Source of the DNA: Streptomyces sp. cg36
GTDB lineage: Bacteria > Actinomycetota > Actinomycetes > Streptomycetales > Streptomycetaceae
Direction: 5' to 3'
Assembly (NCBI RefSeq): GCF_041080675.1
Contig: NZ_CP163520.1
Span: 3,782,001 to 3,846,000, forward strand
DNA: 64,000 bases
Below, in pieces: positions 1 to 64,000 of this stretch. The position numbers and the translations under genes are program-made. The notes below the pieces were generated by a model, which ran no database searches, had not been told where the DNA came from, and saw only the letters and a program-made list of their open reading frames with translations. How positions within the stretch are numbered: position 1 is the stretch's first letter; the number at the start of each line of letters is the position of its first letter.

Positions 1-454
1 GGGTCGCCGAGGCCGCCAGCCACACCGCGCCGAGCGCCCCGAGGAGGGTGGCGGCGGCGTACCCCATGGCGAGTCCGGGCCGCTGCCGGGCGAGCAGCTT
101 GCCGACCTCCACCGCGTACGTGGAGAAGGTGGTGAACCCGCCGAGCACGCCGACGCCGAGGAACGGCCGCGCCAGCGGGTGCGCGCTTCTGCCGCCCTCG
201 CTGATCAGCGGCATCAGGACGCCGATGAGCGCGCAGCCCACCACATTGATCAGCAGGGTCGCCCAGGGGAAGCCGCCGCCCGGCGTCGGCCAGGCGAGCG
301 CCAGGGCGTAGCGGGCGCTCGCTCCCGCCGCGCCGCCCGCCGAGATGGCCGCGAGGACCGCCCACTTCTCCGGGCCCGCGGTCTCGGCGCGCTGGGCGGC
401 CACATGGAGATCGACGTCCGGGTCGATGGCCTCCGGGCGTTCGGGAGCGCTCAT
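1..454 (-). CDS. crcB: CrcB/Fluc fluoride ion channel (C-terminus cut by window edge)
   Basis: Reverse-strand reading gives a small four-helix membrane protein. It includes the family segment [20 protein letters not shown], with the GGFTTFST motif and the N-V-x-G-C segment ([10 protein letters not shown]) of Fluc channels, which expel fluoride from the cytoplasm. The hydrophilic N-terminus of about 30 residues ([18 protein letters not shown]) is longer than in minimal family members. The ATG overlaps the stop of the upstream gene (ATGA), so the two are probably co-translated. About 151 residues are visible; the end lies outside the window. Streptomyces often carry two adjacent crcB genes, so a second copy may follow to the left. 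Confidence 0.93.
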
Positions 455-819
455 CCGTACCCCAGCGCGTGCAGCCGCTCGTCGTCGATGCCGAAGTGGT
501 GGGCGATCTCGTGCACCACCGTCACCTCGGTCTCGGCGACCACGTCCTCGCGCGACTCGCACATCCGCAGGGTGGGGCCCCGGTAGATGGTGATCCGGTC
601 CGGGAGCACCCCGGCGTACCACTCGCCCCGGTCGGTGAGCGGAGTCCCCTCGTAGAGCCCGAGCAGCTCGGGGTCGTCGGCGGCGGGCTCGTCCTCGACG
701 AACACGGCGACGTTGTCCATCAGCCGGGTCAGCTCCGGCGGGATCCGGTCGAGCGCCTCGGCGACCAGTTCCTCGAACTCCTCGCGCGTCATCTCCAGCA
801 CGCGGCCATTGTCACGCAT
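451..819 (-). CDS. Metallopeptidase family protein (zincin-like, HExxH)
   Basis: The last residues, [23 protein letters not shown], contain an HExxH zinc motif (HEIAH) followed by HFGIDD, the signature of the small Zincin_1/minimal metallopeptidase family. The body ([21 protein letters not shown] to [16 protein letters not shown]) matches the usual ~115-residue family. An in-frame start further out at 924 would add an Arg/Pro-rich tail unlike the family, so I chose the ATG at 819 (122 aa); the internal ATG at 792 is also possible. It is coupled to crcB by an ATGA overlap. The substrate is unknown. Confidence 0.82.
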
Positions 820-978
820 GGGGCGCGGGGGCGCCCCGGGCGGTCGTGCGACGCGGCCCCGGGCGGGCCCGTGGGACGGCCCCGGCGGCCCCCGGGAAAC
901 CGTTTTGGCGATAGCTCCTTCCATCCCATATGCTTCTCACGTCCCCGACGCGCTGCGAAGCGCCCAGGTGGGCCCTTA

Positions 979-1051
979 GCCCTCATCGTCTAGTGGCCCA
1001 GGACGCCGCCCTTTCAAGGCGGTAGCACGGGTTCGAATCCCGTTGGGGGCA
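979..1051 (+). tRNA. tRNA-Glu(UUC)
   Basis: Cloverleaf with acceptor GCCCTCA/TGGGGGC, anticodon arm CCGCC-CTTTCAA-GGCGG giving anticodon UUC, and a GGTTCGAATCC T-arm. CCA is not encoded. It is the first of a three-tRNA cluster. Confidence 0.97.
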
Positions 1052-1090
1052 CGCATCACCGTGTGCGAGACTAGTGCTCGCACATTGCTT

Positions 1091-1165
1091 GGTCCTGTGG
1101 AGCAGTTTGGAGTGCTCGCCACCCTGTCAAGGTGGAGGCCGCGGGTTCAAATCCCGTCAGGACCG
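1091..1165 (+). tRNA. tRNA-Asp(GUC), copy 1
   Basis: Acceptor GGTCCTG/CAGGACC, anticodon arm CCACC-CTGTCAA-GGTGG giving GUC. The sequence is identical to the copy at 7820-7894. Confidence 0.97.
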
Positions 1166-1169
1166 CTGG

Positions 1170-1185
1170 TGTTTCACGTGAAACA
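1170..1185. promoter_or_regulatory. parS: parS centromere site (ParB binding)
   Basis: The 16-bp perfect palindrome TGTTTCACGTGAAACA equals the consensus bacterial parS site. It sits in the 24-bp gap between tRNA-Asp and tRNA-Phe. In Streptomyces, ParB binds many such sites clustered around oriC to organise chromosome segregation during sporulation, so the site also hints at an origin-proximal position. Confidence 0.93.
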
Positions 1186-1189
1186 CCGT

Positions 1190-1263
1190 GGCTGGGTAGC
1201 TCAGTTGGTACGAGCGATCGCCTGAAAAGCGATAGGTCGCCGGTTCGACCCCGGCCCCAGCCA
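1190..1263 (+). tRNA. tRNA-Phe(GAA)
   Basis: Acceptor GGCTGGG/CCCAGCC, anticodon arm ATCGC-CTGAAAA-GCGAT giving GAA, T-arm GGTTCGACCCC. It begins only 4 bp after the parS palindrome. Confidence 0.97.
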
Positions 1264-1268
1264 CAAGA

Positions 1269-1299
1269 GAAGGGCCCCGTCCAGCGGACGGGGCCCTTC
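1269..1299. terminator. Bidirectional hairpin terminator
   Basis: Perfect 14-bp stem GAAGGGCCCCGTCC/GGACGGGGCCCTTC with a 3-nt loop between tRNA-Phe and the convergent ccdA stop. There is no long T-run, as is common in Streptomyces; it can serve both strands. Confidence 0.85.
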
Positions 1300-1306
1300 C
1301 TCGTGC

Positions 1307-2140
1307 TCACTCCCGCTCCTGCTCCCGCCCGCGCCAGCCGCGCACGCCGAGCAGCAGCGCGGCCACCGCGACCACACCGAGCAGCAGCGCCCAGTCCGGC
1401 ACGGCGTCGCCGACGGACCGGGCCCAGCGCTCGGCCTCGTACGAGTCGTCCACGCTGAGCAGCCCGGGCAGGGCCGTCGCGCCGTCGTACGCCAGGAACA
1501 GCGCGCCCAGGGCGATGAAGAACAGGCCCGAGAGCAGCGAGGTGGTGTGCAGCTCGAAGCGGCCGAGGCGCACCACCCGGCCGCGCAGCCAGCGGCGCCG
1601 CCCCAGGTTCAGCCGCTCCCAGAGCAGGGCCAGCAGGAACAGGGGGGCCGCCATGCCCAGGGCGTAGACCGCGAGCAGCAGTCCGCCGTAGGCCGGGCTG
1701 CCGCTGACCGCCGCCACCGTGAGGACACTGCCGAGGATCGGGCCCGCGCAGAAGCCCGCGAGGCCGTAGACCGCGCCCAGCGCGTACACCGAGGCGGCCG
1801 TCGTGGGGCGGATGCGGCCCGACAGCTGGGTCATCCGGCGGCTGGCGAAGCCCATGCCGAGGATCTGGGCCGCGCCGAGCGCGATGATCAGCCAGCCGCC
1901 GAAGAGCACCAGCTGATCGCGGTGGCCGTAGAAGAGCCGTCCGGCGTACGACCCGGCCGCGCCCAGCGGCACCAGGGTGGTGGCCAGACCGGCGTAGAAG
2001 ATGCCGGTGCGGGCGAGCAGCCGGGACGTGGAGTCGATCGAGTACGCGAAGAAGGCGGGCAGGAGCAGCGCGCTGCACGGGCTCAGCAGGGCGAGCAGAC
2101 CACCGAGGAACGCGGCCAGATAGCCGATGTCGGGGGTCAC
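1307..2140 (-). CDS. ccdA: CcdA/DsbD-like cytochrome c biogenesis membrane protein
   Basis: About 277 residues with six or seven hydrophobic helices. Two conserved cysteines lie in family contexts, LLSPCSALLLP near residue 20 and GFCAGPILG around residue 130. CcdA passes reducing equivalents across the membrane to extracytoplasmic thioredoxin-like proteins for cytochrome c maturation or disulfide reduction. The GTG start overlaps the stop of the upstream DsbA-like gene (GTGA), so the two form one operon and probably one redox pathway. The charged C-terminus ends in repeated Arg/Glu. Confidence 0.88.
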   Translation of the reverse strand: MTPDIGYLAAFLGGLLALLSPCSALLLPAFFAYSIDSTSRLLARTGIFYAGLATTLVPLGAAGSYAGRLFYGHRDQLVLFGGWLIIALGAAQILGMGFASRRMTQLSGRIRPTTAASVYALGAVYGLAGFCAGPILGSVLTVAAVSGSPAYGGLLLAVYALGMAAPLFLLALLWERLNLGRRRWLRGRVVRLGRFELHTTSLLSGLFFIALGALFLAYDGATALPGLLSVDDSYEAERWARSVGDAVPDWALLLGVVAVAALLLGVRGWRGREQERE

Positions 2141-3039
2141 TTTCCGGTCGCCTTCGGATCGGCGGCGCCGGGGGCCGCGGGCTTGGCCGCGGCGCGCGCG
2201 GCGGCCAAGCCCGCGGCCAAGCCCGCGGGCTTGGCCGCGGCGCGCGCGGCGGCGTACTTCGCGGCCTCGTCGATGGCCTGCGAGAAGGTGTCCACCGGCT
2301 GGGCGCCCGCCAGCGGACGTCCGTTGATCACGAAGGAGGGCGTGGAGCTCGCGCCGAGCCCGTACGCCTCGTCCTGGTCCTTCTTCACCGCGGCCTTCGC
2401 CGCGTCGCTCTCCGCGTCCCGGGCGAACCGGTCCAGGTCGGGGACGCCCGCCTGGCCCGCCAGGGCCCGCAGCCGGTCCGCGCCGAAGCCCTTCTCCTTG
2501 GAGCCGGCGGCGTAGGCCGCGGTGTGGAACTGCCAGAACCGGCCCTGCTGCCCGGCCGCCCAGGCCGCGCGCGCCGCCGCCTCCGACTCCGAGCCGAAGA
2601 TCGGCATGTTGCGCCACTCGATGCGCAGGGTGCCCGCGTCCACGTACTTCTTCACCAGCGCGGGCTCGGTGTCCCGGGCGAACTTGCCGCAGTACGAGCA
2701 CTTGAAGTCGGCGTACTCGATCATCACCACGGGGGCGTCCGGGCGGCCCTGGGCCAGCGCGTCCTTGCCGTCGCGGCGGGCCAGCTTCTCCAGCTCGGGG
2801 AAGGTCCCCTCGGGCGGCTCGACGGAGGCACCGGCCTCGGCGGCGCCGGACTTCCCGCCGCCGGGCGAGGTCGCCTGGTACGAGGCGACGCCGAGGACGG
2901 CCGCCGCGGCGACGACCGCCGCACCGATCAGGAACGGCTTCTTCGGCCTGGCCTTGGACTTCGACTTCGACTTGGCCTTGTCCTGGGGCTTCGGCTTGGC
3001 CTGGGACTTGGGCGCGGGGGTGCCCTTGGACTGGGACAT
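2137..3039 (-). CDS. Membrane-anchored DsbA-family thioredoxin-like protein
   Basis: 300 aa. The N-terminal ~34 residues are very Lys/Pro/Ser-rich, followed by one hydrophobic helix (FLIGAAVVAAAAVLGVASY) anchoring a periplasm-facing DsbA-like thioredoxin fold. The active-site motif is C-S-Y-C in YADFKCSYCGKFARDTEPAL, and the cis-proline loop is STPSFVINGRPL. It probably oxidises or isomerises disulfides of exported proteins, working with CcdA encoded next. The C-terminal tail is low-complexity Ala/Lys/Pro encoded by short direct and inverted DNA repeats (2179-2251). Confidence 0.88.
   Translation of the reverse strand: MSQSKGTPAPKSQAKPKPQDKAKSKSKSKARPKKPFLIGAAVVAAAAVLGVASYQATSPGGGKSGAAEAGASVEPPEGTFPELEKLARRDGKDALAQGRPDAPVVMIEYADFKCSYCGKFARDTEPALVKKYVDAGTLRIEWRNMPIFGSESEAAARAAWAAGQQGRFWQFHTAAYAAGSKEKGFGADRLRALAGQAGVPDLDRFARDAESDAAKAAVKKDQDEAYGLGASSTPSFVINGRPLAGAQPVDTFSQAIDEAAKYAAARAAAKPAGLAAGLAAARAAAKPAAPGAADPKATGK
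2179..2251. repeat. 25-bp direct repeat with inverted spacer in the DsbA-like tail
   Basis: The same 25-bp sequence, starting GGGCTTGGCCGCGG, occurs at 2179-2203 and 2227-2251. The segment between them contains the inverse GCCAAGCCCGCGG twice, so the DNA can form cruciforms. It encodes the Ala/Lys-rich tail; copy number is likely variable. Confidence 0.75.
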
Positions 3040-3127
3040 ACGGGGTCTCCGTGTACGTACTGCCGTGCGCGCGGGCGCACGGAAAAAGGGGAGGGGAAAA
3101 GGACGGCCGGTCGCTGTGACCGGCCGC

Positions 3128-3496
3128 CTAGACCCTCAGCACGGAGAGTTCTACGGGGGTGGGGGCGGCGCGGGTGGGGCCGCGGACCGGTGGGGTGCGG
3201 TGGTCGGCGTCCTGTGCGGCGGAGGCGGGCGGGACGGGCCGCGCGGTCAGGGCCGGGGCCTGGTCGTGGGCGCCGCGGGCCCGTACGGGGGCGGCCGGAT
3301 CGGCGCCCTTGTCCGGCTTCTCGCGCTGCTTGCAGCCGGGCGATCCGTCGTGGACGGCGGACACGGCGGCGGCCACCGGGCCGTGCGGGGCGGACGCCAC
3401 CGCCGGGGACGGGCCGCTCAGCAGCACCGTCACCACCCCGAGCACCAGGAGCAGCACGGCCGTGAGGGGGCGGTGCGGGGCTGGTGTGCGGGGCAT
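3128..3496 (-). CDS. Small exported or membrane hypothetical protein
   Basis: 122 aa from the ATG at 3496. A hydrophobic segment (LTAVLLLVLGVVTVLLSG) with an AVASA-type cleavage site follows a short basic start, resembling a signal peptide. The remainder is Pro/Ala/Arg-rich with one Cys (SPGCKQREK). I do not recognise a domain. It lies downstream of the repeat block at 3.5-3.7 kb and upstream of the DsbA-like gene on the same strand. Codon third positions are GC-rich as in real genes. Confidence 0.55.
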   Translation of the reverse strand: MPRTPAPHRPLTAVLLLVLGVVTVLLSGPSPAVASAPHGPVAAAVSAVHDGSPGCKQREKPDKGADPAAPVRARGAHDQAPALTARPVPPASAAQDADHRTPPVRGPTRAAPTPVELSVLRV

Positions 3497-3526
3497 GCCC
3501 GAAATGGTAGGCGGTTTTCCCGGGGG

Positions 3527-3690
3527 CTCGGCCCCCGGACCCCCGGTTCGTCCGCGGACCGTGGCCGGTTGCTCGCGCCGTTCCCCGCGCCCCTGACAAC
3601 CCACCCCCGTCCGCGGACCGTGCTCGCTACTCGCGCCGTTCCCCGCGCCCCTGACAACCCGCCCCCGTCCGCGGACCGTGGCCCGCGTCC
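3527..3690 (+). repeat. Two copies of the ~60-bp Streptomyces intergenic repeat
   Basis: Two head-to-tail units, each holding TCCGCGGACCGTG followed by CTCGCGCCGTTCCCCGCG, spaced about 60 bp. The same family forms the larger arrays at 18.6 and 29.6-30.2 kb. No gene is evident in the gap 3497-3797. Confidence 0.75.
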
Positions 3691-3797
3691 CTGGCGAGCC
3701 TCTCGCCCGTGGCTCTTCGGGGGTTCGCGGGGTGAGGGTGGGGGTCAGGAAAATGGGTTCGCCACTGGCGCTCGGCGGGTGAGATCCTGGATCAGGT

Positions 3798-6700
3798 ATG
3801 TCTACTTCCTTCGCCGATCTCCAGACCCTGCTGGCCGAGATCTCGCTGCGCGACGCCCACCGGCTCGGCCGCCGCCTCGAAGGCGCCCGCCGCATCAAGA
3901 AGCCCGAGTCCCGGCAGGCCGTGCTCGACGAGATCGCCGCCGAGGCCACCAGGTCCGCCGAGCGCGTCGCCCGGCGGGCCTCCCGCATGCCCGAGGTCAC
4001 GTACCCGGAACAGCTCCCGGTCAGCCAGAAGAAGGACGAGATCCTTGAGGCGATACGGGACCACCAGGTCGTGATCGTCGCGGGCGAGACCGGCTCCGGC
4101 AAGACCACCCAGATCCCCAAGATCTGCATGGAGCTGGGCCGGGGCGTGCGCGGCATGATCGGGCACACCCAGCCCCGCCGGATCGCGGCCCGCACGGTCG
4201 CGGACCGCATCGCGGACGAGCTGCGGACGCCGCTCGGCGAGGCGGTCGGCTGGAAGGTCCGGTTCACCGACCAGGTCGACCAGGACGCGACCTTCGTGAA
4301 GCTGATGACGGACGGCATCCTGCTCGCGGAGATCCAGACCGACCGCGAGCTGCGCGCCTACGACACGATCATCATCGACGAGGCCCACGAGCGGTCCCTG
4401 AACATCGACTTCCTGCTGGGCTACCTGGCCCAGCTGCTGCCGAAGCGCCCCGACCTCAAGGTCGTGATCACCTCGGCGACCATCGACCCCGAGCGCTTCT
4501 CGCGCCACTTCGGGGACGCCCCGATCGTCGAGGTCAGCGGGCGTACGTACCCGGTCGAGGTGCGCTACCGGCCGCTCCTGGAGGAGGACTCCGAGGACGC
4601 CGACCGGGACCAGATCACCGCGATCTGCGACGCCGTCGACGAGCTCCAGTCCGAGGGCGCGGGCGACATCCTGGTCTTCCTCTCCGGCGAGCGCGAGATC
4701 CGCGACACGGCGGACGCGCTCAACAAGAAGAACCTCCGGTTCACCGAGGTGCTGCCGCTGTACGCCCGGCTGAGCCACGCCGAGCAGCACCGCGTCTTCC
4801 AGCAGCACACGGGCCGCAGGATCGTTCTGGCCACCAATGTGGCCGAGACGTCGCTGACCGTGCCGGGCATCAAGTACGTGATCGACCCGGGCACCGCCCG
4901 CATCTCCCGCTACAGCCACCGCACCAAGGTGCAGCGCCTGCCCATCGAGGCCGTCTCGCAGGCCAGCGCCAACCAGCGCAAGGGCCGCTGCGGCCGGACC
5001 AGCGACGGCATCTGCATCCGGCTGTACTCGGAGGACGACTTCCTCTCCCGGCCGGAGTTCACCGACGCGGAGATCCTCCGCACCAACCTGGCGTCCGTCA
5101 TCCTCCAGATGACCGCGGCCGGGCTCGGCGACATCGAGAAGTTCCCCTTCATCGACCCGCCGGACCACCGCAACATCCGCGACGGCGTACAGCTGCTCCA
5201 GGAGCTGGGCGCGCTGGACCCGGCGGAGAAGGACCCCAAGAAGCGGCTGACGCAGATGGGCCGCAAGCTCTCCCAGCTGCCCGTCGACCCCCGGCTGGCC
5301 CGGATGGTGGTCGAGGCCGACAAGAACGGCTGCGTCCGCGAGGTCATGGTCATCGCCGCCGCGCTCTCCATCCAGGACCCGCGCGAGCGGCCCTCCGACA
5401 AGCAGACGCAGGCCGACCAGCAGCACGCCCGCTTCAAGGACGAGACCAGCGACTTCCTCGCCTTCCTCAACCTGTGGCGCTATGTGCGCGAGCAGCAGAA
5501 GGAGCGCGGCTCCTCCAGCTTCCGCCGGATGTGCAAGCAGGAGTACCTGAACTTCCTGCGCATCCGCGAGTGGCAGGACATCTACTCGCAGCTGCGCACG
5601 GTCGCCAAGACCATGGGCATCCACCTCAACGAGGACGACGCCCCGGAGCAGTCCGTCCACACCTCCCTGCTGGCCGGCCTGCTCTCGCACATCGGGCTCA
5701 AGGACACCGACAAGAACGAGTACCTGGGCGCCCGCGGCGCCAAGTTCGCGGTCTTCCCGGGCTCGGCGCTCTTCAAGAAGCAGCCCAAGGTCCTGATGTC
5801 CGCCGAGCTGGTGGAGACCTCCCGGCTGTGGGCGCGGGTCAACGCGAAGATCGAGCCCGAGTGGATCGAGCCGCTCGCCCAGCACCTGGTCAAGCGCACC
5901 TACAGCGAGCCGCACTGGGAGAAGGACCAGGCCGCGGTGATGGCGTACGAGAGGGTCACGCTCTACGGCGTGCCGATCGTCGCCAACCGCAAGGTGAACT
6001 ACGGCCGCATCGACCCCGAGGCGTCCCGCGAGCTGTTCGTCCGCAACGCGCTGGTCGAGGGCGACTGGCGCACCCACCACAAGTTCTTCGCCGACAACCG
6101 CAAGCTGCTGACCGAGGTCGAGGAGCTGGAGCACCGGGCGCGGCGCCGGGACATCCTGGTCGACGACGAGACGCTCTTCGACTTCTACGACCAGCGGGTG
6201 CCCGAACACGTGGTGTCCGGCGCCCACTTCGACTCCTGGTGGAAGCACAAGCGCCACGAGGAGCCGGAGTTCCTGGACTTCGAGCGGGAGATGCTCATCC
6301 GGGAGTCGGCGCTCGCCGTCACCAAGGACGACTACCCCGACAACTGGCGCCAGGGGCGGCTGAAGTTCAAGGTGACCTACCAGTTCGAGCCGGGCGCGGA
6401 CGCGGACGGCGTGACCGTCCACGTCCCGCTCCAGGTGCTCAACCAGGTCACCGACGAGGGCTTCGACTGGCAGATCCCGGGCCTGCGCGAGGAGGTCGTC
6501 ACCGAGCTCATCCGCTCGCTGCCCAAGCCGATCCGCCGCCACTACGTGCCCGCGCCGAACTTCGCGACGAAGTTCCTGGAGCGCGCGGTGCCGCTCCAGG
6601 AGCCGCTGCCGGCCACGCTGGCGCGCGAGCTCCAGCGGATGGTGGGCGTCCCCGTCACCGCCGACGACTTCGATCTGGCGCGCGTCCCGGACCACCTCAA

Positions 6701-7718
6701 GATCACGTTCCGGATCGTCGACGAGCGGCGCCGCAAGCTGGCCGAGGACAAGGACCTGGAGGCGCTCAAGCTCCGGCTGCGCCCCAAGGCCCGCCAGGCG
6801 CTCTCCCAGGCCGCCGCGGCGGCGGCGCCCTCGGGCGGGGTCTCCATCGAGCGCACCGGCCTCACCCAGTGGACGATCGGCACCCTGACGAAGGTCTTCG
6901 AGACCAAGCGCGCGGGACAGCCGGTGAAGGCGTACCCGGCTCTGGTCGACGCCGGGGAGACCGTCTCCGTACGGCTCTTCGACACCGAGGCCGAGCAGCA
7001 GCTGGCGATGTGGCGCGGCACCCGGAAGCTGATCATGCTGAACATCCCGGTGAACCCGGCGAAGTTCGCCTCGGACAAGCTGACCAACCAGCAGAAGCTC
7101 GCCCTGTCCCGCAATCCGCACGGCTCGGTGCAGGCGCTCTTCGAGGACTGCGCGGCAGCCGCCGCCGACAAGCTGATCGCCGACCACGGCGGCCCGGCGT
7201 GGGACGAGGAGTCCTTCCGCAAGCTGTACGACAAGGTGCGCGCCGACATCGTCGACACGACCGTGCGGACCGTCGGCCAGGTGCAGCAGATCCTGGCCGC
7301 CTGGCAGGCGTGCGAGCGCCGGCTGAAGGCCACCAGCAGCCTGGTCCTGATCAACAACCTCCAGGACGTGCGGGACCAGCTGGCGGCCCTGGTGCCGGCC
7401 GGCTTCGTGACCCTGACGGGGCTGCGCCGGCTGCCGGACCTGATGCGCTATCTGGTGGCCGCGGACCGGCGCCTCCAGCAGATGCCGACCTCCGTGCAGC
7501 GCGACACCACGCGCATGGAGAAGGTCCACGAGATGCGCGACGAGTACGCGTGGCTGCTGGAGCAGATGCCGCAGGGACGGCCCGTTCCGCAGGAGGTCCT
7601 GGACATCCGCTGGATGCTGGAGGAGCTGCGGGTCAGCTACTTCGCGCACGCGCTGGGCACGGCGTACCCGGTCTCGGACAAGCGGATCGTGAAGGCCATC
7701 GACGCGGCGGCGCCGTGA
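3798..7718 (+). CDS. hrpA: ATP-dependent DEAH-box RNA helicase HrpA
   Basis: 1306 aa, the usual full length. The helicase core begins with Walker A GETGSGKTTQ near residue 95, DEAH (IIDEAHERS) near 195, SAT (ITSATID), and the C-terminal RecA domain with QRKGRCGR. OB-fold and DUF3418-type C-terminal domains follow. HrpA proteins act on RNA and in E. coli help rescue stalled ribosomes; the actinobacterial role is not settled. The ATG at 3798 is the first start after the repeat-rich gap. The gene is single, with tRNA-Asp following 100 bp downstream. Confidence 0.95.
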   Translation: MSTSFADLQTLLAEISLRDAHRLGRRLEGARRIKKPESRQAVLDEIAAEATRSAERVARRASRMPEVTYPEQLPVSQKKDEILEAIRDHQVVIVAGETGSGKTTQIPKICMELGRGVRGMIGHTQPRRIAARTVADRIADELRTPLGEAVGWKVRFTDQVDQDATFVKLMTDGILLAEIQTDRELRAYDTIIIDEAHERSLNIDFLLGYLAQLLPKRPDLKVVITSATIDPERFSRHFGDAPIVEVSGRTYPVEVRYRPLLEEDSEDADRDQITAICDAVDELQSEGAGDILVFLSGEREIRDTADALNKKNLRFTEVLPLYARLSHAEQHRVFQQHTGRRIVLATNVAETSLTVPGIKYVIDPGTARISRYSHRTKVQRLPIEAVSQASANQRKGRCGRTSDGICIRLYSEDDFLSRPEFTDAEILRTNLASVILQMTAAGLGDIEKFPFIDPPDHRNIRDGVQLLQELGALDPAEKDPKKRLTQMGRKLSQLPVDPRLARMVVEADKNGCVREVMVIAAALSIQDPRERPSDKQTQADQQHARFKDETSDFLAFLNLWRYVREQQKERGSSSFRRMCKQEYLNFLRIREWQDIYSQLRTVAKTMGIHLNEDDAPEQSVHTSLLAGLLSHIGLKDTDKNEYLGARGAKFAVFPGSALFKKQPKVLMSAELVETSRLWARVNAKIEPEWIEPLAQHLVKRTYSEPHWEKDQAAVMAYERVTLYGVPIVANRKVNYGRIDPEASRELFVRNALVEGDWRTHHKFFADNRKLLTEVEELEHRARRRDILVDDETLFDFYDQRVPEHVVSGAHFDSWWKHKRHEEPEFLDFEREMLIRESALAVTKDDYPDNWRQGRLKFKVTYQFEPGADADGVTVHVPLQVLNQVTDEGFDWQIPGLREEVVTELIRSLPKPIRRHYVPAPNFATKFLERAVPLQEPLPATLARELQRMVGVPVTADDFDLARVPDHLKITFRIVDERRRKLAEDKDLEALKLRLRPKARQALSQAAAAAAPSGGVSIERTGLTQWTIGTLTKVFETKRAGQPVKAYPALVDAGETVSVRLFDTEAEQQLAMWRGTRKLIMLNIPVNPAKFASDKLTNQQKLALSRNPHGSVQALFEDCAAAAADKLIADHGGPAWDEESFRKLYDKVRADIVDTTVRTVGQVQQILAAWQACERRLKATSSLVLINNLQDVRDQLAALVPAGFVTLTGLRRLPDLMRYLVAADRRLQQMPTSVQRDTTRMEKVHEMRDEYAWLLEQMPQGRPVPQEVLDIRWMLEELRVSYFAHALGTAYPVSDKRIVKAIDAAAP

Positions 7719-7819
7719 GCGCGGCCGTGACGTCCGTATCGCTGTGAGTGAGTTCGACCGGACCCTCTGACCTGCTGTACAGTCTGTCTCGCAGCCAAGC
7801 GAAAGCGGCGGCGAAACAA

Positions 7820-7894
7820 GGTCCTGTGGAGCAGTTTGGAGTGCTCGCCACCCTGTCAAGGTGGAGGCCGCGGGTTCAAATCCCGTCAGGACCG
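7820..7894 (+). tRNA. tRNA-Asp(GUC), copy 2
   Basis: Identical to 1091-1165: anticodon arm CCACC-CTGTCAA-GGTGG, acceptor GGTCCTG/CAGGACC. Confidence 0.97.
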
Positions 7895-7902
7895 CATGAG
7901 TG

Positions 7903-7936
7903 AGTGGGCCCCGATTCCTCGGAATCGGGGCCCACT
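7903..7936 (+). terminator. Hairpin terminator of tRNA-Asp
   Basis: Near-perfect 16-bp stem AGTGGGCCCCGATTCC/GGAATCGGGGCCCACT closing a very short loop, 8 bp after the tRNA. Confidence 0.85.
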
Positions 7937-8052
7937 TCGTGTGCCGCCGCCCGGTGGTACGGCGCGGCGAAGCAGCCCGCACGCCGTCTTGACGGCGTCA
8001 ACTGCCACCGGTACCCAAGAAGAGGCAGTCGGCCCTCTCGGGGAGGTGGCGC

Positions 8053-8253
8053 ATGACGGCGTCGTCCGCGAGGCACGAGACGCGGGCGCTCCTGCGCGCC
8101 CATCTGTCGGCCGCGACGGGCTACCGGCACCTCACCAGGCACTGCCCCATCTGCTCGCGCCTCCTGCGGCTCGCCATGGACCCCTCCGAGCCCGAGCCCC
8201 TCGCCCTGCCGGCCGAAGGGCCGCCCGAGGACGAAAGTCCCGTCGACCGGTGA
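8053..8253 (+). CDS. Small conserved actinobacterial protein (DUF6274-like)
   Basis: 66 aa. The core RHETRALLRAHLSAATGYRHL followed by TRHCPICSRLLRLAM carries one CPIC pair and looks like a short conserved Streptomyces family that I associate with DUF6274. Two cysteines alone are unlikely to hold zinc unless the protein dimerises. It lies between tRNA-Asp and bldC. Function unknown. The ATG directly follows GAGGTGGCGC, a plausible RBS. Confidence 0.7.
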   Translation: MTASSARHETRALLRAHLSAATGYRHLTRHCPICSRLLRLAMDPSEPEPLALPAEGPPEDESPVDR

Positions 8254-8471
8254 CCAATGGCGGGTGGGGGGCGCCCTCCCGCGGTGGCAGGCTCTTCTGA
8301 ACGGGCGCTCGCGGGAGTGTGACGGGAGTCACCGAACAAGTTTTGGGGACGGGGGAACTTACGCCGCGCCTACAACCCCCCAATTTAATATGTGCAATTG
8401 CACCCCCCTCCCAGGGGTTGCCGACCTCCCCCGCAAAGCACCTCCGGACCCCCCGGACCGGGGCATAAAAA

Positions 8472-8505
8472 GATCGCGCTGGACCCGGCGGAGTCCAGCG
8501 CGATC
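8472..8505 (-). terminator. Terminator downstream of bldC
   Basis: Perfect 13-bp stem GATCGCGCTGGAC/GTCCAGCGCGATC with an 8-nt loop, about 100 bp beyond the bldC stop. The rest of 8254-8602 shows no gene. Confidence 0.75.
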
Positions 8506-8602
8506 GATGACGGTGAGCCCGTTGGGGCGGGCCTCGCGTCAGTGGAGCAAGGGGTGGGCGACCGGGGTGGGGGCCCCGGAATGCCCGTTATCGGGGTGTT
8601 GT

Positions 8603-8809
8603 TCAGGCCTCGCTACGCTGCTGCGGAATACCCGCGAGCAGCGCACGGACCTCTGCTTCGCGGTACCGGCGGTGCCCACCCAGCGTGCGGATGGACGTGA
8701 GCTTGCCCGCCTTCGCCCAGCGGGTGACCGTCTTCGGGTCCACGCGGAACATCGTGGCAACCTCAGCCGGGGTCAGCAGCGGCTCGGCATCAGGGGTGCG
8801 AGCGGTCAT
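8603..8809 (-). CDS. bldC: Developmental regulator BldC (MerR-like DNA-binding)
   Basis: 68 aa, essentially the known length of BldC. A single winged-helix domain, LLTPAEVATMFRVDPKTVTRW then AGKLTSIRTLGGHRRYREAEV, shows the MerR-type helix-turn-helix and wing without an effector domain. BldC binds direct repeats cooperatively and holds back the entry into development in Streptomyces. A strong GAGGAGG RBS lies 7 nt before the ATG. Upstream, 8810-9348 is a long leader and intergenic region with no gene that I can see. Confidence 0.95.
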   Translation of the reverse strand: MTARTPDAEPLLTPAEVATMFRVDPKTVTRWAKAGKLTSIRTLGGHRRYREAEVRALLAGIPQQRSEA

Positions 8810-9348
8810 GAGCGGCCTCCTCGGGAGAACCGAACCTTCTCGGTTCTTTCCTCTAAATTCTGCACCTTGACCCGCGTTGCCCGAAATGGCGGACGCGAGC
8901 CGAGTCGGTTATAGGACGAACGGCTTGTCCTCGGCACTACAACTACACCATCTGTCCAGCCACGTCGGCCAAACCGATGGAATTGCCCTCCCAGGTGTTC
9001 ATCAGCGACGGAAGCCGATGGACCATGCCATAGCGGACAGTCACGCCACAGTGACGATCAGTCACAGAGCGATCAGGAGTCGTCAGACCCCCCATAAGCT
9101 GCAATACCAAGCATTCCGCCCTTAGTTGGACGGATGGAGCCCTCCCCGGACTCCTTGTCCTATTTTGGCACGAGGGTGGGGGATCGACGCAAGGGCCCAG
9201 TAAGTGCGTTCCGTCACGCTTGGGGCAAAGGCCCGGATCAGGACCTACGTCCCGGCCGGGCGCCCCGGAGGACTCACCACCCGCTCGTACGAAGCCGCCC
9301 ACCCGAACGGGGCACGCCCGGTGTCACCCCGCCGGACCCGACGGACCC
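8810..9348. other. Long intergenic region upstream of bldC
   Basis: 539 bp between bldC and the next same-strand gene, less GC-rich than the flanks. It must hold the bldC promoter. I see no tRNA, no convincing ORF and no strong palindrome. Confidence 0.5.
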
Positions 9349-10191
9349 TCAGTTCGCCAGCCTGCGGTCCCTGACGGCCCGCCAGCGCTCCGTGAAGCGC
9401 CCGTACGCCTCCGCGGCCCCCGCGCCGTCCCCGGCCCGCAACGCGGCGATCCCCTCGGCCACATCGGCCGCCGAGCGGTCCTCCGCCAGCCGGGCCTCGG
9501 ACAGGGCGTGCACCAGGCCGCCGTAGTCCAGCTCCACCAGCGAGCGCGGATGGAACTCCTCCAGCCAGCGCCCCACCTCCACCAGCCCCTCGATCAGCGG
9601 GCCGTCGTCGAGGTGGTCGCGCAGGGTGCGCAGCGAGCGCGCGAGCCTGCGCCGGGCCTGGACCATCGGGGTGCGGTAGCGCAGCACCGGCGGCGCCCCG
9701 CTCTCCGCCCGGACATACTCCCGCTCTTCGTCCGAAAACACTGTGAACCAGCTCACAGGGACGTGCCAGACCGCCGTGCGGATCCACGGCCGGGCGTCCG
9801 GGTTCTCCTCGCGCCACCGCTCGTAGTCCGCCGCCGCCTGCCGGCGCACCACCGGCGGCAGCAGCGCGTCCAGCACCGGCTCGGAGAACTGCCCCGGCAA
9901 CTCCTCCAGCGCCTGCCAGCCGCGCAGCCGGGTGCGCCACGGACAGACGCAGACGACCCCGTCGACCTCGGCCACGAACGCGTCGGCGCTCTCGTGGACC
10001 GGCACCGCCACCGGCGGGGTCGGCACCAGGTCCGCCAGCGCGCGCCGGAGTTCGTCCTGGGCACCCGGGGTGCGCCCGCGCGCCGCGTAGCGGGCCCAGT
10101 GGGCGCGCTCGGGCTCGGGGAAGGCCGCCAGCGGCTCGTACACCCGCAGATAGGACGCGTACGGGACGATCACCGAGGACACCACCGCCAT
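9349..10191 (-). CDS. Conserved hypothetical protein
   Basis: 280 aa, cytosolic, rich in Arg/Glu/Trp. It begins with VSSVIVPYASYLRVYEPLAAF and contains WFTVFSDEEREYV and TPMVQARRRLARSLR. I know similar proteins only as uncharacterised streptomycete proteins encoded beside bldC and the dehydrogenase gene. There is no signal peptide and no recognisable catalytic motif. It is divergent from the dehydrogenase gene, with about 175 bp between the starts. Confidence 0.8.
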   Translation of the reverse strand: MAVVSSVIVPYASYLRVYEPLAAFPEPERAHWARYAARGRTPGAQDELRRALADLVPTPPVAVPVHESADAFVAEVDGVVCVCPWRTRLRGWQALEELPGQFSEPVLDALLPPVVRRQAAADYERWREENPDARPWIRTAVWHVPVSWFTVFSDEEREYVRAESGAPPVLRYRTPMVQARRRLARSLRTLRDHLDDGPLIEGLVEVGRWLEEFHPRSLVELDYGGLVHALSEARLAEDRSAADVAEGIAALRAGDGAGAAEAYGRFTERWRAVRDRRLAN

Positions 10192-10367
10192 GCGTCGAAT
10201 CGTCCCACGCGCGCGGAGCCCCGGAGGGTGATCCTCGGCACTGCACCTGATCTACGGACGCGTAGGACTTACTCTGCTCCCAGCGCGGCCCCGGGCGGGC
10301 CGCGACGCGGCCCGCCCCACCCACAAGCGGGCCGTCAAACGCCGCTTCGTACTTGGGAGTCACCACC

Positions 10368-11471
10368 GTGACCGATGTGACCGGCGACGCCGTCAGCTCA
10401 GCGGATGTTCTGCACACCCTGTTCCAGTCGGACCAGGGCGGACACGAACAGGTCGTGCTGTGCCAGGACCGCGCCTCGGGCCTCAAGGCCGTCATCGCCA
10501 TCCACTCCACCGCCCTGGGCCCGGCCCTCGGCGGTACGCGCTTCTACCCCTACGCCAGCGAGGCGGAGGCCGTCGCCGACGCGCTCAACCTCTCGCGCGG
10601 CATGTCCTACAAGAACGCCATGGCCGGGCTCGACCACGGCGGCGGCAAGGCCGTCATCATCGGTGACCCCGAGACGGTGAAGACCGAGGAACTCCTGCTC
10701 GCCTACGGGCGGATGGTGGCCTCGCTCGGCGGGCGTTACGTGACGGCGTGCGACGTCGGCACGTACGTGGCGGACATGGACGTGGTGGCGCGCGAGTGCC
10801 GGTGGACCACCGGGCGCTCCCCCGAGAACGGCGGCGCGGGCGACTCCTCCGTGCTCACCGCGTTCGGCGTCTTCCAGGGCATGCGGGCCAGCGCCCAGCA
10901 CCTGTGGGGCGACCCGTCGCTGCGCGGGCGCAAGGTCGGCGTCGCGGGCGTCGGCAAGGTCGGCCACTACCTGGTGGACCACCTGGTGGCGGACGGCGCC
11001 GAGGTCGTCATCACCGATGTGCGCGCCGACTCGGTGCAGCGCATCCTCGACAAGCACCCGGGCAAGGTGACGGCGGTCGCCGACACGGACGCGCTGATCC
11101 GGATCGAGGGCCTGGACGTCTACGCGCCCTGTGCGCTCGGCGGCGCCCTGAACGACGAGAGCGTCCCGGTGCTCACCGCCAAGATCGTGTGCGGCGCGGC
11201 CAACAACCAGCTGGCGCACCCGGGCGTGGAGAAGGACCTCGCGGACCGCGCGATCCTCTACGCACCCGACTACGTGGTCAACGCCGGTGGCGTGATCCAG
11301 GTGGCGGACGAGCTCCACGGCTTCGACTTCGACCGCTGCAAGGCGAAGGCCGCAAAGATCTTCGACACCACGCTCGCCATATTCGCACGTGCGAAGGAAG
11401 ACGGGATTCCGCCGGCCGCCGCGGCCGACCGGATCGCCGAGCAGCGCATCGCCGAGGCGCGCGCGCTCTGA
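10368..11471 (+). CDS. vdh: Leucine/valine (branched-chain amino acid) dehydrogenase
   Basis: Glu/Leu/Phe/Val dehydrogenase family, 367 aa. The glycine-rich region and catalytic lysine lie in the family motif ([10 protein letters not shown] then [11 protein letters not shown]), with a Rossmann NAD-binding segment [12 protein letters not shown]. It deaminates branched-chain amino acids to 2-oxo acids, feeding acyl-CoA starters for fatty acids and polyketides. I chose the GTG at 10368 because GGGAG lies 8 nt before it; the TTG at 10353 overlaps that RBS. Confidence 0.93.
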
Positions 11472-11490
11472 CCCTCTTGACGCCACGATC

Positions 11491-11526
11491 CGCCGACCGG
11501 CGAGAGAAGACTCACGCCGGTCGGCG
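11491..11526 (+). terminator. Terminator after the dehydrogenase gene
   Basis: 12-bp perfect stem CGCCGACCGGCG/CGCCGGTCGGCG with a 12-nt loop, 20 bp after the stop. Confidence 0.8.
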
Positions 11527-11752
11527 GGTCGGACGCCAAGAAGAGGTTAAAATCGCGGTTGACCAGCGAGGAAGGGGCTCCTTGCGGGTTCTGCGAAGTG
11601 GCACGTCATGCGGGCGGCGTACCGTATGGCCGCGGAAGCAGGTACCGTTGAAGCCCTACGGACACGGTCTCTCCACGGAGAGCCCGTTCCGACTCATGAA
11701 CGCGTGTCAAGACTCTGGGGCCGTCGAGCCCCGTCACCGAGGGGGTCGAGCC

Positions 11753-12019
11753 ATGGGGCGCGGCCGGGCAAAGGCCAAGCAGACGAAGGTCGCCCGCCAG
11801 CTGAAGTACAGCAGCGGCGGGACTGACCTGTCGCGTCTGGCCAACGAGCTGGGCGCATCGACTTCGCAGCCGATTTCGAGTCAGCCGCCGAATGGCGAGC
11901 CGTTCGAGGACGACGACGAGGAAGACGACCCGTACGCCCGCTATGCGGAGCTGTACAACAACGACGACGAAGACGAGGACGACCAGTCCGGTCCGTCGTC
12001 GCAGCGTCGCGGCGCTTGA
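11753..12019 (+). CDS. DUF3073 family protein
   Basis: 88 aa. It starts MGRGRAKAKQTKVARQLKYS, the conserved basic head of DUF3073, and ends in a very acidic Asp/Glu tract (FEDDDEEDDPYARYAELYNN then DDEDEDDQ). The split charge suggests a nucleic-acid or ribosome-associated role, but no function is established. The ATG follows GAGGGGGTCGAGCC, a usable RBS. Confidence 0.9.
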   Translation: MGRGRAKAKQTKVARQLKYSSGGTDLSRLANELGASTSQPISSQPPNGEPFEDDDEEDDPYARYAELYNNDDEDEDDQSGPSSQRRGA

Positions 12020-12074
12020 CTCAGCTGATCCCGCTTTCGCAGCGACATCTCCTCGCTGCTCCACAAAGCACACC

Positions 12075-12108
12075 AACCCGGTCCGGGGCGTTCGCCCCAG
12101 ACCGGGTT
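12075..12108. terminator. Bidirectional terminator between DUF3073 gene and purM
   Basis: Stem AACCCGGTC/GACCGGGTT with an inner GGGG-CGTTCG-CCCC helix, lying between two convergent genes. Confidence 0.8.
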
Positions 12109-12127
12109 TCGTGGTGCCTGCGGCGGA

Positions 12128-13198
12128 TTACTTCGCGTAGTCGCCGGTCAGCTCGGCCCCGCTGGTGCGGTCGCCGCGCTCGGTGATCTCGCCCGCGACC
12201 CAGGAGTCCACGCCCCGGTCCGCCAGCGTCGTCAGAGCCACGTCCACCGAGTCCTCGGGGACGATCGCGATCATGCCGACGCCCATGTTCAGCGTCTTCT
12301 CCAGCTCCAGCCGCTCGACCCGCCCGGCCTTGCCCACCAGGTCGAAGACCGCGCCGGGCGTCCAGGTGGAACGGTCCACGGTGGCGTGCAGATGGTCCGG
12401 GATCACCCGCGCCAGGTTGTTGGCGAGACCGCCGCCGGTTACATGGCTGAAAGCGTGCACCTCGGTGGTACGGGTGAGGGCCAGGCAGTCCAGCGAGTAG
12501 ATCTTGGTCGGCTCCAGGAGCTCCTCGCCCAGGGTCCGGCCGAACTCCTCGACCTGCTGCTCCAGCGCCATCTTCGCCCGGTCGAAGACGACGTGCCGGA
12601 CGAGCGAGTACCCGTTCGAGTGAAGCCCGGACGACGCCATGGCGATCACCACGTCACCCGTGCGGATACGATCCGCGCCCAGCAGCCGGTCGTACTCCAC
12701 GACACCCGTGCCGGCGCCCGCCACGTCGAAGTCGTCCGGGCCCAGCAGGCCCGGGTGCTCCGCCGTCTCGCCGCCGACCAGCGCGCAGCCCGCCAGGACA
12801 CAGCCCTCGGCGATGCCCTTGACGATGGCCGCGACCCGCTCGGGGTGCACCTTGCCGACACAGATGTAGTCGGTCATGAACAGCGGCTCGGCACCGCAGA
12901 CGACGAGGTCGTCCACGACCATGCCGACGAGGTCGTGGCCGATGGTGTCGTACACGCCCAGCTGCCGGGCGAGGTCGACCTTCGTCCCGACGCCGTCGGT
13001 GGCCGAGGCGAGCAGCGGACGCTCGTAGCGCTTGAGGGCGGAGGCGTCGAAGAGTCCGGCGAAACCGCCGAGGCCGCCCAGGACCTCGGGGCGCTTCGTC
13101 TTCTTCACCCACTCCTTCATCAGCTCGACGGCGCGGTCGCCCGCTTCGATGTCGACGCCCGCGGCTGCGTAGCTGGCACCAGTGGTCTCAGATGACAT
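12128..13198 (-). CDS. purM: Phosphoribosylformylglycinamidine cyclo-ligase
   Basis: 356 aa AIR synthetase, fifth step of purine synthesis, using ATP to close the imidazole ring of FGAM. Family motifs include YERPLLASATDGVGTK, HDLVGMVVDDL, GGETAEHPG and the C-terminal domain HVTGGGLANNLARV. It follows purF by 46 bp on the same strand, so both are likely one transcript. Confidence 0.96.
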   Translation of the reverse strand: MSSETTGASYAAAGVDIEAGDRAVELMKEWVKKTKRPEVLGGLGGFAGLFDASALKRYERPLLASATDGVGTKVDLARQLGVYDTIGHDLVGMVVDDLVVCGAEPLFMTDYICVGKVHPERVAAIVKGIAEGCVLAGCALVGGETAEHPGLLGPDDFDVAGAGTGVVEYDRLLGADRIRTGDVVIAMASSGLHSNGYSLVRHVVFDRAKMALEQQVEEFGRTLGEELLEPTKIYSLDCLALTRTTEVHAFSHVTGGGLANNLARVIPDHLHATVDRSTWTPGAVFDLVGKAGRVERLELEKTLNMGVGMIAIVPEDSVDVALTTLADRGVDSWVAGEITERGDRTSGAELTGDYAK

Positions 13199-13244
13199 GG
13201 CTCTGAAGAACTTTCGTGTCGTACTGCAGGGTTCGTGCGGACGC

Positions 13245-14771
13245 CTACGGGCGGCGCAGCGCGTCGGCGGCGGCCGTCGCGGCGGGACCCGCCGCCAGCT
13301 CCGTCTCCAGCAGCTGCTTGCCGAGCAGCTCCGGGTCCGGCAGCTCCATCGGGTAGACCCCGTCGAAGCAGGCGCGGCAGAGGTTGTCCTTGGGAATGGT
13401 GGTCGCCTCGATCATCGCGTCCGTCGAGATGTACGAGAGCGAGTCGGCGCCCAGCGAGGTGCCGATCTCCTCGATCGTCATCCCGTTGGCGATGAGCTCG
13501 GCGCGCGTCGCGAAGTCGATGCCGAAGAAGCACGGCCACTTCACCGGCGGGGACGAGATCCGGATGTGGACCTCGGCGGCGCCGGCCTCGCGGAGCATCT
13601 TGACCAGCGCGCGCTGGGTGTTGCCGCGGACGATCGAGTCGTCCACGACCACCAGGCGCTTGCCCCGGATGACTTCCTTGAGCGGGTTCAGCTTGAGGCG
13701 GATGCCCAGCTGGCGGATGGTCTGCGAGGGCTGGATGAAGGTGCGCCCGACATAGGCGTTCTTGACCAGGCCCGAGCCGTACGGAATGCCGCTGGCCTCG
13801 GCGTACCCGATCGCGGCGGGGGTGCCGGACTCCGGGGTCGCTATCACCAGGTCGGCCTCGACCGGGGCTTCCTTGGCGAGTTTCCGCCCCATCTCGACCC
13901 GGGAGAGGTAGACGTTCCGCCCGGCGATGTCCGTGTCGGGACGCGCCAGGTAGACGTACTCGAAGACACAGCCCTTGGGCTTCGCTTCCGCAAATCGAGA
14001 GGTGCGCAGACCGTTCTCGTCGATGGCGACGAGCTCGCCCGGCTCGATCTCGCGGACGAAGCTGGCGCCGCAGATGTCGAGGGCGGCGGTCTCGGAGGCC
14101 ACCACCCAGCCGCGCTCCAGGCGGCCGATGACCAGCGGGCGGATGCCCTGCGGGTCACGGGCGCAGTACAGCGTCTGCTCGTCCATGAAGACCAGCGAGA
14201 AGGCGCCCTGCACCTGGGGAAGGACCTTGGCGGCGGCCTCCTCCACGGTGAGCGGCTTGCCGTCGTCGTCGGTCTGCCCCGCGAGCAGGGCGGTGACGAG
14301 GTCGGTGTCGTTGGTGGCGGCGACCTGGGTCGCGCGGCCGTTCTCCTTGGGCAGCTCGGCGACCATCTCCGCGAGCTGCGCCGTGTTCACCAGGTTGCCG
14401 TTGTGGCCGAGCGCGATCGAGCCGTGGGCGGTCGCCCGGAAGGTCGGCTGCGCGTTCTCCCACACGGAGGCACCCGTGGTCGAGTAGCGGGCGTGACCGA
14501 CCGCGATATGACCTTGGAGTGAACCGAGAGAGGTCTCGTCGAAGACCTGGGAGACAAGCCCCATGTCCTTGAAGACGAGGATCTGGGAGCCGTTGCTGAC
14601 CGCGATTCCCGCGGATTCCTGGCCCCGATGCTGGAGGGCGTAAAGCCCGAAGTAAGTGAGCTTGGCGACCTCTTCACCCGGAGCCCAGACGCCGAAGACG
14701 CCGCAAGCGTCCTGGGGGCCCTTCTCGCCGGGGAGCAGGTCGTGGTTGAGTCGTCCGTCACCACGTGGCAC
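13245..14771 (-). CDS. purF: Amidophosphoribosyltransferase
   Basis: 508 aa, first committed enzyme of purine synthesis (PRPP + Gln to phosphoribosylamine). A short propeptide precedes the catalytic cysteine in KGPQDACGVFGVWAPGEE, which becomes the N-terminal nucleophile. The PRPP-binding loop is VVVDDSIVRGNT. Extra cysteines (KWPCFFGID, NLCRACFDG) fit the Fe-S/propeptide type. I start at the GTG at 14771 (VPRGDGRLNHDLLPGEKG); upstream in-frame codons to 14966 look non-coding. The 319-bp gap upstream (14772-15090) shows no gene. Confidence 0.95.
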   Translation of the reverse strand: MPRGDGRLNHDLLPGEKGPQDACGVFGVWAPGEEVAKLTYFGLYALQHRGQESAGIAVSNGSQILVFKDMGLVSQVFDETSLGSLQGHIAVGHARYSTTGASVWENAQPTFRATAHGSIALGHNGNLVNTAQLAEMVAELPKENGRATQVAATNDTDLVTALLAGQTDDDGKPLTVEEAAAKVLPQVQGAFSLVFMDEQTLYCARDPQGIRPLVIGRLERGWVVASETAALDICGASFVREIEPGELVAIDENGLRTSRFAEAKPKGCVFEYVYLARPDTDIAGRNVYLSRVEMGRKLAKEAPVEADLVIATPESGTPAAIGYAEASGIPYGSGLVKNAYVGRTFIQPSQTIRQLGIRLKLNPLKEVIRGKRLVVVDDSIVRGNTQRALVKMLREAGAAEVHIRISSPPVKWPCFFGIDFATRAELIANGMTIEEIGTSLGADSLSYISTDAMIEATTIPKDNLCRACFDGVYPMELPDPELLGKQLLETELAAGPAATAAADALRRP

Positions 14772-15090
14772 GCCACCGAGTGTAGGCGAGATCGACCACT
14801 GGTCCGAATTGGGGATACCCACCAGAAGGCGGGGGTGGGCGGTTTGTGGCATCTGCCGGGAGGCCCGGGGCCGGTGTTTTCCTGGTGGAACCGGGAAATG
14901 GGCGGGGAAAGGGCCGTACGGGGAATGTGACGGAGGTCGCGCGGCCCCGATCGGAATGATCTCCACCCGGCCGCCCGAACACCCCCGGGCGTCACCTGAC
15001 GTAGTCGGGTGAATTCCTTTCCCGGAGGTTGCCGAGCGGCCGAAAGTGCTCGTCGCCGCTCGGCGGCGGGACGGGGGCGCGGGCTGGGTT

Positions 15091-15924
15091 TCAGGGGCGC
15101 CCGGAGTGGAGCGGCAGCAGTGCGGACAGGTCCGCGCGCTCGCCGCCGGCCGCCACCCTGGCCGCGTCCAGTTCGGCGGACCACGCGGTCCGGCCGGTGG
15201 CCAGCCGCAGCCAGGTCAGCGGGTCGGTCTCCACGACGTTGGGGGGCGTGCCCCGGGTGTGCCGGGGCCCCTCGACGCACTGCACCACCGCGTACGGCGG
15301 GATCCGCACCTCCACCGAGCCGCCGGGCGCCCTCGCGGCGAGCGCGTCGGCGAGCAGCCGGGTGCAGGCGGCGAGCGCCTGACGGTCGTACGGGATGTCC
15401 AGGCCGGGCAGGGCGTCGTTCAAGTCGTCCGTGTGGAGACAGAGTTCGACCGTCCGCGTGACCATGAGGTCGCCCAGCGTCATGGCGCCGCACCCGGTCG
15501 CCACCGGGCGGGCGGGGTCGGCGCCCGGGAGCAGCTCCTCGAGGCGGGCCGCGACCCGCGCGTACCGGGCGTCCAGGTCGGCGTCCGGGTCGGCGTCCGG
15601 GCCCTGACCGGGGGCGGCGGTGCTCTCGCCCGCAGCGGCCGGGCCGGGGACGGCGGGCCGGGCCGCGGGCCACTCCAGCAGGGCGAGGTCCGCCGCGGCC
15701 GGGGCGGGCCCGGCCAGGCCGCGGGCGACCGCGTCCAGCGCGTCCGCCAGGTGTACGGCCAGGTCACGCACGGTGCGGCCGTCCAGCCGGGTCGGCCGGT
15801 CCAACTGCTCGGGCGTGAGGGCGCGGACCGCTTCCCGTACGGACGCGAACTGGGCGAGGACGGCGGTGCGCGTCTTCGCCGGGTCGTAACCACGGGTGCG
15901 CGCGCGCTTCTTGGCGGGGGGCAT
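15091..15924 (-). CDS. Maleylpyruvate-isomerase (MDMF) family mycothiol-dependent-type protein
   Basis: 277 aa from the ATG at 15924. The MDMF fold is seen as FASVREAVRALTPEQLDRPT then LDGRTVRDLAVHLADALDAV, with the metal-site His in that helix and a second His around LMVTRTVELCLHTDDL. The C-terminal half resembles the sterol-carrier-like part found in this family. Such proteins use mycothiol, the actinobacterial thiol, but most have unknown substrates. The gene is separate from purF. Confidence 0.82.
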   Translation of the reverse strand: MPPAKKRARTRGYDPAKTRTAVLAQFASVREAVRALTPEQLDRPTRLDGRTVRDLAVHLADALDAVARGLAGPAPAAADLALLEWPAARPAVPGPAAAGESTAAPGQGPDADPDADLDARYARVAARLEELLPGADPARPVATGCGAMTLGDLMVTRTVELCLHTDDLNDALPGLDIPYDRQALAACTRLLADALAARAPGGSVEVRIPPYAVVQCVEGPRHTRGTPPNVVETDPLTWLRLATGRTAWSAELDAARVAAGGERADLSALLPLHSGRP

Positions 15925-16066
15925 GATCCCGAGCCTAGGGCGTGCCCGGCGGATCCCGTCGGCCCGGCGGGCCGGGCAGGATCCGCACGGCACGCCCCGG
16001 GGCCGGTCCGGCGGATCCCGTCCGGATCGCGGGCGCGTCGCGGCGCCCGGATCCGTCGGGCGGGCC

Positions 16067-16771
16067 CTAGGAGCCCGCGGCCTCCGGCGCTCCGTCCGGA
16101 CCAGCGGTCCTGGTCGCGAAGTCGCCGAGGCCGGACTCGACCATTCCGAATGCCTCGGCGGCCAGGCGCAGGGCGTCCGGCGCGATGTCCTCGGCGGCGT
16201 CGCCCAGCAGCAGTCGGCGGTGGTTCTCGCTGACCAGGGTGGCGCGCGCGCCCATCAGCTGGGCGGCGGCGACGCGGGCCAGCACCCGGTTCCCGGTCTC
16301 CTCGCCCAGCGCCTCGGCGACCAGGTCCGAGCTGCGGATGAGGGAGGCGCGGGCGCGTTCCAGCAGCACCGGGGTCTCCATGATGAGCCGCAGCAACTGG
16401 ACGACTATGGCGTCGTCGTTGAGCCCGATGGACGCGTCGCGCTCCTCGACCGCCCGCAGGTAGTGGCCGCGCACGGCGTCGACGACCGACGTGCCCACCG
16501 CACGCTCGCGGACCGCGCGGACCACGTCGTCGCTGTGTTCCTCCAGCGGGCGCAGCGCCAAGTCCTCTTTCGTACGGAAGTGGTTGAAGACGGTCATCTT
16601 CGAGACGTCGGCGGCCTCGGCGATCTCGGCGACCGAGACCTTGTCGTACCCGCGCTCGGCGAAGAGGTGGAAGGCGGCGGCCATCAGCCGGCGCCGGGTC
16701 TGCCACTTCTTGCGCTCCCGCAGGCCCATCCCGGCCGGTGCGTCCTTCTCCACGTACACGTACTCCGCCAT
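16067..16771 (-). CDS. TetR-family transcriptional regulator
   Basis: 234 aa. The N-terminal helix-turn-helix is typical (RRRLMAAAFHLFAERGYDKV then SVAEIAEAADVSKMTVFNHF), followed by an all-helical ligand-binding domain. It is divergent from the MFS exporter gene with 128 bp between starts, so it probably represses that pump until its substrate binds. I use ATG 16771; a GTG at 16780 is also in frame, and neither has a strong RBS. Confidence 0.93.
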   Translation of the reverse strand: MAEYVYVEKDAPAGMGLRERKKWQTRRRLMAAAFHLFAERGYDKVSVAEIAEAADVSKMTVFNHFRTKEDLALRPLEEHSDDVVRAVRERAVGTSVVDAVRGHYLRAVEERDASIGLNDDAIVVQLLRLIMETPVLLERARASLIRSSDLVAEALGEETGNRVLARVAAAQLMGARATLVSENHRRLLLGDAAEDIAPDALRLAAEAFGMVESGLGDFATRTAGPDGAPEAAGS

Positions 16772-16780
16772 GACCGTCAC

Positions 16781-16827
16781 TGTACCAGGATGATTTTTGA
16801 TCCGAGCTAAAAAGTTGACTGGGTACA
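16781..16827. promoter_or_regulatory. Candidate TetR operator and promoter between tetR and MFS gene
   Basis: Inverted half-sites TGTACCAG (16781-16788) and CTGGGTACA (16819-16827) flank an A/T-rich stretch. A TTGACT box at 16815-16820 could be the -35 of the MFS gene. The arms are 30 bp apart, wider than a usual single TetR site, so this could be two sites. Confidence 0.45.
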
Positions 16828-16899
16828 GAATCTACGTCAGGGTGGTGCCCACGACCTCGGCGAGCGACACCGGCCGCCGTCCCGGAGGGGGAGAACACC

Positions 16900-18444
16900 A
16901 TGCCCAAGACCCTGAGCGCAGCCATGCCGAAAGCGGCGGGAACGCCGACGGCGGCGCCCGCAGCGGCGGCCCCGCCGCCCATGTCCCCCGCCCGCGTCCG
17001 GATCGGCTTCGCCGTCTGCCTGGTCACGATCCTGCTGGCGGTCCTCGACACCAACATCGTGTCGGCGGCGACCGTCCCGATCGTGCGCGACCTCGACCCG
17101 GTCCACGGGATGGACAAGATCCCCTGGCTGATCAGCTCGTTCGCGCTCGCCTCGGCGGCCGTGCTGCCGCTGTACGGGAAGCTGTGCGACACGATCGGCG
17201 CCAAGAAGGTCTTCGTCGGCGCCATCGCCACCTTCCTGGCCGGCTCGGCGCTGTGCGGGGCCGCCCAGTCCATGGCCCAGCTGATCGCCGCCCGCGCCGT
17301 GCAGGGCATCGGCGGCGGCGGGCTGATGAGCGTCACCATGGTCGTGCTCGCCCAGCTGAGCGGACCCCGGTCCGCGGGCGGCCAGAGCGACGCCAAGGGC
17401 GGCGGCCGGGGCAAGGGCGGCAGCATCGGCGGCATCGTGGCCGGTGCCGGGATGGCCCTCGGCCCCTGGCTCGGCGGCACGCTCGCCGACCACGCGAGCT
17501 GGCGCTGGATCTTCTACGTGAACCTGCCCGTCGGCATCGCCGTCCTCGCCACCGCGATCGCCGTACTGCGCCTGCCCGTTCAGCCCGTGCGCCACCGCAT
17601 CGACTACCCCGGCGCGGTGCTCGCCGCCGCCTTCTCCGTCTCCCTGCTGCTGATGACCGAGTGGGGCGGCAAGGACTACGCCTGGGGCTCCCCGCAGATC
17701 CTCGGCCTCGGCGTCGCCGGTGCCGTCTCGCTCGCCCTCTTCCTGCGCCGCCAGGCCACGGCCGCCGAACCCATCCTGCCGCTCTCCATGTTCAAGGTCC
17801 CGGCCGTCCGGCTCGGCTTCGCCATCCAGGCGCTGGTCGGGGCGGCCATGATGGGCACGCTGGTGTACGTGATGATCTACCTCCAGGTCGTCCGGCACCT
17901 CGAACCCACCGCGGCGGGCCTGTACCTCATCCCGATGGCGCTCGGCATGACCGCCGTCGGCCTCGCCTCCGAGCGGCTCGCGGCGCGCGGCTGGTCGCAG
18001 AAGACGTTCGCACTGCTGGGTACGGTCGCCGCCGCCGCCGCGCTCGGGCTGCTCGCCACGACCCGCGTCAGCACGAACCTGTGGCAGATCCGGGGCGAAC
18101 TGCTGCTGATGGGGGCCGGGTTCGGGCTCCTCGTCGGCCAGCTGATCCAGATCGTCCAGGCCGCCGCGCCGCCGCAGCAGCTGGGGGTGGCGACGACCGG
18201 GACGCGGTTCTTCCAGACCCTCGGCAACGCGCTGGGAGCGGCGGTGTTCGGCACGATCCTCAGCCGGGTGTACGAGGCGAAGGGGGTTGGCGGGTCGACG
18301 AGTGAGTTGTCCCGGTTGGGGGGTGCGGCGCATGAGGCGGGGGTGCGGGCGCTGACGTCCGGGATGGATGTGGTGTTCGTGGTGGGGGCGGCCCTGATGG
18401 CCCTGGCGGCCTACCTGGCGACCCGCCTCCCCCACACCCCCTGA
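16900..18444 (+). CDS. MFS drug efflux transporter (DHA2, EmrB/QacA type)
   Basis: 514 aa with about 14 hydrophobic helices. Motif A-like GKLCDTIGAKKVF and motif C-like GAGMALGPWLGGTLAD are present, along with the family start VTILLAVLDTNIVSAATVPI. A Gly/Lys-rich insert (SAGGQSDAKGGGRGKGGSIG) enlarges the loop after helix 5. It probably exports a toxic small molecule by proton antiport, under the divergent TetR protein. Confidence 0.92.
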   Translation: MPKTLSAAMPKAAGTPTAAPAAAAPPPMSPARVRIGFAVCLVTILLAVLDTNIVSAATVPIVRDLDPVHGMDKIPWLISSFALASAAVLPLYGKLCDTIGAKKVFVGAIATFLAGSALCGAAQSMAQLIAARAVQGIGGGGLMSVTMVVLAQLSGPRSAGGQSDAKGGGRGKGGSIGGIVAGAGMALGPWLGGTLADHASWRWIFYVNLPVGIAVLATAIAVLRLPVQPVRHRIDYPGAVLAAAFSVSLLLMTEWGGKDYAWGSPQILGLGVAGAVSLALFLRRQATAAEPILPLSMFKVPAVRLGFAIQALVGAAMMGTLVYVMIYLQVVRHLEPTAAGLYLIPMALGMTAVGLASERLAARGWSQKTFALLGTVAAAAALGLLATTRVSTNLWQIRGELLLMGAGFGLLVGQLIQIVQAAAPPQQLGVATTGTRFFQTLGNALGAAVFGTILSRVYEAKGVGGSTSELSRLGGAAHEAGVRALTSGMDVVFVVGAALMALAAYLATRLPHTP

Positions 18445-18520
18445 CCCAGGGTCGGGCCCCGGCCCCCCGTCGCCCCTGCGGGGGTGGTGGGGGGCTGCGC
18501 CGCGTTTGGGGTGGGGCGGG

Positions 18521-18592
18521 CGTTCGCCTGCGGCCCGATTGGGCCCGGCGTTCGCCTGCGGCCCGATTGGGCCCGGCGTTCGCCTGCGGCCC
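18521..18592 (+). repeat. 28-bp tandem repeat, about 2.5 copies
   Basis: The 28-bp unit beginning CGTTCGCCTGCGGCCCG occurs at 18521-18548 and 18549-18576 and partly again from 18577. It lies in the gap between the MFS gene and purL. Confidence 0.75.
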
Positions 18593-18735
18593 GGTGTTCG
18601 TCTGCGGGCCGTGCTGGCTTGCTCGCGCAGTTCCCCGCGCCCCTGCTGGAGCCGGTGGTCGTCTGCGGCCCGGAGGGGGCGGAGCCCCCACTTGAGGGGC
18701 GCGGGGAACCGCGCGAGCGAGCCCCACCGGGCCGC
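18593..18735. repeat. Inverted pair of the Streptomyces intergenic repeat
   Basis: A forward copy (CGCGCAGTTCCCCGCGCCCC, from about 18628) is followed by a reverse copy (GGGGCGCGGGGAACCGCG, near 18696). The pair can fold into a long hairpin between convergent genes and may act as a bidirectional terminator. Confidence 0.65.
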
Positions 18736-18788
18736 GGGTGAACACGGACCGGGCGGCCCCCGCCGGGCAGCAGGCGGGGGCCGGAGGG

Positions 18789-21038
18789 TTAGGACAGGAG
18801 GGACGGGATCGTCGCCTCGTGGGCCTCGCGGAGCTCGGCCAGCGGCACGCTGAACTCGCCCTGGAGCTCGACGGACTCCCCGTCGACGACTCCGACCCGC
18901 ACGGCCGGAAGCCCCCGCGCCCCACACATGTCGGTGAAGCGGAGCTCCTCGCTGCGCGGCACGGCCACGACCGCCCGCCCGGCGGACTCGGAGAAGAGGA
19001 AGGTGAAGGCGGACATCCCGTCCGGCACCACCAGCCGCGCCCCGTTCCCGCCCCGCAGGCAGGACTCGACGACGGCCTGGACGAGCCCGCCGTCCGACAG
19101 GTCGTGCGCCGCGTCGATCATCCCGTCGCGCGAGGCGGAGATGAGGATCTCGCCGAGCAGCTTCTCGCGGTCCAGGTCGACCTGCGGCGGCATGCCGCCG
19201 AGGTGGTCGTGGATGACCTGCGACCAGGCCGAACCGCCGAACTCCTCGCGGGTGTCACCGAGGAGGTACAGCAGCTGCCCCTCCTGCGCGAACGCGATCG
19301 GCGTGCGCCGCGTGACGTCGTCGATGACGCCGAGGACCGCCACGACCGGCGTCGGGTGGATCGCGGTGTCACCGGTCTGGTTGTAGAGCGAGACGTTGCC
19401 GCCGGTCACCGGCGTCCCCAGCTGGAGGCACCCGTCCGCGAGCCCGCGCGTGGCCTCGGCGAACTGCCACATCACGTCCGGGTCCTCGGGGGAACCGAAG
19501 TTGAGGCAGTCCGAGATCGCCAGCGGACGCGCACCGGAGGCGGCCACGTTGCGGTACGCCTCCGCCAGCGCCAGCTGCGCACCCGTGTACGGGTCGAGCT
19601 TGGCGTACCGGCCGTTGCCGTCGGTCGCCATCGCGACGCCGAGGTTCGACTCCTCGTCGATGCGGACCATGCCCGCGTCCTCGGGCTGCGCCAGCACCGT
19701 GTTGCCCTGCACGAACCGGTCGTACTGGTCGGTGATCCACGCCTTGGACGCCTGGTTGGGCGAGCCCACCAGGCGCAGGACCTGCTCGCGCAGCTCCGCG
19801 CCCGTCGCCGGCCGCGCCAGCGCGCCCGCGTCGTCCGCCTGGAGCGCGTCCTGCCAGGAGGGGCGCGCGTAGGGACGCTCGTACACCGGGCCCTCGTGCG
19901 CCACGGTCCGCGGCGGCACGTCCACGATCTGCTCGCCGTGCCAGAAGATCTCCAGGCGCTCGCCGTCGGTCACCTCACCGATGACGGTGGCGATGACGTC
20001 CCACTTCTCGCAGATCTCCATGAACCGCCCGACGTGCTGCGGCTCGACGACCGCGCACATCCGCTCCTGCGACTCGCTCATGAGGATCTCCTCGGGCGAG
20101 AGCGTCGCGTCGCGCAGCGGAACCGTCTCCAGCTCCACCCGCATGCCGCCGGAACCGGCGCTCGCCAGCTCCGAGGTCGCGCAGGACAGGCCCGCGCCGC
20201 CCAGGTCCTGGATGCCCGCGACCAGCTTCTCCCGGAAGATCTCCAGGGTGCACTCGATGAGGAGCTTCTCCTGGAAGGGGTCGCCGACCTGGACCGCCGG
20301 GCGCTTGGCCGGGCCGGTCGACTCGAAGGTCTCCGAGGCGAGGACCGAGACACCGCCGATGCCGTCGCCGCCCGTGCGGGCGCCGTACAGGATCACCTTG
20401 TTGCCGGGGCCGGACGCCTTGGCGAGGTGGATGTCCTCGTGCTTCATGACGCCGATGCACCCGGCGTTGACCAGCGGGTTGCCCTGGTAGCACGCGTCGA
20501 AGACGACCTCGCCGCCGATGTTGGGCAGGCCCAGGCAGTTGCCGTAGCCGCCGATGCCCGCCACGACGCCCGGCAGCACGCGCTTGGTGTCCGGGTGGTC
20601 CGGCGCGCCGAAGCGCAGCGGGTCCACCACGGCGACCGGGCGGGCGCCCATGGCCAGGATGTCGCGGACGATGCCGCCGACACCGGTGGCCGCGCCCTGG
20701 TAGGGCTCGATGTAGGAGGGGTGGTTGTGCGACTCGACCTTGAAGGTGACCGCGTACCCCTGGCCGACGTCGACGACGCCCGCGTTCTCCCCGATGCCGA
20801 CGAGCATGGCGTCGTTGGCGGGGACCTTCTCGCCGAACTGGCGCAGGTGGACCTTGCTGCTCTTGTACGAGCAGTGCTCCGACCACATCACCGAGTACAT
20901 CGCGAGCTCGGCGCCGGTGGGGCGGCGGCCCAGGATCTGGCGGATCCGGGCGTACTCGTCCTCCTTGAGGCCGAGTTCCTTCCAGGGCTGCTCGACATCG
21001 GGGGTGGCGGTGGCGTGCTTGACGGTGTCGAGGCTCAT
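18789..21038 (-). CDS. purL: Phosphoribosylformylglycinamidine synthase subunit PurL
   Basis: 749 aa, small-type PurL that needs PurQ and PurS. Start [14 protein letters not shown], then the family segment [23 protein letters not shown]-binding and metal motifs ([27 protein letters not shown]) are present. It converts FGAR to FGAM with ammonia from PurQ. The ATG at 21038 follows the purQ stop as TGATG, showing translational coupling. The in-frame extension to 21620 is a shadow of purQ. Confidence 0.96.
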
Positions 21039-21718
21039 CAGACGTTGACCAGCTTCTTGAGGATCGAGGTGAAGAAACCGAGGCCGTCGGTGCCGCCGGT
21101 GCCGATCAGCGGCTCCACGGCGTGCTCCGGGTGCGGCATCAGACCGACGACGTTGCCGGCGGCGTTGGTGATGCCGGCGATGTCGCGCAGCGAGCCGTTG
21201 GGGTTCAGGTCGAGGTAGCGGAAGGCGACGCGGCCCTCGGCCTCCAGCTCGTCGAGCGTGCGCTCGTCCGCGACGTACCGGCCGTCCATGTTCTTGAGCG
21301 GGACCCGGATCTCCTGGCCCGCCTCGTAGTCCGAGGTCCAGGCGGTCGCCGCGTTCTCCACCCGCAGCTTCTGCTCGCGGCAGATGAAGTGCAGGTGGTT
21401 GTTGCGGAGCATGGCGCCCGGCAGCAGGTGCGACTCGGTCAGGATCTGGAAGCCGTTGCAGATGCCGAGGACCGGCATACCGGCCTTCGCCTGCTCGATG
21501 ACGGTCTCCATGACCGGCGAGAAGCGGGAGATGGCGCCCGCCCGCAGATAGTCGCCGTAGGAGAAGCCGCCGGCCAGGACGACCGCGTCGACCTGCTTGA
21601 GGTCCTTGTCGCGGTGCCACAGCGACACCGGCTCGGCACCCGCGATCCGCACGGCCCGCAGGCTGTCGCGGTCGTCGAGCGTCCCGGGGAAGGTGACGAC
21701 ACCGATGCGAGCAGTCAC
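21038..21718 (-). CDS. purQ: Phosphoribosylformylglycinamidine synthase glutaminase subunit PurQ
   Basis: 226 aa class-I glutamine amidotransferase. The nucleophile Cys lies in [14 protein letters not shown], and the His/Glu pair in [11 protein letters not shown]. It supplies ammonia to PurL. The GTG start overlaps the purS stop (GTGA) and the stop overlaps purL. Confidence 0.96.
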
Positions 21719-21966
21719 TTGGACTCCTCGACCTTCACGGTGAAGTCCTCGATGACGGTGTTGGCGAGGAACGTTTCAGCCATCTCGTGGATGCGGGCGA
21801 GGGCCGCCTCGTCGAGAGGCCCTTCCACATCCAGCTCGAAACGCTTCCCCTGGCGGACGTCCGCGATCCCCTCGAAGCCGAGACGGGGCAGTGCGCGCTG
21901 CACCGCCTGTCCCTGCGGGTCGAGGATCTCCGGCTTGAGCATGACGTCGACTACGACGCGTGCCAC
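21715..21966 (-). CDS. purS: Phosphoribosylformylglycinamidine synthase subunit PurS
   Basis: 83 aa, [19 protein letters not shown] at the start, the bridging subunit of the PurLQS complex. I selected the GTG at 21966 because GGGAG lies 5 nt before it; the GTG at 21972 overlaps that RBS. First gene of purSQL. Confidence 0.94.
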
Positions 21967-22024
21967 TGGCACTCCCGTGGTGGTGTGGTGCGAAGGCGGT
22001 TCCCTCAGAGTACCCGGCCGGAAA

Positions 22025-22040
22025 ATCTACGCGAGTAGAT
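22025..22040. promoter_or_regulatory. Palindrome upstream of purSQL
   Basis: ATCTAC-GCGA-GTAGAT, a perfect 6-bp inverted repeat 60 bp before the purS start. The related GCGTAGATTGAT lies just before purC (27876). It could be a purine-regulator operator, but I cannot match it to a known box. The remainder of 21967-22297 holds only the two divergent promoters. Confidence 0.4.
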
Positions 22041-22297
22041 ATCGCAAGCGTCCGATCACGTTCCGGTTTCGACCGCGACAACACGTGGGAAAAATCCCGG
22101 GAAAAACGGCCCACGCACATTGCGATCGGACACGCTGATGCAATTGGCTGGGCTTCACAATGCAATGCCTGCCCCTGTACAAAGGATTCTCGGGTGAAAC
22201 CCCGGAGAAACAGCATTGCTCCAAAACCGCCGGTAGGCCGGTATCGCCGCACGTCAGACACGTGGGTACGGCGGACCGTAGGAAGGAACCGATATCC

Positions 22298-22615
22298 GTG
22301 GCTCAGCGCGTAGTGGTCACGCTCTCCGACGACCTGGACGGCGGAGAAGCGGCGGAAACGGTCATGTTCGGCCTGGACGGGAGGGCCTACGAGATCGATC
22401 TCAATCCCGCCAATGCAAAGAAACTGCGCAAGGCCCTCGCCCCGTACGTCTCGGCGGGCCGCAAGCAGTCGAAGTCCGGTAAGGCGTTCCGGCACACCCC
22501 CGTCGCCCCCGACCCGGCGGCGGTCCGCGCCTGGGCCCGGTCGAACAAGATGGACGTGCCGGCCCGCGGTCGCATCCCGAAGAAGGTCTACGAGGCGTTC
22601 ACCGCGGCGGGCTGA
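22298..22615 (+). CDS. Lsr2-family nucleoid-associated protein
   Basis: 105 aa. N-terminal oligomerisation domain (VAQRVVVTLSDDLDGGEAAE) and C-terminal AT-hook-like DNA-binding domain ending RAWARSNKMDVPARGRIPKK, with the RGR minor-groove motif. Lsr2 proteins coat AT-rich, horizontally acquired DNA and silence specialised metabolism genes. The position beside purS matches my memory of the S. coelicolor paralogue LsrL rather than the main Lsr2. AGGAAGG lies 11 nt before the GTG. Confidence 0.93.
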   Translation: MAQRVVVTLSDDLDGGEAAETVMFGLDGRAYEIDLNPANAKKLRKALAPYVSAGRKQSKSGKAFRHTPVAPDPAAVRAWARSNKMDVPARGRIPKKVYEAFTAAG

Positions 22616-22658
22616 ACCGGCCGCGGGCGCCTGCGGGCCGCCCGCTGAAGGAGCGGCG

Positions 22659-22684
22659 CCGGGGCCGCGTACTGGCGGCCCCGG
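22659..22684 (+). terminator. Terminator after the Lsr2-like gene
   Basis: 10-bp perfect stem CCGGGGCCGC/GCGGCCCCGG with a 6-nt loop, 44 bp after the stop. Confidence 0.75.
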
Positions 22685-22772
22685 AAGCCGAGTTGCATCG
22701 CACCCGGGGTGATCGGCTAGAGTCTGGAGCACGCCGAGGGGCAAGGCCGAAAGGCCCGGTCCACCGGAGCGT

Positions 22773-22844
22773 GCGGGTGTAGTTCAGTAGCAGAACGTCC
22801 CCCTTCCAGGGGGAAGGCGCAGTGTGCAATTCCTGTCACCCGCT
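22773..22844 (+). tRNA. tRNA-Gly(UCC)
   Basis: Acceptor GCGGGTG/CACCCGC, anticodon arm TCCCC-CTTCCAG-GGGGA giving UCC. The T-loop reads GTGCAATTC, slightly unusual (GC in place of TTC at its start). Confidence 0.92.
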
Positions 22845-22923
22845 CTGCATCGCTTACCGACCACTCTTGTGGATCAGGTAGAGTGGTGTTCGCACCGCCC
22901 GGTGAGAGCCGAGCGGCAGCAAT

Positions 22924-22996
22924 GCGGACGTGGCTCAGTTGGTAGAGCATCACCTTGCCAAGGTGAGGGTCGCGAGTTCGAATCTCGTCGTCCGCT
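22924..22996 (+). tRNA. tRNA-Gly(GCC), copy 1
   Basis: Acceptor GCGGACG/CGTCCGC, anticodon arm TCACC-TTGCCAA-GGTGA giving GCC. Identical to the copy at 26833. Confidence 0.97.
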
Positions 22997-23003
22997 CAGA
23001 AAG

Positions 23004-23035
23004 CGAAGGCCCCGGTCATCAGACCGGGGCCTTCG
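23004..23035 (+). terminator. Terminator of the tRNA-Gly genes
   Basis: 14-bp stem CGAAGGCCCCGGTC/GACCGGGGCCTTCG with loop ATCA. Confidence 0.88.
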
Positions 23036-23141
23036 TCGTGTTCGCGCCGTGCCCGCGCTCCCGGCCCCCGCTGACATTTGTCATGCCGACCGGTGACACC
23101 GCGCACTGCCCCGGGCCCCGCCGCGGCGGAACGCTTGGGGC

Positions 23142-24065
23142 ATGCCAGATGTGATCGAGGTCGAGGAGCTGCGGCGCACCTACGCCGGGGGCTTCGAGGC
23201 CGTACGCGGAATCTCCTTCTCGGTGGCGCGCGGCGAACTGTTCGCGCTGCTCGGTACGAACGGCGCGGGCAAGACGTCCACCGTGGAACTGCTCGAAGGG
23301 CTCGCCCCGCCCAGCGCCGGAACGGTCCGGGTGCTGGGCCACGACCCGTACGCCGAACGCGCGGCCGTCCGCCCCCGCACCGGGGTGATGCTCCAGGAGG
23401 GCGGCTTCCCGTCCGAGCTGACCGTGGCCGAAACCGTACGGATGTGGGCGGGCTGCACCACCGGCGCCCGGCCGGTCGGCGAGGCCCTGGAGATCGTCGG
23501 GCTCGCCAGGCGCTCCGGCGTACGCGTCAAGCAGCTGTCCGGCGGGGAGAAGCGGCGGCTCGACCTCGCGCTCGCCCTGCTCGCCCGGCCCGAGGTGCTC
23601 TTCCTCGACGAGCCGACCACCGGTCTCGACGCCGAGGGCCGCCACGACACCTGGCGGCTGGTCCGCGAACTGCGCGACTCGGGCACCACCGTGCTGCTGA
23701 CCACGCACTACCTGGAGGAGGCCGAGGAGCTGGCCGAGCGGCTGGCGATCCTGCACGAGGGGCGCATCGCCGCCGCCGGACGCGTCGACGAGGTGGTCGC
23801 CGCCCAGCCCTCGCACCTCTCCTTCGAGCTGCCCGACGGCTACCACCTCGGCGACCTCCCGCCGCTGGCCCGGCTCGGCGTCGACGGCCACGAGACGGAG
23901 GGCCGGACCGTACGGCTGAAGACCCGCGCGCTCCAGCGCGCCGCCACCGAGCTGCTGCTGTGGGCCCGCGACAGCCGCGTCGAACTGCGCGGCCTCGACG
24001 TCCGCGCCGCCTCCCTGGAAGAGGCGTTCCTGCACATCGCCCGGGAACAGGAGCAGACCCGATGA
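23142..24065 (+). CDS. ABC transporter ATP-binding protein
   Basis: 307 aa. Walker A GTNGAGKTSTVE near residue 39, signature LSGGEKRR near 135, Walker B VLFLDEPTTGLDAEG, and switch His TTHYLEE. This is the daunorubicin-resistance/ABC-2 type of exporter ATPase with a ~90-residue C-terminal extension. Its stop overlaps the permease start (ATGA). It forms a four-gene operon with the permease, kinase and regulator. Confidence 0.93.
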   Translation: MPDVIEVEELRRTYAGGFEAVRGISFSVARGELFALLGTNGAGKTSTVELLEGLAPPSAGTVRVLGHDPYAERAAVRPRTGVMLQEGGFPSELTVAETVRMWAGCTTGARPVGEALEIVGLARRSGVRVKQLSGGEKRRLDLALALLARPEVLFLDEPTTGLDAEGRHDTWRLVRELRDSGTTVLLTTHYLEEAEELAERLAILHEGRIAAAGRVDEVVAAQPSHLSFELPDGYHLGDLPPLARLGVDGHETEGRTVRLKTRALQRAATELLLWARDSRVELRGLDVRAASLEEAFLHIAREQEQTR

Positions 24066-24868
24066 GCACCACCGCCGCACGGCCGGAGCTGACGGCGCCC
24101 GCGCCCGCCAGGTCCGCCACCCGGATGAAGGCGCTCGCCCGCGCCGAACTCACCCTGCTCGGCCGCAACAAGGCGGCCCTGTTCACCGCGCTGGTGCTGC
24201 CCGCGGTGCTCACCTTCTCCATGAGCTCCGCCGTCGACGGCATGGACCTGGCGGAGAGCGGGCTGAGTGCCGGGACGGTCCTGCTGCCCGGCTCGCTCGG
24301 CTACGTCCTGCTCTTCGCCGTCTACTCGGCGCTGACCGGCGTCTTCGTCGTACGCCGCGAGGAGCTCGTGCTGAAGCGGCTGCGCACCGGCGAGCTGCGG
24401 GACCTGGAGATCCTGGCCGGGGCCGCGCTCCCGGCCCTCCTCCTCGCCCTCGCGCAGTGCGTGCTGCTCGCGGCGGGCTGCACGCTGGTCCTGGACGTCG
24501 GGGCGCCGCGGGCGGTGTGGCTTGCGGTGGCCGGGCTGCTGCTGGGCGCCGCGCTGATGTGCGTGCTCGCGGCGGCGACCGCGGCCGTCACCCGCTCCGC
24601 CGAGGGCGCGCAGATCTCGGTGATGCCCGTGCTGCTGCTGTCGATGGCCGGCTCCGGCATGGTCGTACCGCTGGACCTGATGCCCGACGCGATGGCGTCC
24701 GTCTGCGAACTGCTGCCGCTCTCCCCGGCGATCGCCCTGATCAGGGGCGGCTGGACCGGCGCGCTGGACGCCGGTCAGGTGCTCGGCCATCTCGCCACGG
24801 CGGTGGCCTGGACCCTGCTGGGCGTGTTTGCTGTACGCAGGCGGTTCCGCTGGGAACCGCGGCGCTGA
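24062..24868 (+). CDS. ABC-2 type transporter permease
   Basis: 268 aa, about six hydrophobic helices (ALFTALVLPAVLTFSMSSA, SLGYVLLFAVYSALTGVFVV, VMPVLLLSMAGSGMVVPLDL). The cytoplasmic loop RREELVLKRLRTGELRDLEI is typical of ABC-2 permeases. It pairs with the ATPase encoded just upstream, probably to export a drug, lipid or peptide sensed by the following two-component system. Confidence 0.92.
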   Translation: MSTTAARPELTAPAPARSATRMKALARAELTLLGRNKAALFTALVLPAVLTFSMSSAVDGMDLAESGLSAGTVLLPGSLGYVLLFAVYSALTGVFVVRREELVLKRLRTGELRDLEILAGAALPALLLALAQCVLLAAGCTLVLDVGAPRAVWLAVAGLLLGAALMCVLAAATAAVTRSAEGAQISVMPVLLLSMAGSGMVVPLDLMPDAMASVCELLPLSPAIALIRGGWTGALDAGQVLGHLATAVAWTLLGVFAVRRRFRWEPRR

Positions 24869-24897
24869 CACAGGGGGATGACGGGTTGCTCGGTCGG

Positions 24898-26133
24898 ATG
24901 CGGCGGATCAGCGGCTGGCGGCGGCGCTGGCAGGAGCGCAGCAGGATCCAGAAGATGGACCTGTACACCCGCCACACCATGACGGCGATGCTCTGGTTCT
25001 TCCTGGCCACCTGGAGCGTGCTGCCGCTGCTCGCGGCCGGCCACCGCAGCACTCCGGGCACGGTCTTCGGTCTGGCGCTGCTGGCGGTGAACGTCGCGCA
25101 GTGCGTGGTGGCCGGGCGCCGGATCGGCCCGGCCTACGACGAGTACCTCGGCCACGGCACCTCCCCCCGCCGGCTGCTGCTCGTCCCGGTCGTCCTGCTC
25201 GGCGTCGCCACCGTGCTGCTGGCGGCGGCCACCGCCACCGACGCCGACAGCGTCTTCCCGCTGCTCCTGATCGACCTGCCGATCCCGCTGATGATCCCGT
25301 ACGCGGTGCTCGTCCCGGTCCGCACCTTCCTGCTGCACTGCCTGGGGTACGCGGCCCTGACCACCGCCGTCTTCGCCGCCGCCGGGGTGCGGGGCCCGCA
25401 CCTCGCCGGGCCGCTGCCGATGCTGATGATCGCGGGCGCCCTGATGCTGGTCACGGTCCGGCCCGGCGCCTGGGGGCTGCGCAACATGTGGCAGGCCGAG
25501 GAGGCCAGGGACGTACAGGCGCGGCTGGCCGTCGCCGAGGAACGGCTGCGGTTCGGCCGGGACATGCACGACGTGCTGGGCCGCAACCTCGCGGTGATCG
25601 CCCTCAAGAGCGAGCTCGCCGTACAGCTCGCCGAGCGCGGGCGCCCCGAGGCGGTGACCCAGATGATCGAGGTCCAGCGCATCGCGCGGGAGTCGCAACG
25701 AGAGGTGAGGGAAGTGGTGCGCGGATACCGCGAGGCGGATCTGTCCGTCGAACTCGACGGCGCCCGCGGCGTGTTGGAGGCCGCCGGGATCGACTGCACG
25801 GTCACGGCGGGTGCCGCCGGGCTCTCCCCGGGGCTGCAGTCGGCGCTCGGCTGGGTGGTGCGCGAGGCCGCCACCAACGTGCTGCGGCACGGCAACGCCC
25901 GCCGGTGCGCGATCCGGCTCGCCGCCGGGGACGGGGCCGTCACCCTGACCGTGGAGAACGACGGGGTCGCCGACCTCGCCCCCGCGGCCCCCGGCTCGGG
26001 CCTCGCGGGCCTGCGCGAACGGCTCGCCCCGATGGGCGGCACCCTGGAGGCGGCCCGCGCCGGCGAGCGGTTCCTGCTGACGGCGACCGTGCCGCTGGGC
26101 GCCGCCCAGCCCGTCGAGGAGGTGGCCGTATGA
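24898..26133 (+). CDS. Sensor histidine kinase (HPK7, HisKA_3 type)
   Basis: About 411 aa. Five or six membrane helices in the N-terminal half, then the phospho-acceptor segment RFGRDMHDVLGRNLAVIALK and an ATPase domain with REAATNVLRHG and GSGLAGLRERL. This is the DesK/LiaS-like class that senses membrane or cell-envelope state. The ATG at 24898 is my choice; a TTG at 24886 is possible. The stop overlaps the response-regulator start. Confidence 0.93.
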   Translation: MRRISGWRRRWQERSRIQKMDLYTRHTMTAMLWFFLATWSVLPLLAAGHRSTPGTVFGLALLAVNVAQCVVAGRRIGPAYDEYLGHGTSPRRLLLVPVVLLGVATVLLAAATATDADSVFPLLLIDLPIPLMIPYAVLVPVRTFLLHCLGYAALTTAVFAAAGVRGPHLAGPLPMLMIAGALMLVTVRPGAWGLRNMWQAEEARDVQARLAVAEERLRFGRDMHDVLGRNLAVIALKSELAVQLAERGRPEAVTQMIEVQRIARESQREVREVVRGYREADLSVELDGARGVLEAAGIDCTVTAGAAGLSPGLQSALGWVVREAATNVLRHGNARRCAIRLAAGDGAVTLTVENDGVADLAPAAPGSGLAGLRERLAPMGGTLEAARAGERFLLTATVPLGAAQPVEEVAV

Positions 26134-26810
26134 CGGCGTCCGGAGCCGGCGGCGCGACGGCGCCCGGCACCCGGGGGGCGGTGTCCGGCGCACAGGGGGC
26201 GGCGCCCGTACGCGTACTGCTCGCCGACGACGAACACCTCATCCGGGGCGCGCTCGCCGCGCTGCTCGGGCTCGAAGACGACCTCACCGTCGTCGCGGAG
26301 GCCGCGTCCGGGCCGGAGGCGCTGGCGATGGCACGGGCGCACCGGCCCGATGTGGCGGTCCTCGACCTCCAGATGCCGGGGGCGGACGGTGTGAGTGTCG
26401 CCACATCCCTGCGGACCGAACTGCCCGGCTGCCGCACCATGATCGTGACCAGCCACGGCCGCCCCGGCCACCTCAAGCGGGCGCTCGCGGCGGGCGTGCG
26501 CGGCTTCGTGCCGAAGACCGTCAGCGCCCAGCGGCTGGCGGAGATCATCAGGTCCGTACACGCGGGAAACCGCTATGTGGACCCGGAGTTGGCGGCCGAC
26601 GCGATCTCCGCCGGGGACTCCCCGCTGACCGCGCGCGAGGCCGAAGTGCTGGAGCTGGCGGCCGACGGGGCGCCCGTCGCGGAGATCGCCGAGCGCGCCG
26701 GACTCTCCCAGGGAACCGTCCGCAACTACCTCTCCTCGGCCGCCACCAAGCTCGGTGCCGAGAACCGTCATACGGCGGTGCGTCTCGCGCGCCGCCGCGG
26801 TTGGGTATAG
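26130..26810 (+). CDS. Response regulator, NarL/FixJ (LuxR-HTH) family
   Basis: 226 aa. Receiver domain with ADDEH acid pocket, phosphorylated Asp in VAVLDLQMPG and Lys in FVPKTVS. A C-terminal LuxR-type helix-turn-helix (LTAREAEVLELAADG then LSQGTVRNYLSSAATKLG) follows. The first 25 residues are Gly/Ala-rich and lie outside the receiver fold. It probably activates its own operon encoding the ABC exporter. Confidence 0.94.
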   Translation: MTASGAGGATAPGTRGAVSGAQGAAPVRVLLADDEHLIRGALAALLGLEDDLTVVAEAASGPEALAMARAHRPDVAVLDLQMPGADGVSVATSLRTELPGCRTMIVTSHGRPGHLKRALAAGVRGFVPKTVSAQRLAEIIRSVHAGNRYVDPELAADAISAGDSPLTAREAEVLELAADGAPVAEIAERAGLSQGTVRNYLSSAATKLGAENRHTAVRLARRRGWV

Positions 26811-26832
26811 TTAGCGGCGCGCTACGGCGCAT

Positions 26833-26905
26833 GCGGACGTGGCTCAGTTGGTAGAGCATCACCTTGCCAAGGTGAGGGTCGCGAGTTCGAATCTCGTCGT
26901 CCGCT
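26833..26905 (+). tRNA. tRNA-Gly(GCC), copy 2
   Basis: Identical to 22924-22996. It starts only 22 bp after the response-regulator stop and may be co-transcribed. Confidence 0.97.
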
Positions 26906-26910
26906 CAGTA

Positions 26911-26945
26911 CGAAGCCCCCGGTCGGATCTCCGACCGGGGGCTTC
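26911..26945. terminator. Bidirectional terminator between tRNA-Gly and purC
   Basis: 15-bp perfect stem GAAGCCCCCGGTCGG/CCGACCGGGGGCTTC with loop ATCT, serving the tRNA and the convergent purC. Confidence 0.87.
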
Positions 26946-26953
26946 CTCGTTCC

Positions 26954-27865
26954 TCAGCTCCAGCTGTTGCCGGTCAGCTGCTCGTACGCCTCCACGTACT
27001 TGGCGCGGGTCGCCTCCACCACGTCCTGCGGCAGCGGGGGCGGCGGCAGCTCGCCCCGGCGGTCCCAGCCGGAGGCGGCGGAGGTCAGCCAGTCGCGCAC
27101 GTACTGCTTGTCGTACGAGGGCTGCGCGCGGCCCGGCTCCCACGTCTCGGCGGGCCAGAAGCGCGACGAGTCGGGGGTGAGGACCTCGTCGGCCAGCACC
27201 AGGCGGTCCTCGCCGTCGACGGTCTCGAAGCCGAACTCGAACTTGGTGTCCGCCAGCACGATCCCCCGGTCCCGGGCGATGTCCCGGGCGCGGCCGTAGA
27301 CGGCGAGGGTCGTCTGCCGCAGCAGCGCGGCGGTCTCGGCGCCGACCTGGCGGGCGACCTCCTCGTAGCTGACGTTCTCGTCGTGGTCGCCGACGGCGGC
27401 CTTGGTGGCGGGCGTGAAGATCGGCGCGGGCAGCTCCGAGCCGTTGCTGAGGCCCTCGGGCAGCGCGAGGCCGCAGACCGTGCGCGACTCCTCGTACTCC
27501 AGCAGGCCGGAGCCGGTCAGATAGCCGCGCGCCACGCACTCCACCGGGACCATCCGCAGCGACTTGCAGATCAGGGTGCGCCCGGCCCAGTCGGCGGGGG
27601 CGCCCGGCGGCAGCTCCGTGGACAGGACGTGGTTGGGGGCGATGTCGGCGAGCCGGTCGAACCACCACAGCGAGAGCTGGGTCAGCACCCGGCCCTTGTC
27701 GGGGATCTCGGTCGGCAGCACCCAGTCGTACGCGGACATCCGGTCGCTGGCGACCATCACGAGGTCACCGGCCTCGTTCTGGTAGAGGTCGCGCACCTTG
27801 CCCGTGTGGAGGTGGGTCAGGCCCGGGACCTGAATCGGCTCGGGCTTTTCTACAAATCCGGACAC
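26954..27865 (-). CDS. purC: Phosphoribosylaminoimidazole-succinocarboxamide synthase (SAICAR synthetase)
   Basis: 303 aa. HLHTGKVRDLYQ, MVASDRMSAYD and VECVARGYLTGSG are PurC signatures. It joins CAIR with aspartate in the eighth purine step. The GTG at 27865 is preceded by GGAGG with 4-nt spacing; the longer in-frame reading to 27913 lacks an RBS. It is separate from purSQL but within the same purine region. Confidence 0.95.
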   Translation of the reverse strand: MSGFVEKPEPIQVPGLTHLHTGKVRDLYQNEAGDLVMVASDRMSAYDWVLPTEIPDKGRVLTQLSLWWFDRLADIAPNHVLSTELPPGAPADWAGRTLICKSLRMVPVECVARGYLTGSGLLEYEESRTVCGLALPEGLSNGSELPAPIFTPATKAAVGDHDENVSYEEVARQVGAETAALLRQTTLAVYGRARDIARDRGIVLADTKFEFGFETVDGEDRLVLADEVLTPDSSRFWPAETWEPGRAQPSYDKQYVRDWLTSAASGWDRRGELPPPPLPQDVVEATRAKYVEAYEQLTGNSWS

Positions 27866-27984
27866 GGTTCCTCCGCGTAGATTGATCCAGGAGCGCTTCT
27901 GATTCTCTCCCACCGGGCGAGTACCCGGTTACCGGGGCTCCGCCCGGCCGAACCTCGCGGCCGAACCCCACGGCCTGGACCCCT

Positions 27985-29442
27985 CTAGTCGCGCTTGCAG
28001 ATGCGGTCCAGCAGATTGGCCGTGGCGCGCTGGACGCGGGTGTCCGTGTGGCCCGGGCGGTCCAGCGCCGGGGACCAGGCGAAGGTGCCGGAGGCGAAGA
28101 CCAGCGCGCCCGAGGGGGCCCGGTACAGCGAGGTCTCCTGGTGCCGCAGAGCCCCCTCGCCGTCCCGGTACGGGGAGTGGGCGAGCAGGATGCGGTCCTG
28201 GTGCTCGGGCAGGGCCGTGCGCGGGTAGTACCGGTCCGCCTCGCCCGCCACCAGCCCGGCGATCTCGTCGCCCTCGCCCGCGCCGGTGGCCTCCCACAGC
28301 CAGTGCCGGGCGTTGCGCACCACCATCGGCGACGGCTCGGGCACCCGCCCCGCGTACTGGATCCCCAGCAACTGCTGTTCCGGGCGGGCCACTTCGCGCC
28401 ACAGCGCCGGGCGCCCCGGGCCGCGCCGCTTGCGGCAGGTCAGCAGCCGGTCGGGGACGCCGGAGGCCGAGGGGGCCAGCTCCACCTGCCAGTACAGGGT
28501 GTTGGCGGAGAGGAACACCAGCGACGTGCCGGACTCCCGGGCCAGCTCGACCGTGCGGCGCATCGGGGCCGACCAGTACTCGTCGTGGCCGGGGAAGACC
28601 AGCCCCCGGTAGCGGGTGGGGTCGACGCGCCCCGCGTGCAGATCGCGGGCGTCGGCGTACGCCAGGTCGTAGCCGTACCGCTCGGCCCACCGGATGAAGT
28701 CGTACGCGTGGCCCACGTGCAGGGGCAGGCCCGCGCCCGCGTACGGCCGGTCGAAGGAGACCGTGATGGCCGCGTCCTCCTCGCCGAGCAGCCGACCCTC
28801 CTCGTCCCACGCGTGGTAGAGCGAGGCGCCGGTGCGGCCGTCCTCGGGGAAGAGGTTGTACGCCTGCCAGGTGATGTCCGGGAGCAGCAGCAGCAGATCC
28901 GCCGGATGGCCGTCCCGCACGGTGAACGGGATGTGCGACCGGTACCCGTCGACGGTCGTGAGCACCGCCACGTACGCGCCGATCGAGGCGTACGCCGGGA
29001 CCTGGTAGCGCCAGGAGAGCCACCAGTGGTGGCAGGAGACCGTCCGGTCGGCGGCCAGCGGCGCGGGCTGCACGATGCCGGCGAGCCGGGGGGAGGTCGC
29101 GATCTTGGCGGCGCCGTCGCCCCCGTAGTGGCCGATCCGGTAGATGTCGACCGTGAACTGCTGGGGCGGGTCGACGGTGATGTGGAAGTCGATCGCCTCG
29201 CCCGGGGCGACGGCGCCGGTGGAGGCGAAGCCCTTGATCTGCTGGCGGACGTCGTCGGCGGTACGGGGGCCGCCCGCGGCCTTCCGCCCGGCGGAGTCGA
29301 CGTACCAGGGCACCACGTGGCCCGTGTCGTCGAAGTAGTGCTCGCCGCCTCTGAGCCAGGGCAGGGGGCCCTGCCCGAAGGGGTCCGAGACGGCGTGTGC
29401 GAGCGCCCCCGACTCCCAGCGCCGGATCTGCTCCGCCCCCAT
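27985..29442 (-). CDS. N,N-dimethylformamidase beta-subunit-like protein
   Basis: 485 aa. It carries the DMFA2_C-type domain: ITWQAYNLFPEDGRTGASLY, FPGHDEYWSAPMRRTVE, SANTLYWQVE. Beginning WYVDSAG, an immunoglobulin-like region (QFTVDIYRIGHYGGDG) precedes it. In dimethylformamidase the catalytic fold is related to cytosolic amidohydrolases with an Fe site; substrates of streptomycete relatives are unknown. No signal peptide. The ATG at 29442 follows GGAGGG by 8 nt. Confidence 0.82.
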   Translation of the reverse strand: MGAEQIRRWESGALAHAVSDPFGQGPLPWLRGGEHYFDDTGHVVPWYVDSAGRKAAGGPRTADDVRQQIKGFASTGAVAPGEAIDFHITVDPPQQFTVDIYRIGHYGGDGAAKIATSPRLAGIVQPAPLAADRTVSCHHWWLSWRYQVPAYASIGAYVAVLTTVDGYRSHIPFTVRDGHPADLLLLLPDITWQAYNLFPEDGRTGASLYHAWDEEGRLLGEEDAAITVSFDRPYAGAGLPLHVGHAYDFIRWAERYGYDLAYADARDLHAGRVDPTRYRGLVFPGHDEYWSAPMRRTVELARESGTSLVFLSANTLYWQVELAPSASGVPDRLLTCRKRRGPGRPALWREVARPEQQLLGIQYAGRVPEPSPMVVRNARHWLWEATGAGEGDEIAGLVAGEADRYYPRTALPEHQDRILLAHSPYRDGEGALRHQETSLYRAPSGALVFASGTFAWSPALDRPGHTDTRVQRATANLLDRICKRD

Positions 29443-29613
29443 TGCCACGTCCCTCCCTCGCGCCCCCGTCGGTCGATGCCCGGCCTCCAGCACATCACAT
29501 AACGCACTCGCTCCGTCACCGTTCGTCGCGAAAATATTTCCGGGACGCGGTGCGGCGGCTGCGGCGCGGAACCGGCCGCCGACCCAGCTCGCCTGCGGGC
29601 CGGCGGGGGCTGC

Positions 29614-30235
29614 TCGCGCAGTTCCCCGCGCCCCTGGGGGTTCGTTCACCTGCGGACCGCGGTGGGCTGGCCGCGCAGTTCCCCGCGCCCCTCTTGGGCC
29701 GGATCTTTGCCTGCGGGCCGGTGAACGCTCCTCGCGCAGTTCCCCGCGCCCCTGGGTAGCCCGTCGCCTGCGGGCCGGTGGGACTTGCTCGCGCCGTTCC
29801 CCGCGCCCCTATCGGGCAGGGACTTCGTCTGCGGAACGTGCGTGGCTGGTCGCGCAGTTCCCCGCGCCCCTAGGGGGTACCCGGTAGCCGGAGACGTCAG
29901 CTCAGCCACCGCCTTCAGGGGCGCGGGGAACTGCGCGAGACGCGGGCACGGTCCGCGGACGAAGGCGGGTTTCCAGGGGCGCGGGGAACTGCGCGAGAAG
30001 CGACCACGGCTCGCAGACGGACGAGGCTTTCAGGGGCGCGGGGAACAGCGCGACCAGCCCGCCACGGTCCGCAGGTGAACACGAACCCCCAGGGGCGCGG
30101 GGAACGGCGCGAGCGGCCCAGCACGGTCCGCGGACGAGCACCCCGCCCGGCAGGGGCGCGGGGAACGGCGCGAGCGGCCCAGCACGGTCCGCGGACGAAC
30201 GCCCCGCCCGGCAGGGGCGCGAGGGTGGAGAGGGG
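29614..30235. repeat. Inverted double array of the ~59-bp intergenic repeat (11 copies)
   Basis: Five forward copies of GCGCAGTTCCCCGCGCCCCT lie near 29614, 29672, 29732, 29789 and 29850. Six reverse copies (AGGGGCGCGGGGAACTGCGC type) lie near 29917, 29975, 30032, 30091, 30152 and 30213. Spacing is 57-61 bp throughout. The partly conserved segment between cores (GTCTGCGGACCGTG type) makes each unit about 59 bp. The whole 29443-30256 gap is taken up by this structure and has no gene. Confidence 0.85.
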
Positions 30236-30256
30236 CGCGGGGCGTTGCCCCGCGGG

Positions 30257-31879
30257 TCATACCAGGCGTACCGGCTTCTCCGGCCGCACCCCCATCGCCA
30301 CCAACCACCGCCGCAACGGCTCCGCATCCCCCTCCTCCAGAAGGGTCAGCACCCGCGACGCCATGTCGCTCTTGCGCTCCCCGTCGACCAGCAGCGCGGG
30401 CCCGTCCAGCCAGTCCAGCCCCGGCGCCGCCCCGGCCGTGTCCACCGCCGCGCAGCACACCATCGCCGTGACGTGGTCGGCCAGCAGCTCCCGGCCGCTC
30501 CGGGGCGGCTGGAGCGGGAACAGCGGCACGCAGTCCTCGCCCCACACCTGCGCCCGCACCGGCGGCCCCGCCGCCTCCTCGCCGGCCACCTCGGCCGCGA
30601 TCCCGGCGGCCAGCGCCTCCCCGTCCCGCCCGGCCAGATGCTCCAGCACCCGGGCGAGCGTCGGCGCGCCCGGCTCGGCGCCGCGCCGGGTGCCCATGCC
30701 GTCCAGGACGCGGTGCAGCCGGGCGGCCTCGGCACGCCATTTGCGGTCGACGACCTCCTCCGGATAGTGCTGCCAGTCCACCGGCGACCAGTCGGGTCCG
30801 GGCTCGGCCGGACCGCCGTGGAACAGCCGGGCGGCGAGCAGCGAGGCCGCCTCGTCGGCCGCCCCCGGCTCCTCCAGCAGATCGCACGCGGGACGCTCGC
30901 CGAGCCGGGACGCGAACCCCTCCGCCAGCCGGTCGCGCCGGGACAGCTCGGTCAGCGCCGAGACCACCCCCGCGTCCAGCCGGGACGGCCAGCGCCCCAT
31001 CCGCCAGGCGGGCAGCGCCACCCGGGTCAGCAGCCGGTCCCACCCCGCGTACGCGAGGCCGACCTGTTCCTGGGCGACGATCCGCAGCCCGTAGTCCACG
31101 CTCTGGGCGCGCTCGGAGGCGGCGGCGGCGACGCCCCGCTCCATCTCGGCGGCGTGCTCCCGGCAGCCGCGCAGCAGCAGCCGCGCGACGGGTCCGACGA
31201 AGCCGAGCAGCAGCCGCGGCCCGCGCCCCGCCCCGGGTCCGCTGGTCACGGCGACGGCCGCGTCCAGGCCCCTCACGAAGCGGCGGGCGGAGGCTATGTC
31301 GGGGTGGGCGGAGGGCCCGGTGCCCGCCACCACGGGCGCCAGGATGGCCCGCAGCTCGCCGACGCGCATCCACCACAGGAACGGCGAGCCGATGACCAGG
31401 ACGGGCGCGGCCTCGAACCGGCGCCGCGCGCCCGGCCCCCGCCCGCCCGCCGCCGTGGCGTGCGCCGGGTGCGTACGGTCCTCCAGCCAGCTGTCGCAGT
31501 CCGGGGTCAGCGCTATCGCCGACGGCGCCGGCACGTCGAGGCGGTCGGCCAGGTCCCGCACCAGCCGGTACAGATCGGGGGCCGCGGACTCGGCCAGGTC
31601 GACCGTGGGCGACAGGGCGGGTCTGGCCCGCACGATCACCGCGGCGACCGCCGCGGCGGCCACCAGCACGAGCGCCGCCGCGCCCGTGACGGCCCAGCGC
31701 GCGGTGTCCCAGCCCCGGCCGTCGATGTGCCCCTGCGCGTCCGCGACGAGCAGGACGACGGCGACGGCCGCCGGGAGCAGGACCACGGCCAGCGCCCTGC
31801 TGCGCACCCGCAGCACGGCCAGCGCCCGCGAGCGCGCCGACCGCGCGCCCGCCTCACCACCCGATCCGGTAACGGACAC
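30257..31879 (-). CDS. Membrane protein resembling an inactive M48-type peptidase
   Basis: 540 aa with two N-terminal membrane helices (LAVVLLPAAVAVVLLVADA, WAVTGAAALVLVAAAAVAAV). The next part follows M48 zincin layout: RLVRDLADRLDVPAPSAIAL, then VLVIGSPFLWWMRVGELRAI directly before LAPVVAGTG, where active M48 enzymes have AHELGH. The HExxH motif is therefore absent. The C-terminal half is Arg/Glu/Leu-rich and unknown. It matches an uncharacterised core streptomycete gene next to purD. Inactive-protease reading is my inference. Confidence 0.6.
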   Translation of the reverse strand: MSVTGSGGEAGARSARSRALAVLRVRSRALAVVLLPAAVAVVLLVADAQGHIDGRGWDTARWAVTGAAALVLVAAAAVAAVIVRARPALSPTVDLAESAAPDLYRLVRDLADRLDVPAPSAIALTPDCDSWLEDRTHPAHATAAGGRGPGARRRFEAAPVLVIGSPFLWWMRVGELRAILAPVVAGTGPSAHPDIASARRFVRGLDAAVAVTSGPGAGRGPRLLLGFVGPVARLLLRGCREHAAEMERGVAAAASERAQSVDYGLRIVAQEQVGLAYAGWDRLLTRVALPAWRMGRWPSRLDAGVVSALTELSRRDRLAEGFASRLGERPACDLLEEPGAADEAASLLAARLFHGGPAEPGPDWSPVDWQHYPEEVVDRKWRAEAARLHRVLDGMGTRRGAEPGAPTLARVLEHLAGRDGEALAAGIAAEVAGEEAAGPPVRAQVWGEDCVPLFPLQPPRSGRELLADHVTAMVCCAAVDTAGAAPGLDWLDGPALLVDGERKSDMASRVLTLLEEGDAEPLRRWLVAMGVRPEKPVRLV

Positions 31880-32218
31880 GACCGGACGTCACCCCCTCTG
31901 CCCTGCGTCGGCTCTGCTGTCGGCGTTGCTCACTCCCCCACTGTGGCACCCCCCACCGACATCGCAATGCCGGTGACCCAAGTGCCGGACCGCTCCCGCC
32001 GCACCCTAGTTGGGCCGCCGGTACCCGTCATCCGGATGGCTCACCCGTCACTCGATGGAATGGCTTTGGGGTGGGGTTCGTGGACCGGGACCGTATGCGA
32101 TCAGGGGCCGCCGAGGGGCAGGCCGAACCCGGGCGCCCGCGCAACCGCGCACGTACAAAAGGCCCGTCGGCCCGCCCCGCGGGCCCCGACGCGTACGCGA
32201 GGGTGCCGCCGTACGCGA

Positions 32219-32259
32219 AGGTCCGGGGCGCCGCCCCCGCAAGGGCGCGCCCCGGACCT
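32219..32259 (-). terminator. Terminator downstream of purD
   Basis: Perfect 12-bp stem AGGTCCGGGGCG/CGCCCCGGACCT with a 17-nt GC-rich loop, 32 bp after the purD stop. The rest of 31880-32290 shows no gene. Confidence 0.8.
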
Positions 32260-32290
32260 GGGGTTCGCGTGGCCGCGGCGGCGGCCCGGC

Positions 32291-33547
32291 TCACGCCTGG
32301 GCGTCGGCCGCCTTGCGGGCGATGTCCGTGCGGTGCTGCGAGCCGTCGAGGCGGATGCGGCCGACCGCCGCATACGCCCGCTCGCGCGCCTGCGCCAAGT
32401 CCGCCCCCGTCGCGGTGACCGAAAGGACCCGTCCGCCCGCGCTCACCACGGCGTCCCCGTCCCGGCGGGTGCCCGCGTGCAGGACGTACGCGTGCGGCGC
32501 GTCCACCGCCGCGACCTCGTCCAGGCCCTCGATCGGGTCGCCGGTGCGGGGCGTGCCCGGGTAGTTGTGGGAGGCCACGACGACGGTGACGGCCGCGTCG
32601 TCGCGCCAGTTCAGCGGCGGCTCGCAATCCAGCGTCCCGTTGGCCGAGTTGAGCAGCACGCTCGCCAGCGGCGTCTTGAGGCGGGCCAGCACGACCTGGG
32701 TCTCCGGGTCGCCGAAGCGCGCGTTGAACTCGATGACCCGCACCCCGCGCGAGGTGATCGCGAGGCCCGCGTACAGCAGGCCGGAGAACGGCGTGCCCCG
32801 GTGGCGCAGTTCGTCCACGGTCGGCTGGAGCACGCTCGCCATGACCTCGTCGACCAGCTTCGGGTCGGCCCACGGCAGCGGCGAGTAGGCGCCCATGCCA
32901 CCGGTGTTGGGGCCCTCGTCGCCGTCGAGCGCGCGCTTGAAGTCCTGCGCGGGCTGGAGCGGCAGCACGGTCACCCCGTCGGTGATCGCGAAGAGGGAGA
33001 CCTCGGGGCCGTCGAGGAACTCCTCGATGACGACCCGGTCGCAGGCGAGCGCGTGCGCCCGCGCGACCTCGACGTCCTCGGTGACGACGACGCCCTTGCC
33101 CGCCGCGAGGCCGTCGTCCTTGACGACGTACGGCGCGCCGAACGCGTCCAGGGCCTCGTCGATCTCGGCCGGGGTGGTGCACACGTAGCTGCGCGCGGTC
33201 GGCACGCCCGCGGCGGCCATCACGTCCTTGGCGAACGCCTTGGAGCCTTCCAGCCGGGCCGCCTCGCCCGAGGGGCCGAAGCAGGGGATGCCCGCGGCCC
33301 GTACGGCGTCGGCGACCCCGGCGACCAGCGGCGCCTCGGGCCCGACGACCACCAGGTCGCTGTGGAGCCCGGCCGCGAGGCGGGCGACCGCCGCGCCGTC
33401 CAGCTGGTCCACGGGGTGGAGTTCGGCGACCTCCGCGATCCCGGCGTTGCCGGGGGCGCAGTGCAGCGCCGTCACGTCGGGGTCGAGGGACAGGGAACGG
33501 CACAGGGCGTGCTCGCGGGCGCCGCCGCCGATGACAAGGACCTTCAC
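32291..33547 (-). CDS. purD: Phosphoribosylamine-glycine ligase (GAR synthetase)
   Basis: 418 aa ATP-grasp enzyme, second purine step. Starts VLVIGGGAREHALCRSLS; contains FGPSGEAARLEGSKAFAK, LFAITDGVTVLPLQPAQDFK and NTGGMGAYSP, which are PurD signatures. It ends shortly before the terminator. It is transcribed leftward after dnaX, 62 bp away. Confidence 0.96.
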   Translation of the reverse strand: MKVLVIGGGAREHALCRSLSLDPDVTALHCAPGNAGIAEVAELHPVDQLDGAAVARLAAGLHSDLVVVGPEAPLVAGVADAVRAAGIPCFGPSGEAARLEGSKAFAKDVMAAAGVPTARSYVCTTPAEIDEALDAFGAPYVVKDDGLAAGKGVVVTEDVEVARAHALACDRVVIEEFLDGPEVSLFAITDGVTVLPLQPAQDFKRALDGDEGPNTGGMGAYSPLPWADPKLVDEVMASVLQPTVDELRHRGTPFSGLLYAGLAITSRGVRVIEFNARFGDPETQVVLARLKTPLASVLLNSANGTLDCEPPLNWRDDAAVTVVVASHNYPGTPRTGDPIEGLDEVAAVDAPHAYVLHAGTRRDGDAVVSAGGRVLSVTATGADLAQARERAYAAVGRIRLDGSQHRTDIARKAADAQA

Positions 33548-33608
33548 GGCAGCCAGCCTAGCCTCAGTGGCGCGATCTCCCTCGTACGGGTCACCGAACC
33601 CCGTATCG

Positions 33609-35963
33609 CTACTCGTTCGTATATTCCTCCACCACCGTCGCGCCGAGCTCGCGCACGATCAGGTCGTGGCCGGAGAGCGCGTTGTCCACGAGGTCCGGGT
33701 CGTCGTCCTCCGGGACGTCGTCCTCGGGCCGCACCGGGGGCGCCTCCCGCACGGCCGGGGGCGCCTGCTGGTGCGCGGGGGCGGGGGGCGGCGGGGACTG
33801 GGGTGCGGCGGGCTGGGCGGACGGGGCGGGGGCCTGCGGGGCCGGGGCGTGGCCGCCGCCCTGGGGGGCGCCGTAGCCGCCGGAGGGGGCCGGGGCGCCG
33901 TAACCGCCGGAGGGGGCGCCTCCGTAGCCGCCGGACGGGGCGCCGCCGCCGAAGTTGGCCGCGGCGGCCGGGGGCTGGGAGCCGCCGGACGGGTCGATGA
34001 TCGCCTCGACCTTCCACTGCACCCCGAAGCGCTCGCCGAGCACCCCGCGCAGGACTTCCTCGCTGCCGCTGCTGGCGAAGTTGTCGCGCGCGCCCGCGTT
34101 GATGAACCCGAGCTGGAGGGTGGTGCCGTCGAATCCGGCCACCTGCGCGTTCTGGCTCAGCAGGATCCAGGTGAAGCGGCGCTTGTTCTTCACGGCCTCC
34201 AGGATGTCCGGCCACATGTTCCGTACGTGGACGGCGCTGCCGGGGCCGCCGCCCGCGCCGGGGGCCGGGGCGGGCGCCGGGGCCTGCGGGGCCTGCGGCT
34301 GGGCCGCCGGGGCGGGCTGCCCCGGGCTGGAGGCGGAGGGCCAGGCGCCGGGGCCGGACGGAGCCGCGGCCGGGGCGGCGGAACCGGAGCCGGAACCGGT
34401 GGCGCCGGGCCACGCGCCGGGGCGCTGGGCGCCGCCGGGCTGGGCGCCGCCGGTGGGGCCGCTGCCGGTCGGGCCGCTGCCGGGGGTGGCGGCGCCGGGC
34501 CACGCGCCCGGAGCGGCGGGGGCCTGCGGGGCGGGCTCCGCAGCGGCCGGGGGCGCCTGGACAGGCGACTGAGCAGGCGGCTGCACGGGGGGAACGGGCT
34601 GGGCGGGCTGGGCCGCCGGGGCCGGGGCGCCCGGAGCGGCGGCGCGGGCCGCCGCGCGGGCGGCCTCGGGGCCGGTGGCGCCGCCGGGGACGCCCGAGAC
34701 GTCCGGGGCGGGGGCGGAGTGCGGCGGCATGGGCGGGTGGGCGCCGGGCCCCGGCACGTACCCCATCGCCGGGCCGTTGCCGCCCGCGGCGCCCGGCTGG
34801 AAGTGGGCGCCGCGCTCCAGCCGGTCGAGCCGGGCCTGGAGCGAGCGCTCGTCGTCGTACGCCGCCGGAAGCAGCACGCGCGCGCAGATCAGCTCCAGCT
34901 GGAGCCGGGGCGAGGTGGCGCCGCGCATCTCGGTCAGCCCGTTGTTGACGAGGTCGGCGGCGCGGCTGAGCTCGGCGGCGCCGAAGACGGACGCCTGTGC
35001 CTGCATGCGCTCGACCACGTCCACGGGCGCGTCGATCAGCCCCTTCTCGCCCGCGTCCGGGACGGCGGCGAGGATCACCAGGTCGCGCAGCCGCTCCAGC
35101 AGGTCGGCGACGAACCGGCGGGGGTCGTTGCCGCCCTCGATCACGCGGTCCACGACCTCGAAGGCGGCGGCGCCGTCACCGGAGGCGAACGCGTCCACCA
35201 CGGAGTCGAGCAGGGAGCCGTCCGTGTAGCCCAGGAGCGAGGTGGCCATGGCGTACGTCACACCGTCGTCGGCGGCGCCGGCGAGCAGCTGGTCCATCAC
35301 GGACATCGAGTCACGCACGGAACCGGCGCCCGCGCGCACGACCAGCGGCAGCACGCCGTCCTCGACGGGGATGCCCTCGCGCCCGCAGACCTCGCCCAGG
35401 TACTCCCGCAGGGTGCCGGGCGGGACGAGCCGGAAGGGGTAGTGGTGGGTGCGGGAGCGGATCGTCCCGATGACCTTCTCGGGCTCGGTGGTGGCGAAGA
35501 TGAACTTCAGGTGCTCCGGCGGCTCCTCGACGACCTTCAGCAGGGCGTTGAAGCCCGCCGAGGTGACCATGTGGGCCTCGTCGATGATGTAGATCTTGTA
35601 GCGGCTGCTGGCGGGGCCGAAGAACGCCTTCTCGCGCAGCTCGCGCGCGTCGTCCACACCACCGTGGGACGCGGCGTCGATCTCGATGACGTCGATGGAA
35701 CCCGGCCCGTTGCGCGCCAGGTCCCGGCAGGACTGGCACTCGCCGCACGGCGTCGGCGTCGGCCCCTGCTCACAGTTGAGACAGCGGGCCAGGATCCGGG
35801 CGCTGGTCGTCTTTCCACAGCCGCGCGGCCCGCTGAACAGGTACGCGTGATTGACCCGGTTGTTCCGCAGCGCCTGCTGCAGCGGGTCGGTGACATGCTC
35901 CTGCCCGATGACCTCGGCGAAGGACTCCGGGCGGTAGCGGCGGTACAGCGCAAGGGACGACAC
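33609..35963 (-). CDS. dnaX: DNA polymerase III gamma/tau subunit
   Basis: 784 aa. AAA+ clamp-loader module: YRRYRPESFAEVIGQEHV, Walker A GPRGCGKTTSARILA, zinc cysteines (CLNC, CGEC, C), Walker B IIDEAHM. After ~370 residues comes a ~230-residue Pro/Ala/Gly-rich linker, a folded segment (WPDILEAVKNKRRFTWILLS), and a GGYG-repeat tail. I see no A-rich slippery site of the E. coli type, so probably one product. GTG start at 35963. It loads the sliding clamp at replication forks. Confidence 0.94.
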   Translation of the reverse strand: MSSLALYRRYRPESFAEVIGQEHVTDPLQQALRNNRVNHAYLFSGPRGCGKTTSARILARCLNCEQGPTPTPCGECQSCRDLARNGPGSIDVIEIDAASHGGVDDARELREKAFFGPASSRYKIYIIDEAHMVTSAGFNALLKVVEEPPEHLKFIFATTEPEKVIGTIRSRTHHYPFRLVPPGTLREYLGEVCGREGIPVEDGVLPLVVRAGAGSVRDSMSVMDQLLAGAADDGVTYAMATSLLGYTDGSLLDSVVDAFASGDGAAAFEVVDRVIEGGNDPRRFVADLLERLRDLVILAAVPDAGEKGLIDAPVDVVERMQAQASVFGAAELSRAADLVNNGLTEMRGATSPRLQLELICARVLLPAAYDDERSLQARLDRLERGAHFQPGAAGGNGPAMGYVPGPGAHPPMPPHSAPAPDVSGVPGGATGPEAARAAARAAAPGAPAPAAQPAQPVPPVQPPAQSPVQAPPAAAEPAPQAPAAPGAWPGAATPGSGPTGSGPTGGAQPGGAQRPGAWPGATGSGSGSAAPAAAPSGPGAWPSASSPGQPAPAAQPQAPQAPAPAPAPGAGGGPGSAVHVRNMWPDILEAVKNKRRFTWILLSQNAQVAGFDGTTLQLGFINAGARDNFASSGSEEVLRGVLGERFGVQWKVEAIIDPSGGSQPPAAAANFGGGAPSGGYGGAPSGGYGAPAPSGGYGAPQGGGHAPAPQAPAPSAQPAAPQSPPPPAPAHQQAPPAVREAPPVRPEDDVPEDDDPDLVDNALSGHDLIVRELGATVVEEYTNE

Positions 35964-36135
35964 ACCTACGAGGTTATCGGGGCGCACCGACAACGGAGTC
36001 CGCGTCGCCGTACGGCGGGGTGGGCGGGGCCGTACGCGGGGGCGAGTCGGGGAAGGCCGCCCCCGCCCCACCCGGCCGCGCACGCGGCCACCCGGGGGAA
36101 ATCCCACGGCCCGGCGCCCACCCGCCCGGGAACGC

Positions 36136-36232
36136 AAGCGCCCCCCACGCACCCGCCAGAGCCGACCTACCCTTGCTGCCTTCCGGCCCTGGGGGAGTTC
36201 AGTCAGATAGCGCCACGTGAGGGGCTCCGCAC
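36136..36232 (-). ncRNA. ffs: Signal recognition particle RNA (4.5S, small bacterial type)
   Basis: On the minus strand, CCAGGGCCGGAAGGCAGCAA is the hallmark SRP RNA tetraloop/asymmetric-loop region that binds Ffh. Distal arms GCCCCTCACG (36225-36216) and CGTGGGGGGC (36149-36140) pair perfectly, giving the closing helix. It lies just upstream of dnaX, as in other Streptomyces. Exact ends are estimated. Confidence 0.92.
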
Positions 36233-36300
36233 AGGGTACCCGATCCCCGCCGGGGGAACGAGTTCGCGAGCACCCCTCAGCGTCTTGTATTGTTTGCCGC

Positions 36301-36388
36301 GGAGGATTCGCCTAGTGGCCTAGGGCGCACGCTTGGAAAGCGTGTTGGGGGCAACCCCTCACGAGTTCGAATCTCGTATCCTCCGCCA
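36301..36388 (+). tRNA. tRNA-Ser(GGA), integration site of the AICE
   Basis: Acceptor GGAGGAT/ATCCTCC, anticodon arm CACGC-TTGGAAA-GCGTG giving GGA, long variable arm, CCA encoded. Its 3' part from 36333 belongs to the 72-bp att repeat, so the element rebuilds a functional tRNA. Confidence 0.97.
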
Positions 36389-36404
36389 GTGCCTCACCGG
36401 GCAC
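36333..36404 (+). other. attL: attL (72-bp direct repeat)
   Basis: Identical over 72 bp to 52804-52875. It starts in the anticodon loop of tRNA-Ser, runs through the 3' end and 16 bp beyond (AGTGCCTCACCGGGCAC region). Confidence 0.95.
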
Positions 36405-36409
36405 GATGT

Positions 36410-36443
36410 CGAAGGGCCCCCCCGTTCGCGGTGGGGCCCTTCG
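36410..36443. terminator. AICE-borne terminator after tRNA-Ser and int
   Basis: 11-bp stem CGAAGGGCCCC/GGGGCCCTTCG just inside attL. It replaces the native tRNA terminator displaced to 52879, and also ends int transcription from the other strand. Confidence 0.8.
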
Positions 36444-36450
36444 CCGTTCC

Positions 36451-37731
36451 TCAGCCCTCGTTGTCCTGGTTTTTGTCCACAGGGGCCGTCCCGGGGGCTC
36501 CCCAGAGGGCTTCTGCGATCTTCCGGGCCACGTCCTTGAGCATCGCGTCGGGCACGTGGAGGTACCGCGCCCGCATGCCGGCGGAGGTGCCCGGCTCCCA
36601 CCCCATGATCTGGTCGATGACGCGGTCCGGGACGCCGAGCAGCATGAGCACGGTGGCGGCCGTGTGCCGAGCATCATGCAGCCGGGCGTCCCGCACCCCC
36701 GCGTCTTCCAGCATCCGCTTCCAGTCGTGGTAGTCCGTGTTCGGGCTCAGGGGCCCGCCCAGCGGCTTGGTGAACACGTACTCCGATGCGGTCCACAGGT
36801 CACCGGCCGCCGTGCGCTCACGCGCCTGCGTCTCGGCATGCGCACGGAGCATGACGACGAGCGGTCCCGGCAGGGGCACAGCGCGCCGGCCCGCGCGCGA
36901 CTTGGTGTTCTTGGTCTCGCGCCGGACATGCACCCGGTCCGGGCAGTACCCCGCCTTCCTCCCGCACGGCGAGGCTTCCGGGCAACCGTGCCCGTACTTG
37001 GGGCGCAGCCGGTTCCGGCGCAGCTTCAGGTACTCATTGGCCAGGTCGACGTCGGACCAGCGCAGCCCGAGCGTCTCCCCTTGCCGCAGTCCGAGCGCCA
37101 GCGCCAGCACCCAGCGCGCGCTGTTGCGGCGCTTGTTGGCTTCCAGCAACAGGCACTGAACCTCTTCCACGGAGTAGGGCTCTACCTCGGATGCGTCCTC
37201 TTCCATCCGAGGCGGCTTCGCCAGTGAGGCAGCGTTCTTCGCCGCGTGGCCGCGCCGTACCGCCTCTCCCAGAGCGGTTCGGGCGGTGCGGTGAGTTTGA
37301 TGGGCCGTACCGGCCTTGCGTGCCCCGTTGGCCTGCATCCGGCGGTACAGGCTCTCCAGGTGCTCGGGTTCCAGGCGGTCGAGCCGATGCTTGCCGACAC
37401 CGGGCACCAGATGAACGCGGACGGCCACCTCGTAGCCGTCGTAGGTGTTCTCACTGACCGTGGGCTTGGCGATGTTCTCGACCCAGTGCTGAAGCCACTT
37501 CTCAACGGTCCACGGCTTGCCGGGCTGGCGCGCCGAACCGGCGTCACGCTGCTTCTCCAGCCTTTTGACTTCCTCCACCAGCTCATCGCGCGTCTTGCGC
37601 GTCGTGTGGCGGCGGTACGGCTCCCCGGTGTCCTTGTAGCCCATCGGCACACGGGCGTGCCAACGGCCGTCTTTCCCGAAGTAGATCGCGGTTTCGCCGT
37701 TCGCACGGCGGGTGCCCTTCTTCTCTGCCAT
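36451..37731 (-). CDS. int: AICE tyrosine recombinase (integrase)
   Basis: 426 aa. N-terminal SAM-like/arm domain, then a catalytic domain with Arg in LGLRQGETLGLRWSDVDL, HxxR in LHDARHTAATVLM, a Trp in MGWEPG where many have His, and the nucleophile Tyr in RARYLHV. A cysteine-containing insert (CPEASPCGRKAGYCPD) is typical of AICE integrases. It catalyses site-specific insertion and excision at tRNA-Ser. AGGAG lies 9 nt before the ATG, and hairpin element H1 lies 38 nt upstream. Confidence 0.95.
   Translation of the reverse strand: MAEKKGTRRANGETAIYFGKDGRWHARVPMGYKDTGEPYRRHTTRKTRDELVEEVKRLEKQRDAGSARQPGKPWTVEKWLQHWVENIAKPTVSENTYDGYEVAVRVHLVPGVGKHRLDRLEPEHLESLYRRMQANGARKAGTAHQTHRTARTALGEAVRRGHAAKNAASLAKPPRMEEDASEVEPYSVEEVQCLLLEANKRRNSARWVLALALGLRQGETLGLRWSDVDLANEYLKLRRNRLRPKYGHGCPEASPCGRKAGYCPDRVHVRRETKNTKSRAGRRAVPLPGPLVVMLRAHAETQARERTAAGDLWTASEYVFTKPLGGPLSPNTDYHDWKRMLEDAGVRDARLHDARHTAATVLMLLGVPDRVIDQIMGWEPGTSAGMRARYLHVPDAMLKDVARKIAEALWGAPGTAPVDKNQDNEG
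36459..36479 (+). repeat. Candidate integrase arm site, left copy
   Basis: A 21-bp sequence containing TTGTCCTGGT and TTTGTCCA matches 52686-52706 with one mismatch. In the excised circle the two copies would flank attP in direct orientation. The copy lies in the last codons of int. Confidence 0.55.
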
Positions 37732-37768
37732 GGGCAGGGCTCCTGCTTCCTTGTGTGTCGGGATGGGG

Positions 37769-37811
37769 CCGGGGCGGCGGGCTGTCCTGTCCGGGAGTGC
37801 CGCCGCCCCGG
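37769..37811 (-). promoter_or_regulatory. Conserved AICE hairpin element H1 (before int)
   Basis: Stem CCGGGGCGGCGG/CCGCCGCCCCGG (12 perfect pairs) around the invariant 19-nt loop, which reads GCTGTCCTGTCCGGGAGTG on the plus strand. It ends 38 bp before the int start. A GTCGGGAT box lies between hairpin and RBS. Confidence 0.85.
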
Positions 37812-37830
37812 GCGTTGTTTGAGGCTGTTC

Positions 37831-38076
37831 TCAGGCTTCGAGGGCGATGATCGAGTCGATCCGGATCGCGACCGCGCCCCCTGACGCCAGCGGCCAGGTC
37901 ACGAACGTCGTGGCGACCGACTCGGTGAGGGCGGCGGACTCCATGAGCGCTTCCAGCCGGTTGACGTGTTTCTCCAGGCTGTGGCCGTTGGCGAGTACGA
38001 CCGCCTCGCGTTCCTGCTGGCCAACGACGTAGCGGATGATGAGCCGCGTCGACTCGAACTCGGGGTCGTAGAACAT
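37831..38076 (-). CDS. Small hypothetical AICE protein
   Basis: 81 aa, MFYDPEFESTRLIIRYVVGQ at the start. It appears to be a compact beta-rich protein (EREAVVLANGHSL, VATTFVTWPL, VAIRIDSIIALEA). The ATG at 38076 has AAGGAG 9 nt before it; the ATG at 38103 precedes that RBS and is less likely. Located between xis and int, so it may tune excision; this is only positional inference. Confidence 0.7.
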   Translation of the reverse strand: MFYDPEFESTRLIIRYVVGQQEREAVVLANGHSLEKHVNRLEALMESAALTESVATTFVTWPLASGGAVAIRIDSIIALEA

Positions 38077-38110
38077 CAAGTGAGGCTCCTTCGGATTTCT
38101 CATGCGGGCA

Positions 38111-38338
38111 CTAGGCGGCGCGTTGGGCGGTACGGAGGCGGGCGACGTATGCGGCTGGCGCGTCGGCGGGGACGCGGCGGAGGCGGCCGACGGGCACGGA
38201 CTCCAGCTCTCCGGAGCGGATGAGCGCGTAGCACGTGGTCCGGCCGATGCGGAGGCGGCGGGCGGCCTCTTCGACCTTGAGGAGAACCAGGGTCGGGTCT
38301 TCGGTCGGGGTCAGGGGAAGGGTGGTGGGTTCGTCCAC
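38111..38338 (-). CDS. xis: Excisionase-type helix-turn-helix protein
   Basis: 75 aa. KVEEAARRLRIGRTTCYALI then GELESVPVGRLRRVP is the AlpA/MerR-like winged helix of Xis proteins. Such proteins bend att DNA and shift Int toward excision. It ends 35 bp before the 81-aa gene. Confidence 0.9.
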   Translation of the reverse strand: MDEPTTLPLTPTEDPTLVLLKVEEAARRLRIGRTTCYALIRSGELESVPVGRLRRVPADAPAAYVARLRTAQRAA

Positions 38339-38377
38339 GGCTCACTCCTGTGAGGCTGAGTTCATGGGCAGGGGCCG

Positions 38378-38653
38378 CCGCACAAACCGCAAAATCCGCA
38401 GAAAAGCCGGGAGGGGCCGTTGACCTGCGGCGATGCGGTGTGCGGGCGGGGGTGGGCGGTGCTCCGCAGAAATCCGCGATATTCCGCAAAAATCAGGGGC
38501 GGCGGCCGGCCGTCCCCGGGGGCGGGGCGGCGCTCGGTTTTTTGCGGAATTTCGCGGGATTGTGCGGCGGGCCCTCGTCCGGGGTCGGCGTGGGGGCCCG
38601 CCGCAGGTCAGCGGCGGTGGCCGGGGTTTCTGCGGATTTTGCGGTTTGTGCGG
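38378..38653. repeat. Candidate replication origin: iterons inside a 27-bp inverted repeat
   Basis: A 27-bp sequence at 38378-38404 (CCGCACAAACCGCAAAATCC onward) recurs as its perfect inverse at 38627-38653. Inner arms ATTCCGCAAAAA (38475 region) and TTTTTGCGGAAT (38539 region) are also inverted. The core heptamer TCCGCAA/G appears about ten times in both orientations. The stretch is locally AT-rich and occupies the whole 339-bp gap between xis and the DUF3987 gene. Confidence 0.6.
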
Positions 38654-38677
38654 GAGGGATTGTGCGCGCGGCCGGGG

Positions 38678-40237
38678 TCACCGGCCGCCGTGGTGCAGGG
38701 ACGGGTGGGCCAGCAGGCGGGGTGCCGGGGGCCGTCCGCGCCTGCCGGTGCGCTCGGGCTGGTAGGACCGCAGGTATCCGTGGTCTTCCAGCAGCGCGAG
38801 GGCCGGTTCGAGATCAGCGACCGTGGGCACCTCGCTGCGGGACAGCACGCTGAAGACGTCCCGTCGGCTGACGTCCTCCCATCCGTTGTCCCGCAGCACG
38901 TCCAGCACGCTGCGGGCGCGGGAGAGGACCGGGTCGGCGCCCATGACGTCGAACACGGCGAGGGCATGGGCGGTGTAGTACCCGCCCAGCTCGATGGCCG
39001 CGCGCATGGTGGCCTCGGTCACTGGGCGGGCGTAGCCGTTGCCGCCGTGTGCGGCGAGGTGCAGCAGCGCGGCCATGCGGGCGGTCGCCCCGGCAAGCTT
39101 TCCGGCCCAGTTGGAGATGTGGCCCAGGCTGCCGCCGCGTGCCTTGAGCTGCGGTTCGATGTGCTCCTGATAGGCGATCAGGGTCGTGTCCGCTTCCGGG
39201 GTGAGCTGGATGACGGCCGGGTCGGTCCACTCCGCCAAAGAGAGGGTCAGGTCGATGACCCGGGCGGTGTAGGCGGCGGCCGTCTCTTCGGGGACCGGGG
39301 CGGTGATGATCTCGCGGTCACCGACGGTGGAGACCGGCAGGGAGTACAGGAAGCGGGCCAGCAGTCCGCGCCCCTCGAACCCCTTGACCTTCCCGATGTC
39401 GCGCAGCACGTCCGGCTGTACGGCGAGGCCGATGGTCAGCGCGGGGGCGTCGATGTACTCGCGGCGGGTCTGCCGGTTCACCCGCAGCCGGTCCCCGGCA
39501 TGCCCTTTCAGGAAGACTTCCATGTTGGGGGCGCCGGAATAGCGGCCGGCGATGATGTCGAAGATCCCGCCCTCCGCGCTCATCACCGACAGCCGCCCGC
39601 CCTGTTCGGCCATGAGTGAGGTGACCGTCTCGGGTGTCGAGTCGTCCGCCAGCAGCACCGGTTCGGCGGGGACGGTGAGCGTGTCGGCGGTCTGCGCGAG
39701 GCCGACGGCGGTGGCCACCATGTCGTCGTGCTTGTCGCCGTCGGCGGACGCGGCCTTGGCGGCGGCCTTGTCCGCCGCTTCCTTGGCCAGCCGCGCCGTC
39801 AGCTCCGCTTCCACGATCACCGGCTTCATGGCGGTCTTGAGCTGCTTCTCCGCCTCATAGAGGGGGTCGGTCAGCAGGGCGAAGACGGCGGACTTGCGGT
39901 TCGCGGGCGGGAGCGCCACCACGGTGTAGAGGTTGGTGGGCTCGCGCCAGTTGCCGCGCACGTGGACCACCGACCGGCCGCCGGCCGCCGTGGCGAGGAC
40001 GGCGAGGGCGACCGATCCGGCGAGGTCCACCGGGGTCTGCGTCTCCTGTGCGACGGCCGTCACGAACTCCGCCAACCAGGTGGGGAGGACGTGGGCGGGG
40101 AACGGGGGACGCTCACGGCGGCCGGTGAGGGGAATGGGGTCCTCCCACACGTCCGGTGTCGTGTCCTCGCCGGGCGGTTCTTCCAGGGTGGGCAGTCCGT
40201 CCCACAGGTTCGGGCTGTCCACAGGCTGTGGGGTCAT
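38678..40237 (-). CDS. DUF3987/YfjI-family replication-associated protein
   Basis: 519 aa. The helicase-like core has a degenerate P-loop, ALPPANRKSAVFALL (around residue 110), and FLKGHAGDRLRVNRQTRREY and GRGLLARFLYSLPVS. The C-terminal 90 residues look like a winged helix (RSVLDVLRDNGWEDVSRRDV). DUF3987 proteins accompany primase-polymerases on mobile elements and probably act as the replicative helicase or its partner. ATG overlaps the upstream stop (ATGA). The iteron region is directly downstream. Confidence 0.85.
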   Translation of the reverse strand: MTPQPVDSPNLWDGLPTLEEPPGEDTTPDVWEDPIPLTGRRERPPFPAHVLPTWLAEFVTAVAQETQTPVDLAGSVALAVLATAAGGRSVVHVRGNWREPTNLYTVVALPPANRKSAVFALLTDPLYEAEKQLKTAMKPVIVEAELTARLAKEAADKAAAKAASADGDKHDDMVATAVGLAQTADTLTVPAEPVLLADDSTPETVTSLMAEQGGRLSVMSAEGGIFDIIAGRYSGAPNMEVFLKGHAGDRLRVNRQTRREYIDAPALTIGLAVQPDVLRDIGKVKGFEGRGLLARFLYSLPVSTVGDREIITAPVPEETAAAYTARVIDLTLSLAEWTDPAVIQLTPEADTTLIAYQEHIEPQLKARGGSLGHISNWAGKLAGATARMAALLHLAAHGGNGYARPVTEATMRAAIELGGYYTAHALAVFDVMGADPVLSRARSVLDVLRDNGWEDVSRRDVFSVLSRSEVPTVADLEPALALLEDHGYLRSYQPERTGRRGRPPAPRLLAHPSLHHGGR

Positions 40238-40554
40238 GAGGCCGCCCTCCCTTCAGTGGTGGTGTGGGGGCATTCCCCGGCGCGGACGCGGGCGGTCAGC
40301 CGGATGACGGCGGCGCGGCCCCGGGAGCGTTCGTGCTGCCCACAGGCACAGAGCCAGTCCGCAACGGGGATGTCCTCGCACTGGATGTGAAGCCCGGGGG
40401 TGATGCCGGTGACAGCGATCGCCTGCGGGTCAGAGCCAACGGCAGAAAGGACGCCCTTACGGGCGGCGACCTTTGGTTCGCCCACGACCGGCCTCAGTGG
40501 GCGCCGGACAGCGTCGAGAGGGCCGTTCGTAGGGGTTCGGGATGCATTGTTCAT
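40234..40554 (-). CDS. Small hypothetical AICE protein with Cys/His cluster
   Basis: 106 aa. C-terminal part IQCEDIPVADWLCACGQHER and RAGECPHTTTEG could bind zinc (C, CAC, H, CPH). Such small proteins commonly sit between primase-polymerase and DUF3987 genes in AICEs. It overlaps both neighbours by ATGA, indicating strict co-translation and probably a role in the replication complex. Confidence 0.75.
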   Translation of the reverse strand: MNNASRTPTNGPLDAVRRPLRPVVGEPKVAARKGVLSAVGSDPQAIAVTGITPGLHIQCEDIPVADWLCACGQHERSRGRAAVIRLTARVRAGECPHTTTEGRAAS

Positions 40555-41429
40555 GCGGCACGCCCCACGGCCGTCTCCAGGCCGTTGGCGACCGCGCGAC
40601 GCGCGTAAGCCTCCGGGACGCCCACCGAGACGGCGGCAGTCACGATCTCTTCTCCGATCGCGGCAAGGCCGCACGGTCCGGGGCACGCGGTGTGCTGTGC
40701 GGCGAGGAACCGGGCGACGCCGAACGCCTGCGATCCCGCGCCGGATTCCGTGCGGGCCCGAACGAGGGCGAGGCCGCGTTCGAGACCGGCGCGGACGTAG
40801 CGCTCGGTGTGGCGGCACCCGGTGGCCACGTGCCGCGACCAGGTGGCGCGGCCGGGACGAGAAGAGGCCACCTCCCGCGGGGCGGGGGTGGTCTCTTCCT
40901 TCGCCACCAGGGCGCGCACGGCCGCCGGGAGGACGGCCATACGGCCGCCTCCGGGACCGAGCCAACGGGCGTAGGACATGAGGGATTTGATGTCCACTCC
41001 AGTCCGGACCGCGTTGTGCGACCGCATGGCGCCCCGGTAGATCCAGTGCTCACCGCGCGTCGTCGGCACGGTGCGGGTGGCGGGCAGGCTCTCGCGGGCC
41101 CATGCGACGGCCGCCGCATTGTCGAGATCCACCACGGTCAGCCCGGCCCCACCAGGGTGGTACGCCACAGCCACGGCGTGATGCCACGACGTGGCCCATG
41201 CGGGCGAGGTGAGAGCGTGCGGGTCGGTGGTCGCGGCGGCCCACGCGTGGCACGGCGCCGGGCACCGGCAGGGGCCCTCCGCCTTCATGTTGGGCCGGCC
41301 GCCGCACGCGTTCTGCTTGCACGTGCGGCAGTTGCCGAACGGAACCTTGCCCTGCCTCAGCGGCAGGACCGGGATGCCGGCCGCCGCGAGGGCGAGGGCA
41401 GCCCGTAGGACTCCGGGGGTGGTGCTCAT
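40551..41429 (-). CDS. Bifunctional DNA primase/polymerase (Prim-Pol)
   Basis: 292 aa. Archaeo-eukaryotic-primase fold: AAAGIPVLPLRQGKVPFGNC start, a cysteine knuckle (CRTC, CRCPAPC), catalytic acidic pair in GLTVVDLDNA, and His in TTRGEHWIYRG. It primes and probably copies the element after excision, the RepPP-type role in AICEs. Start and stop both overlap neighbours (ATGA). Confidence 0.9.
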   Translation of the reverse strand: MSTTPGVLRAALALAAAGIPVLPLRQGKVPFGNCRTCKQNACGGRPNMKAEGPCRCPAPCHAWAAATTDPHALTSPAWATSWHHAVAVAYHPGGAGLTVVDLDNAAAVAWARESLPATRTVPTTRGEHWIYRGAMRSHNAVRTGVDIKSLMSYARWLGPGGGRMAVLPAAVRALVAKEETTPAPREVASSRPGRATWSRHVATGCRHTERYVRAGLERGLALVRARTESGAGSQAFGVARFLAAQHTACPGPCGLAAIGEEIVTAAVSVGVPEAYARRAVANGLETAVGRAA

Positions 41430-42055
41430 GCCGCTGCCCTCCCTTCCAGGGCGAGGAACTGGGTGGCGATCCACTCGGTGTAGGCGGGGGGAACGGCCTG
41501 TCGGGCTTCGATGTTGGTCATCCAGGTGCAGCCCATGGCGTCGGCATAGGCACGCTCGCCCTTGTGCTCGAACGCCAGCAGACGTTTGTGGTGCCAGCAC
41601 GGCGGGACCAGGTCCCCGCCGCCGCCCCACGACGTCTCGAACCCACGGTGACGCCGGACGTTCAGCCCGAACTGAGTCCCGCACAGCAGGTAGTCCGGCC
41701 TCAGCGGAGCCTCGGGCACGTTCTCGATAACCCACGGCAGCCCCGAGGCTTCCAGCCGCGCGCGGCCGGGGGTGAGCAGGTCGGGGTGGTCCGCACGGCT
41801 TCCGCGCCACGCGGTGACGCGGGCGAAGTGCTGGCACGGCCACGACGCGTGGACCAGGTCGAAGCCGTCCAGCGGGAAGGTGAGGGCGTCGGCCTGGTGG
41901 AAGGTGAAGGGGTAGTTCGGCTGCGGGCGGTTGTCGACGCCCACGACGTCAAACCCGGCCAGGTAGTAGCCCATCGAGAGCCCTCCCGCCCCGCAGCACA
42001 GGTCCAGCGCCCGCAGGGCGTTCGGCCGCCGCAGCGGCAGCACACGCGCGTTCAC
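41426..42055 (-). CDS. Orphan cytosine DNA methylase-like protein 1
   Basis: 209 aa. SAM motif LDLCCGAGGLSMGYYLAGFD, then VHASWPCQHFARV (motif IV PCQ, with Trp before it) and WVIENVPEA (motif VI ENV). It lacks a long target-recognition domain. Clearly a paralogue of the next gene. GTG start overlaps the neighbour stop. No restriction enzyme is nearby. Confidence 0.85.
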   Translation of the reverse strand: MNARVLPLRRPNALRALDLCCGAGGLSMGYYLAGFDVVGVDNRPQPNYPFTFHQADALTFPLDGFDLVHASWPCQHFARVTAWRGSRADHPDLLTPGRARLEASGLPWVIENVPEAPLRPDYLLCGTQFGLNVRRHRGFETSWGGGGDLVPPCWHHKRLLAFEHKGERAYADAMGCTWMTNIEARQAVPPAYTEWIATQFLALEGRAAA

Positions 42056-42780
42056 GCGGCCACCCCCAGCACCGGAGCAGGGACGGCAAGCCCGGCAAGC
42101 GCCGCGCGGCCGACCCACGCGGTGTAGGAGGGCGGGATGCACTCGCGGATGCCGTCACGGTTCATCCACGGCACCCCCAGCACCCTGCGGGCCAGGTCGA
42201 CACCGGAGAAGTTCCCGACGAACTGGCCGTAGTGGCCGGGCGGCACAGGGCGCCCCATCTTGGCCTGCGGCACCAGGTGCACCGCGTGCACGGGCTGGGT
42301 GAGCGTGAGGCCGCCGCCCGGCTCGAAGAACCGGTGACGGTAGTTCTCCAGCCCGGACATGGTGCCGCACAGCATCACCGGGCTGTTCAGCTTCGGCACC
42401 GCACCCCGCACGTTCTCGATCACCCACGGCCGCCTGGTCGATTCCAGGACGGTGCGGGTGGGGGCGATCAGGTCGGGGTGGGCGTTGCCCTGGATGCGCT
42501 GGCATGCGCTGTCGTGCTGGCACGGCGGGGACGCGTGGATGAAGTCGAACCCGGCGCCGTACTCGCGGATGAAGGCGACCGCGTCCGCCTGAACGAAGGT
42601 GAAGGGGTAGCGGGGCTGCGGGGCGATGTCGACGCCGGTGACGTCGAACCCGGCGAGGTGGTAGCCCATGGATGCCCCGCCCTGGCAGCAGAACGCGTCC
42701 AGCAGACGCGGCCGGGGCACTCGCCCCGATCGAGTGGCAGGGGCCAAGGGGCCCTCGCCGTACGCGCGCAGTTCGGTCAT
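42052..42780 (-). CDS. Orphan cytosine DNA methylase-like protein 2
   Basis: 242 aa. LLDAFCCQGGASMGYHLAGF (motif I), VDIAPQPRYPF, HASPPCQHDSACQR (motif IV with PPCQ), VIENVRGAV (motif VI). It resembles phage and plasmid Dcm-like enzymes that modify the element's own DNA. AGGAG before the ATG and hairpin H2 40 nt upstream. First gene of the MTase-primase block. Confidence 0.88.
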   Translation of the reverse strand: MTELRAYGEGPLAPATRSGRVPRPRLLDAFCCQGGASMGYHLAGFDVTGVDIAPQPRYPFTFVQADAVAFIREYGAGFDFIHASPPCQHDSACQRIQGNAHPDLIAPTRTVLESTRRPWVIENVRGAVPKLNSPVMLCGTMSGLENYRHRFFEPGGGLTLTQPVHAVHLVPQAKMGRPVPPGHYGQFVGNFSGVDLARRVLGVPWMNRDGIRECIPPSYTAWVGRAALAGLAVPAPVLGVAA

Positions 42781-42819
42781 GCTGTAGGTCTCCTGTTCTG
42801 CTACGTCGGGATTCGGAGA

Positions 42820-42864
42820 CCGTGGGCGGCGGGCTGTCCTGTCCGGGAGTGCCGCCGCCCACGG
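42820..42864 (-). promoter_or_regulatory. Conserved AICE hairpin element H2 (before methylase 2)
   Basis: Stem CCGTGGGCGGCGG/CCGCCGCCCACGG (13 pairs) with the same 19-nt loop as H1. The outer pairs differ from H1 but remain paired. It ends 40 bp before the methylase start. Confidence 0.85.
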
Positions 42865-42870
42865 GCGTAA

Positions 42871-43338
42871 CTAGCCGTAGAACGTGTTCCGCTTGATGAC
42901 GGCCTTGCGGATGTTGACCGTTGTTCCGCCGCCGTGCCCGCTCGCGCTGAAGACCTGTACGGCGATCCAGCCGCCGAAGACGACGGCGGCCAGGATGATC
43001 AGCTGGTGGATGAACGCGGCGAGGGCCGCGAGGAACGTGGTCAGCAGGACCAGGCCGCCGCACACCGCACCGAACCCGATGCCTCCGAGCGCGATGTTCA
43101 CCGCCGCCCGCGAGGCAGTCGGCTTGACGGCGACCGGTTCGGGCTTGGCGGGCTCGATGGCATAGCCGGTGACGACGCGGCCGTCGGGCAGGACGACGCT
43201 CGCCACGGCCGGGATGGTGCCCGGCTGCACGGGCACCAGGGGCGCCGTGTGCGCGGGGGCGAGCGGGGCGGGGGTGCGGACGTGGACGGCCGCCGTCTCG
43301 TGTGCGACCGGGCGGCCGTACGGGGTGGGTTCGTTCAC
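42871..43338 (-). CDS. AICE membrane protein (spread/transfer-associated)
   Basis: 155 aa. Pro/Ala/Val-rich N-terminal half, then two hydrophobic helices (IALGGIGFGAVCGGLVLLTT and FIHQLIILAAVVFGGWIAVQ) and a short basic tail NIRKAVIKRNTFYG. No known domain. It lies in the membrane-protein block between TraB and the methylases, where AICEs encode Spd (spread) proteins; role by position only. Confidence 0.7.
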   Translation of the reverse strand: MNEPTPYGRPVAHETAAVHVRTPAPLAPAHTAPLVPVQPGTIPAVASVVLPDGRVVTGYAIEPAKPEPVAVKPTASRAAVNIALGGIGFGAVCGGLVLLTTFLAALAAFIHQLIILAAVVFGGWIAVQVFSASGHGGGTTVNIRKAVIKRNTFYG

Positions 43339-43358
43339 GGTGCTGGTCCCCCTTCGGG

Positions 43359-43553
43359 TCAGCGGCGGATGCCGGGTACGGCGTCGGTGAAGGCGGTGAC
43401 GAGCTGGTTGACGGTGTCGGCCGCGCCGGTGTGGGCGAGGTAGAAGCCGAAGAGCGCGACGGCGACGGCGGCACCGGCGCCGACGGCCTTGAACCGCAGG
43501 AGCAGCACGACGGTGACGGCGAGGAGCAGAACGAGCGGGACGGTGAGGGTCAC
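43359..43553 (-). CDS. Small AICE membrane protein
   Basis: 64 aa with two hydrophobic stretches (LTVPLVLLLAVTVVLLLRF and AGAAVAVALFGFYLAHTG) and a short C-terminus. Similar small proteins recur in Streptomyces AICEs; SpdD-like by position. Function unknown. Confidence 0.7.
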   Translation of the reverse strand: MTLTVPLVLLLAVTVVLLLRFKAVGAGAAVAVALFGFYLAHTGAADTVNQLVTAFTDAVPGIRR

Positions 43554-43569
43554 GGAATCTCCCGGCGGG

Positions 43570-43821
43570 TCAGCGGGTGCCGGCGCGGTAGGTGCGCGCG
43601 GCGCGGTTGTAGATCCAGCGGCCGACGCGTATGCGCTTGCCGGTCGCGTCGCAGCGGCGGCAGTCCTTGCCGCGCTTGGCGTTGCCCTTGCGGTCGGTCT
43701 TGATGGCGTGGCCCATGCCGGCGCACTTGCGGCAGTCCCCGAACGGGCTCAGCCAGCACGTGAAGCTGTAACCGAGTGTGACGGCGAGTAGGCAGGCGAT
43801 AGCGAGGAGAGGGAAGCTCAT
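43570..43821 (-). CDS. Small AICE membrane protein with zinc-ribbon cysteines
   Basis: 83 aa. One N-terminal helix (LLAIACLLAVTLGYSFTCWL), then C-x-x-C pairs CRKCAGMGH and CRRCDATGKR, a DnaJ-like zinc finger, and a basic tail. Located just after TraB; possibly part of the transfer apparatus. GAGAGG lies 5 nt before the ATG. Confidence 0.75.
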   Translation of the reverse strand: MSFPLLAIACLLAVTLGYSFTCWLSPFGDCRKCAGMGHAIKTDRKGNAKRGKDCRRCDATGKRIRVGRWIYNRAARTYRAGTR

Positions 43822-43910
43822 CAGGGCCTCTCAGGCGGGGTTTGGAGGGTTTCCGCAGTTCGGCCGCTAGCCGCTAGCAGCCTGATCAGGGGCGGTTTGG
43901 GTCGCTAGCA

Positions 43911-43932
43911 GGGTCGCTTGCGCAAGCGACCC
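43911..43932. promoter_or_regulatory. 22-bp perfect palindrome downstream of traB
   Basis: GGGTCGCTTG followed by its exact inverse, with further GGGTCGCT at 43899 and AAGCGACCC at 43946 forming an outer, imperfect arm. It lies between traB and the 83-aa gene and may be a terminator or a protein-binding site. Confidence 0.55.
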
Positions 43933-43963
43933 GTGGTGCTTACGCAAGCGACCCCGGGGGGAC

Positions 43964-46192
43964 CTATCCGGCGTCCCTCTTCTGATTGCGCTGGGTAATC
44001 GCGGCGGCCATGTCGTCGCGCTTGATGCCGCGCTTGTTGACCACCTTGCCGTCGATGCGGCGGCTGATCTGTTCCGTGGCCACCCCGTGCGGCTTGAGCG
44101 CGGCGGTGAGCGCTTCGGCCTTGGGCTTGGGCTCCAGCTCAGCCCACGGGCCGTAGACGTCCGGGCGCAGGTCGGCAAGGCGGTCCACGATGGTCTCCGA
44201 CCACACCTTGGTCTCGCCCTTGCCGAGCACGGCCGCGACGTCGTCCAGGATCGTCGCGGACGTCTCCAGTGCCGGGGCCTCGCCGGCCGCGTCGCCCGAC
44301 AGGGTCCCTTCGGCCTCGCGCAGGGCGGCGGCGCGGGTCAGGATGCGGTCGGCGTCGCGACCGTCGGCGAGGTAGGTGCGCACGATCCCGGAGTCGTCCG
44401 ACATGCCCTTCAGCAGACCGACGCCCTTGTGGGACTTGAGCAGCTTGGACGCGTCCAGGCCCTCGCTGTAGGAGCCGGCGCCGAGGATGGTGTCCGAGAC
44501 CTGGTAGGCGCCGACCCGCAGGGCGAACCGGGCCTGGTGCTGGTCGCGCAGCTCCGAGGGGCACGCCTTGTCGTCCGGCTTCTGCGTCGCCGTCATCACG
44601 CTGACGCCGACGGCCGGGGCGACCCGGGCGAGGTAGACCATCAGGGACAGGGTCTCTTTGCCGTGCTCGGGGTGGGTCAGGTACTCCTGGACCTCGTCCA
44701 CCACGAACAGGACCAGGGGCATGTTCAGCTTCTTGTCCCGGCTGATCTCCGGGGTGAGCTTGCCCTCCGGGCAGACATGCAAAGGCAGTTCGGACAGCCG
44801 GTGGTAGCGGTCTTCGACATCCGCCTTCAGCTCCCGCAGCGAGGTCAGCAGATGCTGAACCGGGTCGAACCCGCTCTTGGGCACGATCCCGAACCCGATG
44901 CGGTGGGCGACCTTGGTGAACGTGCGCCAGTCCGGCGACGCCTTCCCGTCGAACACGTACAGGCGCACGTACGGGTCCAGCGCGGCGGCGAGTGCGATCG
45001 TGCGGGCGGAGAACGTCTTGCCCTGACGCGGCACGGCGCCGACCAGCAGGGACAGCCACAGCATGGTGGCCATGACCGGGTTGCCGCGTTCGTCCACGCC
45101 CCACGGGAACGGCTTCCAGAAGTCCACCCGCGTCGCCCCCAGCAAAGGCGACTTGCCGGAGGGGACGGCGAGCGGGTCGCGGTCGGCGATCCAGTACGAC
45201 ACCCTGCGTCCGCTGGTCTCGTCCTTGTCGAGGAAGAGCTGCGTGGGGGCGATGTCCATGCCGGAGGCGAGCCGGGCGTGGGCCTTCATGGCGTCCTCGA
45301 ACGTCTTGCCGTAGGGCAGATCCACGACGACCCGCCATCCGTCGCCGTCCCGGCCGATCGGGCGCGGGAAGCCGATCGTCTGGTCCTTGCTGGTCAGCCC
45401 GGCCACCTCGTGGGCGCGGATGACGATGTCCGAGGACAGCTTGCGCTTGCGGAACGTCACCTTGGCCATGTCGATGAGCGGCCGGTCGGCCGGCGCTCCG
45501 ACCGCGCCGAGGGTGGTGGTCATCGCGGCCATGGCCAGCATGAGCAGCCATGAGGGTGCCATGACGTACAGGGTCAGGGCGGCGGCCAGACCGATGACGG
45601 CGCCGATCGTCGCCACGATCCCGCGCAGCCGGACCCGGTCGTTGCGCTGGCGCGAGAGCTTCAGGTACTCCGCCGCGTCCTCGTTGGCCACGGCCGCGAG
45701 CCGCAGGCCCTTGCCCTCCGCGTCGAACACCCACCGGCCGATCGCCGTCGACCACCGCCACGCGCCCCGCGGGGAGTACAGGCAGATCTTCGGCGTGTAG
45801 ACCAGCGGCAGGCGGATCGCGTGATAGCCGGCCACGGCGGAGTAGTGCCGCACCGCCCACTTGCGCACGGCCTTGCGCTGGTCGGGGAGCTTCACCCAGT
45901 CCGGCAGGACCGGCATCCTGGCCTTGTCCTTGGCTTCCATCCATTCCGCGACCGAGGGCGGGTAGACCTCGCGCGGCGGGTCCACCGGCGCCCCCTCGGC
46001 CAAGCCGTCGGCCTCCGGATCGTCGGTGTCGGGGAGTTCGGCCTCCCACTCCCCCGGCTTCACCACACCCTCACCGGGGGCGGTAGGGGCGGGGGCTGGT
46101 GTCTTCTTCAGCGGGAACGGCAGTACCTCCGCCGTCCGCTCCTCGGTGCTCTCCGGGTCGTCCGGTGTCAGGAACTCGGGGTTCTCCGTCAC
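43964..46192 (-). CDS. TraB/FtsK-SpoIIIE-like conjugative DNA translocase
   Basis: 742 aa. Two membrane helices (VATIGAVIGLAAALTLYVMA, LLMLAMAAMTTTLGAVGAP), a Walker A region LLVGAVPRQGKTFSARTIAL, Walker B MPLVLFVVDEVQEYL, and a C-terminal winged helix (VATEQISRRIDGKVVNKRGI). In Streptomyces such proteins pump double-stranded DNA between hyphae. GTG at 46192 has GAAGGAG 10 nt before it; the longer in-frame reading to 46291 has none. Confidence 0.94.
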   Translation of the reverse strand: MTENPEFLTPDDPESTEERTAEVLPFPLKKTPAPAPTAPGEGVVKPGEWEAELPDTDDPEADGLAEGAPVDPPREVYPPSVAEWMEAKDKARMPVLPDWVKLPDQRKAVRKWAVRHYSAVAGYHAIRLPLVYTPKICLYSPRGAWRWSTAIGRWVFDAEGKGLRLAAVANEDAAEYLKLSRQRNDRVRLRGIVATIGAVIGLAAALTLYVMAPSWLLMLAMAAMTTTLGAVGAPADRPLIDMAKVTFRKRKLSSDIVIRAHEVAGLTSKDQTIGFPRPIGRDGDGWRVVVDLPYGKTFEDAMKAHARLASGMDIAPTQLFLDKDETSGRRVSYWIADRDPLAVPSGKSPLLGATRVDFWKPFPWGVDERGNPVMATMLWLSLLVGAVPRQGKTFSARTIALAAALDPYVRLYVFDGKASPDWRTFTKVAHRIGFGIVPKSGFDPVQHLLTSLRELKADVEDRYHRLSELPLHVCPEGKLTPEISRDKKLNMPLVLFVVDEVQEYLTHPEHGKETLSLMVYLARVAPAVGVSVMTATQKPDDKACPSELRDQHQARFALRVGAYQVSDTILGAGSYSEGLDASKLLKSHKGVGLLKGMSDDSGIVRTYLADGRDADRILTRAAALREAEGTLSGDAAGEAPALETSATILDDVAAVLGKGETKVWSETIVDRLADLRPDVYGPWAELEPKPKAEALTAALKPHGVATEQISRRIDGKVVNKRGIKRDDMAAAITQRNQKRDAG

Positions 46193-46319
46193 GATGTACG
46201 CACTCCTTCGGGAGTCGAAGGGTCCGGCCGGCTTGCTGTGGAAGGTCGGGCGGCCGGGCCCGTGAGAAGAGAGTCGGCCCGGATGGGCCACAGGAGGGCA
46301 CGCAAAGTGCGTGCCTTGT

Positions 46320-46706
46320 TCAGGCGGCGCGCTGTTCCTGGGGATAGGCGCAGGTCACGCACATGCCGAGCGAGGTCGGGATGACGTATCCGGCGTCCGT
46401 ACGGCAGACGGGGCAGGTGCACCGGGCGAGCATCGCCAGCGCGAGCGCACCCCACTTCCGCGACGTCATCGCCCGCACCGGCAAGGCCAGTTCGACGCGG
46501 TAGAGGTAGGCCACGCTGACCCCGCCCGGGCGGCGGCGCGAGAGGCGCATGACCTGCGCCGCGATCGGCTGACCACCCGGCCGCAGACCCTGACTGCGAA
46601 GCTGACGGCGGGTCGCGAGGCCGTCGGGGGCGTACCGCCACGGGAAGGTGGGGACCCCGAAGCGGGCGCCGTCCGGGTCGAAGCACTTACCGAACGCCCC
46701 GCCCAT
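46320..46706 (-). CDS. RRQRL-motif zinc-binding AICE protein
   Basis: 128 aa. Contains TRRQLRSQGLRPGGQPIAAQ, the motif that names this family, and C-terminal cysteines CTCPVCRTDAG and MCVTCAYP for zinc. It overlaps the SpdB-like stop (TGATG); a GTG at 46709 is the alternative start. Found typically between TraB and Spd genes; role unknown. Confidence 0.8.
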   Translation of the reverse strand: MGGAFGKCFDPDGARFGVPTFPWRYAPDGLATRRQLRSQGLRPGGQPIAAQVMRLSRRRPGGVSVAYLYRVELALPVRAMTSRKWGALALAMLARCTCPVCRTDAGYVIPTSLGMCVTCAYPQEQRAA

Positions 46707-47812
46707 CACGCGGCCTTGGACCGCTCAGCGAGGATCGTGTCCCGCAGCGTCCGGGCACGCGCCGGCGAGGTGTGCAGGGCGCGGCGGATACCCTCAGCGG
46801 TGATCCGCGCATCCGGCCAAGCAGCCGTCGCGGTGCGCGCCTCAGCGAGCAACTGGGCTGACGTGCGCTTCGGTCGGGGCGATCGGGCCACCTCGGGAAC
46901 CCGGCCGGTCGCCCGGCGAGGCCGGGGAGCGGCGGCCGCGACCGCCCGCCGCTTGGCCGACTCGCCCGGCGCCGGATCGGGCGGGGCGATGGCCGGTGCG
47001 GGCTTGTGCGGGAGAGCCGGCTTCACATGGTCGACCGCCACCGGATCGAGCACCGGCAGACGCCTCACAGCAACAGGGGCCGGGGTCGATTCCGGCTGGC
47101 CAGCCGTAGACCGATTCCTCATAGTCTTGGCGAATTCCTCCGCATCTGCGACCGATGCGGGTACGGCGGTGGTACCGCCGAACATCGAGACCAGCGCGGC
47201 ATCCGCACCGCTCGTGATCCGGTCGCGCTGGACTTCCAGCAGCCTCGATCCGAGCGCCGCGTCCCCGACCCCGACCTTGCGGGCCAGACGCCACGACGCC
47301 CGGTCGGAACGCTTGCGGACCCGGTCGACCGGGTGGTGGGCGGCACGGGCGCGGTGGTAGGCCAGGGCTTGCACGATGTCGGCGGTGCGCCGCTCGTTCT
47401 CCGCATCCCGGCCGTCCGTGTGGACGACGATCCGGCGGGCGAGGAAGGCCATGCCTTCCGCCGACACGGACATGCCCATCGGGGTCAGGGCGTAGATGAC
47501 GGTGCGTCCCGGGTCCGGCGCGGCCATGGCGCCCATGACGGCGGCGCCCGCCGGCAGCGCCCACAGCCCACTCCGCACAACGCGCGGCGAGGACTGCCCC
47601 AGCATGGTCAGCCCCAGCAGGACCAGGGCCAGGACGGCGGTGGCGCCCTCGCCGGCGCCGAGCGCACCGAGCGCGGTCCCCGCGCCGTAGGCGTGCCCGA
47701 TGTTGCTGTAGGTACCGATCCCGCCGATCACGCCCGTGCCCAGCATCGGCACGAACGCAGCGACCAGGACACCGGCCTGAATCTTCGACAGGGGGCTTCG
47801 GGCCGCGCTCAT
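46706..47812 (-). CDS. SpdB-like membrane protein (intramycelial spread)
   Basis: 368 aa. Four hydrophobic helices in the first ~130 residues (IQAGVLVAAFVPMLGTGVIG, ATAVLALVLLGLTML, ALPAGAAVMGAMA), then a long Arg/Ala-rich, partly coiled region and a C-terminal helix-turn-helix-like segment (ITAEGIRRALHTSPARARTL). This architecture fits SpdB proteins that aid plasmid spread in mycelium. ATGA overlap with the upstream gene. Confidence 0.8.
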   Translation of the reverse strand: MSAARSPLSKIQAGVLVAAFVPMLGTGVIGGIGTYSNIGHAYGAGTALGALGAGEGATAVLALVLLGLTMLGQSSPRVVRSGLWALPAGAAVMGAMAAPDPGRTVIYALTPMGMSVSAEGMAFLARRIVVHTDGRDAENERRTADIVQALAYHRARAAHHPVDRVRKRSDRASWRLARKVGVGDAALGSRLLEVQRDRITSGADAALVSMFGGTTAVPASVADAEEFAKTMRNRSTAGQPESTPAPVAVRRLPVLDPVAVDHVKPALPHKPAPAIAPPDPAPGESAKRRAVAAAAPRPRRATGRVPEVARSPRPKRTSAQLLAEARTATAAWPDARITAEGIRRALHTSPARARTLRDTILAERSKAA

Positions 47813-48105
47813 GCCGCTTCCCCCGCCCCGGGCCGGTCGTCGCGGGCGGCGCGCAGGAACGGCACCGTACGGGTCAGCGCGTCGGCGTACAGGGCGTCCC
47901 AACCGGCGATCTCGTCACCGGCCTCCGCCTCCGCCACCAGGTCCGCGAGCACGCCACGGGCCGCGTCCTCCCGGGCGGCACGCTCACGGTCCGTCTCGCG
48001 CTTCAGCGGGCCCCGGAACAGGGCGATGTCGATACCGAGCGCCAGTTCCGCGAACTCGATGTCACCGTGCGCCTCCTGGCCGGCCACGAAGCTACGCATA
48101 CGCAT
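47809..48105 (-). CDS. Small hypothetical AICE protein
   Basis: 98 aa, cytosolic, Glu/Arg/Ala-rich and mostly helical (IALFRGPLKRETDRERAARE, LADLVAEAEAGDEIAGWDAL). ATG at 48105 with GGAGAG 7 nt before it; hairpin H3 lies 35 nt upstream. Overlaps the SpdB-like gene. No recognised domain. Confidence 0.72.
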   Translation of the reverse strand: MRMRSFVAGQEAHGDIEFAELALGIDIALFRGPLKRETDRERAAREDAARGVLADLVAEAEAGDEIAGWDALYADALTRTVPFLRAARDDRPGAGEAA

Positions 48106-48140
48106 GGTGGATCTCTCCAATCGGGTACGTCGGGAAGGCA

Positions 48141-48181
48141 CGGGGCGGTCGGCTGTCCTGTCCGGGAGTGCGACCGCCCCG
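48141..48181 (-). promoter_or_regulatory. Conserved AICE hairpin element H3
   Basis: Stem CGGGGCGGTCG/CGACCGCCCCG. The inner pairs are T-A and C-G where the other copies have C-G and G-C, so both strands changed together. Same 19-nt loop. Confidence 0.87.
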
Positions 48182-48194
48182 CGAAGAACGGGGA

Positions 48195-48653
48195 TCAGAC
48201 GGTGGCGATGATGAGCGCCGCGACCAGCAGCCACAGGTGATGGAAGGACTGGTCAAGCGCGTAGGCGCCGGTACCGATGTGCGGGTTGTCGTCACGGCCG
48301 GGGCGCGGGGCACCGAGCCGGTAGAACTCGCCCTTGCCGGTCACCCGGGCGAGCCACGCGAGGGTGGTGCGCCGGTCGGCCCACCAGTGCGAGGCCGCGT
48401 CGACCGCGAGCCCGACGACGACGCCGGGCGCCGACAGGTGCAGCCCCAGCAGTGCGGCGGCCGGCAGGAGCACGGCGAGCTTGGTGAGGGTGAGGGTGGC
48501 GACGTGCCGGGCGTCCGCGAGACGGCCGACCCAGCCGGGACGGCCCTTGTGTGCGGACTGGTGAGAGGTCTGCACCCAGTGGTCGCCCACGCTGTGGGCG
48601 ACGTAGAGGGCGATGAACACGGCGGCGAAGGTGGCGGCGTCCATGGCGGTCAC
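48195..48653 (-). CDS. DUF3307-like membrane protein
   Basis: 152 aa. Hydrophobic helices with conserved polar residues: FIALYVAHSVGDHWVQT, VVGLAVDAASHWWADRR, ALDQSFHHLWLLVAALIIAT. The H-x-x-x-D-x-x-x-Q and D-x-x-x-H-W patterns resemble DUF3307. GTG start overlaps the upstream stop. Common in AICE transfer regions; function unknown. Confidence 0.7.
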   Translation of the reverse strand: MTAMDAATFAAVFIALYVAHSVGDHWVQTSHQSAHKGRPGWVGRLADARHVATLTLTKLAVLLPAAALLGLHLSAPGVVVGLAVDAASHWWADRRTTLAWLARVTGKGEFYRLGAPRPGRDDNPHIGTGAYALDQSFHHLWLLVAALIIATV

Positions 48654-48880
48654 CGGCTCTCGTCGCGGGCCTGAACGAGCTGGATGGCCAGCCGGGCGAA
48701 GTGGGCCACGGCGTCGAAGTCCGCGAACGTCACACCGTGGATCCCGGCCGCCTGGATCATGTCGCGCAGGATCGCGGCGGCGTCGGCCTTCTGCCTGGCG
48801 GTCGGCCGGTAGCCGGGGGCGAACTCCAGCGCGGCGGACGTGATGCGGTTACCGATGTCGTTGAGGTCGCTCTGATTCAC
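48650..48880 (-). CDS. Small hypothetical AICE protein
   Basis: 76 aa, GTG start at 48880 (VNQSDLNDIGNRITSAALEF), AAGGAG nearby. Helical, contains ARQKADAAAILRDMIQAAG. Hairpin H4 lies 42 nt upstream. No domain recognised. Confidence 0.7.
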   Translation of the reverse strand: MNQSDLNDIGNRITSAALEFAPGYRPTARQKADAAAILRDMIQAAGIHGVTFADFDAVAHFARLAIQLVQARDESR

Positions 48881-48922
48881 TGCGCTTCCACTCCTTGAGC
48901 GAGTCGGGATCGGAGAACGGGC

Positions 48923-48955
48923 GCGGCGGGCTGTCCTGTCCGGGAGTGCCGCCGC
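48923..48955 (-). promoter_or_regulatory. Conserved AICE hairpin element H4
   Basis: Stem GCGGCGG/CCGCCGC (7 pairs, then mismatch and two more pairs) with the same 19-nt loop. Followed toward the gene by the shared GTCGGGAT box (plus-strand reading). Confidence 0.82.
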
Positions 48956-48983
48956 CCCGCGCGGGGCGAGGTGCGAGGGCTGA

Positions 48984-49436
48984 TCAGGGGTAGACGTGGC
49001 GGGCGCCGGCGAGTCGCAGCGCGGTGTGTGCCTTCCGGGCCCGGAGGCCGGCCGCATCCAGCTCGTCTGCGGGGACATCCCCAATAGCCATGGCTGCGTC
49101 TACGGCTTCCTGCGCGACGGCGAGCAGTTCCGTGTTGCGCGTGACCATGTGGAGCGTGTCCATCGCACTGGTGACGGCGGAGCGAGCCGCGTAGCGGGAC
49201 TGCCGCGCCTCGGGAGTGTCCTCCCTGTTCTCGCGGCGGGCTTCGATCTTCATGTACTGCTGTTCACGGTGTCGGACAATCGCGGCCAGCAACGCCGGAA
49301 TCGAAGTGGCCAACGCCTCCCGGCGCCGTTCGGCCGCCACCTCACGAGCGGTGCGCGCCGTGGTCACGTGCTGCATCAACCCGGCGACCACGGCGCCGGC
49401 GAGCGTGCCGAGCACAGCGATAAGCGTTCCGATCAC
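48984..49436 (-). CDS. Membrane-anchored helical AICE protein
   Basis: 150 aa from GTG 49436. One N-terminal helix (VIGTLIAVLGTLAGAVVAGL) then a long basic/acidic helix (TTARTAREVAAERRREALAT). First gene of the leftward operon. Similar in layout to the unrelated gene at 59248. Role unknown. Confidence 0.7.
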   Translation of the reverse strand: MIGTLIAVLGTLAGAVVAGLMQHVTTARTAREVAAERRREALATSIPALLAAIVRHREQQYMKIEARRENREDTPEARQSRYAARSAVTSAMDTLHMVTRNTELLAVAQEAVDAAMAIGDVPADELDAAGLRARKAHTALRLAGARHVYP

Positions 49437-49470
49437 GAGAACCCCCAAGGGTGAGTCGGGATGGAGAACA

Positions 49471-49509
49471 GACGCGGCGGGCTGTCCTGTCCGGGAGTGC
49501 CGCCGCGTC
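49471..49509 (-). promoter_or_regulatory. Conserved AICE hairpin element H5
   Basis: Stem GACGCGGCGG/CCGCCGCGTC (10 pairs); the outer GAC/GTC pairs differ from the other copies. Same 19-nt loop, 35 nt before the first operon gene. Confidence 0.85.
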
Positions 49510-49650
49510 CGCATCTGAGGGCTACAGCCGCTCAGCGCGACGGCCCAAGTGACCCCGGGCGGAATCTGATTCCGCGCCCTCACGGCTGGATGCCGGGGCC
49601 GACGGCCATCACCCGGCCGCCACGGGGACGGAGCAAAGCCCCGTCAAGCT

Positions 49651-49680
49651 CACAACACCCTGTTGAGTTCTCAAGGAACC
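49651..49680 (-). promoter_or_regulatory. rRNA-leader-like boxA element at the head of the AICE operon
   Basis: Minus-strand GTTCCTTGAGAACTCAACAG closely resembles the (T)TTGAGAACTCAACAG sequence in leaders of actinobacterial rRNA operons, where it supports Nus-dependent antitermination and processing. It lies between the operator region and the first gene of the ~13-kb leftward gene set. Confidence 0.6.
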
Positions 49681-49723
49681 GACGCTTCCTTTGGACCCCT
49701 TCCGAGGCCCTCCGGGCGCTGAG

Positions 49724-49741
49724 CCATTGTCCGTACAATGG
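49724..49741. promoter_or_regulatory. GntR (KorSA-like) operator O1
   Basis: Palindrome CCATTGTCCGTACAATGG, pattern CATTG-N6-CAATG, in the divergent promoter region of the GntR gene and leftward operon. Confidence 0.75.
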
Positions 49742-49792
49742 CTACAGTCAGGATGTTGGCAGCGTCACGCGCTGACGTCAAGAGGATTGGCC

Positions 49793-49810
49793 GCATTGAC
49801 TGGACAATGC
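49793..49810. promoter_or_regulatory. GntR (KorSA-like) operator O2
   Basis: GCATTGACTGGACAATGC, the same CATTG-N6-CAATG pattern, 34 bp before the GntR start; suits autorepression. Confidence 0.75.
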
Positions 49811-49843
49811 GTTCATCCATGCGGCTTCATGGGGGGTATGGCA

Positions 49844-50620
49844 GTGACCCGACTTGGTCGAAACCCGATGTATCAGCAGATCGCGGACGCGCTCCGCGAT
49901 CAGATCGCGTCCGGGAAGCTCGAACCCGACGCCAAGCTCCCGACCGAGGCAGAGCTTCGCGAGCAGTACGCCGTGTCACGCGAGACGGTGCGCAAGGCGC
50001 TGGCCCAGCTCGTCAACGAAGGTCTCGTGGTCTCCGCCCGGCCGCAGGGGCACTTCGTCCGCCGTCGGCGGCCGATGGTGTTCCGACCCCAGGCCGAGTT
50101 TCGGAAGCGGCCCTACTCACCGGAGATGGACGCCTTCATGACCGAGTACTCGGCAGAGGGGCGGGAGCCAAGGCAAGAGATCGAAGTGGGTATCGTCGAG
50201 CCTCCGGCAGAGGTGGCCAAGCGACTTCATCTGGAGGCCGGTGAGCTGGTCGCGGTACGCAAGCGCGTGCGGTACCTCGATGGTGAGCCTTTCAACATCA
50301 ACGACAGCTACTTCCCGCTGGCCATAGTGCGAGACTCCGAGATCATGCGTCCGGAGGACATCACTCGCGGCGCGAACGAGGTACTGGCCGAGCTCGGGTA
50401 CCGACAGGCACGGGCTTTGGACGAGTTGTACGTCCGGATGCCGACGCCCGAGCAGGTACACAGGCTGGACCTCGGCCCCGGAACACCCGTGGGGGTACAC
50501 GTGGTAACCGGCTTCACGACGGAAGGAAAACCTGTGCGGGTGGCAGTGACCGTGCTTCCTGGTGATCGGCACGTGATCTCGTATGAGCGCCAGCGCGAAG
50601 CGCCGACAGAGGAAGCATGA
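49844..50620 (+). CDS. GntR-family repressor (HutC subfamily, KorSA-like)
   Basis: 258 aa. N-terminal winged helix (MYQQIADALRDQIASGKLEP then YAVSRETVRKALAQLVNEGL) and a UTRA ligand domain (EIEVGIVEPPAEVAKRLHLE). In pSAM2 the KorSA protein of this family represses transfer and replication genes. GTG 49844 has GGGGGG 7 nt before it; ATG 49838 is also possible. Stop overlaps the acetyltransferase (ATGA). Confidence 0.9.
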   Translation: MTRLGRNPMYQQIADALRDQIASGKLEPDAKLPTEAELREQYAVSRETVRKALAQLVNEGLVVSARPQGHFVRRRRPMVFRPQAEFRKRPYSPEMDAFMTEYSAEGREPRQEIEVGIVEPPAEVAKRLHLEAGELVAVRKRVRYLDGEPFNINDSYFPLAIVRDSEIMRPEDITRGANEVLAELGYRQARALDELYVRMPTPEQVHRLDLGPGTPVGVHVVTGFTTEGKPVRVAVTVLPGDRHVISYERQREAPTEEA

Positions 50621-51138
50621 GCGATCTGCACATCAGACCAGGCGACCCCGCCGAGATCGATACGGTGGAAGCGCTACTGCGAGGGGCTTCCGCTTGGCTC
50701 GCATCTCGCGGCATCGATCAATGGCAGTACCCACCGCACAGCGACCGCATCAAGGCAGCGCTGGAACAGGGCGTGTGCTTCCTCGCCTTCAAAGACGGCG
50801 AGCCAGTAGCAACGCTCCAAATCGACAACTTCGCCGACCCTGAGTTCTGGACACCAGCCGACGGCCCGACGTCCGCGCTCTACGTGCATCGCATGGCCGT
50901 GAGCAGGGGCGCGGCCGGCGTGGGCATCGGCCGCGAGCTGCTGGATTGGGCCGCAGCGCGGGCGGCAGCACAAGGCAAACGATGGCTTCGCCTGGACGCT
51001 TGGAAGGACAATCCAGGACTCCAGCGCTACTACGAAGACATGGGCTTCAAGCTTGTTCGCATTATCGACCTGCCTCACCGCAGGTCAGGAGCACTCTTCC
51101 AGCGGCCGACCACGGAGGCCACGCACCCAAGCCCATGA
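50617..51138 (+). CDS. GNAT-family N-acetyltransferase
   Basis: 173 aa. MSDLHIRPGDPAEIDTVEAL start, acetyl-CoA loop SRGAAGVGIGRELLDWAAAR, and LRLDAWKDNPGLQRYYEDMG. Coupled to the GntR gene as often seen in AICEs; it may modify a regulator, a toxin or an antibiotic, unknown. The 319-bp gap to the next gene (51139-51457) shows no gene. Confidence 0.88.
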   Translation: MSDLHIRPGDPAEIDTVEALLRGASAWLASRGIDQWQYPPHSDRIKAALEQGVCFLAFKDGEPVATLQIDNFADPEFWTPADGPTSALYVHRMAVSRGAAGVGIGRELLDWAAARAAAQGKRWLRLDAWKDNPGLQRYYEDMGFKLVRIIDLPHRRSGALFQRPTTEATHPSP

Positions 51139-51457
51139 TCAAGGGCCCCGTCTCGTTGCCCTGCTCTCTGTCCAGTACGCCGACATTCACTACCGACCAT
51201 TGCCGTTCGCACAGACTGCTCGACCGGACCGTCCGACGGCGTTGAACCCCGCTGAACCCTCAGGCGGAAATTTCGCGCCACGGCCGCCACCCACAGATGG
51301 ATCACCTGTTCTATTTCAGAGGAATTCACATACCGTTTGTCATGCTTTGCCCGTTGACTTGCCGTCGTCACCGTCTAGAGTGGGTAGCGCACGGACGGTC
51401 GTCTGCTGGTCGGAAACGTCAGCACCCGCCAAGGGCGGCTTAAGCCGGCCGACGTGC

Positions 51458-52255
51458 TCACAAGGCCGCTACCCACGGGTAGGCGGCCTTTGTGCTGTCG
51501 TTCCACGGATGCATCTTCAGGCCGTACGACGTCAACGGCGCAGCACCACGTCTATACAGGCGCGGACTCAGCTCTTGCAGGTAGCGCGGCTCCGTATTGC
51601 CGAACCGATCCTCATTGAAGGCCGCATATGTGGCCGAGGCCGCAAGGTCAGCACACTGCAACATCTCGACTCGCGACGGTTGATCCAGCCGCCCACCCCT
51701 GGGGTCGAGAGCCTGCCAGGCGATCCGGCACTCGTTCGGATTCGTCGCCTGCAGGATCGATTCGTACTGGCGGAGCTTCGCCAGCTTGAAGCGCACCACA
51801 TGCGCAAGGGTGTACTCCAGGATCGATCCGGAGTCGCGCGCGAGCCATGACAGGCGTTCCAGCAGAAAGCGAAAGGTGTAGAGGTATGCCTGATCATCAT
51901 CGAGACGAGTCGCCCCCGCCGACAGATGCCTCTTACAGACGATGACGCTGGAGATCGTGGCCCAACGCTGTGCCGCGAGGGACCTTGCCGCGTGGAGTCG
52001 ATCAGTGTGGGACTTGAAGTTCTGCCAGTGCAGGACATCCCCAGGACGTCGCCGCAGGTCTGTGCGGAGTGCAGCGAGGAACGCGGCAGCCTGCGGGAGG
52101 TCGCCATCCGCTACCACGACGGCCGACATGACGAAGTGATCACTTGACTTCTGGGATTGAGACCGTTGACCAGCCTCGTCGAAAAACGCGTGCAGCTTCG
52201 GCTGCACCACCCCTCCGGCGGTCGCGGCCTGACGGTGACCTGACGCTGTTGACAC
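51458..52255 (-). CDS. DUF3800 domain protein (AICE cargo)
   Basis: 265 aa. LHAFFDEAGQ (first acidic pair), HFVMSAVVVADGDL, and CADLAASATYAAF (late Asp) fit the RNase H-like DUF3800 family. These genes are frequent on phages and islands and have been suspected in defence, but the activity is not established. GTG start with GGAGG about 8 nt upstream. Separate transcript next to attR. Confidence 0.8.
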   Translation of the reverse strand: MSTASGHRQAATAGGVVQPKLHAFFDEAGQRSQSQKSSDHFVMSAVVVADGDLPQAAAFLAALRTDLRRRPGDVLHWQNFKSHTDRLHAARSLAAQRWATISSVIVCKRHLSAGATRLDDDQAYLYTFRFLLERLSWLARDSGSILEYTLAHVVRFKLAKLRQYESILQATNPNECRIAWQALDPRGGRLDQPSRVEMLQCADLAASATYAAFNEDRFGNTEPRYLQELSPRLYRRGAAPLTSYGLKMHPWNDSTKAAYPWVAAL

Positions 52256-52803
52256 TCTGTCTCCCTCCGTTCCCGGTCTTGACGACGACTCCGCTGTGCA
52301 GCGAGGCCGTCATATCCGGGTGGGGGACGGGAGTTCGTTGCGCACCGTGAGGAAATCGTGGCACGTGATGAGCCGTCAACCAAGGGCGTTATCCACACCC
52401 CTTGGGGGTAACGCACGCACTTCTGTTGATAAGAGGTCATTTTCTGTGGATACGCTTGTGTGCAACCCCCGGCACCCTGTGCACAGATCACCAACAGAGT
52501 CGGCTGCACAACCCTCTGGCCTGCAAGCTTTCTGTACACGACCTGTGGGCAAGAACTTTCTCTCCACTAGTGCCGCTAGTGCCGCCAGAAGTGGTCGATC
52601 CACGGGCCAAGGCATCACGGCAAGTAGCCGTCGCCCACTCACCTAGGCCACGGGCGGCCCTAAACTCCCTCATCTCCTCCCGGTTCGTTGTCCTGGTCTT
52701 TGTCCAGTACACCGGAGGCTGCCACCGTTCACCGCCGTACGCGTACTCCGTCTCACCTCCCGGTTGAACTCACACGGACGTCCCCGTACAGCCATGCGGA
52801 CAG
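52256..52803. other. Intergenic region beside attR (attP right arm)
   Basis: 548 bp without a convincing gene, lower in GC than the surroundings. It holds the right copy of the arm repeat (52686-52706) and a short tandem CTAGTGCCG at 52567-52584. Probably the right arm of attP with integrase or Xis contacts. Confidence 0.55.
52686..52706 (+). repeat. Candidate integrase arm site, right copy
   Basis: Twenty of 21 bp match 36459-36479 in the same orientation. It lies 97 bp inside attR. Confidence 0.55.
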
Positions 52804-52875
52804 TTGGAAAGCGTGTTGGGGGCAACCCCTCACGAGTTCGAATCTCGTATCCTCCGCCAGTGCCTCACCGGGCAC
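52804..52875 (+). other. attR: attR (72-bp repeat, displaced 3' end of tRNA-Ser)
   Basis: Exact copy of 36333-36404. It contains the native chromosomal 3' half of tRNA-Ser(GGA) and is followed by that gene's own terminator. Confidence 0.95.
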
Positions 52876-52878
52876 TAC

Positions 52879-52914
52879 AGAAGGCCCCGCCTGCTTCGGC
52901 AGGCGGGGCCTTCT
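52879..52914 (+). terminator. Native tRNA-Ser terminator
   Basis: 16-bp perfect stem AGAAGGCCCCGCCTGC/GCAGGCGGGGCCTTCT closed by a stable TTCG tetraloop. Confidence 0.88.
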
Positions 52915-52999
52915 GCGTTCCGTCGTGCGGCTGTGGCCGTCTGGGCGGTCCGGACTTCCGGCGCGTTCCAGGGTCCAGGGGCCCCCTGGACGAGTGCGG

Positions 53000-54127
53000 T
53001 CAGGAGAGCGTGGCGGCCTGGCGCTCCCACTCCGTGATCAGGGTGGCGGCCTGCCGGAAGAGCTTGAGCGCGATCGCGATGTCCCTGCCGGGTGTGCGCA
53101 GATCCCGGCTGAGGCTCGTGAAGATCTTGAAGACCGCTTCGAGGAGGACAATGCTCTGCAGCCCCTCCCGGATGGAGGCCGACATCCCCATGAGTTGGGT
53201 CCGGAAGCCCGACGAATCCCCTCCGGGCGCGCCCTCCGTCGTGGAGACTTCCCGCATGAAGGCGATGACGGCCTTGACGGTTTCGTCCAGTGACGTCATC
53301 TTGACCGCGAAGCGCTCGGCGTACGCCCGGAGGTCGGCTGCGGGACCATTGATCTCCCTTGCGTACCTGAGCAGTACGGCCTTCTGAGCGCTGGCCGGGG
53401 ATCCGGGCTGCCCCAGCGTCGGCAGGAACTCCTCACCGGATTCGGCAATCCGCTGCAGCGCCACGAGCGTCCCGTCCAAGTCCTCGGACATCTCCTCCAT
53501 CTGTTCCTCGACCATGGTCATGCGCTCCACCAGGCCCGGCGCATTCTCGTCCTCCAGTTCCTCACCTGGTGCGTCGTCCGCGGCCCGTGGCCCGCCGCCC
53601 AGCCCGAGCATGATCCTGGCTGGTGCGAGTGGTTGGAACGAGCCGCTCAGGGCCGATTCAAGGGCTGTCTCAAGCTCCTTCCGGGCTTCGATCAGACCAC
53701 TCCTGGTGCTTTCGAAGTGGATAGTCCTGACCGAGAAGATGTCGAACGGCAGTCGCCCGTGTTCTCCGATGGAGATCGTCGGCTTCCCCGTGGCGTGCCG
53801 GACTCCCAGTTCGTACATGACGTTCGGATTGCCACCACTGACATCGGCGATCACGATGTCGGCCTGGACCACGTGCCGGCAGATCTGCTCAGTGATGTCA
53901 CCCGCCTCGGCGATCCCGTCGGCGCGAACCGGCACGAGGCCGTGCCGGGAGCACGCTGGCAGAACGACCTTCTCGAAGATCTCCACCGCGCACTCGTACG
54001 TGTTCCGCTCGTCGCTGCCGTGCTTCGCGTGCCGGTCTCCGATGGGACCGATCACGAAGCACGACCAGGTGCCGGGCTGCTCTGCAGAGGGTTCGATCTC
54101 GGCGGCGGTCGAGGTCATGACGGTCAT
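53000..54127 (-). CDS. Nucleoside 2-deoxyribosyltransferase/TIR-like protein, putative conflict effector
   Basis: 375 aa. The first ~150 residues contain WSCFVIGPIGDRHAKHGSDE, ADIVIADVSGGNPNVMYELG and ATGKPTISIGE, the pattern of NDT/TIR-like base-handling domains; the Glu in MYELG is the likely catalytic residue. A long helical, coiled region (VEEQMEEMSEDLDGTLVALQ) follows. It could cleave NAD or nucleotides, or sense a nucleotide. GGAGG lies 7 nt before ATG 54127. Last gene of a five-gene coupled operon. Confidence 0.75.
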   Translation of the reverse strand: MTVMTSTAAEIEPSAEQPGTWSCFVIGPIGDRHAKHGSDERNTYECAVEIFEKVVLPACSRHGLVPVRADGIAEAGDITEQICRHVVQADIVIADVSGGNPNVMYELGVRHATGKPTISIGEHGRLPFDIFSVRTIHFESTRSGLIEARKELETALESALSGSFQPLAPARIMLGLGGGPRAADDAPGEELEDENAPGLVERMTMVEEQMEEMSEDLDGTLVALQRIAESGEEFLPTLGQPGSPASAQKAVLLRYAREINGPAADLRAYAERFAVKMTSLDETVKAVIAFMREVSTTEGAPGGDSSGFRTQLMGMSASIREGLQSIVLLEAVFKIFTSLSRDLRTPGRDIAIALKLFRQAATLITEWERQAATLS

Positions 54128-54423
54128 GCGCGAACCTCCGTTCCAGAGTGGTGTGTGCGGGGCACCGCGTCCTCTTCGTTGTCGAGAGGGACGGTGTACA
54201 CAGGCCTTTCCTCGATGCCTAGTGCCCTCAGGAGAAAGGCCGTGGGGATGCGGTACTGGCCGCCGACCCGAAGGACAGGGCACGGAAAGCTGCCGAGGCG
54301 GATGAGCTTGTAGCCAGTGGCCGAGCAGATGCCGAGAGCCCGCGCGGCCGTCGGAAGATCGACGGTCAAAGGGAGGTCGAACGCCTCGGCGAAGGACAGG
54401 GACCGGCGCCGCGGGGCGCTCAC
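54124..54423 (-). CDS. Helix-turn-helix DNA-binding protein
   Basis: 99 aa. LPTAARALGICSATGYKLIR then GSFPCPVLRVGGQYRIPTAF is an AlpA/excisionase-like winged helix. GTG start overlaps the upstream stop and its stop overlaps the effector gene. It may regulate the operon or a linked element. Confidence 0.8.
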   Translation of the reverse strand: MSAPRRRSLSFAEAFDLPLTVDLPTAARALGICSATGYKLIRLGSFPCPVLRVGGQYRIPTAFLLRALGIEERPVYTVPLDNEEDAVPRTHHSGTEVRA

Positions 54424-55163
54424 CGGGGTGCTCCAGCCGGGCGGAGAGACAAGATGCCGATCGGCGTTCCCTCACCGGGCCGCCGTGCCCGGTAGACGAC
54501 GTCCTTCAGCCCCATCCGGTCAGCCAGGGCGTTGAGACGGACGAGTTCGACGGTGGCGGGTGACAGCGTGAAGTGGATCGGTGCCGACAGCCCGTCGTCC
54601 CGGTCGGGAGGCGTGACCTCGAGTGCCCAGCCGTCCTCGGGCGGCAGTTCGTCTTCAGCCGGGAGTCCGGCATTACGTGCTGCGGCGACCGCCGCGATAT
54701 CGACGACGGGTACCTCCCGGGCCGTGCGGTTACCGAACCGCCACAGCCGACGGCACGCTGCCGTCATCAGGGCGTCCGGCTCTGCCGACTCTCCTCCGGC
54801 GGTGTCGGCGAGTGCTTCCAGGAAGCCCGTGGCCGCCTCGGACTCGGCATCGGGCCAGTCCACCCGCAAGCGGTCCACAGCGAACCGGACAGCACCCCGC
54901 ATCCGGGGCAGGGCCAGCCCCAGTGCAAACAGGTGCCACCGTCCTCCGGTCGCCTCGTCCTTCTGTGCGGCGCGGAGCACCTGGAGCCATATCGACTCAG
55001 CCACCTGGCTGTCCCTGGCCCCTTCGTACAGGGCACGGCGTGCTGCTTCCAGCGTGAGGCGAACTGGTTCTCCGGCCACATCGACCGTGAGCAGGGGGGC
55101 GTCGGCAAGCTCCCGTTCGATCTCGCGCTCAAGGAAGCTGACGGTTTGCCGTAATCCGCTCAT
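54420..55163 (-). CDS. Hypothetical protein of the cyclase operon
   Basis: 247 aa, no domain recognised. N-terminal coiled part (LRQTVSFLEREIERELADAP), helical middle (GRWHLFALGLALPRMRGAVR), beta-rich C-terminus (IHFTLSPATVELVRLNALAD). ATG 55163 overlaps the upstream stop; ATG 55169 is the alternative. Context suggests an adaptor or sensor in the same system. Confidence 0.72.
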   Translation of the reverse strand: MSGLRQTVSFLEREIERELADAPLLTVDVAGEPVRLTLEAARRALYEGARDSQVAESIWLQVLRAAQKDEATGGRWHLFALGLALPRMRGAVRFAVDRLRVDWPDAESEAATGFLEALADTAGGESAEPDALMTAACRRLWRFGNRTAREVPVVDIAAVAAARNAGLPAEDELPPEDGWALEVTPPDRDDGLSAPIHFTLSPATVELVRLNALADRMGLKDVVYRARRPGEGTPIGILSLRPAGAPR

Positions 55164-55450
55164 TGCCATGGATCTCCTCCGTTCATGAGGTGGACATGCA
55201 GAAGCTGATCGGCGAGTTCGGCAGCAGCCGCCACCACGTCGGCAACCCGGTTCAGCCAGACTTCGAGGGTCTTGGACGGCTGAGACACGGCTGGACTCGG
55301 TCGCGCCCCGCCGTGGTGATGGTGGTGGGTGTGATGGTTGATGCCGCCATTGACCAGGCCGTACACCGCGACGCCTTCACCGACGATTTGTTGCGTGGCC
55401 TCGGGCGGTCCTCCGGGCGGCAGGTCGCCCGGAGGATTTGGCTCGCTCAC
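55160..55450 (-). CDS. Small His-rich protein of the cyclase operon
   Basis: 96 aa. Centre GLVNGGINHHTHHHHHGG is strikingly His-rich; preceding text is Pro/Gly-rich and the C-terminus is helical (VWLNRVADVVAAAAELADQL). Similar short GxVNGxxxH segments occur in small proteins tied to actinobacterial conflict systems. GTG start overlaps the cyclase stop. Possible metal binding. Confidence 0.65.
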   Translation of the reverse strand: MSEPNPPGDLPPGGPPEATQQIVGEGVAVYGLVNGGINHHTHHHHHGGARPSPAVSQPSKTLEVWLNRVADVVAAAAELADQLLHVHLMNGGDPWQ

Positions 55451-56259
55451 CGGTCTCGCGTATCGGGCGAACGGCTCCCCGGTGCCAGGTAGCGCAGCCC
55501 TCCCGACACAGAGCCCATGAACGCGATTCCGTTGCCCACGTGCTGCGTTCCCCGGCCGCCCGGAGAACGCGCTCCCTCGGCGTCCGGCAGCCGGTTCACG
55601 GGCCCCGACTGGTCCGCGAGCGGTCCGCCGGAAGGCACGGGGACGTAGATCCACGCGGGTCGGCGAAACTCCTTGCCCGCCACAGTGGCCTCAACCCGTG
55701 TGCAGCGGTCGGGGTGGAGACCGGTGTAGCCGCCGACGATCCACTCCTCGTAGACCCGCTCGGAAAGGATCGCGACCAGATGCGTGACCTCCTCGCTCGA
55801 CCGTGCGAGAGCATCCTTCACCGCAACTGAGTCCAGCAACCTGTGGGTGTCGTTGCGGGCAGCGCCGTTGCCGTCTTCCGGGGCACCCGAGTCGGAGAGG
55901 GGCCCCACGTGGACACAAGCCCGGAGGCGAAGCCGGGGCGCGTTGGCCCCCGCGTTGTGCTCGGCGAGAACCACATCAAGGCAGTCAAGGAAAGGCCAGA
56001 CCACGAGTGGGAGGTAGTCGGGGTCGAAGCCGAACAAGAGACCATCGCCCGAATTGGTGGGGAAGCGCTTGTTCCGAGTCAGTTCCCCGGCTCCGGCCGC
56101 GGCCAGAGCGCGGTCGACGAGTGCGGGGATGAGCTGACTGATCGCGGCGTGCGAGACGGAGGGAAGCCGAGTGAAACCCTCCGCGTCGATGCCGAGCAGT
56201 CCCACATATGAGGGAAGTGGACGGGCTGAGCTCCAGGGAGGGCATGAAGGTTCGACCAT
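55447..56259 (-). CDS. Class III nucleotidyl cyclase-like protein
   Basis: 270 aa. SYVGLLGIDAEGFTRLPSVS has the first metal Asp, TNSGDGLLFGFDPDYLPLV the second, and LRLRACVHVGPLSD the dimer-side strand, as in class III cyclases. The last ~70 residues are Pro/Gly-rich. It could make a cyclic purine or pyrimidine nucleotide; key purine-selecting residues cannot be assigned by eye. GAGGAG lies 7 nt before ATG 56259. Confidence 0.72.
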   Translation of the reverse strand: MVEPSCPPWSSARPLPSYVGLLGIDAEGFTRLPSVSHAAISQLIPALVDRALAAAGAGELTRNKRFPTNSGDGLLFGFDPDYLPLVVWPFLDCLDVVLAEHNAGANAPRLRLRACVHVGPLSDSGAPEDGNGAARNDTHRLLDSVAVKDALARSSEEVTHLVAILSERVYEEWIVGGYTGLHPDRCTRVEATVAGKEFRRPAWIYVPVPSGGPLADQSGPVNRLPDAEGARSPGGRGTQHVGNGIAFMGSVSGGLRYLAPGSRSPDTRDR

Positions 56260-56339
56260 GGGCGGTCTCCTCACGGATGGAACGTGGGAACCCCCGCGAC
56301 TGCGGCGGCTGCTCCGAGAGTGCAGGACCGCCAACTCCG

Positions 56340-56363
56340 CCTGTGGGAATGGTTTCCCACAGG
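56340..56363. promoter_or_regulatory. Crp-type operator upstream of the cyclase gene
   Basis: Perfect palindrome CCTGTGGGAA-TGGT-TTCCCACAGG (10-bp arms) between the Crp-family stop and the cyclase start, 80 bp before the latter. Layout resembles the TGTGA-N6-TCACA Crp site. Confidence 0.72.
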
Positions 56364-56387
56364 CTCATCCCCATCCGTGTTTGCCGC

Positions 56388-57023
56388 TCAGAACTCATCC
56401 GGCTCCGCGGCAGCCACGTGCAATGCCCGCTTGTCCTTGATGAGGACCTGCTCCCTCCCCAGCGCAATGGCGCCGGCTTCCTTCAGTCGCTTCAGGGCCT
56501 TCTGGAGCGTTCGGCGGTCGACGTGGAAGAAACCAGCAAGCACATCCCGCGGACACTCCCTCAGCGCCGGGGGGTTGGTCTCCCCAGCAACCTGCGCCAG
56601 GAAGACAGCGACTCTGGTGTGCAGTGGCAGGATCCGGTCCTTGAGATGCATGAGGTCGAGGTCGTAGCCCCAACGCAGCGCCCGGGCATGGGCCTGAGGA
56701 GGGATCCCGTTGCGGACCAGGGAAGCGTTGAACTCCCGTACAGAGATGCGGACCGCCGTACCGCGCGTCACGGCCACCACTCGCGCACTGGTGATCCCAC
56801 CCTCGACCGCGGACAGGTCACCGAGCACCCACGGCGGCTTCCGGCAGGCCAGCACCTGCTCGCCGCCGCTCTTCAGGTCGATGACAGCGTTCACCAGCCC
56901 GTTCGTCAGCGCCAGGACCTCATCCAGCTCCACCGCCCACGGAATCAGCACCTCCCCTTCGGAGAAGTGGTGCTTCCGCCCCTGGGAAACCAGCCCCAGC
57001 CATTGTTCGTCGAACGAATACAC
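56388..57023 (-). CDS. Crp/Fnr-family cyclic-nucleotide-responsive regulator
   Basis: 211 aa from GTG 57023 (AGGGAGGGAG just before it). Cyclic-nucleotide-binding beta-roll with HHFSEGEVLI and PPWVLGDLSAVEGG, long dimer helix, and a C-terminal winged helix (RDVLAGFFHVDRRTLQKALK). The adjacent cyclase gene suggests the ligand. It probably controls the downstream operon through the palindrome at 56340. Upstream DNA is interrupted by an IS. Confidence 0.85.
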   Translation of the reverse strand: MYSFDEQWLGLVSQGRKHHFSEGEVLIPWAVELDEVLALTNGLVNAVIDLKSGGEQVLACRKPPWVLGDLSAVEGGITSARVVAVTRGTAVRISVREFNASLVRNGIPPQAHARALRWGYDLDLMHLKDRILPLHTRVAVFLAQVAGETNPPALRECPRDVLAGFFHVDRRTLQKALKRLKEAGAIALGREQVLIKDKRALHVAAAEPDEF

Positions 57024-57070
57024 ACGGACTCCCTCCCTTTGGTCCACGGCGGAATCGCCGTGCAGGGAGA

Positions 57071-57076
57071 GTTCTA
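57071..57076 (-). promoter_or_regulatory. -10 box of the Crp-family gene, separated from its -35 by the IS
   Basis: Removing the IS and one TA copy joins TTGAGA (minus strand, 58104-58099), a 16-nt spacer and TAGAAC (57076-57071), a good HrdB-like promoter 48 bp before the gene. The IS sits between them. The -10 hexamer survives by target duplication. Confidence 0.5.
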
Positions 57077-58080
57077 GGCGCTGTTTCTTGGATCTCCTGA
57101 CAGGTGTGGGGTGTTGGGGTCACGCTGGCTGTATGGGTCGTGGGGATCTGACGAATGCGGAGTGGGATCGGCTGGAGGCGTTCTTGCCTCGTGGTGGTGC
57201 TCGTGGGGGTCGGTGGAGTGATCACCGTCGGGTGATCAACGGGGTGTTGTACCGGGTGCGGACGGGTGTGCAGTGGCGGGATCTGCCTGAGCGGTTCGGG
57301 CCGTGGGAGACGGTTTATAAACGTCATCGCCGCTGGTCAGCGGATGGGACGTGGACGATGCTGCTGTCGAAGGTGCAGGCTGCGGAGGACGCCGAAGGGC
57401 GGATCGACTGGGACGTGTCGGTGGACTCCACCACGGTGCGGGCTCACCAGCATGCTGCCGGTGCGAAGAAGGAGCCGCCCGTTGTGATTCCTCAAAAGGG
57501 GGTCGCGTCGGGGACGAATCAGGTCGATCCGGTTCTTCGGAAACTGGCCGTCCGGCTGGAGGAGGTGGTCAGATCGGCGAGTGCCTGGGACGTTCCCGCG
57601 GGGGTTTCACCACCAAAGTCCACCTCGCCGCCGACGGACGCTGCCGGCCCCTCTGTCTCGTCCTGACACCTGGTCACTACGGTGACGGCCCACAACTCGA
57701 GCGTGTGCTGGAGCGGTTGTCCGTGCCCCGTATCGGAGTTGGCCGGCCCCGCACCCGGCCCGACCGTGTCCTGGCGGACAAGGCCTACACCTCCCGCAAG
57801 AACCGCCGCTACCTGCGACGACGCGGGATCCGCCACACCATCCCCGAACGTCTTGACCAGCAGCGTCACCGGCACAACCGAGGCTCCCGGGGCGGCCGTC
57901 CCACCGGCTTCGACAGCGAGCGTTACAAGAAACGCAACACCGTCGAACGTGCCATCAACCGGCTCAAGGGCTTCCGTGCCGTCGCCACACGCTACGAGAA
58001 ACGGGCCTACATCTACCTCGGCACCATCACCCTCGCAGCCCTCACCATCTGGCTCCGAACATGATCCAAGAAACAGCGCC
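57077..58080 (+). mobile_element. IS5-family insertion sequence (IS427-like)
   Basis: 1004 bp with perfect 18-bp terminal inverted repeats GGCGCTGTTTCTTGGATC/GATCCAAGAAACAGCGCC and a TA duplication within an original CTAG target. Carries a two-frame transposase. Confidence 0.93.
57133..58064 (+). CDS. IS5-family transposase, two frames joined by -1 frameshift
   Basis: First frame 57133-57666 (MGRGDLTNAEWDRLEAFLPR; first Asp in DWDVSVDSTTVRAHQ), second frame to 58064 (LGRSRGGFTTKVHLAADG; second Asp VLADKAYTS; Glu NTVERAINRLKGFR). The classic slippery heptamer A-AAG-GGG at 57495-57501 is exactly in the first frame and shifts into the second. DDE catalysis. Both parts look undamaged, so the IS may be active. 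Confidence 0.88.
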
Positions 58081-58246
58081 TAGTGCCTGGAGCAGCCCTC
58101 TCAACGTGGATTCAGTGCACGTGCATCCATGCACCGGCGTACGCACCGGCGCGTGGCCGCCCGGAACGTTCAGCGCTATACCCGTCGAGCTGCTCCGCGA
58201 CCATTCACTGGATGGTTCGGAACCCGAATCCCCGTCAGCGGCGGAG

Positions 58247-58660
58247 TCAGACCGCGATGAGACGCACCCGATCTCCGCACAACTTCGCCATGTCGTCGAT
58301 GTCGGAGGTGAGCATCACGACCGGCCGCTGCTGCCGCAGCGCCATCTCGGCGACGACCGCGTCGATGGCGTATTCATGGCCGTGCAGGCCGGTGTTCAGC
58401 AGGAGCGCGGAGGCAGCTTTGGCGTCCTCGTCACCGATGGGGACGATACGTACCCCGGACAGCACCCACGCGAGTCTCGCCTTGTCCGTTCGACGGTGGG
58501 TGGCCTCGATGATGGTGAGGGCGCTGATCACCACTTCCATGCCGCGCTTGCGCGCCTCGGCAGCCAGCGCGACCACCGGCTCGTGATCGTTGACGAACTT
58601 GGACAGTCCCTCGCAGTCGAGAACGAGGGTGCCCTCATGGCTCAGCTTGCGGCGGGCCAC
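58247..58660 (-). CDS. PIN-domain toxin (VapC-like)
   Basis: 137 aa. Acidic residues in TLVLDCEGLSKF, SALTIIEATH, YAIDAVVAEMA and LTSDIDDMAK form the PIN nuclease site. Probably cleaves RNA unless held by the partner antitoxin. Overlaps that gene by 19 bp. Confidence 0.85.
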   Translation of the reverse strand: MARRKLSHEGTLVLDCEGLSKFVNDHEPVVALAAEARKRGMEVVISALTIIEATHRRTDKARLAWVLSGVRIVPIGDEDAKAASALLLNTGLHGHEYAIDAVVAEMALRQQRPVVMLTSDIDDMAKLCGDRVRLIAV

Positions 58661-58926
58661 TCGCCCTCCTCGGCGAACACCTCGTCGAAGATCTGACGCG
58701 CGCGCACCTGTTCCTGCTCCGAGATGGGCCCCTGACGGCGTTCGTAGTCAGCCAGGTACTCGTCCAGGATCTGGCCCCGCAGCTCGCGCTCGACCGCCGC
58801 CGCGATGAACGCGGAGAACTCGCGCTTGCCCACCCGCTGCCGGATCGCCTCGGCCGTTCCTTCCGGGAGCGAGAGGCTGACCCTGGTCGCCGGCCCCTCA
58901 CCGATGCTGTACGGCGTCTCACTCAT
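58642..58926 (-). CDS. VapB-like antitoxin (ribbon-helix-helix)
   Basis: 94 aa. ATRVSLSLPEGTAEAIRQRV then GKREFSAFIAAAVERELRGQ is a ribbon-helix-helix fold; the C-terminal ARQIFDEVFAEEGEWPAAS should wrap the PIN toxin. Probably autoregulates the operon. Confidence 0.85.
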   Translation of the reverse strand: MSETPYSIGEGPATRVSLSLPEGTAEAIRQRVGKREFSAFIAAAVERELRGQILDEYLADYERRQGPISEQEQVRARQIFDEVFAEEGEWPAAS

Positions 58927-58984
58927 GCATCGAGATTATCAAAGGAGTAGGAATCCAGCGACCAAGCAGGGAAAGCACCGCAGT

Positions 58985-59130
58985 GCCGGAGCGGTCGACC
59001 TGGTCGTCGCCGCGACCGCCGAGTTGCAGGGGCTCACACTGCTCCATCGCGATCACGACTCCGAGTGCATCGCGGCGGTGACCGGGCAGGCCCTCCAGTG
59101 GTACGGCCCGGGACACGGCAAGCAGGTCCG
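58985..59130 (+). pseudogene. VapC C-terminal remnant
   Basis: Plus-strand AVDLVVAATAELQGLTLLHR then DHDSECIAAVTGQALQWYGP equals the last third of a PIN toxin (D-x-x-x-A-A-T and H-x-D-x-D). No start, first acidic residues or antitoxin are left. Remnant of a second toxin-antitoxin locus. Confidence 0.75.
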
Positions 59131-59247
59131 CAGTGGCTGCGGTTCTGGTGGCGTTCACCGCCGTACGACATCGTTCAGGCGTCGAGGTGCCCCCGCGCGC
59201 GACACTCCCGCTTCCCTCCCTCCCCCACCCACCCCTACCGTCCCCCC

Positions 59248-59829
59248 ATGGACGGACAGTGGGCGGTCGTCGTCGGGGCGGGGCTCGGGGCCAGTGGGGC
59301 CGTTGTGGGGGCGCTGGGCTCGTGGGCCGGGGTGCGGCTGCAGGCGCGGGGGCAGCTTCAGGTGGCCCGGCTCGCGCATGCCGCGCAGCGCGACGCCGAG
59401 ACGCTCGCGCGCAAGCGGGCCGCGTACGCGGAGCTGATCCTCTCCGTGGACAACGCCCGGCGGCAGATGCGGCTGGTGCGCCAGCACCTGGGGGCCCCGT
59501 GGGCGGGCCGGGGCAGCGACGCCGAGCTCGCGGCCCGGCGCGAGGGGGTGCACGAGCGGATACGGGAGACGCAGGCCGCCGAGTGGGTCCTGCGGCTGAT
59601 GCTCTCCGACGAGGAGCAGCACGCGGTCAGTTCGCTCATGGACGCCGTGTACGACACGCATCAGGCGCTCATCGACGACGTCGAGGAGTGGCTGGACGGC
59701 ACCGCGCCCGACGCCCGGCGCCCCGCCCGCGACACCGCCCGCTACGCGGCCACCACCGGCGCCCTCCAGGCCCGGATGATGGACTTCGCCGGGCGCGCCC
59801 ACGCCCGGCTGTACGCGCCTGCGGACTGA
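59248..59829 (+). CDS. Membrane-anchored helical hypothetical protein
   Basis: 193 aa. One N-terminal helix (WAVVVGAGLGASGAVVGALG), then long helices rich in Arg/Ala/Glu (LARKRAAYAELILSVDNARR, MLSDEEQHAVSSLMDAVYDT). I know this layout only from uncharacterised actinobacterial proteins. ATG 59248; longer in-frame readings cross the VapC remnant region. Confidence 0.75.
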   Translation: MDGQWAVVVGAGLGASGAVVGALGSWAGVRLQARGQLQVARLAHAAQRDAETLARKRAAYAELILSVDNARRQMRLVRQHLGAPWAGRGSDAELAARREGVHERIRETQAAEWVLRLMLSDEEQHAVSSLMDAVYDTHQALIDDVEEWLDGTAPDARRPARDTARYAATTGALQARMMDFAGRAHARLYAPAD

Positions 59830-59857
59830 GCCCGCACCCCTCGGCCCGTCCGCCCGC

Positions 59858-61132
59858 TCAGCCCCCCTCCTCGATGTCGTAGAACCCCTCCGCCTCCCAC
59901 CGCCGGATCGTCGCGTGGTCGCGTTCCACCGTGTCCTGGTCCTCGTGGATCAGGTACACCGCGCCCGGGCGGGTGAAGAGGTCCGTGGTGGGCGCGATGT
60001 ACTCGCCCGCCCGGGGGGCCGGGGCCAGCAGGCTGTGGAAGGAGGGGAGTTGGCGCACCGGGGCCCAGTCGAGGTCGCGGCGGAGCCGGCCGCCGCGGGG
60101 GCAGATGAAGCTGACGCCCCGGGCCGCCCGGCGCGGCGCGGGCGGGGGCGGGCCGCCCGCGGCGTACAGGTCGGGGTCGAGCAGCGCGTGGACCGTCTCC
60201 GTCAGCGGGTTGCGGCCGGTGGCCCGGGTGATCGCGGAGAGGTCCGCGGTGCCCTGTGGGCGCGCGGCCGTCTCCACCAGGCGCGGGCCGTCCGGGGTGA
60301 CGATGACCTCGGTGTGGGAGGGGCCCCACAGGATGCCGACCGCGGTGAGCGCCCGGCCCACGTACGCGGCCACGCTCCGCGCCGACGGGTCGTCCGGGGC
60401 GAGGAGTTCGGTGTAGTCGTACACCGGTGACGTGCCCACCACCGTCTTCACCGACCGCCAGGTCTCCAGGACGGTGTGCCGGCCGCGCGCGCTCACGCAG
60501 TTGACCATGTACTCGTCGCCCGGCAGGTACTCCTGGACCAGCACCGCGTCGTTGCGCTCGCCGTAGATCGTGGCGCTGCCCAGCAGCTTCCCGGCGGCCC
60601 GGGCGGCCTCCGCGGGGTCGGCGCAGAGCAGTACGCCGTCGGTGCCGCCGCTGCGCAGCGGCTTGAGGATCACCGGCGCCCCGCCGTGCCGCGCCGCCGC
60701 CGTCCGGGCCGCCTCCGCCGTGGTCACCGCCTCGTGCCAGGCGGCGGGCACCCCGGCGCGGGCCAGCGCGCGCTGCATCTCCAGCTTGTCGCGGCGGGCC
60801 GCCGAGGTCGCCGGGTCGTTGTGGCCGGGCAGGCCCAGCGCGGCGGCGAGGCGGTCGGCCAGCGCCACCCCGGAGTCGGTGCCCGCGACCACCCAGCCGA
60901 CTTGGTGCGGGCGCAGCGCCCCGACCAGCGCGCCGAGGTCCCCCTCGTACGCGTAGCAGGCCCGGTAGGTCTCCGGCGCGAACGTCCGCAGATGGGCCTC
61001 GGAGCGTTCCGCGCGGTTCTCGACGTGCACCGCGCCGATCCCGTACGCGGTGAACGCGGGCGCCAGCAGCGCCCCCGTGGAGTGGCCGTCCACCACGACG
61101 GCCACCCGCTCGTTGATCGTCCGCACCGGCAT
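59858..61132 (-). CDS. ATP-grasp ligase
   Basis: 424 aa. Pre-ATP-grasp domain (VVVDGHSTGALLAPAFTAYG), ATP-grasp core with VILKPLRSGGTDGVLLC, VLVQEYLPGDEYMVNCVS and HTEVIVTPDGPRLVETAARP. Such enzymes join a carboxylate to an amine (dipeptides or amino-acid conjugates). It lies 55 bp after the PNPOx-like gene. The substrate is unknown. Confidence 0.85.
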   Translation of the reverse strand: MPVRTINERVAVVVDGHSTGALLAPAFTAYGIGAVHVENRAERSEAHLRTFAPETYRACYAYEGDLGALVGALRPHQVGWVVAGTDSGVALADRLAAALGLPGHNDPATSAARRDKLEMQRALARAGVPAAWHEAVTTAEAARTAAARHGGAPVILKPLRSGGTDGVLLCADPAEAARAAGKLLGSATIYGERNDAVLVQEYLPGDEYMVNCVSARGRHTVLETWRSVKTVVGTSPVYDYTELLAPDDPSARSVAAYVGRALTAVGILWGPSHTEVIVTPDGPRLVETAARPQGTADLSAITRATGRNPLTETVHALLDPDLYAAGGPPPPAPRRAARGVSFICPRGGRLRRDLDWAPVRQLPSFHSLLAPAPRAGEYIAPTTDLFTRPGAVYLIHEDQDTVERDHATIRRWEAEGFYDIEEGG

Positions 61133-61187
61133 CCGGCGCTCCTCCCTCGGTCGGGGCCCGGGGACCGGGCGGGGTGCGTGGGCGGGC

Positions 61188-61649
61188 TCAGGCCAGCCAG
61201 GTTCCGTCCCTCATCAGCGTGCGGCCCGCGAGTTCGTCGGCCTCCCGCCACGCCTGGACGCGCTGCGGGCGGATGCGGAAGTAGACGTACTCCTGCTTCT
61301 CCTGGCGCGGGTCGAAGCCCGTCTTCGCGGCGAAGGCGTCGGCCGTCGCCGCGTCCAGCACGTGCTCCTCGACCGCGGTGGCCCGGCCCTCGGCCAGCAC
61401 CACGTCGCGGGTCGCGCCGAAGGCCAGCCGCACCGAGCCGCCCGCCAGCAGGTTGCGGCTGGTGGGGGCGGTGCGGACGGTGGAGATGAGGATCTCCTCG
61501 CCGTCCCAGAGGAAGGAGAGCGGGACGAGGTGGGGGGTGCCGTCCGCCGAGGCCGTCGACACCCAGGTGTCCACGTCCTGCTCCAAGTGCCGCCGGGTGT
61601 CCCGGATCCGTTCGTCGAGCGTGCGCACCGTGGGGTTCGTCATGGTCAT
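61188..61649 (-). CDS. Pyridoxamine-phosphate-oxidase-like (FMN/F420) protein
   Basis: 153 aa split-barrel protein: WVSTASADGTPHLVPLSFLW, LAGGSVRLAFG, YFRIRPQRVQAWR. Binds a flavin-type cofactor; reaction unknown. Possibly in one operon with the ATP-grasp gene (56-bp gap). ATG 61643 is an alternative start. Confidence 0.83.
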   Translation of the reverse strand: MTMTNPTVRTLDERIRDTRRHLEQDVDTWVSTASADGTPHLVPLSFLWDGEEILISTVRTAPTSRNLLAGGSVRLAFGATRDVVLAEGRATAVEEHVLDAATADAFAAKTGFDPRQEKQEYVYFRIRPQRVQAWREADELAGRTLMRDGTWLA

Positions 61650-61713
61650 GAACCTAGTCGAGCCGGGGCGCCAACACGCGCTCGGGAGCGCCCGGTTGGG
61701 CGTGCCGCCGGCC

Positions 61714-62727
61714 TCATCCCCACAGCCCCCGCTGCGGCGGCTGCAGCCAGCCGTCCTTGACCCGCATCTTCGGCTCGACGTCGTCGACCAGGCGCAGATG
61801 GCCGTCCAGGTCGACGAATTCGGCCAGCTGGGCGGCGTGGAAGCCGACGGCGGCCGAGAGCGAACTGCCGGGCAGGCAGCCGACCATGACGCGCAGGCCC
61901 TCGGCGCGGGCGCGGCGGACGATGCGCAGGGCGGCCGTGAGACCGCCGCACTTGTCGAGCTTGATGTTGACGCCGTCGTACAGGCCGCGGACCCGGGCCA
62001 GGTCGTCCTCGGTCTCGAAGGACTCGTCGGCCACGATCGGTACGGGGTGGTGCAGTTCGGCCAGGCCGGGTTCGGCGGCGGCGTCCACGGGCTGTTCGAG
62101 CATCCGGACGCGGTGCCGGTCCAGGAGCGGCAGCAGTTCGCGCAGTACGTCCAGGTCCCAGCCGCCGTTCACGTCGACGACGAGGCTCGCGTCGGGGCGC
62201 ACGGCCCGGGTCCGCTCCAGTCTGCGCACGTCGTCGTCGGCGTCCGGGGAGCCGAGTTTGAGCTTGAGGACGCGGGACGAGCGGCTCTCGGCGAGCTCCT
62301 GCTCCAACTGGTCGGGGTCGGCCAGGGAGATGGTGGTCATGATCTCCAGCGGCTTGGGCTCCGGCGTGCCGAGCAGCCGCCAGACGGGGACGCCGGCGCG
62401 CTTGGCCGCCAGGTCCCACAGGGCCGCGTCCAGCGCGTTGCGGGCGGCGCCCTGGACGAGCCGGCCGAGGAGGCCGTCCCGGCCCACCGTGCCGCTCTCC
62501 ACGAGCGGGCCGACCGCTTCGAGTTCGGCGACGGTCTCCTCGGCGGAGACCTCGAACCAGCTCTCGAAGGGCGCCCCTTCGCCGCGTCCGGTCCGGCCGC
62601 CGGAATCCGGCGGGTCGCGCAGCTCGACGCGGACGACCGTACAGGTGAGGTCATGGCCGCGGGCGTATGTGTAGGGAAGTCCGAACGCAATCTCCTGGCG
62701 CACCACGGCGAACTGCAAGGAATCCAC
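61714..62727 (-). CDS. Enolase-superfamily dipeptide epimerase-like enzyme (MLE subgroup)
   Basis: 337 aa. K-x-K catalytic pair in VLKLKLGSPD, metal ligands in VVDVNGGW, LEQPV and VADES, and the second lysine in INIKLDKCGG-type text (NIKLDKCGGL). These residues match L-Ala-D/L-Glu-type epimerases that recycle cell-wall dipeptides. It is followed by the PNPOx-like and ATP-grasp genes, so the three could process dipeptides; this is inference. Confidence 0.87.
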   Translation of the reverse strand: MDSLQFAVVRQEIAFGLPYTYARGHDLTCTVVRVELRDPPDSGGRTGRGEGAPFESWFEVSAEETVAELEAVGPLVESGTVGRDGLLGRLVQGAARNALDAALWDLAAKRAGVPVWRLLGTPEPKPLEIMTTISLADPDQLEQELAESRSSRVLKLKLGSPDADDDVRRLERTRAVRPDASLVVDVNGGWDLDVLRELLPLLDRHRVRMLEQPVDAAAEPGLAELHHPVPIVADESFETEDDLARVRGLYDGVNIKLDKCGGLTAALRIVRRARAEGLRVMVGCLPGSSLSAAVGFHAAQLAEFVDLDGHLRLVDDVEPKMRVKDGWLQPPQRGLWG

Positions 62728-63100
62728 GCGGAGGACGGTAGCTCAGGTTCCGCAATCCCGGAAAGGGGATGATTGAAGATTTTAGCTGTGATCTGCACAA
62801 CAGATGATTCTGGCCAGGTCCTGGCTTGTCAATTACCCTGCACCAGTCAATCGGAACCCTTCGCGAACAGCGGACTCCTTGATCGGTGTTCGATATTCAG
62901 GACTGTCAAGACGACCGAATCGGCCCGCTCCGCGCACATTCGATGATCGCACTGTTGACGCGGCCCCATGGGCACCGGAACATGATTTGGGTCGGCAAGC
63001 GGTTGCTGTCCATGGGGATGTCCCCGTGGGGCTCCCCGGTTTTGGCGTGGCCGCGTCCGGCATTCTTGTTCATTTCCTATGTGGGAGGAGGCTGATTCTG
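62728..63100. other. AT-richer divergent intergenic region
   Basis: 373 bp, less GC-rich than the genes around it, between the epimerase gene and the small peptide ORF. It must hold both promoters. I see no tRNA or strong repeat. Confidence 0.5.
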
Positions 63101-63160
63101 ATGTCGGAAAAGGACTTCATGGGAACGCGCGACAACGAGCAGGACACCACGAAGTGGTAG
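63101..63160 (+). CDS. Possible 19-residue precursor peptide
   Basis: ATG at 63101 with a strong GGGAGGAGG RBS 9 nt upstream encodes MSEKDFMGTRDNEQDTTKW and stops at 63160. The peptide is hydrophilic and ends in Lys-Trp. A terminator-like hairpin follows, then a SUMF1-domain enzyme gene. This is the usual layout of a ribosomally synthesised, modified peptide locus: small gene, attenuator, maturase. No homologue is known to me. Confidence 0.5.
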   Translation: MSEKDFMGTRDNEQDTTKW

Positions 63161-63194
63161 TCCCGTTTTAGCGGTGTGGAACAAGAGGCGAAAA

Positions 63195-63224
63195 GGCCGC
63201 CCGTACACTCCAGTACGGGCGGCC
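63195..63224 (+). terminator. Hairpin between small ORF and SUMF1 gene
   Basis: 12-bp perfect stem GGCCGCCCGTAC/GTACGGGCGGCC, 6-nt loop, 19 bp before the next start. It could let the small ORF be made in excess over the enzyme. Confidence 0.75.
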
Positions 63225-63248
63225 CCCACATGCGAAAGGGAGATGCCG

Positions 63249-64000
63249 GTGGTCGGCAACCTGCCATCCACGACCGTGGACCTGCCGCCCGAGTTCTTGA
63301 AGGTGGACGGCTCGGACGACGCCCGCTACTGGGAGTCGGTCCAGTCCGTGGTGGACCTCGCCGACCGCCGCGGCCGGGACGCCAAGGGCATTCCGCTGCT
63401 GGTCGCGCTGGCCGTGCGGCACCCGGAGTGGCCGGTGCGGGCCGCCGCGCTGCGGCTGCTGGCGGAGCGGCACCGGGCGGACCCGGCAGCCGCCGCGGCG
63501 ATCGCCGGCGGCACCCACGACCCGGTCGACTGGGTCGCGTTCACCTCGCTGCGGCTGATCACCGAACACCGCGTGCGGGCGGCGGTGCCCGATCTGATCC
63601 GGATATCCGGCTGGCCGAGCAATTTCACGCGGGAGGACTTCTCCCGCAAACCTGTGGGATGCGGCGCGGCCTTCACCAAGCGGGCGCTGCTCACCATCTT
63701 CGGCACCCGTGATCCCCAGGAGCTGCGGCGCCTTGAGGACGAGTTCTTCACGGACATGCGGGCACGGATACGCACGCACGCGACGCGCCCGCGCAGGACC
63801 GAGGGCGCGGTTCTCGTACCGGGTGGTCCTTTTATTGTCGGGAACGCGTCCGCGCAGAGCGGGCCTTTCCGCATGACCCAGGACGACAATCCGCTGCGGG
63901 CGGTCGACCTGCCCGCCTACTGGATCGACCGGACGACGGTCACCAATGCGCGGTACGCCGAGTTCCTGGCGGAGGCCGGGGAAAGCGGTGTGTTCGACCA
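63249..64000 (+). CDS. Helical-repeat plus SUMF1 (formylglycine-generating-like) protein, cut by window end
   Basis: About 250 residues are visible. The first ~180 are HEAT-like helices (LLVALAVRHPEWPVRAAALR, RAAVPDLIRISGWPSNFTRE). Then AVLVPGGPFIVGN, VDLPAYWIDRTTVTNARYAE starts a SUMF1/EgtB-type domain, whose members oxidise Cys to formylglycine or form C-S bonds. GTG 63249 has AAAGGGAG 6 nt upstream; ATG 63243 touches the RBS. The catalytic half is outside the window. Confidence 0.82.
   Translation, partial: MVGNLPSTTVDLPPEFLKVDGSDDARYWESVQSVVDLADRRGRDAKGIPLLVALAVRHPEWPVRAAALRLLAERHRADPAAAAAIAGGTHDPVDWVAFTSLRLITEHRVRAAVPDLIRISGWPSNFTREDFSRKPVGCGAAFTKRALLTIFGTRDPQELRRLEDEFFTDMRARIRTHATRPRRTEGAVLVPGGPFIVGNASAQSGPFRMTQDDNPLRAVDLPAYWIDRTTVTNARYAEFLAEAGESGVFD

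Follow-up and report, generated by a model that had tools for sequence, protein, structure and literature searches.

The leaders of genes in an AICE of Streptomyces sp. cg36 carry hairpins with a loop specific to the element; in nearly every AICE examined the leaders share one loop and vary together, a property beyond the original prediction for this DNA. The stems covary, and the copies read in the sense direction and sit before ribosome sites and start codons, which supports a multi-gene mRNA leader element. We place at roughly 60% the probability that an element-specific trans-acting factor reads the leader loops and controls gene expression, probably at the level of translation. The observations behind this reading are sequence, covarying structure, sense orientation, placement, concordance within elements and variation between elements in one host.

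In the window, the whole stretch of 64,000 nucleotides that was analysed, five hairpins had been predicted to share an invariant 19-nt loop. All five loops were exact, each on a paired stem, and all lay within the AICE on the minus (operon) strand. Element 1 (37757..37811; 73.4 bits) lies before the tyrosine recombinase gene int (36451..37731, minus strand, start 37731; PF00589, 6.1e-18) and consists of a 12-bp stem (37769-37780/37800-37811), a loop of the type A short class (37781-37799) and the box TCCCGAC (37757-37763). Element 2 (42805..42864, minus strand; 13-bp stem, loop 42833-42851, box 42805-42811; 79.8 bits) precedes a gene at 42052..42780 (minus strand, start 42780) that has no Pfam match of its own and is called methylase-like because it clusters with a neighbour with a sub-cut-off methylase match; here GGUCUCC/GGAGACC are able to pair over the ribosome site as an alternative helix. 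Element 3 (48129..48183, minus strand; 13-bp stem with alternative GGUCG/CGACC inner pairs, loop 48152-48170, box 48129-48135; 75.9 bits) precedes the gene for a 98-aa protein of unknown function (47809..48105, minus strand, start 48105), which served as bait for finding further AICEs. Element 4 (48903..48958, minus strand; 10-bp stem with one mismatch, loop 48930-48948, box 48903-48909; 67.2 bits) and element 5 (49455..49512, minus strand; 13-bp stem, loop 49481-49499, box 49455-49461; 79.6 bits) precede a 76-aa gene (48650..48880, start GTG 48880) and a 150-aa gene (48984..49436, start GTG 49436), both on the minus strand. The 150-aa gene is probably the first of the operon, and a GntR/UTRA regulator, KorSA-like by analogy, is divergent from the operon (49829..50620, plus strand). 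Some stems have terminal G-U pairs.

The predicted plus-strand GTCGGGA box was recovered as TCCCGAC in transcript sense, 3' of each of the five hairpins, and the outer stem end lay 31-39 nt from the start codon when counted by hand, as close to the starts as had been claimed. At up to three mismatches, the chance expectation for loop matches was 0.04, and five copies occurred in 0/100 shuffles. The hairpins had also been held to occur only inside the AICE, and a covariance model found just these five in the 9.0-Mb genome (E ≤0.001); the loop by itself at up to three mismatches gave 16 genomic matches, comprising the five exact copies, one with two mismatches and ten with three elsewhere. A sixth hairpin, absent from the original prediction, has an 11-bp stem and a different, tra-type loop, CCCGACCTTCCACAGCAAGC (46220..46261, minus strand), and precedes an FtsK/TraB-like transfer gene (43964..46192, minus strand, start GTG 46192; NF041214 match at E 0.004, scoring well under the model's cut-off).

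Searches of Rfam and of other actinobacterial genomes had been proposed as checks. The hairpins matched no known Rfam family: no Rfam 15 family reached its gathering cut-off on any leader hairpin in the window or seven other regions, and none of the 14 matches at E ≤5 in window positions 36000-52000 overlapped the six elements. The gntR-DTE RNA (RF02989, 119-nt covariance model) had no match at the gathering score in the window and none in the genome at E ≤0.001 under stricter filters. By eye, no T run of an intrinsic terminator follows the hairpins; a start codon lies 31-39 nt downstream instead. DNA hairpins of the IS200/IS605 or REP type occur at unrelated sites, whereas the copies here are found repeatedly ahead of a small set of gene types.

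The hairpin is no private repeat of one AICE. The covariance model matched 52 of the 66 stretches gathered in a scan of 84,980 species; all 52 were from Streptomyces, and the element was also present in other genera of the same bacterial family. Among 30 sources, 19 had a match above 50 bits, with 1-5 type-A loop copies per region. Ninety regions held 128 stem-bearing loop signatures, 125 in sense and 3 in antisense orientation, and 124/125 sense signatures were sited before a ribosome site and start. Mean loop-to-start distances by gene class were 41.5-52.0 nt (s.d. 1.3-5.2), a range bounded by the search window. Two of the regions, L187 and L284, overlap and are one AICE. Two-mismatch loop matches in Streptomyces were rejected as further copies, L018 alone among 30 loci (L009-L038) having a stem; the recurrent match CACCCCCGGACAGGACCGC is a coding coincidence that by eye reads ..FGTPGQDRF... 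Viral contigs contained no exact copy of the short loop form, and phages and plasmids no relative of the 98-aa protein at E ≤0.001.

The loop falls into at least six types, with subtypes, and at least ten loop types are distinguishable in the data. With types defined after the loops were seen and one gene (L229) manually reassigned from the tra class to rep/methylase, loop type agreed among the leaders within an AICE in 39/39 AICEs (permuted mean 15.9, maximum 28 in 10,000). The apical 8-mer was shared in 31/31 AICEs over eight subtypes (permuted mean 8.0, maximum 17); this set overlaps the 39, and both counts cover AICEs in which both leaders were recognised, unrecognised loops dropping out. 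L318, from another genus, was discordant, its two leaders carrying different loops. In L271 and L272 the tra and RRQRL proteins are 97% identical, and the loops differ as U and A subtypes with the same difference at both leaders. The tra, RRQRL, methylase and primase proteins of L276 are closest to those of type-A AICEs (90-96%), yet the loops before its 98-aa and rep/methylase genes both belong to type B. Single genomes also held mixed types: A and B in G364 and G366, B2 and D in G069, and F-U and C in G237.

Gene ancestry predicts loop type only partly. With types assigned partly by hand in the gene-family, 98-aa protein and methylase clustering comparisons, subtype prediction by gene family ranged from 9/34 for RRQRL (5.3 expected) to 16/22 for primase (8.3 expected); the families beat chance, and shared descent thus accounts for part of the pattern. 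Among the gene families of the compared AICEs, no protein family tracked loop subtypes well, and the poorest was the arginine-rich, RRQRL motif-containing zinc-binding protein (46320..46709, minus strand), a candidate reading factor. The 98-aa protein is an unlikely determinant because very similar proteins accompany different loops (L271/L272; L264 vs L257 and L260; L242 vs L248). One N-terminal position is Ala in 20/20 type-A proteins and Gly in the other 39, including L276, and the protein may yet have a role in the difference between type A and the rest. L276 speaks against the RRQRL, tra, primase and methylase proteins as determinants, though a few changed residues in any of them could suffice. 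A host factor alone is also unlikely, since the four genomes in which at least two typed regions were noticed hold AICEs of different types (two of three agree in G069). The mosaic L276 and the near-identical pair L271/L272 narrow where a reading factor may sit, and point to the two arms of the AICE, on the GntR side and the xis/int side.

In the proposed mechanism, each hairpin would belong to the leader in the mRNA of the gene that follows, and a strong stem of variable sequence would display the loop. At the loop apex, about 6-7 nt would cap an upper helix of 3 bp; this apical part would be constant within an AICE and variable between AICEs. The hairpin would be followed by a single-stranded UCCC...CGA box, the ribosome site and the start codon. 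We infer that an element-encoded factor, either a small protein that binds RNA or itself an RNA, may bind the loop and control the gene blocks jointly; the simplest way would be to grant or deny ribosomes access. Loop type would then act like an immunity type, with each AICE regulating only the messages it encodes and leaving alone those of another AICE in the same host. More tentatively, and at somewhat less than even odds, AICEs of Streptomyces and related genera may carry an RNA-level self-recognition code, by analogy the RNA counterpart of phage immunity types: a leader regulon in which each element has a loop type to itself, an element-encoded reader, concerted type switches and co-resident AICEs without cross-regulation. 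Passages of PMC8584621 place AICE gene control at promoters, exerted by a repressor of the KorSA type and by the activator Pra. If the proposal is true, the leader hairpins add a post-initiation layer that ties together the genes for excision, replication and transfer, and this could account for the lack of cross-control between AICEs that share a genome.

The reading factor could itself be an antisense RNA. In this narrower form of the main reading, RNA from the opposite strand of one hairpin would pair in trans with all leaders of the AICE, which would account for identical loops on differing stems and for fast type change; a loop change in the source hairpin would force the other leaders to follow. 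The idea also fits the lack of a distinct antisense gene: outside the hairpins, the matching AICEs showed no clear enrichment of loop-complementary 8- to 11-mers, and none of subtype-matched loop complements. However, leaders within a single AICE can differ in carrying the short or the long form of the type-A loop, which strict pairing would disfavour, and we consider this version rather unlikely. In antisense-controlled plasmid replication leaders of the CopT or ColE1 type, the loop decides compatibility and the stems are kept; an AICE differs in having several target genes, and no distinct gene for an antisense RNA was apparent. Another structured RNA, gntR-DTE, occurs in some of these AICEs upstream of the 98-aa gene (L282), but the leader hairpins have a different structure. 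By eye, gntR-DTE contains no loop complement that would make it the reading RNA; its few copies with a typed AICE were of type B or B2 (L288-L290) or, in a diverged copy, type A (L300).

Control of translation by a loop-reading factor would most simply act at the ribosome site, which may be occluded in some leader classes. The mean unpaired fraction was 0.28 for rep/methylase, 0.28 for MTER, 0.34 for 98-aa, 0.39 for tra, 0.47 for int and 0.53 for other leaders (n=5), compared with 0.43 over 320 control genes, kinship being ignored. These values suggest occlusion in rep/methylase and MTER leaders, weaker occlusion for 98-aa and none for int. A second helix over the ribosome site scored 4.48 overall against 4.27 in the control; it was confined to rep/methylase leaders and was rejected as a general feature. 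By eye, a CUCC-like stretch in type A, C and D loops could pair with GGAG of the ribosome site, and tra-type loops showed no fit to their own ribosome sites; because the ribosome site is nearly invariant, covariation is uninformative about such pairing. RNA-phage coat-protein operators of the MS2 and PP7 type also place a hairpin with a virus-specific loop at a translation start, usually as one site overlapping one gene's start, whereas the AICE hairpins form a multi-gene set in an integrative element.

The same element-specific factor could act at another level of control, through processive antitermination or anti-Rho activity of the lambda nut type, the loop recruiting the factor to RNA polymerase and the box recruiting a host factor. 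N specificity differs between lambdoid phages, and the AICE leaders likewise have an element-specific hairpin loop, a linear box and several copies per operon. In the account of lambdoid nut sites (boxA and boxB) given in parts of PMC3526286, a factor-read hairpin loop stands beside a linear box, and N binds boxB through an arginine-rich motif. In the AICE, by contrast, the box follows the hairpin, the loop is larger, each copy is near a ribosome site, and no N-like protein was found among the AICE gene families compared. Copies stand before individual starts, some deep in the operon, and not once near a promoter, and the ribosome site can be occluded in some classes, which leaves antitermination with only a modest chance of being correct.

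The original prediction of a structured RNA depended on stem covariation, which persisted in wider alignments of types A and B; because rows are related, the permutation figures here and for loop concordance overstate independence. In type A, where a milder prior filter was applied than in type B, 49 cells were changed on both sides against 16.1 in shuffled alignments (0/500), and the covariation score was 0.322 against 0.143 (0/500), with slid controls at or below 0.083; the 8/13 pairs with changes on both sides were unremarkable alone, being reached in 51/500 shuffles. In type B, 10/16 pairs were changed on both sides against 2.5 shuffled (0/500), with a score of 0.218 against 0.121, in rows from a scan that required at least 8 Watson-Crick pairs and so raised the percent paired. 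Type-A copies selected by loop alone kept at least 6 of the inner 7 pairs in 106/111 cases, and 320/369 cells were paired against 296.5 shuffled (maximum 308). Loop-only selection gave no support for type B in a fixed register (85/126 cells paired against 86.2 shuffled; 7/28 copies in another register) or for type C (39/45, equal to the shuffled maximum). A stem statistic for tra-type hairpins was set aside, these having been picked for pairing and their registers differing.

Covariation bears directly on a DNA-level site, either a double-stranded protein site like an L5-type stoperator or a single-stranded replication hairpin, with stems of minor importance as RNA. As passages of PMC6550527 present them, stoperators of cluster A mycobacteriophages are dispersed and mostly in one orientation to transcription, with motifs similar but not identical between phages. 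The AICE hairpins resemble stoperators in being asymmetric, dispersed, mostly in one orientation and element-specific. Stoperators are double-stranded repressor sites that need no flanking inverted repeat; such a site requires no stem, yet AICE stems are kept by covariation in types A and B, and in type A also under loop-only selection. A replication site needs no fixed distance to the ribosome site, unlike the narrow spacing observed, and we regard a DNA-level role as improbable. It is highly improbable that the pattern is a by-product of templated mutation and gene conversion without a regulatory role: inverted repeats are prone to template switching, and the inverted loop of L231 looks like such an event, but stems differ between leaders while the loop stays constant, nearly all sense copies precede starts, and concordance reaches the doubly changed upper helix (UGU/ACA), which is present at both leaders of L268.

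The integrative element of the window adjoins a tRNA-Ser gene (36301-36388) and was termed an AICE because an integrase, an excisionase, a transfer gene and a GntR regulator are present. The original prediction of five hairpins with an invariant loop held: the minus-strand operon carries five identical 19-nt loops (type A) on GC-rich stems, where 0.04 matches at up to three mismatches would be expected by chance. The five minus-strand leaders precede int, a methylase-like gene and genes for proteins of 98, 76 and 150 aa. The outer end of each stem is 31-39 nt from the start codon, and a TCCCGAC box stands 3' of each hairpin. A sixth hairpin with a different loop (46220-46261, minus strand) precedes an FtsK/TraB-like gene. 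The replication module encodes a DUF3987 protein (38678-40237; 5.9e-109), and a Streptomyces niveus plasmid record (AWQW01000318.1) showed a 70.7% match to 44% of 37600-38150 (minus strand). Elsewhere in the window, Rfam scored a tRNA at 22773-22844 (50.8 bits) that was not among the ARAGORN calls.

Strand use was counted in 90 fetched regions, two of them overlapping. Signature loops on stems of at least 8 pairs occurred 125 times in the operon sense and 3 times in the opposite sense, and a ribosome site and start lay within 85 nt of 124 of the 125. Loops lacking such a stem numbered 118 sense and 83 antisense. Sense-only use, placement before starts and covarying stems favour the hairpin as an element of the transcript rather than a DNA site.

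The original prediction had argued for a structured RNA from stem covariation. In type A, using rows that had already passed a mild pairing filter, 49 cells were altered on both sides compared to 16.1 in shuffled alignments, and the covariation score was 0.322 compared to 0.143; both exceeded all 500 shuffles, and the score also exceeded all slid registers. The number of pairs with changes on both sides (8/13) was not exceptional, being reached by 51 of 500 shuffles. Type-B rows, taken from a hairpin scan, showed both-side changes in 10/16 pairs compared to 2.5 shuffled, above all shuffles. When type-A copies were picked by loop alone, 106/111 kept at least 6 of 7 inner pairs, and 320/369 cells were paired, again above all 500 shuffles. 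By loop alone, no excess pairing was seen in type B at one fixed register (85/126 compared to 86.2) or in the five distinct type-C stems (39/45, matching the highest shuffled value). An upper three-pair helix (UCC/GGA, UCU/AGA, UGU/ACA) was possible in 33 of 44 distinct loops, which are not independent; shuffled loops gave 7.6, with a maximum of 14 in 300 shuffles.

With the 98-aa protein as bait, found in 109/382 genomes, large regions were fetched for some, and further loop types were recognised: B (CUCUCxCCAAAGACC) and F (GUCUCxCCAAAGCC), each with subtypes at x, as well as C (ACUCCCCAGCAAGGUCG), D (CCGACCAACGAC) and E (UUCCACGCCAAGGAC). By eye, the box varies with the loop: UCCCGAC in type A, UCCCUUCGA in many B and GUCCCUCCA in many F. 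The 98-aa and rep/methylase leaders shared one type in all 39 AICEs with both loops typed (19 A, 16 B, 2 C, 1 D, 1 E). In an overlapping set, the apical 8-mer of the 98-aa leader equalled that of another leader in 31/31 AICEs, spanning eight subtypes. These counts leave out AICEs with a single recognised loop, such as L234, L237, L245 and L262, where the rep/methylase leader has a type-B-like loop but no loop was recognised ahead of the 98-aa gene. In region L231 (8052-8118), the rep/primase leader carries a type-B loop in inverted orientation within its stem, as though turned round between the two arms.

Shared descent explains such agreement only in part. The nearest relative had the same subtype more often than expected at random for primase (16/22 compared to 8.3), methylase/primpol (29/47 compared to 10.7), 98-aa (23/39 compared to 9.5), tra (19/46 compared to 8.7) and RRQRL (9/34 compared to 5.3). 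These counts fall well short of leader-leader agreement, and the nearest gene relative often lay in an AICE of a different subtype: ancestry matters, yet it is a far poorer predictor of loop type than the other leader of the same AICE. In L276, most core genes point to type A, but the 98-aa and rep/methylase leaders both carry type-B loops. L271 and L272 have tra and RRQRL proteins 97% identical. Their loop subtypes nevertheless differ at both leaders, and the genes on the GntR side are only 46-57% alike. AICEs of different type occur within one genome (G364, G366, G069, G237), which makes it unlikely that loop type is determined by a host factor alone.

Structure, place, strand and concordance of the hairpins are direct observations; a factor that binds them, and the level at which control acts, are inferred. 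The hairpin may be a landing site for an element-specific factor, which would set the expression of each gene block. Ribosome sites were predicted to be less often unpaired in rep/methylase (0.28), MTER (0.28) and 98-aa (0.34) leaders than in 320 control genes (0.43), kinship being ignored. Occlusion was not found in int leaders on the same comparison (0.47 compared to 0.43). Predicted occlusion thus supports translational control for rep/methylase and MTER leaders, does so weakly for 98-aa leaders, and fails to for int. On the proposed pairing of loop with ribosome site, covariation is uninformative because that site is almost invariant among leaders.

Scanning 84,980 species, one genome each, for loop core plus box returned 66 stretches, some sharing a contig. 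Trained on 41 distinct copies, a covariance model gave 90 matches at E up to 1e-4 in 52/66 stretches (those on one contig may overlap), all in records titled Streptomyces; the 14 others comprised 11 from other organisms and 3 from Streptomyces. Family-wide, 17/121 genomes and 6/17 genera matched. Sequences were read for 9 of the 12 matching genomes outside the genus, from four other genera; leaders were concordant in L317 (four copies), L319, L320 and L321 and discordant in L318. A short-form pattern matched 20/392 genomes of the genus, 16 of which, own genome counted, were judged real from stems read by the author. No exact short-form copy was found in viral contigs. Under stricter filters, a type-B model matched 4/197 genomes of the class, all of this genus and some weakly. 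Another contig of the own genome (L308; G000:C3:33841-33908) gave a weak type-B match (40 bits, E 5e-4), with the loop CACAGTCGCCAAACTTC. Several close int relatives that lack the loop (L139, L142, L144, L145 and L148) carry plain short-loop hairpins at this position upstream of int.

Rfam 15 holds no family at the leader hairpins. Full-text searches, with most subscription papers outside their scope, found no published report of the hairpins among the matches listed or by term, and no match for gntR-DTE; the AICE phrase was absent among the full-text matches listed, and term searches did not return "hairpin" from the AICE papers PMC3218068, PMC8584621 and PMC9513070. Such silence is weak evidence of novelty. 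In the operon leader, upstream of the hairpin that precedes the 150-aa gene, 49598-49630 (minus strand) resembles the 5' part of gntR-DTE RNA (CGGGTGATGGCCGTCGGC), a stretch unscored by the Rfam model. This RNA (RF02989) lies ahead of the 98-aa gene in the AICE leaders of L282 (7465-7590), L265 and L227, with a match below cut-off in L177; 15/101 genomes of the genus matched at E up to 0.001, 13 above cut-off. Directly upstream of the 98-aa leader hairpin, L282 also has a long GC-rich inverted repeat at about 7823-7888 (GGTTGCCTCCCCGCCCGT...). A similar repeat was seen in L216, L217 and L299, and it is perhaps another structured RNA.
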